This document shows positions 1 to 64,000 of a stretch of DNA of 64,000 nt, piece by piece. Position numbers and translations under genes: made by a program. The stretch is from Parapristionchus giblindavisi (taxonomy: Eukaryota; Nematoda; Chromadorea; Rhabditida; Diplogasteridae). Under the pieces are notes generated by a model. The model ran no database searches. It had not been told where the DNA came from and saw only the letters and a list, made by a program, of their open reading frames with translations. Each line of letters opens with the position of its first letter. Within the stretch, counting starts at the first letter, position 1. Where the stretch lies: the NCBI GenBank assembly GCA_943737045.1, contig CALSFV010000485.1:1-64000 (forward strand), read 5' to 3'.

Positions 1-1384
1 ATGGGATCATATCATTCTCGTCTCAAACATTCATCATCTTCTCGTATAACTAATTCAGTTCCTTCTATTAAACTTCCTACATCTTCATCATTCAAAGAAG
101 GTCAACTTCATTCTCTTCATTAAATCAATCAATATATTCTTTACAGTACCCTCATCTTCATCACCAGTCGACATTTGTCGATCGAGAAGTGGATCAACTT
201 CAAGTACAAATGGAATAAGACATCCTATTAGTATTAAGAATAGAAGATTGATACAAGTATTATTTATATTAATATAATCAATCAATAATATATATATTTA
301 GAGTTGTTTCTCAAATCCTCATGAAGGCATTGGTAAAAGATCATCAAAAAGAGTATGTGAGAGTAAGGTTTGTATTTTCATTCTATCATCTCTTATTTTA
401 ATTATAAATACTATTTCTTTTCAATTTATATCTTTATATTAATTATAAGAGTATTCGTAATAACCAATTGAAAATATTGATTAAATGTCAAAAAGTTTAT
501 TTTTAATCTCTACTATAAATTCAATCAATAATTGTTTTATCTTCAGAGTGAATTCTCATCATTTTATTTATCAATGGATCAATATTCAAGGGATCTATTT
601 GATGAAAATATTAAAACTCTTCTGAATAAAGTCGTAGCTAATATTGATTATGTTGATGAGGTATATCATATCTATTAATTCTTAATCAATCAATCGATAT
701 TCCATCAGATTGAACGTTTATCAGAACAATTTGGAAGTTCTTTAGTTGAACTTAGAAGTAAAGGATTTCGTCCTGATTTTCTTCCTTCATTAGCTGATTC
801 CGTTTGTAAAGAATGTTTACATTTAGTACGTATCTTGTTCATTCTATATCACATTTGGTATTAGTTATCAAAACTCTTTCAAATGGATAAATGGAGAAGT
901 ATCTATATATCTATAGATAGATTATGACTTCATTTCATTTCATCTAAAATAATCTGTATTAGTATTAACTTGTTTACTTTTATTAAAGGATTCAGCAGTT
1001 CATAAGGCTCATACAACAACTGAAGCATTCTCTCAATTAGGAACATTGGTATGATTAGTAATGGATATTCATCATATACTTTATTTATTTAGTTGTTTTC
1101 TTCTGTAAGAAATGGATTTTATATGGAAATTCGAAAGAAAAGAAGAACATCAAATTCATTCTCTAGTGGAAGTAATTGTAGTAGACGAGAAAAGAAGAAT
1201 TCTGAAAGTGGAAAAGGTATAAAGATCAAAGATCAAAGTACAAGATGTAATGTCTATTCTAGATGATTCTCCTCGATCATATTCACCTGATTCTCATTAT
1301 TCTGATGAATATTTATCAAAAGAAGAAGATAATGGATTACTTCGACCTCCTTCTACTCTTTTATTATCAAGTAGATCATTCTAA
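1..1384 (+). CDS. globin-like protein with predicted N-myristoylation, 270 aa, 8 exons
   Basis: Exons 1-100, 147-256, 302-367, 547-660, 709-825, 989-1048, 1093-1216, 1263-1384; the phases agree throughout and total 271 codons. The window opens exactly at an ATG, so an earlier start cannot be excluded. The N-terminus MGSYHS fits an N-myristoylation signal (Gly2, Ser6), which suggests membrane anchoring. After a Ser-rich linker, residues about 68-195 match the nematode globin family: RLIQSCFSNPHEGIGKR, then ERLSEQFG, GFRPDFLPSLAD and FSSVRNGFYMEIRKKRR. The C-terminal tail is Ser-rich and basic, then acidic. Oddity: at the position of the proximal F8 histidine (Gly-x-x-His in relatives) the protein has GSSL, with Leu142, and my hand alignment puts Phe110 at the distal E7 site. 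Haem binding in the usual way is therefore doubtful. Family call fairly sure; function inferred only. Confidence 0.8.
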
Positions 1385-2174
1385 TTACCTTTATCGACCT
1401 CCTTCTACTCTTTTATTATCAAGTAGATCATTCTAATTACCTTTATCGACCTCCTTCTACTCTTTTATTATCAAGTAGATCATTCTAATTACCTTTATCG
1501 ACCTCCTTCTACTCTTTTATTATCAAGTAGATCATTCTAATTACCTTTATCGACCTCCTTCTACTCTTTTATTATAAAGTAGATCATTCTAATTACCTTT
1601 ATCGACCTCCTTCTACTCTTTTATTATCAAGTAGATCATTCTAATTACCTTTATCGACCTCCTTCTACTCTTTTATTATAAAGTAGATCATTCTAATTAC
1701 CTTTATCGACCTCCTTCTACTCTTTTATTATCAAGTAGATCATTCTAATTACCTTTATCGACCTCCTTCTACTCTTTTATTATCAAGTAGATCATTCTAA
1801 TTACCTTTATCGACCTCCTTCTACTCTTTTATTATCAAGTAGATCATTCTAATTACCTTTATCGACCTCCTTCTACTCTTTTATTATCAAGTAGATCATT
1901 CTAATTACCTTTATCGACCTCCTTCTACTCTTTTATTATCAAGTAGATCATTCTAATTACCTTTATCGACCTCCTTCTACTCTTTTATTATCAAGTAGAT
2001 CATTCTAATTACCTTTATCGACCTCCTTCTACTCTTTTATTATAAAGTAGATCATTCTAATTACCTTTATCGACCTCCTTCTACTCTTTTATTATCAAGT
2101 AGATCATTCTAATTACCTTTATCGACCTCCTTCTACTCTTTTATTATCAAGTAGATCATTCTAATTACCTTTAT
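1342..2174. repeat. 52-bp minisatellite, 16 copies, derived from the globin 3' end
   Basis: A 52-bp unit beginning CGACCTCCTTCTACTC and ending ATTACCTTTAT is repeated 16 times head to tail. The first copy overlaps the last 14 codons and stop codon of the globin-like gene; the rest are downstream copies. A few units carry TATAAAG where most have TATCAAG. As 52 is not a multiple of 3, the array does not extend the reading frame. Confidence 0.95.
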
Positions 2175-3736
2175 CTATCACAATTCCCTAATCTTTCTCT
2201 ATGAGAATAGAATACAGTAGTATATCAACGTGTCACATATATCATTATAATGCTATAATCATCTCAAATTATATATTAGCCAAACATTGTAATTCTCCAT
2301 AATCTTCTTCACTATGAGTACTATGGATAAGATATCTTTGCATACATATTTCATTCTTTTTATTATCCCTCGTATTCTTGCATTGTTTATTATTTGATTG
2401 TAAAGAAGAAAGAGATAATACATCATATCATTATATCATCAATATCAATCATAGAAAAATAATCTTTCTTTTTGTGAGAATGTCTTTATGAACAAGTATA
2501 CAAACACAGTCTCACTCACTCGTCTTCCCATAGGGGGGATTCATTCATACAATAACCTCCTCTTTATGAAGTGAATAAAGATTTAATTAGTTCTTATCGT
2601 TGAGATATATTGATAAGATCGGAAGAAGTATTGAACTGAGTTGTACTATACATATATATGTGTATTCTATTTCTAATAATAGTGAATGATTAGTCTCAGA
2701 TGTCTATGTATCATTAATGATCTATTACTCTGTCATCGATACAATCTTCACGCCAAAACAACCATCAGAATGCATATGCGAATAACTATCTTCATCACTT
2801 TAAAATTGATCAAGCAATTATCAGACCACTGTGAAAACACATGAATTATGAAATTTTGTTGAATTGAGCTCAATTAGTGGTAGAAAAAAGTTGCAAAATT
2901 TTTTGGGGAGGCGGATTCGAACCCGGCTCGCTAACATAGCTAACGCGAACGCTAGCTATCGCTAGTTTTTCGCGAAAAAGTGCATGCCTGGCATGTCGGA
3001 CAGATTGGAGACTATTTTTATCGGATTCTCCTTATAATTTTGCATATACTACATAATTTCTAGGAGGCGGCCGCCATTGCAACATGGCGAAAATATTTTT
3101 TGAAAATAGAGATCATTTTTTAAGACATTTTCTTCTGTTTCTCAAATACCAGAGCACCTACAACTTCGAAAACTTGGCTCCTGGCATAACTTTTCACGCT
3201 TTATTGAATGGTGTATAGCATGAGGGGTTAACATTACGATGAAAATTTCGAAGATCAAAGATCAAAGATCAACCTACGGGTCCAATTTTTGGCTGAAGTG
3301 TATCCCACCTCTAGGCACTCTGCCCTGAAAGTTTGAGCGAAATCGGACTATTTTGAAAATACTGTGTCACCCCCTCCGACGTTCTTACAGAGACCGCGTT
3401 TTAAATGCTTTAAAATATTATCCTTTAAAGAGAGTCAAAAATTTTGTATGAATGTTCTTTGCAATTAAATAATCGATATTTAAACATGATTTCCTTTTTT
3501 TAACATTTACATTAAATTTAAATTTAAATTTTTGTCACAAAATATTTAAAAACATTTTCTGAAAATATGTATGATAAAAATAACAAAGCTGACTCAAATT
3601 GCTCCTTCGAAATTTGCACGCGACGCGTCAAGTGCATGCGCTGCGGTTGTCGTATTCCAACTTGACTTTCTTTCTAAAATATATTCATGTTTTATTGACG
3701 TCATTACTCGTTAATATACAAATTGATATCTCCTAG
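2175..3736. other. intergenic region with dispersed repeat
   Basis: No convincing gene. The first 700 bases are plain AT-rich spacer. From about 2840 the composition changes and includes GC-rich repeat-like stretches, a palindromic TAGCTAACGCGAACGCTAGCTA region near 2937, and a triple AGATCAA run at about 3252-3270 that recurs in other repeats of this window. The last 60 bases ending TCTCCTAG directly before the SRP9 ATG may hold its promoter and a trans-splice acceptor. Confidence 0.6.
2905..2990 (-). repeat. tRNA-derived (SINE-like) fragment
   Basis: On the minus strand CGGGTTCGAATCCGC matches a pol III B box (GGTTCGANTCC). No complete cloverleaf can be drawn, so this is a degenerate tRNA-derived repeat, not a tRNA gene. 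Confidence 0.45.
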
Positions 3737-4076
3737 ATGACATACTTCACTAATTGGGATGAATTTGCTAAGGCTGTTGAACGATTGTATACATCTAATC
3801 CTGAGAAATGCAGGTTTGCAGTTCATGCTATATTCCTATTCTATAATATCTATTATAGATTTGTAACTTCTTTCCGTCATGTGGATAAGTCTCTCAAGAT
3901 CAAGATGACTGATGATGTAGTGTGTCTACAATACAGAACTGATCAAGCTCAAGTAAGTATTGATTTATATGATGTGTTTAATCAATACTACCGTACACAT
4001 GTCCTCTCTATTGTAGGATGTGCGGAAATTGGAAAAGTTAACAGGAACAATGATGAAGAAGATGGTATCTGCATAG
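3737..4076 (+). CDS. SRP9: signal recognition particle 9 kDa protein (SRP9), 76 aa
   Basis: Exons 3737-3813, 3859-3952, 4017-4076. The product begins MTYFTNWDEFAKAVERLYTS and contains FRHVDKSLKIKMTDDVVCLQY followed by KTDQAQ-like RTDQAQ and DVRKLEKL. These match vertebrate SRP9 (W-E-E-F near the start, RHSDGNL..VTDDLVCL, then the TDQAQDVKK motif). SRP9 pairs with SRP14 to bind the Alu domain of SRP RNA and delays translation elongation during cytosolic targeting of secretory proteins. At 76 residues it is close to the 86-residue human protein, missing only a few terminal residues. The ATG directly follows an acceptor-like CCTAG, which may be a spliced-leader site. Both introns are about 45-64 bp. 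Convergent with the OSBP gene; the 418-bp gap between them holds only AT-rich 3' sequence. Confidence 0.93.
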
Positions 4077-4494
4077 ATATGTTACATTTCTATCTATTCA
4101 TTGTTTTATGTTCTTGAGTATTCCAACTGTATATCATATGCTGGTATCATCTGATTGTGATATAGTGAACCATGATAGATAATATTTATCTTCACTATTT
4201 CTCTGAGAAATAAATATATATGTAAGCGAATAGTAGATACAAGTATTCAAATGGAGTGCTATATATATGAGCTCTGACAAAGGTTATTAGTACTATACGA
4301 TAACTTTCTTCTATTACATAAAACTCGAGTTCTTGAAGTTATACCGGGAAAGAAACATGGGAATGCAAATTGATCATAATGAGAATACAATAATGTGATC
4401 TATCTCTTAATCTACACAAGGCAGTACATTAGTACAACAGTTATATTGTATACATATATTGAATAAAATGGAATATTGAATGGAATGGAATAAA

Positions 4495-7400
4495 TTAATA
4501 TATATGAGGACATTTGGACCAATCTTGTCTTTCCTTAGCTTCCCAATATTCTCCTTTGTATACATGAATAAGTGAACCAGTCAATTCATCTTGAGTCTTA
4601 TCAAACCAAGTTGGTTGTATTTCATGAATAGCTTCACCTCTTTGCATTGCTTCATCCATACATGCTTCTCTTTCTTTTCTTTTCATTCTTTGTTTCTCTT
4701 CTAATTCTTGTTTCTTTTCATTAGCTTCATCCCATTCTCCATCTTCCATTAATCTTTGATCTGGTCTTAATCTTGAATCTGTTGGTGCTACTCCTTCTTC
4801 TTCTTCATTCAATTCTATTGCTAACTTTGTGAAATGGTACATTCTCTCGTTCCCCTCACTGAAATCAATCAATCAATAGATACAGTAATCTACTACTCAC
4901 TAAGGTTCATTAACAGTCCATAATCTTGTTGGTGCCTCAGTTTCTACTTTACTCTTTTCTCCCTTCCCAGATGCTTTCAATACCTACAATCGATAAATTG
5001 TTCAATCAATCAATATAAACTATTGATGTACAGTACCTTAAGACTATCCATATGATCATCCCATGTTCCTTGAACAACATACTTTACATTGCCTGAGGCA
5101 TCCTTTACGAATCCACTAACCTTCAACATAATATCGATTCATCGACCATCTATCATATTTAATCTCTCTTACCTTTCTAGGTGTATCTCTACTAAAATAC
5201 GAGTATTGAGCGAATTTAAGTGTACATTTCTCTCCCGTGGTATGATTAGTAATCTCCATATCTCCATGATTATCGATCCATAGTTTACCCACAATGATAT
5301 TGTGTACTGTAGTTGTGATCTACAATAATCATATAAAGATAAGGAAGGAAGATATATATGATACCTTCTTATATGTATAATGATTACCACTAGAAGGAAA
5401 TGTGACATGAGTCCATCCAATTGGAATTACTGATAGATATTTTCCTCTATAATCAATCAATAATCTATTATATCCAATCAATCAATAATGAATAACCTGA
5501 ATCTTGATCCCATAGTGAAATCTTGAAACATAGTCCATCCTCTACCTTGAGCATGATGAGCAGCTGCTGGAGGATGATGAGATACCTTTAATTCAATCAA
5601 TAATATCTATAGTCGATAGTATATCATCCATATGTATCTATTCTCCCCCCTTCAAAAAAACAAAGTCCGGAAAATAAGTTTTAAAAAAAATTGGAAAATT
5701 TCCGGTCAAATCTGCTAAAAATGGCCATGCGCATAGCCTTGCCTTACAATTCCCCGGTTTGCGCACAGCCTTTCCATAGGTGGGCGCGTGAAAACGAATA
5801 TAATTGCGCACAGCCTTGCCTTCCCATGGGGGACTTGCGCATAGCCTTGCTTCGCGAAAATCGGACAATTTTCAGTCGAATTCGTCAAAAAATAGCCATG
5901 CGCACAGCCTTGCCTTACCCTTCCCCGGTTTGCGCACAGCCTTTCCCCCACCGTGCCCACCTATGCCTTCAACTGACACCCATAGTCTAATGGTAAGAAT
6001 CCGGTTGAAGTAACGATCGAGCGGGTTCGAGTCGTGGCCCTTGTTAATGATTTTTGTCATTATTTCCCATATCTGTGGCAGTTATCGCGCTGGGGAAAAA
6101 ATGCAGGAATTCAAACACTGAAAAGTAGAGTACTATAATTGTCACACTAGATCATTTCATCTTCCCCTCACTTTTCACGTCCATTTTACATTTTGTCATC
6201 TCTCTAACTTTTGAATAACATTAATCGACACTCAAGTCATTGAATTGGAACCTATTCCATTACATGGATACCAAAATTCCATTCCAAATTCACAAACTTC
6301 AAAATGGAAATGTCCGTGACACGAAGACGTAGTGACTCCGTATCACAAATGGAATGAATTAATGAATGAATGAATGAACCTGTTCAGCTATACTTTTCCA
6401 TCCTAAATCATTTGTTCTATCACATTCATATGTCTCTCCTAATAATGGATTGAATGGTTTCGTTGTACGATTACCTCAAATCAATCAATAACTTATAAAG
6501 TACATCTAATTAATCTTTACCAGTGGTTGAATATGATGATACAGCATAAGCAGCTACTAAACACATTTGTTCTAATGAATCTTCCTTCAAGGCTGCTTCC
6601 TGTAATGATCAATCAATAAATCAATATCAATCATGAATACTCACATCAAGAATAACATTAGCATACTCGAGATCTTCAGTAATCCGTTGTAGAACAGAAA
6701 GAGGTTCAGAGAAGTTGACCTAATCAATCGATTCATTCAATGGATACTGTAGTTGATAAGTACGGTACTTACGGGCATCGGGATCTTGGATAGTTCTTTA
6801 CCTATACAATTTCTCATAATAGACCATAGATTAAGAGGTAGATCAGGACGATTTGGAATGAAAGTACGACGTTTACGAGATGAAGACATCTATAATCATA
6901 TAGTATATAGATAGATATCATTCATACTATTCATCTATTAACTTGTTCTATTCTAGGAGATATAACTACTGATGATGATGGATGACTATTTGCTACTATC
7001 TCTGCATTAAATAGTTCTTCGTCTTCACGATTATGATTTGATGATCTTCTATCTCTATAATCAATAAATGAATAATCAAGAGTAATCTCTATCTGTATTG
7101 TATACCTATCTTGATAGATATCTTCTTCAGCGTCGTGAAATTCTTCTTCGTCACTTGTATAAAAGGCTATAATGAATATGATTCATCCATCAACTAATTC
7201 ATTCATATCATCAACTTACGTATACTTCCAGCCTTTTCTCTAGCAGCTGCCCTTTCTAAACTTGAATGTTGTTTAGCCAATGTCTCCAATTGTTCTTGTA
7301 ATTGAATCCTTTGACTATGTTCAGATGCTAGAGCCTTCAATTCAATCAATAATATCTCTCCCTCTTCAATCCAATCAATCAATAATTTCTCTTCCCCTTC

Positions 7401-10088
7401 AATCCAATCAATGAATAATATCTCTCCCTCTTCAATCCAATCAATCAATAATATCTCTCCCTCTTCAATCCAATCAATCAATAATACCCTCTTGACTTAC
7501 CTTCTCCAACTTTATCCTTTCCTTCTCTGATAGTACAGCTAACTCTTCAGCTGCTTGCACTACTGTGGCTGATACTACCTAGAGAGAGATGAATAGATGG
7601 AAAGAGTGAGTGAGGATACAATATGATCACGAGAAAGAGTAAGGGATATACTATTCAAATGAATCAATACAAGAAAAGAGTATCTATCTATACATGGAGA
7701 AGAGATCAAATGGAGAAAAAGAGACAAGAAACACTTATCGATCATACCATTCTAATGTCTTATCGAGTGAATAGAGATAGGGAGAGGTAGAAGGAGAGGG
7801 AGGGGTAGAAGGAGAGGGAGAGGGAGAGGGAGAGGTAGAGGTAGAAGGAGAGGGAGAGGTAGAAGGAGAGATAGAAAAGGAGAGGGAGAGGGAAAGCAAC
7901 AACTACTAGACGTGATAATGGTCTCATAGTGTATTGAGAGTTTGGGAATGAATAGAGAAGATGAGAGAGTATAGAGAAAGATATTGAATGAATAGAAAAG
8001 AAATAGATACAACATTGGCAATAGAGATAAAGATAGAGATGAAGAGATAGAAAGAGATAGAGTGAACAGCTGAGAGAAGACACTTCATCTATTCTATATC
8101 CATAATCAACTTACTTTGAATACATGTATTCGTTCTGCTAATACTTTCTTATCAATCAATGGTGATTCAAGAACAAATTGTTCCAATTCAACTCCATGTT
8201 TAGCTAAATCATTCATATATTATATTATCATACTATTCTATTCTAATTCATTAACATATAGTCTATGTATATTCAAATTTGAATATTTACAATATAACTA
8301 AACATTCTATCATTGGTCACCTTCACCTACCTATCTCAATATACAGATTTAAGATTAAATATATACACAATGGAATAGAATAAAAAGTTCAGCCCACACA
8401 AGACTACAGTAATCTCTATAGTTCAACATGGTCAAATTTTCAAATCGCGAATATAGCTGTACAGAAAAATTGTAATCGTAAAAAATAAACGCAAAGTGTA
8501 TGAGACAAACTATGAAATAGATCTAGACAATAAGATAATCTATTCAAAAGTAAAATAAATATGTAAATGTACATACATAATAATGATTGACTTGTATGAA
8601 CTTGTTCTATCTTAGCAGCCATTGCACGTCGTGCACCAGCTACAGTAATTGCACCACGAGATACACCCAATGACGCTTCCACATCATCATCTTAATCAAT
8701 AATCAATAGTCAATACAGATACATCTATGGATACAATATACAAACCAGAATCAGCTTCCTTATTAGCTTTATGACGAGCATATTCAAGTGCTTTCAACCA
8801 TCCCTCACGATCAATATCATTTTGAGCCTATATAATTGAATAGAATATAATGAATAGATAGATAGATAGATAGATAGACTAACCTTTAAATGAAATGTTT
8901 GTGTTGAATGAGCAATAACTATATTACTAGTTACTTTATCAGATAAAACTCTAGCTTCATGTAGATTAATACTTCCTCTACATGATTCTCCCACTTCTGA
9001 TTCACTTCTATAATATACATTCATCATCTTTATTCATTCTCTCTATATATTCCCCCATCATCTCTTTCTATTCAACTTATCTATTTCATCGCATCATTTC
9101 ATATCAAAACCATACTTTCATTCTCTTTCCTTATCACATATGAACTCCCAATACCTCATTAAATCATTAAATCAATCAATATATTGTTCAATGAGTCAGA
9201 TCCATCCAGATTAAGTGATACAATATATGAACAAGGATAGAATAGAGAGACAATAGAGATATAATAGATAAGAGAGGAGTATAAGTGTCTTACATTATGA
9301 TATCATTAGGATGACTTTTATTGATCGATCTATCTCTTGATCTCCATACACAAACTAAACTCTTCTTTGCACGACCAAGACGTTTACGAAGATTCATTCA
9401 ATTGATGAAGAAGGAAGGAATCGATAATCAATCAATTATATGGAATGAATGAATCAAGAGATGGAAGCATTTATGGAAGAAAAGAACAAGAAAAGAGATT
9501 GGAGAGAAGAGAAAGAGCAGAAGGAGGAGGGAAGGAGAAGAGAAAGGGAAAGAGCAACACATATCATGCACAATCCATATAGAGAAAGTGAATATGATGA
9601 AAGGGAAAAGAGGATAGATAGGAAGGGATTGAATGATCAACTAATCAATATACGAATACATCATATTATGATGAATGAATCATTTAATATGGACATAGTG
9701 AGAGATAGAAAGAGAGATGAAGAGAGGAGAAGTCATGAACTCATATAGACGATAGAGAGATAGACACAAAGGTGAGAAGAGAAGAAGGAGAGGGGGAGAG
9801 AGGGGGGGAGAAGGTAGATAGTCGCTAGTGTTTGCATAAGAGTGTGGTGGCATGAGCAACGTTTTAGATGGATCTTTGTCGATTGATTTGTATTCTAACT
9901 ACTACTCTATAGTCACTCACCTTGATTCAAACCAGATAGAAGGAGACTACTTACCTATAATATGAGAGTACTCCATTACTATCCAATACAAACCATCGCT
10001 GTCTGTATCCTTTGATATAATTAGTCCATTTAGATAACCATCCAGCCTTCTCTATAAGTCTATCTGATGGATGACGAGGTGGACTCAT
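4495..10088 (-). CDS. OSBP: oxysterol-binding protein (OSBP-type ORP), 707 aa, 19 exons
   Basis: Coding exons in order: 10088-9955, 9007-8884, 8827-8746, 8690-8577, 8203-8115, 7578-7501, 7334-7220, 7166-7106, 7054-6943, 6889-6773, 6719-6645, 6599-6521, 6474-6380, 5585-5497, 5446-5365, 5319-5173, 5120-5037, 4983-4901, 4858-4495; all phases agree (2,124 bp). N-terminal PH domain with [20 protein letters not shown] and a later [14 protein letters not shown] helix, which binds PI4P/Arf1 at the Golgi in relatives. A coiled coil ([14 protein letters not shown]) follows, then a FFAT-like EEFHDAEED that would bind VAP at the ER. The C-terminal sterol/PI4P ORD domain shows [26 protein letters not shown] and GKLWID, ending in [18 protein letters not shown] and [12 protein letters not shown]. 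Human OSBP is 807 residues; the difference is at the N-terminus. Long introns 1, 5 and 13 hold repeats. An in-frame stop lies just upstream of the chosen ATG. Confidence 0.95.
5640..6130 (+). repeat. repeat insertion with tRNA-like part in OSBP intron 13
   Basis: The 794-bp intron (5586-6379) contains an insertion with several copies of a GCGCACAGCCTTGCC / TGGGCGCGTG motif, on both strands, between 5720 and 5965. It is followed at about 5978-6050 by a tRNA-like sequence: A-box-like TAGTCTAATGG and B box GGGTTCGAGTCG. The acceptor and anticodon stems do not close, so this is a tRNA-derived repeat. The same GCGCACAGCC family recurs in uaf-1 intron 1. Confidence 0.6.
7337..7485 (-). repeat. 33-bp tandem repeat at an OSBP intron 3' end
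   Basis: About four 33-bp units precede the acceptor of exon 7 (minus strand GAAGAGGGAGAGATATTATT type). Each unit is open in one frame as an 11-residue repeat ([11 protein letters not shown]), because 33 is a multiple of three, and this frame joins that of exon 7. Intron retention from exon 6 would meet a TGA first. Confidence 0.75.
7579..8114 (-). repeat. purine-rich low-complexity intron of OSBP
   Basis: OSBP intron 5. The + strand from about 7770 to 7890 is an irregular GGAGAGGGAGAGGTAGAAG purine tract (polypyrimidine on the coding strand), flanked by further GA-rich sequence. No exon with compatible phase is seen. Confidence 0.7.
9294..9397 (-). CDS. candidate alternative first exon of the OSBP gene
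   Basis: Inside intron 1 of the OSBP gene, an ATG opens 34 codons ([20 protein letters not shown] onward) and ends at a GT-AAG donor in phase 2, the same phase as the normal first exon. It would splice directly to exon 2 and replace the first half of the PH domain with a short basic leader. A TGA lies immediately upstream in frame. The phase match and basic composition support it; no transcript evidence is available. Confidence 0.45.
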
Positions 10089-11309
10089 CCTGTCATATCA
10101 TTATTAACCATCTAATATAATGATAAACAATGCAATAGATTGAATGATTCCAATGGAAACGAATATAGAATGAATGAATGAAGAGGAGAATGAGGATAGT
10201 ACATGAAGAATGAACAAGTTTCATTCATTGAGATTAAGATCTTTCAGGAGATCTAACATAAAACTATCGACTTTACCAAATCTCGCACATTCAATTCCAG
10301 AAAGGGGAACAAAATGAATAGAATTATAATAGAATACTACGTGGATAGTGTGTAGTAGAAGTGTAACTATGATTGATAAGATACAAATGGTTAAAATATC
10401 TGATGAAGATGAACATATCATATAGAGTCATATCTCTTGAGATAATAGAGAAAGAAAAGTAATGGATAGAAGTTGTTATGAAATAGAATGATGAGAGGAA
10501 ATGGATGAATGTATACTCACACGACCAATGCAAAATTGACGTGGGAATGAAGGGTCTTAATCAATAAGCAGATACAGACAAACGAGTAAATAATTCACTC
10601 TATCATGAAGAGTAGAAATAGTCGTACAACGATAATATATGAACTATATTACTTAATCATATCAATACTAATTTTAGATCTCAACCAATAAATCGACTAT
10701 TCAAATAATGCATAGCTTTTGTGTAGAGAAATACTTAATTTGAACTAATCCGGATTCAACAAAGTGTCTATATCAATGTATTTGATATTAATAGATAGTG
10801 TATGAAATGACTTATCTAATGGAACGCTAAAGTCACGAAGTTAATAAAAATAAAAGGATAAAATGCCGAAGAATAAGAAGTCGAGAACGAGAGTGAGATT
10901 CCTCATACAAAATGGGTATACTGTATCACCCTCGATTTATCACAAACTGATTCCAATAAACTTTGATCTTTCGTTACAAAAACGCTATTTGCAATTTTTC
11001 TTGCTTTTCTTGGATATTTATTTCAGAATAACTAATTTCCCATATCATGATATTTCAGGAATCAAGAATATGCCCATATTTCGAATGATTTATATTTTCA
11101 TATTTTGAATCGCGGAATCGGAATAAAGTAATCTATACATGGCAAAACTGTCATAGAAGATCTATTTAAGCATTCGAACTTGTTTCAAGGATAATGTTTA
11201 TATATGATAAGACTGAATGGGTGGGATCGATATTAGCACCATAATGATAAAGAGTGATAAGGATGGTTAAGTGTCAATGAATACTCAGATTTCATAGTGT
11301 ACAATAGAT
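10089..11309. other. divergent intergenic region between OSBP and the transporter
   Basis: About 1.2 kb, AT-rich, containing the presumed promoters of both divergent genes. A short ORF at 10863-11108 has no family features and no splice-supported extension, so it is not annotated as a gene. No repeats were recognised. Confidence 0.5.
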
Positions 11310-13656
11310 ATGGTTCACTCATATCGACGTCTTGAAGATTTCTTTCGTTTAGATGGATATCAAATATTGCTACAAGTCTTTAATTTATTTGCTATATTCA
11401 CTATGCTATCTAATGTAGTAAGTATCACTTCTCATCTTTTTTCTTAGACCATTATAACAACTTCAGCTCATTCAAATAAATATTGTCAATAATTTGCAAG
11501 AATCTCATTATATTATACGTAGATAATTTGTTTGGCGATAGACAAAGTCAATCTATATTTTCTCTTATGAAAACATTTTTAGTGAATTATTGTAGATATA
11601 TTAAATGAATTGAAGGTATTCAATGTATTTGCTACTGCTCCTCCAACTATTAATGGATGTATATCAAATGGATTAATATTCAATGGAACAAAACATGAAA
11701 AGTCTCATATCTAATTTATAAATATTGAATATATTTGTATTTAGATGTGAAGAATGGATTGAATATGGTGAATGTTCAGATCCTCTTCTGGACTATGAAT
11801 TCATTTCAGTTAATGTTGAGGTTAATTTATTCAATATTAGTATTATTTACCGAACAATCAATTGTTTAGTTCCGTTCATTTTGTGGTAAACAAGAAGAAA
11901 CTTGGTTGGATTCAATAATTCAATTAATTGGAATATATGATAAGGCAAAGTTCTCAACTACAATGCAAGTATGAATATTATATAAATATGGAATGAATGA
12001 ATATATTGAATGAATAGATGATTGGATTGGTTATCTCATGTTTATTCATAGGACAATTATCTGATATGTTTGGAAGACGAAAGGTACTATTAATCGATTG
12101 ATATTAATGAATCTAAGAATTGTAGGTCCTTCTAGTATCATATTCATCTATATTTATACTACAATTGATATCATCATTTACATTTTCACTTGATACATTT
12201 ATTATATCTCGATTTGCTCTTGGTTTATTCACTGGAGCTGTGATCACGTAATATATCTTTCTAATAGATATATTCAATTGAATGCTATTTAGTGTCACTG
12301 GAATATATGTAATTGAATGTCTTCCAACATCCTATAGATTCTGTATATCAACTATAATAACATGGGCTCCTAACTATATCTTATTTGCTCTAGCTGGTTA
12401 TCTGTCTCAAAACTGGAGAGTTCTTTCTAGAATATCAGCTGCAACTACACTTATTTCTGTTATTATTTTATTGTATGTTTGTATTTATTAATATATTTAA
12501 TAATATCTATGATATACTATTTGTAGTTTCCTTGAAGAATCTCCCATTTTTCTGATTCAAAAGAAAAGAATAGAAGATGCAATTAAGGCTCTCACTGGTA
12601 TTAATCGTTTTTCTAGATCAAAGGTCAGTGAAAATCAATAAAAGAAAAGATACGATTAATGATGTTTAGGCATCTCCGTCAATAATTCGAGAAGTAGTAA
12701 AAAGAGAAAGTGGAGAAGAAACTATTGCATTATTAGATATGGGAACCCCTCCCAGTACCGAAAAGAAAAAGAAAATTTATACAATGTTTCATTTATATTC
12801 AACAAGGAAATTGGCCATAAGAACTATCATCTGTTCATATTCTTCGTAAACTATTGTTTTATCTATTTATTATTTTAATGTGCAATATTTCAGATTCTGT
12901 CTTTCATTGATTACTTATGCTCTTATGTTCAATATGCATTCTATTGGTGGATCAGTTTACTTGAATATGTTATACTCAGGAATTCTCAGATATATCATAG
13001 GCGCTGCTGTGAGATAAATAAATAGATAGATTATATATGAACTCTATTCATAGGTAGCATGCTTAGATCATTTTGGGAAAGATCGTGTGGGGAGACGACA
13101 ACTACATGTTATTACTTTTGGATGTGTTACTCTATGTCTCATAATCAATTTTGTTATATTCATGACTGGTAAGAATGATCTAAATTATGTATTCACTAAT
13201 GATTATTATATTTTAGGTTATTCACAAGATATGGAAATGTTTATTCGTATGTTGGGTCTATTTGCATTTGGATTAACAGGATGTATCTTCCTTCAGGTAT
13301 ATATACTTCATTCATCTTTCCTTCATAGTTCTTCATTCAGATAACAGTTGGTATATCTGAACTATTCCCTACAGTAGTCAGAACTCTTGCTTCATCTCAT
13401 ATTAATGTTTGTGGAAGAATTGCTAATGTATTTGGACCTATGGTCTTCTCTATGGTATTTACTAATTTATTCATCCAATCAATACATTGATCATCTTAAG
13501 GATTTTGGAATTCCCGGTCTCCCATATGGATTTCTTGCCCTACTTGGATTAATCGATATTGTACTGTATTTCGTACTTATTCCTGAGACTAAAGGATGTC
13601 GTCTTCCTAATGCAATGCCAATGAGAAAACTAAAGAAAGTACAAAGTGCACCATAA
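11310..13656 (+). CDS. SLC22-like major facilitator transporter, 529 aa, 14 exons
   Basis: Exons 11310-11417, 11616-11701, 11745-11820, 11870-11968, 12018-12083, 12126-12247, 12293-12472, 12527-12623, 12670-12845, 12894-13008, 13054-13168, 13217-13296, 13341-13454, 13501-13656 (1,590 bp, phases consistent). The order of parts matches organic cation/anion transporters: a first membrane helix, a Cys-rich extracellular loop (CEEWIEYGECSD, FRSFCGKQEETW), the MFS loop signature GQLSDMFGRRK between helices 2 and 3, an ES-P motif (FFLEESPIFLIQKKR) after helix 6, DHFGKDRVGRR between helices 8 and 9, and the closing sugar-transporter-like signature IPETKG. It should span the plasma membrane 12 times and carry small organic ions; the substrate cannot be told. 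The first intron, about 200 bp, is the longest. Function at family level only. Confidence 0.88.
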
Positions 13657-13812
13657 TATTATTATTATATTAAATGAATGATAAAGTCCTTTATGTATAT
13701 CGTGATCATTTGATTGAGTTTGTCAAAGGAAAGAGTGAGAAGAAGTTAGAAGTGGAATAGAATGGACAAATAAATGAAGTAGTCTCTATCCTCACTTCAC
13801 TATGATCATATA

Positions 13813-15248
13813 CAGTATCGCCAGAAAGTAATCGGACACTTTTTCATTTTTTTATAACTTTTGATCCAGGAAAGCAATCAAGCTGATCTTTTCAGCCAAT
13901 GTACAGAATTTATCAAGGAATATTACCATGATGTGATGGTGTAATTAACTTAGTTAATTTTTGCGTAGTGATGACGCTACCGAAGTGCACTTTTTTGAAA
14001 ATTCCCATTTCTTTAGTGAAAAGCCCTGTTCTTCGGGAACACTGTGAGAGTGTAGACCCCCACTAGGGCTGTACAGTCAAACAATCTGGAATGGCTCCGA
14101 CTCCGATTTCAAGCTGTGGCAGGGTTGCAACTTTGACCTCCAAAATTTATAACTCGGCTTCTAGATGTGATAACGACCCGTTCTAAGCGCCAAAATGATG
14201 CTAGTGGCGATTGATGTTTATCCCCGAAATATGGTAGTCATATCTCGTCATTTGCCCTCAGGGCATAAAATAATTTTTTGTTGGGAGGACCGATTTTGAG
14301 ACCCTACCGTTCAGAGGGCAGATCTTCTAAAATTATGGTTTCAGCGCATGCAGCTTTGCAATGTATCATATATTTATTTCCCTTATTTTGGTTTGGTTCT
14401 GATTCCTTTCAGACCCGTAGCAAAAGTTATGTTGAGGTCTACTCGGTTGTAGCGAGTAAAGATCAAAATACAAAGATCAAAGATCAATGTTCAGCAATAG
14501 TGTAAAAACTTTTGTGAACATCTCTAACATGCATAGGTGCTTTGCGAATAAGAAATTTCATCAATAGAGGCCCAGGGATGAGAGCAGTAAGAGAGAAAGC
14601 ACAGGAGCGCGCACCGAGCAGACCTCAGCATAACTTTAGCTATGGGTCTAAAAGGAATCGGAACTAAACCAATATAAGGGAAATAAATATATGATACATT
14701 ACAAAGCTGCTTGCGCAGTAACCATATTTTTAGAAGACCCGCCCTCTGATCGGAAGGGTCTCAAAATCGGTCCTCCCAACAAAAAATTATTTTATGCCCT
14801 GAGGGCAAATGACGAGCTATGACTACCATATTTCGGTGATAAACATCACTCGCCACTAGCATCATTTTGGCGCTTAGTACGGGTCGTTATCACATCTAGA
14901 AGCCGAGTTATAAATTTTGGAGGACAAAGTTGCAACCCTGCCACAGCTTGAAATCGGAGTCGGAGCCATTCCAGATTGTTTGACTGTACAGCCCTAGTGG
15001 GGGTCTACACTCTCACAGTGTTCCCGAAGAACAGGGCTTTTCACTAAAGAAATGGGAATTTTCAAAAAAAGTGCACTTCGGTAGCGTCATCAATACGCAA
15101 AAATTAACTAAGTTAATTACACCATCACATCATGGTAATATTCCTTGATAAATTCTGTACATTGGCCGAAAAGATCAGCTTGATTGCTTTCCTGGATCAA
15201 AAGTTATAAAAAAATGAAAAAGTGTCCGATTACTTTCTGGCGATACTG
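13813..15248. mobile_element. long foldback transposon with TA target duplication
   Basis: The left end CAGTATCGCCAGAAAGTAAT is mirrored at the right end, and both are flanked by TA. The arms are about 640-670 bp each and nearly complementary along their whole length (for example CACTTCGGTAGCGTCAT pairs with ATGACGCTACCGAAGTG), around a spacer of roughly 100-150 bp near 14480-14600. TA duplication and a CAGT-type end suggest a non-autonomous Tc1/mariner relative. The arms differ by a few per cent. No transposase frame is present. Confidence 0.88.
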
Positions 15249-15343
15249 TATATACTCACTCTTATATCTATTCATTATATTGAATCGCTTGATTTAGGAG
15301 GTATTCATCTATTATATCTATTATAATCTATTCATTCATATAG

Positions 15344-18300
15344 GTTTAATATGTGGAATGCCATTAAGTCAAGGTTTCTCATGTGGTCATCCATCATATT
15401 CAGCTTTCTATTATGATCTATCAATTAGTCAATGTATTGAGTTCCTATTCAAAGGTTGTGGAGGAAATCAGAATAGATTTCTATCCCATATGTATAGAAG
15501 ATTAAGTGCGTTTTTTTTGCGTCACGTTTTCACGAACACCGTTGAAGCTAGCGACTTGCGGTTTGCGCCATTAGATTCAGCATCGGCGAATTAAGAAAAC
15601 AATCGGACAACTTTTTGAAAAAATGCCTAAAACTCATTTAATTATCGATTGAAGTTAAAAACGTTAAACATGCTTTATTCCGAGATTATAGCTTTATGCT
15701 TGTGTTTTTCTGTGTACGTTTACCAATTAGCATACGGGGAACACGATGCGAACAACCTCCGATCGCAATTTCATCGATTTACGCCTTAATTTTGCACTTA
15801 AACATTTTACACGCGACGCGTCGCACACGCGTCGCGTGTGCTCGCTTCATTCCAAAGAAAGCCAATTCAATCGTGGGGTTTAGTGCTAAATTCTTATTTC
15901 ATTTCTTCATTCATACTATTCATATCATCACTATACCTTCAGGCTATCCCTGGATGGAGGCCATTACTATAATATAGTATTATCCCCTTACGTATAGAAG
16001 TTAAATAGCGTTTTTTTTTCACGTCACGTTTTCTCCCGTCCCTTTGAAGTTAGAGCCATGCGGTTTGCGCCATTAGATTCAGCATCGGCGAATTAAGAAA
16101 ACAATTGGACAACTTTTTGAAAAAATGCCTAAAACTCATTTAAATATCGATTGAAGTGTTAAACGGTCAAATGCCCTTATTTCCGAGATTATAGCTTTAT
16201 GCTTGTGTTTTTCTGTGTCCGTTTACCAAATCGCATACGGCGAACAACCTCCGATCACGCTTACATCGTTAAGGCGTGCAAATTAGGCAAAAGCGAAAAC
16301 GTGTTCATTCATTTGACCTAACGAACCACTCATGACCTAACGAACCACTCACTGCACCACGCGTTGCGTATGGGTCAGCGTCGCTTTCGAAATCTTTCAC
16401 TAAACCACGGTGTGACAGAACAAGAGAAAGCGACCGGCGGAAAAATTAGAAATGACCGAATGTCTGGCGTGTCTGCACTCTAGCCTCTCTCGTGCCGTCT
16501 GGCGCTCTAGCCCCTGATGCACCCTGAATCGCAAGATTCTCTTACAAAATTCAGGGTTTGTGCCTGTTTCAGGGTATTTTTTCTACAAAAGTGAGGAATT
16601 GTGCGTGATTCAGGGTAATTATCTCCAAGGAGGGAATTTAAAATTTATATTTATTTTAAACATTTTTATTTTTCTAATTTTTAAATTATTTTTGTAAATG
16701 TTTTAAACTTTGTAATCAACTTTCAGGATAAATACAGCTTGTTTTATCAGCTTGAAAAACTAATAACATTTTTTAATTTATTATAGTCATTATTACCTAT
16801 TAAAGTAAGCTATTTTCACAGTGTTTATAGTCTGAAAATGTTGTCCTTGATTATGCCATAGATTATGAAGAGTTCGTCATAATCTTTATCGGTCAGAGAC
16901 GTTTCGCGTATTTAAAAGATCATCGGTGACAAAATTACTTCAAACTTGGGTAATACATGATTCATATATCTACGGAAGCAAAATAAAATCAAAGAAAACA
17001 AAGAAAATCCCGAGAAAATTGATTGCGAAAATTTGGAATTTATTGAAATCAGTTTACTCTTACACAGAAATGCCTTATTGTTAGCAGCGTTTTTGGCTCT
17101 CAGAACACGGTAGCTCCCTAAAACTCTGCGTCTCTAACCATTTCGCCGGTCGGTGTGTCACACCGTGCTAAACATTTCGTAGCTTTATGAATTTTGCTTT
17201 CGCTTTTCATTTAACGTTTTACGATTCATTAATTCTGATAGTTCATCTTATCTATGTATGCGTCAGCGTGCGTGACTTTCGAAATCTTAGCTTTAGTTCC
17301 AGTGATACTACTGTGATACTACTACTGATACGTGATACTACTCTGGTGTTTAAATACTTGCATGATCACGAATAGAAGTATAATCATGCATGATTCGACA
17401 TTCCATGCATGATCATGCATGGAATACCCGTGGTTCGTGATCATGCATGGATCTTCCGTGTTCATGCACGAATTTTCCGTGATCATGCATGGAATGACAG
17501 AATCCATGCATGATCTCGGATAATCCATGCATGATCATGCCATTAATTGCACGAATTTTACTTGGATCATGCAAGGATTCAAACACCTGAGTATATTTAT
17601 CTACTTAAAGATTCTATCAATTCAGTTACCACTCACACTTAGCAAAGTTCGTTTAGTTAAGGTAGTGTTAGCGTTAGTTCTCGTGACACTATATTGATCT
17701 ACTTATACAATTCTATCGATACAGTTACTATTCATTTAGTTAAGGTATTCTTAGCAAAATCTTAGCAATTTCCCATATAGATAGAAGTTCATAAGCCTTT
17801 TTTGGGGCAGCTCAGTCCTCAGCTACCGCTGAAGATAGAGCCATGCGGTTTTCGGCATTAGCTTCAGCATAGGCGAATTAGGTAAACTATCGGACAACTT
17901 TTTGAAAAAATGCCTACAACTCATTTAAATATCGATTGAAGTTACATACGGTCAAAAGTCCTTTTTTCCGAGATTATAGCTTTATGTTTGTGTTTTTCTG
18001 CATAGGTTTACCAAATGGCATACGGAAAACACGATGCAAACAACCTCCGACCACGCTTATATCGTTAAGGCTTCCAAATTAGCTAAAAACGAAAGCGAGT
18101 TAATTAATTTGGCCTAACCAACCACTCACTGCACCACGCGTTGCACGTGTGCGTTGTGTATGCGTCAGCGTGTGTCACTTTCGAAATCTTTTCCTAAAAA
18201 TTTCATCCAATTATGAATTGTGCTGTCGTGTTTCATTTAACGTTTTACAATTCATGATTCTGATAGTTCATCTTATTGAGCGTATAAAATTCACTTGTTT

Positions 18301-21300
18301 TTTAAAGTACGAGGGAATTTATGACTTTACGCCCGACTTCTATTGTTTAGCAGATCTACTATTTACCGGCTAATTCAAATACATGGCTTTGGAGTGATCT
18401 TTTTGAGTGTTGTCGTTTTACCATCTAATTCAATTATGTATGAAAGTATCACCCGGAGTGTATTGAGGGTTAGCCAAACGAGCTAGCCCCACCACCCCGA
18501 GCATGGTACTGTATCCACACAAGTATTATTCGTATCAGCTCCATTACAATCAGCTTTATCGTAACAAAAGTGAACAAAATGGCGTGCCAGAGATGGCAAA
18601 GTGTTCTACACTTATTGCATACTCTGCCGTCAAATGGATACAGAAACCTTTATTAACATGGTGATATAAATGACCAAGTACAAAAAAAGAATAAACAAGT
18701 AATGAAAAACAGATTTTTAAAGAGGGAATGAAGACTTGATTATTAATCCCTTCAACGAGGTCAACGAGGTACGAGGCCACTTTTGGGGAGATGAAGAGAA
18801 GGAAGAATAGTGTGAAGAATGGATCTGAAGGAGAATACAATTTATTTTCACTAACAATAAATTATATTTAATACCAATAAAATTTCCTTAAGGCCTTGCA
18901 TCCTTACTACATTCAATTTATTATCTCTAACACCAATTACTTATGTTCTAGCTCCATTACTAACACTCATTGTCAGAATAAGCAATACCGTAACCCACTC
19001 TCATCAGCACGAGCTACCGTAACTTAGACTACATATTAAGTTCCGAAAACAATACTCACGATTGTTGACTCCTTGAAACGATGGTTGAATGGAACTTCTC
19101 GTATTGTTTCCCCCATATTACTAAGAACTGATCATCTCCTGAACGATCAATCAATTATAGTCATACATCCAATTACAGCAAAAGAACACTTGAATAAGTT
19201 GACCATCCTAACGGGTACAGTCTTTTTCAATAAGGCATGACCTTTTTTTTAGATTTGCAATAGATCAAAAGATCAAAGAGATCACAAGATTGCATTGAAA
19301 CAACCAATGAATTCAGTAAGATATAGATAACATACCGGCGTCCCTTTGGGCACGAGCTCCCGGATCGCTGACAACACGGCTTCCGACGGTTTCTGGTCAA
19401 ACTTAAATCGATAAAATTTCAATAAAGACATATGTATCTGTGCCTCCAACTATGCTGAGCTTAGGAATTTGCATCCATACCAATTATTATAATGTTCAAT
19501 CCCGTTTCTCATTCAAAACGCTAACACTATCGCCTTTAACTGAGTTATTCCATTTAACCAGAACTAAGACACATGACATCGATATAATTAAATAAATAAA
19601 TATTTAATAAAAAGTACATACCTCATCGTCTATATTCTCTTCGTTGGCGTCTGCATTCCGCGCCTTGAGCAGTTTCTTCTGCAAAAAGACCGATTTATTT
19701 ATTAATATAACGTGTCCAAGCCAAAGTTTTACGTCTGACACAACAACCCTATTGCAATATTTAAAATAAGCTTGCTTACCTTAACCCAGTTCTTATTTCG
19801 GCGGGGTTTTCCTTTGTCCAATCTCCTCCATATCGATTTGTTCTTGACTGAAAACAAGCAAATCAAGCCTTAATCACCATCTTGATTCTTCCTGATGGAC
19901 GGCTAGATCTTTCTTATAACAGACCAGTAAAAAGGTAGCGAACTACATTGCCGTGTTGGTATGATTTGGACTATTTTGCCAAGTTGACAAGTTATGCAAC
20001 AAGAGCCTTGTTATAAGACGTATCAAAATTAAATTAAAAATGTACAAAATCAACAAATCATAAAAGATAAAACCGTACGTGTATCTTTGATGATTGAACA
20101 GATGTTGAGCCATACCGGACCAGGTGCACAAAGTATGTCTTCAGTACATCCGTTGTAGTCTATGGGAATGACCAGCGGGCACTTTACGAACGCATCGTTC
20201 ACGAGGAAGAAGTGGATTTCGGAAGTCCTCACTCTATAAATAGTTATTTAAATTGATAACAATGCCATTATAAGTGTAATTATAGTAATATCAAGTTTAA
20301 TCGCGGTATAATCGAAACGAGAGAATGGACAAAGGAAAATTAAGAACAACCTCGATATTAATTTGCCTGTAGATGGTGTTAGAAGCGCTTGCCGCCGGCT
20401 CTTCTAATGTTCCAACCGTTGCTAACGACGTTACTGAAGCTAAAACAAGAAACAATTAGATACCAAGTAAGGAAAACAATGATAAATGCGGGCGAAAATG
20501 AACGTAATTTTGCTACAGAGTGTATTGGCCAAGGAATTGATGAACGAGCGTTGAACCACTCGCATAAATGTCGGCAGAGTACGAAAGATTGATATAGAAA
20601 CAAAAACAAAACAAGATAATCACAGAACAAAACAAAAAAGTAAAAAAAAACTATCGAGTTGTACGAATGTCGAAATTGAAAATATTTCGTTCCGAGGGTG
20701 TTAAAGTTTACGAAGGGAAATACTGTCTTTACTCTAAAATATCTTTTTCTTATGCAAGTACATTTTATACGCACAATATCTACGTACGCGTCAGCGTGCG
20801 TGACTGTCGAAATCTTAGCGTTAGTTCTACCATACGGGGTGCGTGATAATTACTTGGACTCGAACTGTTATCTGTATCTCCCCTTAGAACGCGAGTTGAG
20901 CAACCAGTTTCATACCATTATTTATTCAATTCATTAGTAACAAAAGTATGTCAATGGATTTCGATATGCCCCCTTTTCGCGTTAATACAAGCCCGTAGGA
21001 ACTTCTCGAAGGCGTTTTACGGAGGTAGTTGTCGTTGAGTTTGTTCCATGCTCGGAGGGGAGCCGACTTCAGGCTTGCCAGAGTCCAGTACTTGGTAGTA
21101 GAGATCTTGCTCTCCAGAACTCCCGGCACTGAGGTTCAGGGGATTCAAGTCATCTACTTAAATATTCTATCGATACAGTTACTATTCATTTAGTTAATGC
21201 AATCTTAGCGTTTGTTCCCGTGATACTATATTGATCTACTTAAAGATTCTATCGATTCAGTTACCATTCACACGTAGCAAAGTTGATTTAGTTATGGTAG

Positions 21301-24300
21301 TCTTAGCGTTCACATCGCCTATCACAACACGCAGGTAGGTGGTGTCCATCTTCGACCACTCCTTCTCCAATGCTTACTTCAGCGACTCCATATTTGGGTG
21401 GGGAATAGCGCAGGACCTTCCCTCCAAGGTGCCCCAGACTGAGCAGACCAGGGGACTGAGATCGGTCTAGGAGGCAGCCACTAAGCTCCTCGAATTAAGT
21501 CGAGAAACTGCTCCTTTCACCACACCTTGACGAAATTTGCCATATAAACTGGTGCTCCATCGTGCTACGATAAGATAAGATATGATACGATACGATAAGG
21601 TCTACGATGAATTTCCTAAGTGGGAACGGCCGCAGGGGAGCTGGGCGTCCTTGACTATCTTCTCTAAGTAGCACTCGTTTTTGATCATGGCGCCCGGAGT
21701 CACAAAAACCAGGTGTGTCTTACGGAGGCGCGCATCGCTATCAAAACCATTAGTTTACAAGGTTTGGGAGGTGGCATGGGCAATCTGACCATTGCAGTTA
21801 GCTACCTTGGGGTCCGCAGTAAGCACTTGGTGACTATGGGGGTTGTCGTCGGCTTGCACGGTGAACATCTTCTCTTCGGAGAACATGATTGCGAGGTGCG
21901 GCCAGGGGGTGCGTGCGAGTGAGGACGACGCGACACTTCTTGAGGTTCTTCCCACTGAGGATGGCCGCTTTTCTCACACGTTACGGGGTCATATTCAGTT
22001 TCTCCGTCGCTTCCCCATTCCCAGTTTCCCCATGGATCCGGGGCCCATATTGAAGTCCAGAGCCAGCTTCTTTGTCGAGCGGTGCGGATTTCGTCCGATT
22101 CTGTTTTTCACAGCCACGACGACCTTTGGTGTGACCACCTTGGGCTTTATTCCTCTCCCGGGACGGTCCAGTTTCCCTGTACCTCGCCAGCGTCCGGTAG
22201 ACCTGTCGTGGAACGTCAACAGCTTTCGATATGTAGGTTACGCTCATGCCGCGCCCTCGCGCGGTAACGATCCACTTTTTACTTCATATTTAAGCTCAAA
22301 ATGATCCAATTGACTTGAAACTTAAATCATGAACGGAGCAACTACTAATAATGGAAATATAAACCCCTGATACTATATTGTTCTACTTACTTATTCATTC
22401 TATCGATTCAGTTACCATTCACACGTAGCAAAAGTTCCTATTTAAGGTAATCTTAGCGTTAGTTCCCGTGATACTATATTGATCTACTTATTCATTCTAT
22501 CGATTGACTTATGCACCGTTACATTTGCCTTACGTACTTACGCCGTAACCCCTCTCCGCCGCGTTGGACACGCGGCGGGGGGGGGGGGGTGTTACGGCGT
22601 AGGCACGTAAAGCAGATGTAACGGTGCATTAGCGTTAGCTTCCTTGACACTATATTAATCTACATAAAGATTATATTGATTCAGTTACCATTCATACTTA
22701 GCAATGTTTCTTTAGTTAAGGTAGTCTTAGCGTTAGTTCCCGTGATACTATATTGTAGTTTATAATAATAGTAATATATTTATCGCATCTTGGAGAAGAG
22801 AGAAAAGAGAACAATCAAAATACATATTATGACAAGAAGTTGCGACGATATAGTTGCAATTACTGGATTTCATCTTTTACAGAATTACTAAATACATGAG
22901 GAGAGGTCGATGCTACAATAGTTAGATCTATATTGATCTACTTAAATTCTATCGATTTAGTTACCATTCACACTTACATGGGAATGGTGTGAACTCACAT
23001 ATCCCGATTTTCACGAAAATTGCAGGGTTTGCTAAATCGACTGTGCTGATTTCAAGTCTGCTTTAATAACCTGCAAAATGTTTTTCTGGAGCGAGTTATA
23101 GTCCGACGAAAAGTGATTTTTTTAATGTTTCAAATGATTGTTCAGCTGATTTCCCTGAACAATATAATCATAATCATCTTTTTCCACTCCAAGCTGCATC
23201 GTGGTCAAGTCTTACGATGTTTGGTTGGTATTCCGGAGGGATCTTTTGTCATTTAAAAAATTTTATCACCCATGAATCAGAAAAAGAAGTTCACTGCCGG
23301 GGAATCGAACCAGCCCCTTCCGGAATACCAGCAAAACATCATACCACCTTAAAATGCTGCAGTAGGATTTGAGCGAGAATATAAGAGAAGAGAAGAGCGA
23401 TAAAATTCACATCGAGTGGAGAAAAAAGCTGAAATGGCTTGAAAAGTAAAAAAATCGCTCTTTTCCGGGCTATAACTCGCTTCAGAAAAACATTTCGCAG
23501 GTTTTTAAAGCAGACTTGAAATCAGCACAGTCGATTTAGTAAACCCTGCAATTTTCGTGAAAATCGGGATATGTGAGTTCACACCATTCCCATGTTAGCA
23601 ATGTTCCTTAAGTTAAGGAAGTCTTAGCGTTAGCTCCCGTGATACTATATTGTAGTTTATAATAATATATTTATCGCATCTTGGAGAAGAGAGAAAAGAA
23701 GTGAGAAAAGAGAACAATCAAAATACATATTATGACAAGAAGTTGCGACGATATAGTTGCAATTACTGGATTTCATCTTTTACAGAATTACTAAATACAT
23801 GAGGAGAGGTCGATGCTACAATAGTTAGATCTATATTGATCTACTTAAAGATTCTATCGATTTAGTTACCATTCACACTTAGCAATGTTCCTTAAGTTAA
23901 GGTAGTCTTAGCGTTAGCTCCCGTGATACTATATTGTAGTTTATAATAATAGTAATAATAATAATAATATATTTATCGCATCTTGGAGAAGAGAGAAAAG
24001 AAGTGAGAAAAGAGAACAATCAAAATACATATTATGACAAGAAGTTGCGACGATATAGTTGAAATTACTGGATTGCAACTTTTACAGAATTACTAAATGC
24101 ATGAGGAGAGGTCGATGCTACAATAGTTAGATTTATATTGATCTACTTAAATTCTATCGATTTAGTTACCATTCACACTTACATGGGAATGGTGTGAACT
24201 CACATATCCCGATTTTCACGAAAATTACAGGGTTTACTAAATCGACTGTGCTGATTTCAAGTCTGCTTTAAAAACCTGCAAAATGTTTTTCTGGAGCGAG

Positions 24301-27300
24301 TTATAGTCCGACGAAAAGTGATTTTTTTAATGTTTCAAATGATTGTTCAGCTGATTTCCCTGAGCAATATAATCATAATCATCTTTTTCCACTCCAAGCT
24401 GCATCGTGGTCAAGTCTTACGATGTTTGGTTGGTATTCCGGAGGTATCTTTTGTCATTTAAAAAGTTTTATCACCCATGAATCAGAAAAAGAAGTTCACT
24501 GCCGGGGAATCGAACCAGCCCCTTCCGGAATACCCGCAAAACATCATACCACCTTAAAATGCTGCAGTAGGATTTGAGCGAGAATATAAGAGAAGAGAAG
24601 AGCGATAAAATTCACATCGAGTGAAGAAAAAAGCTGAAAAATCAGCTGAAAATGGCTTGAAAAGTAAAAAAAATCGCTCTTTTCCGGTCTATAACTCGCT
24701 TCAGAAAAACATTTCGCAGGTTTTTAAAGCAGACTTGAAATCAGCACAGTCGATTTAGTAAACCCTGCAATTTTCGTGAAAATCGGGATATGTGAGTTCA
24801 CACCATTCCCATGTTACCAATGTTCCTTAAGTTAAGGAAGTCTTAGCGTTAGCTCCCGTGATACTATATTGTAGTTTATAATAATATATTTATCGCATCT
24901 TGGAGAAGAGAGAAAAGAAGTGAGAAAAGAGAACAATCAAAATACATATTATGACAAGAAGTTGCGACGATATAGTTGCAATTACTGGATTTCATCTTTT
25001 ACAGAATTACTAAATACATGAGGAGAGGTCGATGCTACAATAGTTAGATCTATATTGATCTACTTAAAGATTCTATCGATTTAGTTACCATTCACACTTA
25101 GCAATGTTCCTTAAGTTAAGGTAGTCTTAGCGTTAGCTCCCGTGATACTATATTGTAGTTTATAATAATAATAATAATAATAATATATTTATCGCATCTT
25201 GGAGAAGAGAGAAAAGAAGTGAGAAAAGAGAACAATCAAAATACATATTATGACAAGAAGTTGCGACGATATTGTTGAAATTACTGGATTGCAACTTTTA
25301 CAGAATTACTAAATGCATGAGGAGAGGTCGATGCTACAATAGTTAGATTTATATTGATCTACTTAAATTCTATCGATTTAGTTACCATTCACACTTACAT
25401 GGGAATGGTGTGAACTCACATATCCCGATTTTCACGAAAATTACAGGGTTTACTAAATCGACTGTGCTGATTTCAAGTCTGCTTTAAAAACCTGCAAAAT
25501 GTTTTTCTGGAGCGAGTTATAGTCCGACGAAAAGTGATTTTTTTAAATGTTTCAAATGATTGTTCAGCTGATTTCCCTGAGCAATATAATCATAATCATC
25601 TTTTTCCACTCCAAGCTGCATCGTGGTCATGTCTTGCGATGTTTGGTTGGTATTCCGGAGGGATCTTTTGTCATTTAAAGGGAGAGTAACCTTTGTCAAT
25701 ATACGCGTTTAACTCGTGGGGACTCTCACCACGACGTTTCAATGGTGGTAATAATCAAACGCATTTGGTAAGTTTTGCATACATGGGTATGCAAAAGTTA
25801 TTGAATGTATTCATATGTTCTCTCATTCCTTCTGATTTTGCATATCTTGAGAGATTTCCCTACACTGATTGATTCAAATTTGAATACAGGAGAGATGTGC
25901 TTCGTGGTGAGAGTCTGCACCTCATGAGGTGCCCTTTTCCAGGGGGAATTAACATACTGCATTTGACAATGGTTACTCTCCCTTTAAAAAATTTTATCAC
26001 CCATGAATCAGAAAAAGAAGTTCACTGCCGGGGAATCGAACCAGCCCCTTCCGGAATACCAGCAAAACATCATACCACCTTAAAATGCTGCAGTAGGATT
26101 TGAGCGAGAATATAAGAGAAGAGAAGAGCGATAAAATTCACATCGAGTGGAGAAAAAAGCTGAAAATGGCTTGAAAAGTAAAAAATCGCTCTTTTCCGGT
26201 CTATAACTCGCTTCAGAAAAACATTTCGCAGGTTTTTAATGCAGATTTGGAATCAGCGTATTCGAGTTAGTATTCCCTGCAACTTTCGTGAAAATAGGGA
26301 AATGTGAGTTCACACCATTCCCATGTTAGCAATGTTCCTTAAGTTAAGGAAGTCTTAGCGTTAGCTCCCGTGATACTATATTGTAGTTTATAATAATATA
26401 TTTATCGCATCTTGGAGAAGAGAGAAAAGAAGTGAGAAAAGAGAACAATCAAAATACATATTATGACAAGAAGTTGCGACGATATAGTTGCAATTACTGG
26501 ATTTCATCTTTTACAGAATTACTAAATACATGAGGAGAGGTCGATGCTACAATAGTTAGATCTATATTGATCTACTTAAAGATTCTATCGATTCAGTTAC
26601 CATTCACACTTAGCAATGTTCCTTTAGTTACGGTAGTCTTAGCGTTAGCTCCCGTGATACTATATTGTAGTTTATAATAATAATTATAATAATATATTTA
26701 TCGCATCTTGGAGAAGAGAGAAAAGAAGTGAGAAAAGAGAACAATCAAAATACATATTATGACAAGAAGTTGCGACGATATAGTTGAAATTACTGGATTG
26801 CAACTTTTACAGAATTACTAAATGCATGAGGAGAGGTCGATGCTACAATAGTTAGATTTATATTGATCTACTTAAATTCTATCGATTTAGTTACCATTCA
26901 CACTTACATGGGAATGGTGTGAACTCACATATCCCGATTTTCACGAAAATTGCGGGGTTTACTAAATCGACTGTGCTGATTTCAAGTCTGCTTTAAAAAC
27001 CTGCAAAATGTTTTTCTGGAGCGAGTTATAGTCCGACGAAAAGTGATTTTTTAAAATGTTTCAAATGATTGTTCAGCTGATTTCCCTGAGCAATATAATC
27101 ATAATCATCTTTTTCCACTCCAAGCTGCATCGTGGTCAAGTCTTACGATGTTTGGTTGGTATTCCGGAGGGATCTTTTGTCATTTAAAAAATTTTATCAC
27201 CCATGAATCAGAAAAAGAAGTTCACTGCCGGGGAATCGAACCAGCCCCTTCCGGAATACCAGCAAAACATCATACCACCTTAAAATGCTGCAGTAGGATT

Positions 27301-30300
27301 TGAGCGAGAATATAAGTGAAGAGAAGAGCGATAAAATTCACATCGAGTGGAGAAAAAAGCTGAAAAATCAGCTGAAAATGGCTTGAAAAGTAAAAAAATC
27401 GCTCTTTTCCGGTCTATAACTCGCATCAGAAAAACATTTCGCAGGTTTTTAATGCAGATTTGGAATCAGCGTATTCGAGTTAGTATTCCCTGCAACTTTC
27501 GTGAAAATAGGGAAATGTGAGTTCACACCATTCCCATGTTAGCAATGTTCCTTAAGTTAAGGAAGTCTTAGCGTTAGCTCCCGTGATACTATATTGTAGT
27601 TTATAATAATAATAATAATAATAATATATTTATCGCATCTTGGAGAAGAGAGAAAAGAAGTGAGAAAAGAGAACAATCAAAATACATATTATGACAAGAA
27701 GTTGCGACGATATAGTTGCAATTACTGGATTTCATCTTTTACAGAATTACTAAATACATGAGGAGAGGTCGATGCTACAATAGTTAGATTTATATTGATC
27801 TACTTAAATTCTATCGATTTAGTTACCATTCACACTTACATGGGAATGGTGTGAACTCACATATCCCGATTTTCACGAAAATTACAGGGTTTACTAAATC
27901 GACTGTGCTGATTTCAAGTCTGCTTTAAAAACCTGCAAAATGTTTTTCTGGAGCGAGTTATAGTCCGACGAAAAGTGATTTTTTTAATGTTTCAAATGAT
28001 TGTTCAGCTGATTTCCCTGAGCAATATAATCATAATCATCTTTTTCCACTCCAAGCTGCATCGTGGTCAAGTCTTACGATGTTTGGTTGGTATTCCGGAG
28101 GTATCTTTTGTCATTTAAAAAGTTTTATCACCCATGAATCAGAAAAAGAAGTTCACTGCCGGGGAATCGAACCAGCCCCTTCCGGAATACCCGCAAAACA
28201 TCATACCACCTTAAAATGCTGCAGTAGGATTTGAGCGAGAATATAAGAGAAGAGAAGAGCGATAAAATTCACATCGAGTGAAGAAAAAAGCTGAAAAATC
28301 AGCTGAAAATGGCTTGAAAAGTAAAAAAAATCGCTCTTTTCCGGTCTATAACTCGCTTCAGAAAAACATTTCGCAGGTTTTTAAAGCAGACTTGAAATCA
28401 GCACAGTCGATTTAGTAAACCCTGCAATTTTCGTGAAAATCGGGATATGTGAGTTCACACCATTCCCATGTTACCAATGTTCCTTAAGTTAAGGAAGTCT
28501 TAGCGTTAGCTCCCGTGATACTATATTGTAGTTTATAATAATATATTTATCGCATCTTGGAGAAGAGAGAAAAGAAGTGAGAAAAGAGAACAATCAAAAT
28601 ACATATTATGACAAGAAGTTGCGACGATATAGTTGCAATTACTGGATTTCATCTTTTACAGAATTACTAAATACATGAGGAGAGGTCGATGCTACAATAG
28701 TTAGATCTATATTGATCTACTTAAAGATTCTATCGATTTAGTTACCATTCACACTTAGCAATGTTCCTTAAGTTAAGGTAGTCTTAGCGTTAGCTCCCGT
28801 GATACTATATTGTAGTTTATAATAATAATAATAATAATAATATATTTATCGCATCTTGGAGAAGAGAGAAAAGAAGTGAGAAAAGAGAACAATCAAAATA
28901 CATATTATGACAAGAAGTTGCGACGATATTGTTGAAATTACTGGATTGCAACTTTTACAGAATTACTAAATGCATGAGGAGAGGTCGATGCTACAATAGT
29001 TAGATTTATATTGATCTACTTAAATTCTATCGATTTAGTTACCATTCACACTTACATGGGAATGGTGTGAACTCACATATCCCGATTTTCACGAAAATTG
29101 CAGGGTTTACTAAATCGACTGTGCTGATTTCAAGTCTGCTTTAAAAACCTGCAAAATGTTTTTCTGGAGCGAGTTATAGTCCGACGAAAAGTGATTTTTT
29201 TAATGTTTCAAATGATTGTTCAGCTGATTTCCCTGAGCAATATAATCATAATCATCTTTTTCCACTCCAAGCTGCATCGTGGTCAAGTCTTACGATGTTT
29301 GGTTGGTATTCCGGAGGTATCTTTTGTCATTTAAAAAGTTTTATCACCCATGAATCAGAAAAAGAAGTTCACTGCCGGGGAATCGAACCAGCCCCTTCCG
29401 GAATACCCGCAAAACATCATACCACCTTAAAATGCTGCAGTAGGATTTGAGCGAGAATATAAGAGAAGAGAAGAGCGATAAAATTCACATCGAGTGAAGA
29501 AAAAAGCTGAAAAATCAGCTGAAAATGGCTTGAAAAGTAAAAAAAATCGCTCTTTTCCGGTCTATAACTCGCTTCAGAAAAACATTTCGCAGGTTTTTAA
29601 AGCAGACTTGAAATCAGCACAGTCGATTTAGTAAACCCTGCAATTTTCGTGAAAATCGGGATATGTGAGTTCACACCATTCCCATGTTAGCAATGTTCCT
29701 TAAGTTAAGGAAGTCTTAGCGTTAGCTCCCGTGATACTATATTGTAGTTTATAATAATATATTTATCGCATCTTGGAGAAGAGAGAAAAGAAGTGAGAAA
29801 AGAGAACAATCAAAATACATATTATGACAAGAAGTTGCGACGATATAGTTGCAATTACTGGATTTCATCTTTTACAGAATTACTAAATACATGAGGAGAG
29901 GTCGATGCTACAATAGTTAGATCTATATTGATCTACTTAAAGATTCTATCGATTTAGTTACCATTCACACTTAGCAATGTTCCTTAAGTTAAGGTAGTCT
30001 TAGCGTTAGCTCCCGTGATACTATATTGTAGTTTATAATAATAATAATAATAATAATATATTTATCGCATCTTGGAGAAGAGAGAAAAGAAGTGAGAAAA
30101 GAGAACAATCAAAATACATATTATGACAAGAAGTTGCGACGATATTGTTGAAATTACTGGATTGCAACTTTTACAGAATTACTAAATGCATGAGGAGAGG
30201 TCGATGCTACAATAGTTAGATTTATATTGATCTACTTAAATTCTATCGATTTAGTTACCATTCACACTTACATGGGAATGGTGTGAACTCACATATCCCG

Positions 30301-31711
30301 ATTTTCACGAAAATTACAGGGTTTACTAAATCGACTGTGCTGATTTCAAGTCTGCTTTAAAAACCTGCAAAATGTTTTTCTGGAGCGAGTTATAGTCCGA
30401 CGAAAAGTGATTTTTTTAAATGTTTCAAATGATTGTTCAGCTGATTTCCCTGAGCAATATAATCATAATCATCTTTTTCCACTCCAAGCTGCATCGTGGT
30501 CATGTCTTGCGATGTTTGGTTGGTATTCCGGAGGGATCTTTTGTCATTTAAAGGGAGAGTAACCTTTGTCAATATACGCGTTTAACTCGTGGGGACTCTC
30601 ACCACGACGTTTCAATGGTGGTAATAATCAAACGCATTTGGTAAGTTTTGCATACATGGGTATGCAAAAGTTATTGAATGTATTCATATGTTCTCTCATT
30701 CCTTCTGATTTTGCATATCTTGAGAGATTTCCCTACACTGATTGATTCAAATTTGAATACAGGAGAGATGTGCTTCGTGGTGAGAGTCTGCACCTCATGA
30801 GGTGCCCTTTTCCAGGGGGAATTAACATACTGCATTTGACAATGGTTACTCTCCCTTTAAAAAATTTTATCACCCATGAATCAGAAAAAGAAGTTCACTG
30901 CCGGGGAATCGAACCAGCCCCTTCCGGAATACCAGCAAAACATCATACCACCTTAAAATGCTGCAGTAGGATTTGAGCGAGAATATAAGAGAAGAGAAGA
31001 GCGATAAAATTCACATCGAGTGGAGAAAAAAGCTGAAAATGGCTTGAAAAGTAAAAAAATCGCTCTTTTCCGGTCTATAACTCGCTTCAGAAAAACATTT
31101 CGCAGGTTTTTAATGCAGATTTGGAATCAGCGTATTCGAGTTAGTATTCCCTGCAACTTTCGTGAAAATAGGGAAATGTGAGTTCACACCATTCCCATGT
31201 TAGCAATGTTCCTTAAGTTAAGGAAGTCTTAGCGTTAGCTCCCGTGATACTATATTGTAGTTTATAATAATAATAATAATAATAATATATTTATCGCATC
31301 TTGGAGAAGAGAGAAAAGAAGTGAGAAAAGAGAACAATCAAAATACATATTATGACAAGAAGTTGCGACGATATAGTTGCAATTACTGGATTTCATCTTT
31401 TACAGAATTACTAAATACATGAGGAGAGGTCGATGCTACAATAGTTAGATCTATATTGATCTACTTAAAGATTCTATCGATTCAGTTACCATTCACACTT
31501 AGCAATGTTCCTTTAGTTACGGTAGTCTTAGCGTTAGCTCCCGTGATACTATATTGGTCTACTTAAACATCTTCCTTATGCACTGTTACATTTGCCTTAC
31601 GTGTCTACGCCGTAACCCCCTCCGTCGCGTAGGACAGGCGGCGGAGGGGGTTACGGCGTAGACACGTAAGGCAAATGTAACAGTGCATTAGCGCTAAACA
31701 ATTTATATATA

Positions 31712-31762
<51 letters not shown>

Positions 31763-34700
31763 TTATGTATTTATATATATATGAGGGGGGGGGGTTCGGG
31801 GGGTTTCCCCCCGATAGTCGCGCCGTCAGGCGCGGCTAGTCAAGAAAAGAATGTGAAAAAGGATGTAGAAGTATGAGTACGTTTATATTGAATCACTTAA
31901 GAGATCGATAATATTGATGTAGTATTGGAGATTAAATGAATATTGTATAGAATGAATAGATATACAAAGAATGAATGAATTAAGATATTTGTCCACGAGG
32001 ACTTCCTTTGATGGATTCAACGGGAAATATTAGAAGATGTAATAATGATCTCATTCCATGTCCATTTACTCATTATTGTATTGGATATGGAATACAAGCT
32101 CTTTGTTGTATCAAACCACGTACTTTTATTATATATTTAAAATAATATAAATATATTAATCTTAGATGGAATATGTTCACAAAATGTAGACGCTGGTACT
32201 AATTGTGGAACGATAACAAAGACAAGGTTTATCTATTCATTTTTAAATGAATAGATAATTAAAATTATCCATAAATATATATTTCAGATATTATTACGAT
32301 TCTTCAAGATCAATATGTCAACCATTTTCATTTAGTGGTTGTGGTGGAAATGATAACAATTTTAAATCAAAAGGAGAATGCTCAAAATTTTGTGCCACCA
32401 AAAGTAAATGAATGAATTGATAAATGTGAATGAATATGGTTATCTTAAGTGATATGTCCAAAGGGGGATCCATATCCATCTCCTCATTCATCAAATCAAA
32501 TTGAATCTTGTAATCATTCAATGAATTGTCCTCATAACTATACTTGTCTATTGCATGGACAAAGAAGAGGAGCATGTTGTCCATCGAAGAGTATGAATAA
32601 TCAATAGTCTATCATATAATTGTATGATATAAGGTCATGTATGTGGATCAGAATTGAAGTTGTCTCCTTCATGTCTCAGTCTAATAAAAGGAACATGGAC
32701 ATTCAGTTATACAACGGGACAATGCATAAAGGTTATAAAAATTTTGTAGTTTTCAGAGTTTCATTCAAAAAATTGAGATCTTTCTTCTCTATTAATTTTG
32801 TCAGAATGAAGAGATTCCTTGATTAATTTCATTTATTTGAAGTGAAATTTCAGATGACAGATAAAGTATGTGCAGATCAATTGAACAGTTTTGCTAATGT
32901 TGAACAATGTATCGATTTTTGTATTGGTCAGTTTCAGTTTTTTTAATGATTTTCTGATAAAATGGGTTTGAAATAAACTTTTATTTTTCTTATTTGGATA
33001 ATAGTAGATATTTGAGGTACATGTCCTCATAATATGCCCATATATATTAATCCCCATACAAATCAACCTCAATTGTGTAGATCAGATGATGGAGAAGGAT
33101 GTCCTCTTGGTTTTCAATGTCTCCAAAGGTATCAATATATCAAACATCAAAATACAAACATCATTTTTCAAATATCAAAGATTAAAGACCATAAATCAAT
33201 ACACTATAAATAAAACAGAACTGTCATCGGTTTGTTCAGACCACGCCCCCTTTTCCCTCTCTTTCAATGTAGTGCTCGGCGTACACCAGACTTTTGGTGC
33301 GAGATGGAACTGATCAGCCTATGGATAAGAAGAAGAAACTATTCGAAAGCAACATAACATCGACTGTTTTGTACGGATGCGAGTCATGGTCTTTACGAGA
33401 ATGCGACAAAGATAGATTAAGAATTGCACAACGAAAGATGGAGCGAAGAATGCTTGGTGTCACAAGATTGGACCGATGGACAAACGAGAGGATCAGAAGA
33501 ATGACTTGTCTGCGGGATTGGATCGATGAAGCGCTAAGAAGAAAATGCAAATGGGCAATTCGAATAAGAGAAATGGACCCCGAAAGATGGGCTAAAAGAT
33601 GCACTATGTGGATACCATATAACTATGCCAAATGCCGATCTCCAGGACAACCCCGTGTTCGTTGGCGTGATGATTTCAAGAAGATTGATGCGAGATGGTG
33701 GTCGATACCAACGGATGAACTAAAGAATGCCCATCCCTTCATCTAGTGTTATCACTTGATATGAATAAAGTATTAGTATTAGTCGGTTGCAAGCCATACC
33801 AAGTTAGCTAATAAGTCAAGACATCATTACTTAAGTTATAAGTCAAGGATTAAGCTAAGTACTAAGCCATAAGGAATAAGTTAAGTACAGTTAAGCAAAC
33901 AAAGTGAAATTAAGTCATGTTAACGTAAATTAAGTTAAGGCAAGGTAAGTTAACAGTAGTGATATACGTCATGGTACATATTACTGTAACACAACCAAGC
34001 AAATCACCGATTACGATAGCACCACACATCGTACATCAAGGATAAGGAATATGATTATTAGCTACCATACCCGGTTTTTGTGGATCAGATAAAGTACCGA
34101 TGGTCAGCTTTGAGTAAAAATTGTCGTACTAAGCATTATTCGAGTTATATGATTATGCCTATTGTAGACTACGGTAACCCGGTTCGGTGGGTATGATTAT
34201 CTCTATTGTTGACTACCGTAACCCGGTTCGGTGGGTCAGATAAAGTACCTATAGTCAGCTTTGAGTAAAAATTGTCGTACTAAGCATTATTCGAGTTATA
34301 TGATTATGCCTATTGTAGACTACGGTAACCCGGTTCGGTGGGTATGATTATCTCTATTGTTGACTACCGTAACCCGGTTCGGTGGGTCAGATAAAGTACC
34401 TATAGTCAGCTTTGAGTAAAAATTGTCGTACTAAGCATTATTCGAGTTATATGATTATGTCTATTGTAGACTACCGTAACCCGATTCGGTGGGTCAGAAT
34501 AAGTACGGTTGGTCAGATTTGAGTAAAATTCTGTGAAGTCATCGTCAAGTCTCATCTACCTCAGAATAGATTCAAAAATACGAAGAAATTCTAAAAAATA
34601 CTGCTGATTTTCTACAAACGTCAATAAACAACACACAACCCAACCTAGCGCACGACCAGGCACAATGCAGTCGATAACGCGCACGACCGGCTGGTAACTA

Positions 34701-37700
34701 ATAAAACTATTAAAGATCAAAACTATTTGGATGATAAGGAAAATAAAAGATGAAATATAAAAAATATGATTTAGTTCTCCATTTGCTCGTATTTGTTGTA
34801 AGATGGAATCAATCATGTTTGTTTATTCAATAACTATGTATTGATTGAAGATGAAATCATCTTCATTCATATCATAATAAATAAATAATATAATAATAGG
34901 AGCATATCTGTTGTACTCAACCACTTAAATGTCCATTTGGTCTTTCATCTCTTCATGATAGTTCATCTATTCCTCATATATGTACTAAAGGAGTTCCTGG
35001 GACATGTCCATCTCAATACTTTTGTCTTGATGGAATTAGTAATGCTATAGCAAATGGTATGGAGACGCATTATATATTCTATATCTATCTTCTCTTTATA
35101 GGAGCAAGAAGTCTTTGTTGTAAACCTGATCAATTATGTTTGCATCCATATATAAATGAAATATCTCGTCAACCACAAAAATGTTTCCCAGGTTGGTCTC
35201 ATTCCTACAGTATACCCATGAATTCTATCCTATCTCCATATTATTCTATCGTAACCACAAATCATTCTACCGTGTCCTCATATAATTATACCGTGTACCC
35301 ATAAGATTCTACCGTATCCTCGCATTATTCTACCGCATCCCCATATCGTTTTACAGTATCCCCATATCATTCTACCGTATCCCCATATCATTATACCGTA
35401 TCCTCGCATCAGTCTACCGTATCCCCATATCATTCTACCGTATCCCCATATCATTCTACCGCATCTCCATATCATTCTACCGTATACTCATCTCATTATA
35501 CCGTATCCCCATATCATTATACCGTATCCCCATATCATTATACCGTAACCCCATATCATTATACCCTATCCTCGAATCATTATACCGTATCCCCATATCA
35601 TTATACCGTATCCCCATATCATTATAAAGTATCCCCATATCATTATACCGTATCCCCATATCATTATACCGTATCCCCATATCATTATACCGTATCCCCA
35701 TATCATTATACCGTATACTCATATCATTATACCGTATCCCCATATCGTTTTACCGTATCCCCATATCATTTTACCGTATCTCCATATCATTCTACCGTAT
35801 ACTCATCTCATTATACCGTATCCCCATATCATTATACCGTATCCCCATATCGTTATACCGTATCCTCGAATCATTATACCGTATCCCCATATCATTATAC
35901 CGTATCCTCGAATCATTATACCGTATCCCCATATAATTATACCGTAACCCCATATCATTATTCCGTATCCCCATATCATTCTACCGCATCCCCATATCGT
36001 TTACCGTATCCCCATATCATTATACCGTATCCCCATATCATTATACCGTATCCTCGCATCATTCTACCGTATACTCATCTTATTATACCGTATCACCATA
36101 TCATTATACCGTATCCCCATATCATTATACCGTATCCTCGCATCATTATACCGTATACTCATCTCATTATACCGTATCCCCATATAATTTTACCGTATCT
36201 CCATATCATTCTACTGTATACTCATATCATTATACCGTATCCCCATATCATTATACCGTATCCCCATATCGTTTTACCGTACCCCATATCATTGTACCGT
36301 ATACTCAGCTCATTATACTGTATACCCATATCATTTTACCGTACCTCCATATCCTTCTACCGTATCCCCATATCATTATACCGTATCCCCATATCATTAT
36401 ACCGTAACCCCATATCATTATACCGTATCCTCGAATCATTATACCGTATCCCCAAATCATTATACCGTATCCCCATATCATTATAAAGTATCCCCATATC
36501 ATTATACCGTATCCCCATATCATTATACCGTATCCCCATATCATTATACCGTATCCCCATATCATTATACCGTATACTCATATCATTATACCGTATCCCC
36601 ATATCGTTTTACCGTATCCCCATATCATTTTACCGTATCTCCATATCATTCTACCGTATACTCATCTCATTATACCGTATCCCCATATCATTATACCGTA
36701 TCCCCATATCGTTATACCGTATCCTCGAATCATTATACCGTATCCCCATATCATTATACCGTATCCTCGAATCATTATACCGTATCCCCATATAATTATA
36801 CCGTAACCCCATATCATTATTCCGTATCCCCATATCATTCTACCGCATCCCCATATCGTTTACCGTATCCCCATATCATTATACCGTATCCCCATATCAT
36901 TATACCGTATCCTCGCATCATTCTACCGTATACTCATCTCATTATACCGTATCACCATATCATTATACCGTATCCCCATATCATTATACCGTATCCTCGC
37001 ATCATTATACCGTATACTCATCTCATTATACCGTATCCCCATATAATTTTACCGTATCTCCATATCATTCTACTGTATACTCATATCATTATACCGTATC
37101 CCCATATCATTATACCGTATCCCCATATCGTTTTACCGTACCCCATATCATTGTACCGTATACTCAGCTCATTATACTGTATACCCATATCATTTTACCG
37201 TACCTCCATATCCTTCTACCGTATCCCCCTATCATTTTACCGTATTCCCATATCGTTTAACCGTACCCCATATAATTTTACCGTAACTCCATATCATTCT
37301 GCCGTATACTCATCTCATTATACCGTATCACCATATCATTATACCGTATCCCCATATCATTATACCGTATCCCCATATCATTATACCGTATCATCGCATC
37401 ATTCTACCGTATCCCCATATCATTATACCGTATCTCTATATTATTCTACCGTATCTAGGAGATGGAAGATGTCCAGAAGGAACACAATGTCTAGCTGGTC
37501 TACATGATAAAACACTAAGAAGAGAAGCAATAGATATACCATTCTATTGTTGTTATAATGTTCAAGTATTAACTTGTACTGATGGTTCATCTCCTCTTAT
37601 TCATCCTAAATCTCATTCAATAGTCAGGTAGATCATCTAATCAATAAATCGCTCAATATTATATTCTCCTTTAGATGTTTGGATGAATCAGATTGTCCAT

Positions 37701-37949
37701 CATCATATAAATGTGAAGAGTTAGCAGACAAGAGTCAGGCATGTTGTCTTATTGAAGAAGAATGTATTGAAGCATATGTAAGAGATGGTAAAACACTCTT
37801 ATGTATGAATGATAAGGTTATCACTTTGTACTTCATATAATCAATATAATATGTATTCGATATAGGAATGTCCTCAAGGAACGTGTACTAAGGCGTCAGA
37901 TGGTAAAAAGTATTGTTGCATTCAAAAAGTTCCACTAATTTATCATTGA
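15344..37949 (+). CDS. Kunitz/lustrin-type Cys-rich repeat protein (5' end missing, interrupted)
   Basis: Recognised exons: 15344-15491 (see insertion), 31845-31870, 31985-32119, 32166-32226, 32288-32403, 32450-32590, 32634-32731, 32854-32926, 33017-33128, 34900-35056, 35102-35191, 37459-37627, 37675-37816, 37866-37949 (stop). Three Kunitz BPTI modules are visible: [49 protein letters not shown], and [19 protein letters not shown]. They alternate with lustrin-type modules (CP..C....CP.GF.C.......CC). Such nematode proteins are secreted protease-inhibitor-like or cuticle/matrix proteins, with disulfide-bonded modules. No signal-peptide exon was found upstream of 15344. A 16.4-kb mobile block splits the first Kunitz exon. 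The junction between exons 33017-33128 (ends phase 2) and 34900-35056 (opens in phase 0) does not agree in phase, so an exon may be missing or the gene damaged where the LINE inserted. Confidence 0.72.
15484..18110 (+). repeat. three diverged copies of the Helitron-like 5' region
   Basis: Copies start at 15484, 15983 and 17771. Each opens TCCC then TAGAAG, and shares ATTAGATTCAGCATCGGCGAA-type sequence, ACAACTTTTTGAAAAAATGC and GAGATTATAGCTTTATG over 300-400 bp. The stretch between the second and third copies (16270-17360) is non-coding and shows nothing else I recognise beyond the CACCACGCGTTG motif that follows copies two and three. Confidence 0.75.
17365..17580. repeat. GATCATGCATGG palindromic short repeats
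   Basis: About eight irregularly spaced copies of the self-complementary core GATCATGCATG, each followed by GAA and a short variable CCGTG-like spacer. The array is inside the Helitron-like block. Spacing is about 20-30 bp and imperfect. Confidence 0.75.
19056..20439 (-). pseudogene. multi-exon gene fragment of distinct composition inside the Helitron-like block
   Basis: Exon-like segments on the minus strand: 20439-20351, 20233-20116 (or to a later donor), 19857-19790, 19678-19622, 19401-19336, 19127-19056 (TGA). Each has proper AG/GT borders and one open frame. The last three join in phase ([39 protein letters not shown], then [15 protein letters not shown]). The 20233-20116 segment reads [20 protein letters not shown] followed by [11 protein letters not shown]; this faintly recalls the C-terminal part of histidine acid phosphatases but is too short to name. 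Codon choice (CCG, GCG, GCC, CTC) is richer in GC than the neighbouring genes. Segments 1 and 2 do not agree in phase and no start was found, so it is probably a captured, broken host gene. Confidence 0.45.
20941..22300 (-). pseudogene. decayed Tc1/mariner-type transposase
   Basis: Pieces of one transposase lie in order on the minus strand, in shifting frames. A helix-turn-helix part is at 22250-21990 ([19 protein letters not shown]). A DDE-region piece is near 21955-21755 ([14 protein letters not shown]). A segment at about 21700-21600 reads like the usual VFVTPGAMI...[10 protein letters not shown] stretch, and a C-terminal part is at 21129-20926 ([20 protein letters not shown], then the [13 protein letters not shown] ending). 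Frames change several times and stops intervene, so it is not functional. It lies within the Helitron-like block. Confidence 0.72.
22511..22629. mobile_element. palindromic hairpin MITE, copy 1
   Basis: Ends ATGCACCGTTACATTTGCC and its near-complement flank a GC-rich core ending in a run of G. The sequence ACGTA-CTTACGCCGTAACCCC folds back on GTTACGGCGTA. A second copy lies at 31578-31688. Confidence 0.8.
22977..23595. mobile_element. foldback MITE with TTA target duplication, copy 1 of 7
   Basis: Begins CATGGGAATGGTGTGAACTC and ends with the reverse complement, with about 160 bp of terminal inverted repeat. The host reads CACTTA before it and TTAGCAATG after it, so the duplicated target is TTA, as in PIF/Harbinger-type MITEs. 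The middle carries a minus-strand B box (GGTTCGATTCCCCG) of tRNA origin. Other copies start at 24182, 25398, 26907, 27839, 29055 and 30271. Confidence 0.85.
25680..25982. mobile_element. 303-bp MITE nested in the TTA-MITE, copy 1
   Basis: Ends GGGAGAGTAACC and GGTTACTCTCCC form a 12-bp perfect terminal inverted repeat. TTTAAA on both sides is present once in the five MITE copies that lack the insert, so it is a target duplication. An identical copy sits at 30553-30855, in the same place of a duplicated unit. Confidence 0.88.
30553..30855. mobile_element. 303-bp MITE nested in the TTA-MITE, copy 2
   Basis: Identical in position and sequence to the element at 25680 and 4,873 bp downstream of it. 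It was therefore copied by segmental duplication and not by a second insertion. Confidence 0.88.
31578..31688. mobile_element. palindromic hairpin MITE, copy 2
   Basis: Begins ATGCACTGTTACATTTGCC and folds almost perfectly on its other half through CTACGCCGTAACCCCCTCCG. The loop lies in the GCGTAGGACAGGC region. Better preserved than the copy at 22511. Confidence 0.85.
31700..31785. repeat. (AT)n microsatellite
   Basis: A TA dinucleotide run with occasional TTTA, followed by a run of G and a GGTTTCCCCCC stretch that leads to the Helitron-like 3' terminus. Confidence 0.9.
33130..33790 (+). pseudogene. 5'-truncated RTE-like LINE fragment
   Basis: An open frame at 33294-33746 encodes the region after the reverse transcriptase core of RTE/BovB-class non-LTR elements: [38 protein letters not shown], and [12 protein letters not shown] near the end. 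The 3' end runs into TATTAGTATTAGT, a short tandem tail as RTE elements have. The catalytic domain is absent. It lies in an intron of the Kunitz/lustrin gene, in the same orientation. Confidence 0.8.
33790..34080. other. AAGTTAAG-rich intron filler
   Basis: Irregular repeats of TAAGTTAAG / TAAGTCA type, with no coding frame. Part of the large intron after the LINE fragment. Confidence 0.5.
34082..34530. repeat. 151-bp tandem repeat, about three units
   Basis: The motif GGTCAGATAAAGTACC recurs at 34082 (variant), 34233 and 34384, and a partial unit starts near 34484. Within the unit ACCCGGTTCGGTGGGT occurs twice, so it is itself a doubled shorter repeat. Intronic. Confidence 0.85.
35230..37450. 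repeat. 21-bp minisatellite, about 105 units, with 859-bp higher-order repeat
   Basis: Units are variants of TATCATTATACCGTATCCCCA. The stretch from about 35480 is repeated from about 36340 with a shift of 859 bp, including the same unit variants in the same order. Because 21 is divisible by three, both strands show long open frames (YNDMGIR on the minus strand). The array sits between a normal donor at 35192 and acceptor at 37458, so it is read as an intron. Confidence 0.95.
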
Positions 37950-38069
37950 TAAATGAATGAAATTGACTAAATTGTTATATCTATTAGAACTATCAATGAT
38001 AATATCATTAACAAATGGAAATAACAACAAACAAATCATGATACTATCTATTAATATCTACTATACAAA

Positions 38070-41000
38070 TCAATAAAACTCTTGAATTGAGGAGTGTCCT
38101 ACATAATCTCCTTTCATAGTTTGAGATGTTGCTCCAGTGATCTACAATAAATATAATCTAATCAATACTTCAAATTAATAAATATAACCTTGGCAATGAT
38201 ATAATGACCAGCTTTCATATCAACATTATTCTTATCAACAATAACAGTAATTCCTCCATCAGTTCTTCCACTCATACTATTCTCTGATCTCTTTGATCTA
38301 CCTTCTAATAGAATCAAATGATTATTTCCAATCTCTAATCTATTTTTCCTGTAAATATACTATATTACTGTAACGATATAGATATATAGATGTTACTTAA
38401 GTGTAATCTCTCTGAATAATGTAGCTAGTTCTTCATGTCTTCTTTTCTTGATATCATTATGTACATTATCTTCTAGTTTACGATGAGCTCTTGTTCCTTC
38501 TCTCATTGAATATGGGAATACATAACAGAATGAATATTCTACCTGATATAATCATATAGAATGACTTGATATCAATCAATAACTCACTTCTCTAATCAGA
38601 TCTAATGTATTCTTATGAGCTTCTTCACTTTCACCACAGAATCCAGCTATGAAATCTGATGTTAAACTCACGTCTAAACATAATTCAGATTTAAAATAGG
38701 CATGATAATGATTACCGTACCAGGAATAATACTTTTGATATGTGAAACCAATTTGAGATAAGATTGTCGAGTATATCCTCTACCCATAGATTCTAATACG
38801 ATATCATCACCAGATTGTGCAGGAAGATGAATCTATCAATCTTATCATATTATAATATTCAATAGTAATCTATAATATGTACCTGATTACAAATATTACT
38901 TCGTTCCTTGATTAGATTAATCACTTCAGTGGGAAAGTCTTTAGGATGAGGAGAAGTGAAACGAATTCTCATCTCAGGATCAATACGAGATACATGATCA
39001 AGAAGAGTTGCAAAGGTTCTGTAATCATTTAGTTATATAAATTAAGAGAAAACATAAATGAAGATATAACGTGTCTACAGTATCATACAGCAAAGTAAGA
39101 AAAGATCAGTCACAAACATTTTAAATGGAAAATTTTTTTACTCTATTTTTTTGTAAATCATTTTTGCTATGTGGCCCTATTCCTCGATTTAGCGATATAT
39201 ATTGAAAATGTAATGTACCTTCCACCACTTTTGCGTCCATAAACTGTAGAGAAACCATCAACCAATCCAGTATCCATTCCAAATGAAATACTAGATTCAG
39301 ATGAATCTCTATACGAATTTACATTCTGACCAAGTAGAGTTACCTGTCTCACTCCCTATAACACAACTATATTAATATATCACACTATCTGAGAAAATTC
39401 AACAACTGATTTTTTTTTGGTATCGACGAAAAATGGATTTTTCTGTTTTATGTATGATAATTACAGGTTCCATGAGTGTAGTTCGCTGGTACTTGGAAAT
39501 TCCTTCCAATTGAAAATTCGCTTCAGGAGGTGACCACATAACGATTTGGCGACTTTTCCTAAAAAGTTTATTTCGAATCCAATCGATTCGGGTGTGGGTG
39601 TAATGGGCTCCTTGGCTAATTCTAAGAAACTATTGTCAAGGAGAGTTTTTTGATCAAAGGTCAACGAAGGCTGGAAATTGGGAATTTTGGAAAAAATTTT
39701 ACATTAAATTAGTTCTCACTATTTTCCCATAGCCCAGCCTCAATGTCTTCTACATATTATATTACACCTTAAGTTTAATATTGATAATTTTTAAATCAAG
39801 GTAAGTTTGTTAACAAATTAGTTTTGTTTGATGTATTCTATTGTGGTGAGGATTGGCGACTTTCTCTAAAAAGTTTATTTCTAATCTAATCGATTCGGGA
39901 CTGGTCGCATTCGAATCCTTGTCTAATTCTAAGAAACTATTGCTTAGGAGAGTTTTTCGATCAACGGTCAACGAACGCGGGAATTGGGAATTTTAGAAAA
40001 AAAATTTACATTAAATTAATTCTCACTATTTTCCATGGCGAACGTAAACTTTTTATTTGCTCAATCGCTTCTACATAGAATAGAAGGCATCAAACAAAAC
40101 TAATTTGTTAACAAACTTACCTTGATTTAAAAATTATCAATATTAAAATGAAGGTGTAATATAATATGTAGAAGACATTGAGCAAATAAAAAATTTACCT
40201 GGGCTATGGGAAAATAGTGAGAACTAATTTAATGCAAATTTTTTTTCGAAAATTCCCAATTTCCAGCCTTCGTTGACCTTTGATCAAAAAACTCTCCTTG
40301 ACAATAGTTTCTTAGAATTAGCCAAGGAGTCCATTGCACCAACTCCCGAATCGATTGGATTCGAAATAAACTTTTTAGGAAAAGTCGCCAAATCGTTGTG
40401 CGGTCACCTCCTGAAGCGAATTTTCAATTGGAAGGAATTTCCAAGTACCAGCGAACTACACTCATGGAGCCTGTAATTATCATACATAAAACAGAAAAAT
40501 CCATTTTTCGTCGATACCACACATATGTCGACTTTCTCAGATAACGTGTTATATATATAAGATTTTTTAGAGTACCTGATGACTAAGTCGTCTTACTTCT
40601 TCTAGAATAGAATCAATTGGTCTACTTCTTTCTCTTCCTCGTGTGAATGGTACAATACAGTATGTACACATGTTATCACAACCCCTCATAATTGATCTAT
40701 AATTAAGACATCAACATCGAGAGACATCAACATACGGTAAATACTAACACAAATGCACTCTTGCTATTCATATCCATTCTAACAGGAGAGACATCAGCAT
40801 ATGTCTCTTCGAATGAAAGTTGAACATTCATTGATTTGTGACCAAAACGGGAAAGAGCGAGAAGACGAGGAAGATCTCGATATGAATCTGGTCCAGCTAC
40901 TACCTATTTATCTATTTACAATTATATCGTATACTGTATAAGCTTGATACTTGGCATAAATCCTCTTTCTGTAGTAGAGTGTGACGGACTCGTTCAGCCA

Positions 41001-41612
41001 TACATCCTTGATCAAATAATATGAGATCGACCAAACAAGATCTTACCTAAGACAGCAACAGTTCTTGATTTGCGTTGGTTCTTCTTCAATCGTTTTAATT
41101 CTTTCCAGATCTTCTCTTCAGCTCCATCACGAATAGAACAAGTCATCAGAAGAACAACATCAGCATCTTCATTCTTTCTAGTCTCCTCATATCCATTTTG
41201 CAATAAAAGACTCCTCACAATCTCCATATCATTTACATTCATCTGACATCCATATGTTACCAGCATTACTATAATCCATTGATTCAACAACACTTCATAT
41301 TTATAGCCTCACCTTTTCTACCCATTCCGTTGATGTCCTCAGGGTTTATGTAAGCATGAGTATTGGCTATCGATGGGATTATTTTATCTGGTCTACGTTT
41401 CGATGTTCCATGCATAAAATGAGCTAATCCTGGCCCATCTACAATGTCACTTATAAAACAGAGTTCGTATACGTACGAATTCTAAACACAGAAGCCACAC
41501 CTTTCAAAAGAGATTTTTGCTCATTTGCCTTAGATGCGGTAGTACTTGTACGAATTGATAATGTTGTGAGAGTGCATCTCAATCGATACATATATCGTAG
41601 GATCGGAACCAT
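38070..41612 (-). CDS. CDK5RAP1: CDK5RAP1-type tRNA methylthiotransferase, 546 aa, 13 exons
   Basis: Exons: 41612-41501, 41438-41313, 41268-41047, 41006-40951, 40903-40749, 40696-40576, 39355-39219, 39018-38883, 38832-38721, 38673-38588, 38542-38397, 38348-38189, 38141-38070 (1,641 bp, phases agree). Radical-SAM MiaB family. The N-terminal UPF0004 domain carries the first Fe-S ligands in YGCQMNVND (Cys87), MTCSIRD (Cys123) and GCMAER (Cys155). The radical-SAM site is GCDNMCTYC (Cys230, 234, 237). [26 protein letters not shown] and [13 protein letters not shown] follow, then a C-terminal TRAM domain. In animals it adds 2-methylthio to i6A37 of mitochondrial tRNAs. The first 35 residues are Arg/Ser/Thr-rich, as for a mitochondrial presequence; in-frame ATGs further upstream (for example at MESHKS) leave the start open. 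Intron 6 contains a foldback element. Divergent from the NONO-like gene. Confidence 0.93.
39375..40552. mobile_element. foldback element in CDK5RAP1 intron 6
   Basis: Ends resemble ATATAACACGTTATCTGAGAA and its partner ATATATCACACTATCTGAGAA. The arms are about 470 bp and largely complementary, so that the same 67-residue frame ([19 protein letters not shown] onward) appears on opposite strands at 39461-39664 and 40273-40476. The spacer (about 39850-40065) contains a further degenerate half copy of the same arm. The intron is 1,220 bp; the flanking exons splice in phase. Confidence 0.85.
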
Positions 41613-41972
41613 AGATTTATGCGATTCCATATATCTGGCAGAATCTAAATTATGAAAATCATAAATGCACGGTATGCAACATAATTCAACGGCTCTCATT
41701 CGACAATAAGATTTCCGAACCATTATTTTTAAATCCAACAAACTAATAAAAACTTCGCAGTAAAACAAAGTTATTATCAAAAGCCAATTCAAATTCTGAA
41801 ATGATATGCAGGTTCGGCAAAAAATAATATACGGTACCAATTGATTGAATGCCGCGAACGCTCGGCGTGTGTGCGAGGCGTGCTTTAAAGAAAATTTTCG
41901 TCGTCGTTCTTGCTTATTCTTTCTCTGTTATTTTCCCTAATCCTTTCATATATTTTAATTATTCAATTACAG
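41613..41972. promoter_or_regulatory. shared divergent upstream region of CDK5RAP1 and NONO-like genes
   Basis: The 360 bp between the two ATGs include a GC-rich GCCGCGAACGCTCGGCGTG stretch at 41851-41869, unusual for the surroundings, and a polypyrimidine tract ending TTACAG directly before the NONO ATG. A bidirectional promoter is inferred. Confidence 0.4.
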
Positions 41973-44900
41973 ATGTCGGATCGCCGTCATTCAAGTGGAA
42001 GAGGCAGAGATGAACGGAGAGATGATAAAAACGACCGTGAACGGTTTAGTAATGGAGACAGGTACTTACTATCTTATTTAACTTTGGACAATCTTCCTTT
42101 TCCTTACCTCTTTACGAAGTATGCCCTATTGGCGTATCATTTTTCATGGACTTTTACTCCTTTTTTATGGTCGCTCTGTATATCTGCAAACGTATCACTG
42201 AGAGAGATTTATAGTAGAACATTTTTTTGAGATTTGTTACGCATAAAAGTTAAATTGAAATGAGCAAGATATTGTGTGACTTTTCAAACTTGTGTCATGT
42301 GTACAATCTACCTAATATTCTTCTATATTTTGAAGGTTCGGGTAGTACCTCATTATTTCACTGCAAAGTGAACATATTTTCTGTACTCCCCGTTTCCGAA
42401 TAATCTATTTAGGCAATCTTAGAGGCATTTTGTTATTCATTAGTATTGATATTTATACTTAGTATATATTTCTATGACTTTGCAGTGACTAAATTATGTA
42501 TTCTCTAAATTTATTTACCAGGAATCGTCGTGAGTCGTCTCCTCGCTCTAACGGTGGAAACTTCGGAATGGGTGGTAGACCTATGGGAGGAGGTGGCCCC
42601 ACAAGGGGTCGTGATATGAATGGCCAAGCTTTCACTGATTCTGAGCTCATGACTGATTTACCCAAAAAGAAGTTCACTGGCCGTTGCCGTCTTTTTGTGG
42701 GAAACTTGCCCAATGAAGTGAAAGAGGCTGAACTGAAAGAGCTCTTTTCCCCTCACGGTGATATCGCTGAATGCTACTTGAGTGGCAAAGGATTCGCATT
42801 CCTTCGCTTGGTAATCTATTTAAATACTGTATTTTTTACGACACCGTGCGAGTTAGTGACGTGCAGCTACTTAGGAATTGCATATTATATGTGAAACTGA
42901 TCGGGAATTGTGGACTTGACTATGGACTGATATTTCTAACTATGCCATCGTACACTTGCTAAGATCCAACGTTTTTCATGGACATGGTCTATATTGGAAG
43001 TATTCTAGTGTCTGGACTGACAATGAGGCTGTATTCCATTGCACATCACTTACAAGCGCGGTGTCATTATTTAATGTTCTTATATACCATCAAAAGCTGT
43101 ATATCACTAAATTTACACAAATTTTCGCCGTATTAATTAACTATATTTATGTAATTTGTCACTGTGTGAATATTAGTTGGTTCTTTTTGTTATATTACCT
43201 CAGTGTTTTATTTCATCAGGACACTCGTGCCCATGCAGAAAGTGCAAAAGAAGCAATCGATGGAAGAGTTATCCATGGAAGACAAGTACGCGTTCGCTTT
43301 GCCGTACACGGAGCTGCTCTTCGCGTCAAAGAATTATCAGCTACTGTCTCCAATGAAATGCTATATCACGCGTTCGCTCATTTCGGTGATGTGGAGAGAG
43401 CTGTTCATATTGTTGATGAGAAGGGACGTCCTACTGGAGAGGGTATCGTAGAGTTCGAAAGGAAACCTTCTGCAAACGAAGCTATTACATCTATCAAAGA
43501 ACGAGTGTTCTTATTGACTACGTATGTAAATACTAGATAGACTATAGAACACAGCGAATATCGGGATTTAATTAAGGGGTCCCAAGCCACTCGTTGTTGA
43601 AGCGTTAGAACCACGAGATGAAGATGATGGATTGGCCGAACGTATGATACCAAGAACTCCACAACTACAAAAGTACTTAGATTTTATCGTTTCCTTTTAC
43701 TTTTTCCTTTTTTTGTTTCGTTTAACCAGTGCTCTTCGAATTAGAGTACGAAATACGTTATGGGATAGTTCTAACGGGATTAATACTAGGGAACGTGAAC
43801 TTGGACCTCGTTTCCCCGCACCTAACACTTTCGAGTTTGTGTATGGTATGAAGTGGAAAGAGTTGTATGAGAGTGAGAGACGTCGTCGTGAGGCACTTGA
43901 AGTTGAATTGAAAGAAGAGAGGAAGAGACTCGAAGCTGATATGGAACTCGCTTACCAGGACTATCAAGCTCAGATGCTTCGTGAAGGTTTCATTTTTTCT
44001 AATGTTTTATTAACTCGATTTTATTTAAATTTAAATAAAATATTGTATAGTTACGAAAAAAGCTGTTTTAAATTTAAATCATACATTTTCGAGCACCCAC
44101 ATTGTGAGTGAGCACTTTTGTCGATGCGGTCAGTTTTGAGACTCGAAACCCATCTAGGAATATGCCGGAGATCTAGATTAGTAAGAATCACCCCATGCCG
44201 GGTCAGTTTTGAATACTTGAGATGTAGATCGGGTCAGTTTTGTTCAAATTTCGGGTCAGTTTATAATTCGCAAAAAACAATAGATTGTGGGTGGGGCGAA
44301 AATGTATGATTTAAATGTTGTATGTCGTATAATTTTTAAATGGCGATGCAAACCTTTTCTTTTTTTTTGGCTGTATGAAATTCTTGAGATAGCTGTAATT
44401 ATAGAAAATTGAGATGCTGTCAGGTCTAGCTAGTTTACCTTTCTACTTTTTTGATCATTTACACATGTTTCATCTTTTATTGATTTCTCTTTTTTTCATA
44501 CGAAATACTAGCAGAATTCTTAGAATGTTGCGTAATATGAAAATTCTTCATTCCCTTTGTAATTCAATTCCGACCCAGAATTAGTAGTGATGGTCAACGT
44601 ATATTATGGACTCTAGAAGTAATCCCACCTGAGATCTTATTAGCATCTGGTATACCTCGATTCATGATGTTTTGGCATTTTTGGATAAAAGAATATAAAA
44701 TTGTATGAAACTATGTAATATTTGCTGGGCACTCGAGATTTAGGAATTTTTATTCGGGCTCTAGATCTGCTCAGGTTTGATTTTACAAGTAATAGATAAC
44801 TTTTTAAAATGTCGTTTTTGATTCGAGTTTTCGAACAAAAAAATAAGCAATATTTATTATACAGTGCGGAGGGGTTGGTATTCTTTCAGACACATTTTCG

Positions 44901-46627
44901 GCGACGTCACAGAATCTTTTTCATATAATGGGTCGATTTAGAAAAAATTCTTATAGTGGGAAGACACTGAAAATAAGCCGTATAGAGTGGGTCGTTCCTC
45001 ACATTATGAGGGTATGAAATGTATGTTCGGGATAATTATCATTACTTAAACGTACGAGTATCGATTGAAGCCAATGTTGCATAAAATGATTAATTTGTGT
45101 TAAAGAAGTGTGACTTGATTCGCCAATATTTTCTTGATATAGATGATTTAACATTTTGTACGAAAGGATCGCTTCGCTTGTAGTTTTTTTTTAACTAAAG
45201 TGAGAATACTTTTTTTTAGAAAAAAAATTGAGCCAATAAGTCGTTATGTATTTTTTGGCAGTGTTGATGTTGCATTCTACTCATTCATTCGTTTCTACCT
45301 TAACAATGCAGTTATCTTTAATAAACCCCACAAAAGAACAATTTTTAAATGTTTAAACTAAATAATTATGTTAATGTTACATTACGTCATTAACATATTA
45401 TTATTCAGACCTCCAACGTCGTCAACAGGAACTTGAAAGATTGGAAGCACAAAGACGTGCACGTATGGGTGGAATGAGTGGAGGACCATCTGGACAACCT
45501 CAATCTTATGGGGGACCTCCTCCTGGTATCATTCCATTTTATTATCCAACTTTGAAATTGTTTCTTTCTATCCTATAATGTTTACACATCATTTATAATT
45601 TAGATTTCGGATCAAACATGTACGGTGGACCTCCACCTAACAATATGAATGCATTTGGCGGTGGAATGGGTGGTCCACAGATGGGAGGCCCTCAAAATGG
45701 ATTTAATGGACCACCTCAGCATCAGGTATTATATTGTTATTGTTGTCTGCAGTAAGCCCCAAACTTGGACAATTAAACTTTATCAACATAAAATAAGATA
45801 AAAAGAGAAGAGAGAGAGAGAGGTGTTGTTCCCTAACAATGAAACTGATGCCGTGTTAATTTTCCGGAAAAAGTAAAAGGGTGTTAATTTTGTCCTCCTG
45901 TAAATAGCATTGTAAAAAGCAAATATCTCGGTTCCCTGACTAGTTAGGGACTTGAAACTTAGTTTTTAGGTTAGAATCCACGAAAAAAGCTTATAAACGA
46001 AGTATCAAGTATCTAGCTCTACTAAGAACGGAGATATTTGCTATTTACAAGCATGCTCGAGTTTTTCCGGAAAAAAAATCTTGTAAAAAGCAAATATCTC
46101 CGTTCTTAGTAAAGCTTTAAACTTCGGTTATAAGCTTTTTCTTGGTTTCTAACATAAAAACCAAGTTTCAAGTCTCTAACTAGTCATATTTGCTATTTCC
46201 GGAAGATTAACACCATATCAATGAATAGAAGAGAATGGTCGGAAAGAGATGGATATCATTATGGGATGAGATACAATAATAAAGAGAGAGATAAAGATAA
46301 AGAGATATAATCGAAGGTGTCAGTGTATAGAAGGCGTGCATATGATAAATAAAGTTTTAAAAGTGTAAGAAAGTTATTAAATATAGCATATTTTAGGGTC
46401 CTCGTCCTGGTGGAGGAAACGTAATCGAAGGAGTTCAACGTCTTCTACAGATCTTTAAGAGTGAAGATAGACCTGGTAATGCAGGACCTCCCCCTGGTGC
46501 ATTCGGTGCATTTGGTGGAGGTGGACCACCTATGGGTTTTGGAATGCAAGGACCAGGTGGACCTGCTTTTGGACGACCACATGGTGGACCTCCAAATGAT
46601 TATCCCCCTGAGAAAAGAAGAAGATAA
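41973..46627 (+). CDS. nono-1: NONO/PSPC1-like DBHS RNA-binding protein, 480 aa, 8 exons
   Basis: Exons 41973-42061, 42522-42810, 43220-43521, 43577-43672, 43790-43986, 45409-45525, 45604-45725, 46397-46627 (1,443 bp). An RGG/Gly-rich N-terminus is followed by RRM1 from about residue 84 (CRLFVGNLPNEVKEAELKEL, GKGFAFLRL), RRM2 (AALRVKELSATVSNEMLYHA, GEGIVEFERKP), the NOPS segment (PKPLVVEALEPRDEDDGLAE, RFPAPNTFEFVYGMKWKELY) and a long charged coiled coil (ESERRRREALEVELKEERKR onward). The C-terminus is a Gly/Pro/Met-rich low-complexity tail ending KRRR. DBHS proteins dimerise through RRM2, NOPS and the coiled coil and act in the nucleus in transcription, splicing and RNA retention. ATG directly follows TTACAG, suggesting trans-splicing. 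Intron 5 (1.4 kb) and intron 7 hold repeats. Confidence 0.93.
43987..45408 (+). other. long intron 5 of the NONO-like gene
   Basis: 1,422 bp without a coding frame. Contains three GGGTCAGTTT motifs (44200-44262) and AT-rich filler; otherwise nothing recognised. Confidence 0.6.
45838..46215. mobile_element. foldback repeat in NONO intron 7
   Basis: The left half (TTCCGGAAAA, AAAAAGCAAATATCTC, GACTAGTTAG, GACTTGAAACTTAG, AAGCTTATAA) is repeated in reverse complement on the right half, with moderate divergence. Two TTTCCGGAA-type motifs mark the ends and one lies near the middle. Confidence 0.7.
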
Positions 46628-47278
46628 AATTGTTTGTAACCTATCGTTATTCCATGATTTATGATCTTTAAAGTGTAATTAATAAACATGCTTCTTAATC
46701 ATTGCATTCTTTAATTTATTCGCTGATATTTTTTGATAAATTTGTACTCATACTTTATAATTGCATATGAAATTATACAAACGAAAAGAACCGGTAGTTC
46801 GTTAACGTTGTTCAAATTCAAAGACATTATTCAATGTATTCACACGGCATGAATGTGATATGTATCCTGTGACAAAAAAAGTGAAACATTTGCGACATAT
46901 TTTTACAAAAATGTTTAGAAAATACCGTTTTTTAGCGTTTTTCACGTACTTCATGCATTTTGTATTCTTTTTTAGTGTTTATGTGTTTAACCAATGCAGT
47001 TATGTACGATTATTGTGAACAAATTAATCGGGAGCGCTTGTGATCAAAATTGGTGTAATTGGCACACTGTAGAATCCTACTATAAAACTGCTGCCATCGC
47101 ACTTTCTCCGTCTAATCATGGACCACGGCGGCTCAATGATAGTAACTAAGAAGCTCTTGCCTGAGAAAGAAAGTATCGCAAACTGAGTGATGATGAGCAG
47201 CGCAAAAGTTGATTACGGTATATCTGGGCGCTCGCTTCTGACTAGACCTATCATCGAGTTTTACGATTCGCGAGACAT

Positions 47279-47351
47279 GCCGAGATGGCTTAGTGGATAG
47301 AGCTTTTGTTTAGAGATCCGAACCTCGTAGGTTCGAATCCCGCCCAGCGCA
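47279..47351 (+). repeat. tRNA-like sequence (degenerate tRNA or SINE head)
   Basis: A box TGGCTTAGTGGA and B box GGTTCGAATCC are spaced as in a tRNA, and the D arm closes (GCTT/GAGC). The acceptor stem has at least four mismatches, the anticodon arm does not pair, and the T stem has one mismatch. It keeps pol III promoter elements but is unlikely to be a working tRNA. Confidence 0.55.
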
Positions 47352-47866
47352 AATCAACTTTGCCGATTTTTCGTAATGCAAGAGCCTTCAAGCCAAAGTT
47401 AAATGTAGGGATTTCTCTTCATTGAACCGCCGTGTGGACATGGATCAGGCTTGAAAACTGTCACGTTCGGAGTGAACTGTTTAAAAACTCAAAGTGATAC
47501 TCAAAGTCTTATCCTCCCATTTTAGGGAGGGCAGTCTAATGGGGGCTCCCTACTGGATTGAAATGAAGGAGGACGATGGATTTTATAGAGCTCTAGAGAT
47601 CAAATTAAATTTGATTAGGATTTGAACGTTCTTGAACGAGAGAGTACGAAAATATAGAGAGCACTTCTTCATTCTGGCTTTGCTTTCCACAATTGCATGC
47701 TCGGTTTTTTTACATGTTACATTACATTTAGACCGCGCAATGGAGAAATGGAAACTAATTAAGAAATGGCGAGTGGGGAGGCAGTTCTAGTTCAATGCAA
47801 ATTTTCCCCGGGAAAAAAATTAAGGAAATTGCGAAATTTTCAAAATCTTGTGAACTTTTGTGACAA

Positions 47867-48161
47867 CTCCGGTATTTTTTGCTCGCGGGGCACACCGTTC
47901 AATCCCGTGGTGTACGCCGCGAGGTACACCGCGGGGCAGAACACTTAGACGGGGTACCTCGCGAGCTGCAGCCTCTAGACGGGGTACCTCGCGAGGTGGA
48001 CGACGGCGTGCCTCGCGGGGCAGGAGGGACGGTGTGCCCCGCGAGATTTGATGTCCACCCCGCGAGGCACACCGTCACTTCCACACCGTGGTGCACCTCG
48101 CGGTGTACCCCGCGAGATTTGGCCTCTCAACGGTGTGCCCCGCGAGCAAAAAATACCGGAG
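47867..48161. mobile_element. GC-rich foldback MITE
   Basis: Perfect 33-bp terminal inverted repeats start CTCCGGTATTTTTTGCTCGC. The interior repeats CGCGAGGTACACC / GTGTGCCCCGCGAG motifs about ten times on both strands, giving a strongly structured GC-rich island in AT-rich DNA. Confidence 0.85.
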
Positions 48162-48338
48162 AATCTGCCACATTTTTTTTTAGTTTTGACGGCTTTGAAT
48201 GTGAATGTGTGAACGATAGTTATATTCCGAAAATGAATATTTATGTGGTGAAGCATACAAATTAGAGATACGATACACTCATAAAGTAATAAGAAGTGGG
48301 AATAGATTATCATTAGTGCAATAAAGAGATGGAATAGA

Positions 48339-59593
<11,255 letters not shown>

Positions 59594-59883
59594 CTACACT
59601 CAAATAATCATACTGATGAGCAGGGTCAATCTATTATAAATATCATATGGGCCAAATAACCCCTATTCAATATCACATATGAGAACGAGCAAAAAACTTT
59701 TTATTCTATTAACACAAATGCGAGGCACCATAATAAGGGAACATAATCATGCATGAACAAAGCAGGGAAATACTCGAGACTATACGTATGCTATTGTGAG
59801 AAGTTGTGTACAAATTGTAAACAATATAATCATATTTAAAAAAAGATATGATAGTCAAATGTACAATGTATACAAAGATAAGG

Positions 59884-60813
<930 letters not shown>

Positions 60814-61107
60814 ATCTGCAGTAGCGATGATACAGATAAAATGGGAAAGGAAATGGATAAAACAAGTAACATCAATACACATATACGGCTTGGAAATATT
60901 CAAAATCTCAATTTGATTCGAAATAAAGCACATGCCATATTTACCGTTTTCACATCAATCGTCAGGAGTTTTCTGTTTGAGAGATATGTATTCAATTTAA
61001 TATTGGCGGGAATCATACTATTTTATTATTTTTTTTCAATCAATATTTCGACTTCGTTTTTTGAAATTTTTACTTAGTTTCAACCTTGACATTCTTTTTT
61101 TTAGGTG
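60814..61107. promoter_or_regulatory. shared divergent upstream region of rab-18 and coiled-coil gene
   Basis: 294 bp between the two ATGs, AT-rich. The rightmost part is a T-rich tract ending TTTTTTTTAG three bases before ATG 61108, a strong acceptor and likely trans-splice site. Confidence 0.4.
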
Positions 61108-61790
61108 ATGGCAGCTCGCAATAGCTCATATATGCAGCAAGAGTTCAAAACACTGGATGCAGTAGACGAATTTATTCGAAAGATGTGCTCAGCAGAACAA
61201 AATGTTCTACCAGAATTCTCATTGGACGATAAGTAAGCATTGTTAATTATATTGTTTCTCTAATGTAATGCATTTCTCAAGATTACACTACCTCAATCAT
61301 ATTATCATTCGAATGGATGACAACACGAAGAATGCTCAACAGATCAAAATAAAGTTTAACCAGGCTTCAGAAGCATGCATGAAAGATTATCAGAAACTCA
61401 ACGAAAGTATGTTATTTATTGTATTAATCATTCTAATCAGGGGATGTGAAAATTTTTCCTACTTTCGTTTCTATCGGATTTTCCCGAAGTTTCCCGACCC
61501 TGATACTAATGATGTTTATTATCAGAAGAAAATGCGTTGCGAAAGAATATTGAAAGATCAAGAAAAGGATATATTGAAATGGAAGAGAAAAGGAAGAATA
61601 ATGATGAAACACTTGAAAGTCTTCTTAAAAAGAAGAACATTCTCAGTGAGATCAAAACTGCTCAGGAGAAACGTATGTTTAATTGTTATTTATCTTTCAT
61701 ATATGTATGGTGCGTTGTACAGGTATCGATCGTCTCAATCAATTATCACAATATATTAATGATGATGACAAAGGAATTCAATGTCTCTAA
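61108..61790 (+). CDS. small coiled-coil protein, 154 aa, unrecognised
   Basis: Exons 61108-61232, 61282-61406, 61526-61672, 61723-61790 (465 bp, phases agree). I do not recognise the family. The N-terminus (MAARNSSYMQQEFKTLDAVD) is followed by two helical stretches rich in Lys, Glu and Asn (KLNEKENALRKNIERSRKGY, ETLESLLKKKNILSEI) that look like a coiled coil. There are no membrane segments or signal peptide. The size and helical make-up suit a subunit of a multiprotein complex, but no specific assignment is justified. The start is set by the first ATG after the polypyrimidine acceptor. The kinase gene follows on the same strand 191 bp downstream, so a two-gene operon is possible. Confidence 0.7.
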
Positions 61791-61981
61791 TTTTAACCTC
61801 ACTAACATTGTCTAATTATCTGCACCATTCCAATTCATTGTGCTTTCTTGAACAGAAATTTGACTAATGAACTTATTGAATAAGTGATTATAACTATATT
61901 TGTGGCTATGGATGATGGAAATGATAGTTCATTTCATTTGTACCTTATTGTTAGTAAAGAAAGGAGGGTAGGTTGGTCGTA

Positions 61982-63361
61982 ATGGGAGATGGTCCTCTTC
62001 CTTGTCAAATGTATTCCGAATTATCGAAAGGAGATGCTCAAATGATTGATAGTGGAACAATAATAGATGGAAGATGGAATATCATTCATATGATGAGTGT
62101 TGGAGGATTTGGACAAGTAAGTCATGGTTGTATTGACCATTGGTTCAGATTGAATCATTGAAGGTATTCATGGGATTGGATATGAGAAATGGAGAAAGAA
62201 GGGCTATCAAAGTTGAATCTCTCAATGCTTCTATTCAACTTATTGATAATGAAGTTGATTGTCTCATTAATGCTACCAAATACACTGTAAGTAATACTAA
62301 TATATATATATATATATATATTTGAATAAAGGATGCTTTAGAGAAGTATATCTCCACTTGTTCAATTGTATTCTTATGGATGTACTAATGAAGTACGGTA
62401 TATGGTGTGTATCTATTGATGATATTGATTGATAGATATATTGTGTAGGTGATGGAGTTAGTAGGAAGGAATGTTCGAGAATTGAAGAAGTGTACAGTAT
62501 CTGATAGATTCTCTTTGTGTACAACATTATGGATAATGAAAGAGATGATAAATGCATTGGAATTCCTCCACACTACTGGATGGATTCATAGGTTTCTTTA
62601 TATTACTCTACTTATCCATTTAAATGTATTGATTAAGAGATGTGAAACCTCCCAATTTCTGTATATCTGAGAGTGGAGAACGTAGATTATATTTGATTGA
62701 TTTTGGAATGAGTCGAAGATATAGAGATAATGATGGAAGAATGAAGAGAAAAGAAGATAGATGTTCATTCCATGGTACTGTGCGATATGCTTCATGTGGT
62801 TGTCATTCTCGAAAGGTAATCGATATCTCCCCATCCTACAGTATCCATATATGAATCTGTTTAGGATGTAAGTAGATGGGATGATCTATGGTCAGTGTAC
62901 TATATAGGATGTGAGAATGGAATAGGAGAACTACCATGGAGACATTCTAATGATAAGAATGAAGTAGGAAAGATGAAAGAATCTATTGATCTACTTAATC
63001 CTATATATTGGCAGGTACTAATTAATAATTTTAGTTTAGTATATCATAATATTGATTATAGCCAGTGATATGTCCTTCATCGATTATCTATCTTCGTGAT
63101 ATACTTCTTAATAATGAAATGGTTGATGATGATATTAGTTTCTATGAAGAACCTCCATATAATACACTTAACCAACACACGGTTTGTCTTATCGATTAAT
63201 TATGTTATGGATTGATTGTATTATAGATGGATGAATTATCTCGATTTGGATGGAATGAATCGTATTCATTAACAGATTGGGAGATATTATCAATGAATGG
63301 AGATATCATATCATCTAATCAATATAATCTTATTCCTTCTTCAACATATTTCAATCAATAA
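61982..63361 (+). CDS. CK1/TTBK-like protein kinase, 348 aa, 8 exons
   Basis: Exons 61982-62116, 62164-62286, 62342-62404, 62449-62591, 62638-62815, 62865-63014, 63062-63181, 63227-63361 (1,047 bp). Kinase elements in order: glycine-rich loop SVGGFGQV, catalytic Lys61 in RRAIKVES, HRDVKPPNF (Asp156), DFG at 176-178 with DFGMSRRYRD, and WDDLWSVYYIGCENGIGELP in the C-lobe. The CK1 superfamily, TTBK branch, has the same DFG-x-(S/A)R and L-PWR features; here TVRYASCGCHSRKDVSRWDD replaces the usual APE region. Nematodes carry many such kinases, often expressed in sperm. A full-length, single-domain enzyme; substrate unknown. No extra C-terminal domain. Confidence 0.88.
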
Positions 63362-63606
63362 TGAATAAAGTATTATTTGGTGATGTTATTGTTGATTGCG
63401 TGGGTGATTCATATTCCCTTCCCACTATTACTTATAATGAATGAATGAATTGGATATGAAATAGTTCTTTGTTGTATTCTATCTCTACTTCTCTTCTCTA
63501 ATCGTCTTCTTCATCTTCTCTATTCATAATCTGGGTATACAATAGTTCACTCTTCTCTTCTCTTTACTCTATCCTCATGTACATCATATAGATATATTGA
63601 ATTAAG

Positions 63607-63655
63607 ATGACTTCATCTTCATTCACTAAAGGAGATCGATATCCTTCAAATGAAT
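63607..63655 (+). CDS. possible first exon of a further gene (runs off the window)
   Basis: ATG opens 16 codons (MTSSSFTKGDRYPSNE) to a GTAAGTATG donor. The strong donor supports it, but no second exon with clear identity was found in the remaining 345 bases. Confidence 0.3.
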
Positions 63656-63754
63656 GTAAGTATGTATCTCTTCTATCTCTCTTCACTTAGATAGATGGGT
63701 AAAGTAAGATAATATAAGAGGATGGAGTGTAGGGGATATGACACTTTCCCCATT

Positions 63755-63945
63755 GTGCAATTCCCCCAAATATGCGAAACCCCCAAAATTCAAAAATCCC
63801 AAAGTAACGGTCAAATACGATTCCCCCAAAATGCAATTCCCCCAGAATCACAATTTCCCCAGAATTGCTATTCCCCCAGAATTACAGTTTCCCCAGAATT
63901 ACATTTCCCCAAAATTACTATTCCCCCAAAATTACTATTCGTTCT
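63755..63945. repeat. degenerate CCCCCA-rich tandem repeat
   Basis: About ten units of 17-20 bp resembling ATTCCCCCAAAATTAC with variable spacing. An ORF across it to the window edge is a product of the repeat. Confidence 0.75.
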
Positions 63946-64000
63946 TACTGAAAGGCACCCCCGAAGTAATTTTACACACCCTATTGGTTGCATTCTATAG

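Follow-up and report, generated by a model that had tools for sequence, protein, structure and literature searches.

A probable non-autonomous Helitron-type insertion that splits a Kunitz exon in Parapristionchus giblindavisi

Our analysis indicates that positions 15484-31839 of the window (the whole stretch of 64,000 nucleotides of Parapristionchus giblindavisi DNA that was analysed) are a non-autonomous, Helitron-type copy inserted between A15483 and T31840 and disrupting a Kunitz exon, a reading to which we give a probability of roughly 0.9. The assignment to the Helitron type follows from the recurrence of the TC and CTAG ends in other copies, and from a sibling copy on contig C3, whose empty sites show no target duplication. 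The element begins TCCCATATG, closes with a G+C hairpin plus CTAG, and parts the two halves of one exon; for gene annotators, the resulting 16-kb gap in that exon is best read as a mobile element. Insertion into an exon is a known kind of event; the Kunitz copy records the insertion point to the exact base, in a coding exon, and belongs to a family whose copies, about fifty in number, have ends that hardly vary. The parts of the locus are as follows.

15344-15483, plus strand: left part of the Kunitz exon, C1 to C4 plus 8 residues (PF00014 match and translation; the start was placed by eye, after an AG)
15484-31839, plus strand: whole putative Helitron-type element, 16,356 bp (ends recurrent family-wide)
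15484-15510, plus strand: 5' terminus (LTS), TCCCATATGTATAGAAGATTAAGTGCG (genome-wide pattern matches)
15484-16405, plus strand: 5' region, about two ~500-bp tandem units with the terminal sequence in common
16406-17167, plus strand: nested 762-bp TIR element with inverted repeats CACGGTGTGACA and a 6-bp duplication, CTAAAC
17771-18250, plus strand: third 5'-type unit, diverged, TCCCATATAGATAGAAG... (right limit approximate)
18277-20776, minus strand: nested 2,500-bp TIR element with a 3-bp duplication, TAT (ends read in the sequence)
22700-31400, plus strand: internal tandem array with a periodicity near 1,216 bp (limits approximate)
31575-31691, no strand assigned: 117-bp palindromic repeat near the 3' end, which also occurs without the rest of the element
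31780-31839, plus strand: 3' terminus (RTS) with two G+C hairpins (fold and genome matches)
31840-31870, plus strand: right part of the Kunitz exon, that is, 4 residues, C5, 3 residues, C6, an Arg codon and one base (translation)

Translated separately, positions 15346-15483 give a 46-residue left Kunitz half and the sequence from 31840 a 10-residue right half, with a donor-like GT (reading GTATGA) directly after the right part, at 31871. The Pfam Kunitz family (PF00014) matches the frame at 15298-15498, which includes five codons of the element, over positions 1-45 of 53 with an E value of 7.3e-12. Counted across the two halves, C4 and C5 are 12 residues apart (8 to the left of the element and 4 to its right), the same spacing as in the gene's other, intact Kunitz exon (32259-32408) and, judging by this spacing, there is no sign that any base was gained or lost at the junction. 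Hence, the proposal of an earlier note on this DNA that the block splits a single Kunitz exon is borne out by halves that complement each other.

Both ends of the element recur across the genome, a 251-Mb assembly that we searched with end patterns, using the reversed patterns as controls. A 22-nt pattern of the 3' end, tolerating up to 3 mismatches anywhere, gave 50 matches (reversed control, 0), all of which end in CTAG, itself part of the pattern; the 5'-terminus pattern gave 22 exact matches and, with up to 3 mismatches, 41 (reversed pattern, none). Given these counts (50 vs. 0 and 41 vs. 0), a chance match of the family ends is excluded. A 3'-end match lies downstream on the same strand for 39 of the 41 5' matches, and the paired ends delimit 32 distinct elements of 5,523-24,000 bp (median 9,888). 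For another 14 3' ends the only upstream counterpart is a match by similarity to the 5' region, no 3' end is in reach of two of the 41 5' matches (C14 and C456), and no 5' match was found, by the pattern or the 5'-region similarity searches, for four of the 50 3' matches (C52, C255, C304 and C375).

The ends are also constant at the level of the single base. That is, 23 of the 25 fetched 5' loci begin TCCCATATGTATAGAAG at the base equivalent to 15484, with different flanks, and the remaining two read A|TCCCC, still TC, one of them being an inner unit. With a query that spans the left junction, and in which the element begins at base 205, none of 94 other matches starts before query base 193 (40 scored of 111 candidates). 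The 3' end equivalent to 31839 recurs, with T next each time, at all 11 distinct places fetched, which were found through the end motif itself (12 rows, one place being represented twice). Therefore, the comparison of other copies' boundaries with 15484 and 31839, which the earlier note had set in advance as a test able to refute the insertion, did not refute it; the TC and the hairpin plus CTAG that it had read as ends are those of a family, and the search it suggested for copies with the same hairpin and CTAG was answered by the 50 matches. Its hairpin, CGCGCC/GGCGCG, is present but was described as too short, since it has 10 pairs and runs into the CTA (DNA fold -20.7 kcal/mol, z -5.28). 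The six core pairs are kept in 48 of the 50 3' matches, with a variable loop; this 6-bp core comes to within 5 nt of the 3' terminus, and the full stem of this last hairpin (TAGTCGCGCC/GGCGCGGCTA) stops one base (1 nt) short of the CTAG end. The Kunitz copy is young, as its first 922 bp are 99% identical to three siblings. Keyword searches of open-licence papers did not find the family described.

The element is preceded by A at 14 and by G at 9 of the 23 loci and, on this account, the target of the family reads as R|T rather than A|T alone; R|T is found in all 10 copies with both flanks known, three of which are G|T. Insertion between A and T, as first proposed, is thus true of the Kunitz copy itself (A15483, T31840) but fails as a family-wide rule. 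The absence of a target duplication, proposed at the same time, is upheld by the sibling on C3, which lies in a tandem array where two other units are empty sites, GATGGATA|TAGAGAG; these show an A|T target, no duplication and no host bases lost. Flank letters common to both sides of the junction are absent in 7 of the 10 copies and consist of TA or TATA in those on C3, C284 and C71, an overlap that the empty site accounts for in the case of C3. No empty allele of the Kunitz locus was seen with a 204-base left-flank query (40 scored of 111 candidates); with a left-flank query of 1,024 bases, other matches stop by base 809, inside an unrelated inverted repeat (40 scored of 2,363), and the right flank showed no second copy save for its last ~120 bases (40 scored of 59).

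The element owes its size to a core of roughly 6 kb, to two nested TIR elements and to growth of the tandem array. The second ~500-bp 5' unit starts at 15983, with the junction A|TCCCCTTACGTATAGAAG, and copies of the family carry up to six such 5'-terminal units (among 40 scored of 111 candidates). The nested 762-bp element is missing in the C71 and C284 copies and has similar copies elsewhere in the genome, and the 2,500-bp one is missing in the two siblings read and has a 100% copy on C296. Exon-like stretches on the minus strand of the latter, together with its absence from the two siblings, had given rise to the idea of a captured host gene; for the one stretch tested Pfam returned no family, and we reject the idea because 18277-20776 is an element in its own right, present in multiple copies, with inverted repeats at its termini and a duplication of 3 bp. 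The block 16406-17167 is likewise a TIR element. The ~1,216-bp array is longer in the Kunitz copy than in the two siblings read, and the 117-bp repeat region alone was matched at 16 of 40 scored places. For the whole element, a TIR cut-and-paste transposon was rejected, there being neither terminal inverted repeats nor a target duplication; an Rfam search gave no match.

With respect to the host gene, the earlier note had left the choice between a broken gene and a new intron, and the sequence makes the former the likelier, disruption of the exon being probably the likeliest effect of the insertion. Read unspliced, 36 codons of the element are translated up to a TAA at 15592-15594 and the last two cysteines are never reached; the Kunitz domain would be lost, either by truncation or by exon skipping. 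Skipping of the broken exon, which would leave the multi-domain protein one Kunitz domain short, would be a consequence of this insertion and does not compete with it as an explanation; we hold it possible, if doubtful. It would be favoured by the further Kunitz exon and five lustrin-like stretches (in Pfam, one above the cut-off and four below) that the gene has downstream of the element and by the phase of the interrupted exon, judged by eye as 1 at both ends, so that the frame would be kept; however, frame lists and sequence, in which a small exon could escape notice, showed no first or upstream exon to join between about 13,653 (the stop of a neighbouring reading frame, upstream of the left Kunitz part) and 15,344. 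Consequently, the host gene may have been damaged already.

It is quite unlikely, in our estimate, that the element now serves as a new intron, removed between a donor AT|GTATAG at 15491/15492 and an acceptor TCAAG|A at 31844/31845, with the frame kept and one extra residue. The arithmetic given for this in the earlier note is correct (8 element bases kept and 5 host bases lost, net 3), the donor GTATAG is similar to the exon's own GTATGA at 31871, and both exon halves still look intact, but a recent insertion, which the 99% identity to siblings indicates, would leave the exon intact just as well, and the 20 bases ahead of the acceptor, 31824-31843, are 45% pyrimidine and lie largely in the G+C hairpin. 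The low pyrimidine content is weak counter-evidence, as an acceptor that the gene presumably uses near 31984 is likewise pyrimidine-poor. We regard as similarly improbable the broader possibility that the family ends also work as splice sites (a GTATAG lying eight bases in from the 5' end, and an AG that falls on the 3' end or directly beyond it), by which copies in exons, including the Kunitz copy, could turn into introns derived from the element and as long as 24 kb.

Canonical Helitrons are described as inserting always at A|T, and in the canonical type (Helitron1) a 16-20 nt palindrome lies about 11 nt from the 3' end and the autonomous member has a RepHel. The departures of the family from the textbook are the A or G before the element, the hairpin abutting the 3' end, and the tandem ~500-bp 5'-terminal units. 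The family makes it possible to test how strictly Helitrons require A|T, given that either A or G precedes the T here, and how transposition is affected by tandem copies of the 5' terminus. Compared with canonical Helitrons (Helitron1; bat Helibat/Helraiser) in the part of the published account used here (PMC4778049), the family is alike in its 5'-TC, CTAG-3' and 3' hairpin, the T after the 3' end, the lack of a target duplication, the non-autonomous copies and the mostly A before the element, and unlike in having G there at 9 of 23 loci and in that no Rep domain was found in it; further, its hairpin reaches one base from the 3' end, whereas that of Helraiser lies 11 nt inside (PMC4778049). 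Several 5' termini repeated inside one element are likewise described, in the part drawn on, for FoHeli of Fusarium (PMC5148889), although the stretches repeated there are 31-85 nt vs. ~500-bp units here, and the termini and targets of FoHeli resemble Helitron2, unlike those of our family. With Caenorhabditis Helitrons, as covered in the relevant part of PMC6927752, the family shares mostly non-autonomous copies in a worm genome; it differs from them in that a search of the Kunitz copy for exact GAANNTTCNNGAA or TTCNNGAANNTTC heat-shock elements found none.

There is a slim chance that the element is of the Helentron/HINE type instead of a canonical-type Helitron, since, like the HINE/DINE-1 elements of oyster and Drosophila in the parts of those accounts used here (PMC7492417, PMC4067079), it is apparently non-autonomous, of the rolling-circle superfamily, and carries internal tandem repeats in a central array. 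However, neither the T|T targets of Helentrons nor their subterminal inverted repeats were found: the target is R|T, never T|T, in all 10 copies for which both flanks are known, the family ends in CTAG, and the Kunitz copy lacks subterminal inverted repeats that reach 11 bp (when its first 80 bases are compared with its last 120, the longest exact inverted match is 6 nt and the best 13-nt one has 11 identities, in an AT-repeat). Finally, an assembly artefact, with a transposon copy misjoined into the Kunitz locus, is very improbable, for although no second assembled allele for comparison appeared among the flank-search candidates scored, a misjoin is unlikely to hit both family ends exactly, with an A|T junction in a complementary exon.

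The family of the Kunitz element looks non-autonomous because the genome's Rep-domain (Helitron_like_N) matches, 13 in number, all lie away from family copies; C25 is the only contig with both such a match and a family 3' end, >280 kb apart. RepHel genes of another Helitron family are present in the genome, and we scanned 12 stretches around RepHel matches plus the smaller loci L044-L049 for both family ends. No family 3' end was found within 4 mismatches at the RepHel loci L044-L061, a 5' resemblance at L057 (within 3 mismatches) was judged to be chance, and no autonomous partner with these two ends emerged among the loci scanned. For the preferred reading, a Helitron-type insertion, we suggest that a RepHel protein from the other family introduced a nick at the TC end of a parent copy, that one strand was peeled off as far as the hairpin and CTAG, and that this strand was placed between A15483 and T31840, where the copy would disrupt the Kunitz exon. 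The large RepHel family on C21, C69 and C342 was rejected as the partner, as its 3' end differs (CTAGCACTGCTAG|T); it has a tandem array of about 1.6 kb ahead of that end.

Both ends of the insertion placed by the earlier note at 15484-31839 of the window (16,356 bp, within a Kunitz exon) recur elsewhere in the genome, and the element and its boundaries are thereby borne out (23 of 25 5' loci; 50 3' matches). The search covered the 251-Mb assembly of 703 contigs, in which the window lies on contig C485. With the element's first 1,001 bases as query, 79 matches were found among the best 40 of 192 candidates, and many of these start at the first or second base of the query. A query across the left junction gave 94 other matches among the best 40 of 111 candidates, all starting at a query base of at least 193, the element's first base being base 205. 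The start TCCCATATGTATAGAAG follows dissimilar flanks at the 23 loci and is preceded by A in 14 and by G in 9 of them; the remaining two (L031, an inner unit, and L033) read A followed by TCCCC once aligned in register. At the other end, CTAG is followed by T at all 11 distinct places fetched, although these places were found via the end motif itself (12 rows, with L010 and L063 at one and the same place).

The 27-nt pattern of the 5' terminus matched 41 times genome-wide (22 exact; control, 0) and the 22-nt pattern of the 3' terminus 50 times at up to 3 mismatches (reversed control, 0). For 39 of the 41 5' matches, a same-strand 3' end follows within 40 kb; for those on C14 and C456, none was found in that range. 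Pairing the ends yields 32 separate elements, with a median length of 9,888 bp and a range of 5,523-24,000 bp. Comparison of coordinates showed that 14 of the other 18 3' matches have a stretch similar to the 5' region 5.5-17 kb upstream; for the remaining four, the 5'-region searches gave no such match.

The copy on contig C3 is located within a tandem array with a unit of ~850 bp. Its left flank ends GATGGATA and its right flank starts TAGAG, and GATGGATA runs directly into TAGAGAG in one further unit on each side. These empty sites therefore show that this copy was inserted between A and T, with no base gained or lost. Among ten copies with both flanks known, seven share no letters at the junctions and three share TA or TATA; the target was G followed by T in three of the ten.

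Folded as DNA, the last 60 bases of the element form two hairpins (-20.7 kcal/mol, z -5.28 vs. shuffles), and the terminal stem has ten pairs, including the CTA of CTAG. Its six core pairs are kept in 48 of the 50 3' matches, with changes in the loop or first base, and the stem is broken in the other two; of the 49 matches that have no more than 2 mismatches, only the window copy has the loop GTCA. Canonical Helitrons are described as having 5' TC and 3' CTRR, always inserting between A and T without duplication, and carrying a 16-20 nt palindrome ~11 bp from the 3' end (PMC4067079). For Helraiser, the same junctions are reported and the hairpin is given a role in termination (PMC4778049). The family of the present element agrees in its ends and in the absence of duplication but differs in that A-T targeting is not strict and the hairpin sits nearer the 3' end; hence, it is classed as non-autonomous and of Helitron type, and not as a proven canonical Helitron. 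The insertion is a clear, well-resolved example of a known process, with variant features of interest to Helitron specialists.

The window copy is mostly colinear with two short siblings whose full length was retrieved (C71, 5,926 bp; C284, 6,034 bp) and carries three kinds of additional DNA relative to them. Features of its interior are as follows.

16406-17167: nested TIR element, 762 bp, with duplication CTAAAC; extra relative to both siblings
18277-20776: nested TIR element, 2,500 bp, with 3-bp duplication TAT; extra relative to both siblings
22.7-31.4 kb: tandem array of ~1.2-kb period, longer than in both siblings
31575-31691: palindromic repeat, 117 bp, in the 3' region of the family

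The 2,500-bp element has exon-like stretches on the minus strand, a 100% identical copy on contig C296 and identical split pieces on contig C5. The 117-bp palindrome was matched alone at 16 of 40 scored places (1,252 candidates at first look). The 5' terminal unit (~500 bp) occurs more than once, with two adjacent units and one diverged in the window copy and up to six in others (C244, C428), and inner units keep an A-preceded TC start in the copies read (L012, L013, L031). One copy, on C224 (L033), starts with the second terminus version after a different flank, which suggests, from this single case, that inner termini may serve as element ends. Published work describes multiple 5' termini in Fusarium Helitrons (PMC5148889) and satellite-like arrays inside non-autonomous Helentrons (PMC7492417). 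Also within the element, the minus strand of 21010-22304 resembles, by eye, a decayed Tc1/mariner transposase; the plus-strand frame tested there had no Pfam match.

The family would be mobilised in trans. Scoring of all 16 genomic candidates for Helitron_like_N gave 13 matches. A match and a family 3' end share a contig on C25 only, where more than 280 kb separates them. A RepHel family on C21, C69 and C342 (L050-L055) is 97-99.8% identical over long stretches, with open frames of 2,594, 4,276 and 1,525 residues around the Rep match; the C21 copy, the one searched, encodes Ulp1 protease, Rep and PIF1 helicase domains. Its 3' end, CTAGCACTGCTAG followed by T, obeys the same CTAG-T rule as the family of the present element with a different sequence, and recurs in the units of a ~1.6-kb tandem array as repeated 3' ends.

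The gene hit is a Kunitz-plus-lustrin gene (PF00014 and PF14625 in a Pfam search of frames), the two exon halves being translated and analysed separately throughout. The domain combination is suggestive of a nematode; a protein search for the source organism gave no match. A match to Kunitz positions 1-45 of 53 (E 7.3e-12) lies in the frame 15298-15498 and extends two residues into the element. The left piece has eight residues after C4, and the right piece, which begins at 31840, has four before C5; the sum of 12 is the C4-C5 spacing of the gene's intact Kunitz exon at 32259-32408. Without splicing, the frame enters the element for 36 codons and stops at 15592-15594, in agreement with a 98-residue open frame. 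The insertion is young, since over its 5' 922 bp the element shows 99% identity to those on C423, C278 and C54; the intact look of both halves is compatible with a recent hit and with continued use alike. The proposed acceptor past the 3' end lies in a pyrimidine-poor context, but a presumed acceptor of the same gene is pyrimidine-poor too and, therefore, on sequence grounds the element could still be spliced out. Most likely, the exon is disrupted or skipped. The gene may have been damaged before the element landed, because no upstream exon was seen between ~13,653, where the neighbouring reading frame ends, and 15,344. This interval is mostly occupied by the following element.

13808-15253: 1.45-kb element a short way upstream of the Kunitz exon, with ends TACAGTATCGCCAGAAAGTAATCGG; it is built from a pair of inverted arms, each ~640 bp

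It recurs at 39 other places at 96-100% identity among the best 40 of 2,363 candidates, and it looks like a Tc1/mariner-type palindromic element.

Kunitz matches number 84 genome-wide, many of them grouped together on individual contigs (C302, C427, C653, C354, C232, C662), and multi-Kunitz genes are common in this genome. The Kunitz/lustrin gene region also contains a 21-bp tandem repeat of 106 copies (35231-37455) with several frames open. Elsewhere in the window, Pfam matches point to host genes of ordinary kinds: an SRP9-like gene and an RRM/NOPS gene (NONO/PSF-type) on the plus strand (3737-4114, 4498-4872), and an oxysterol-binding protein-like gene on the minus strand (42920-44111).
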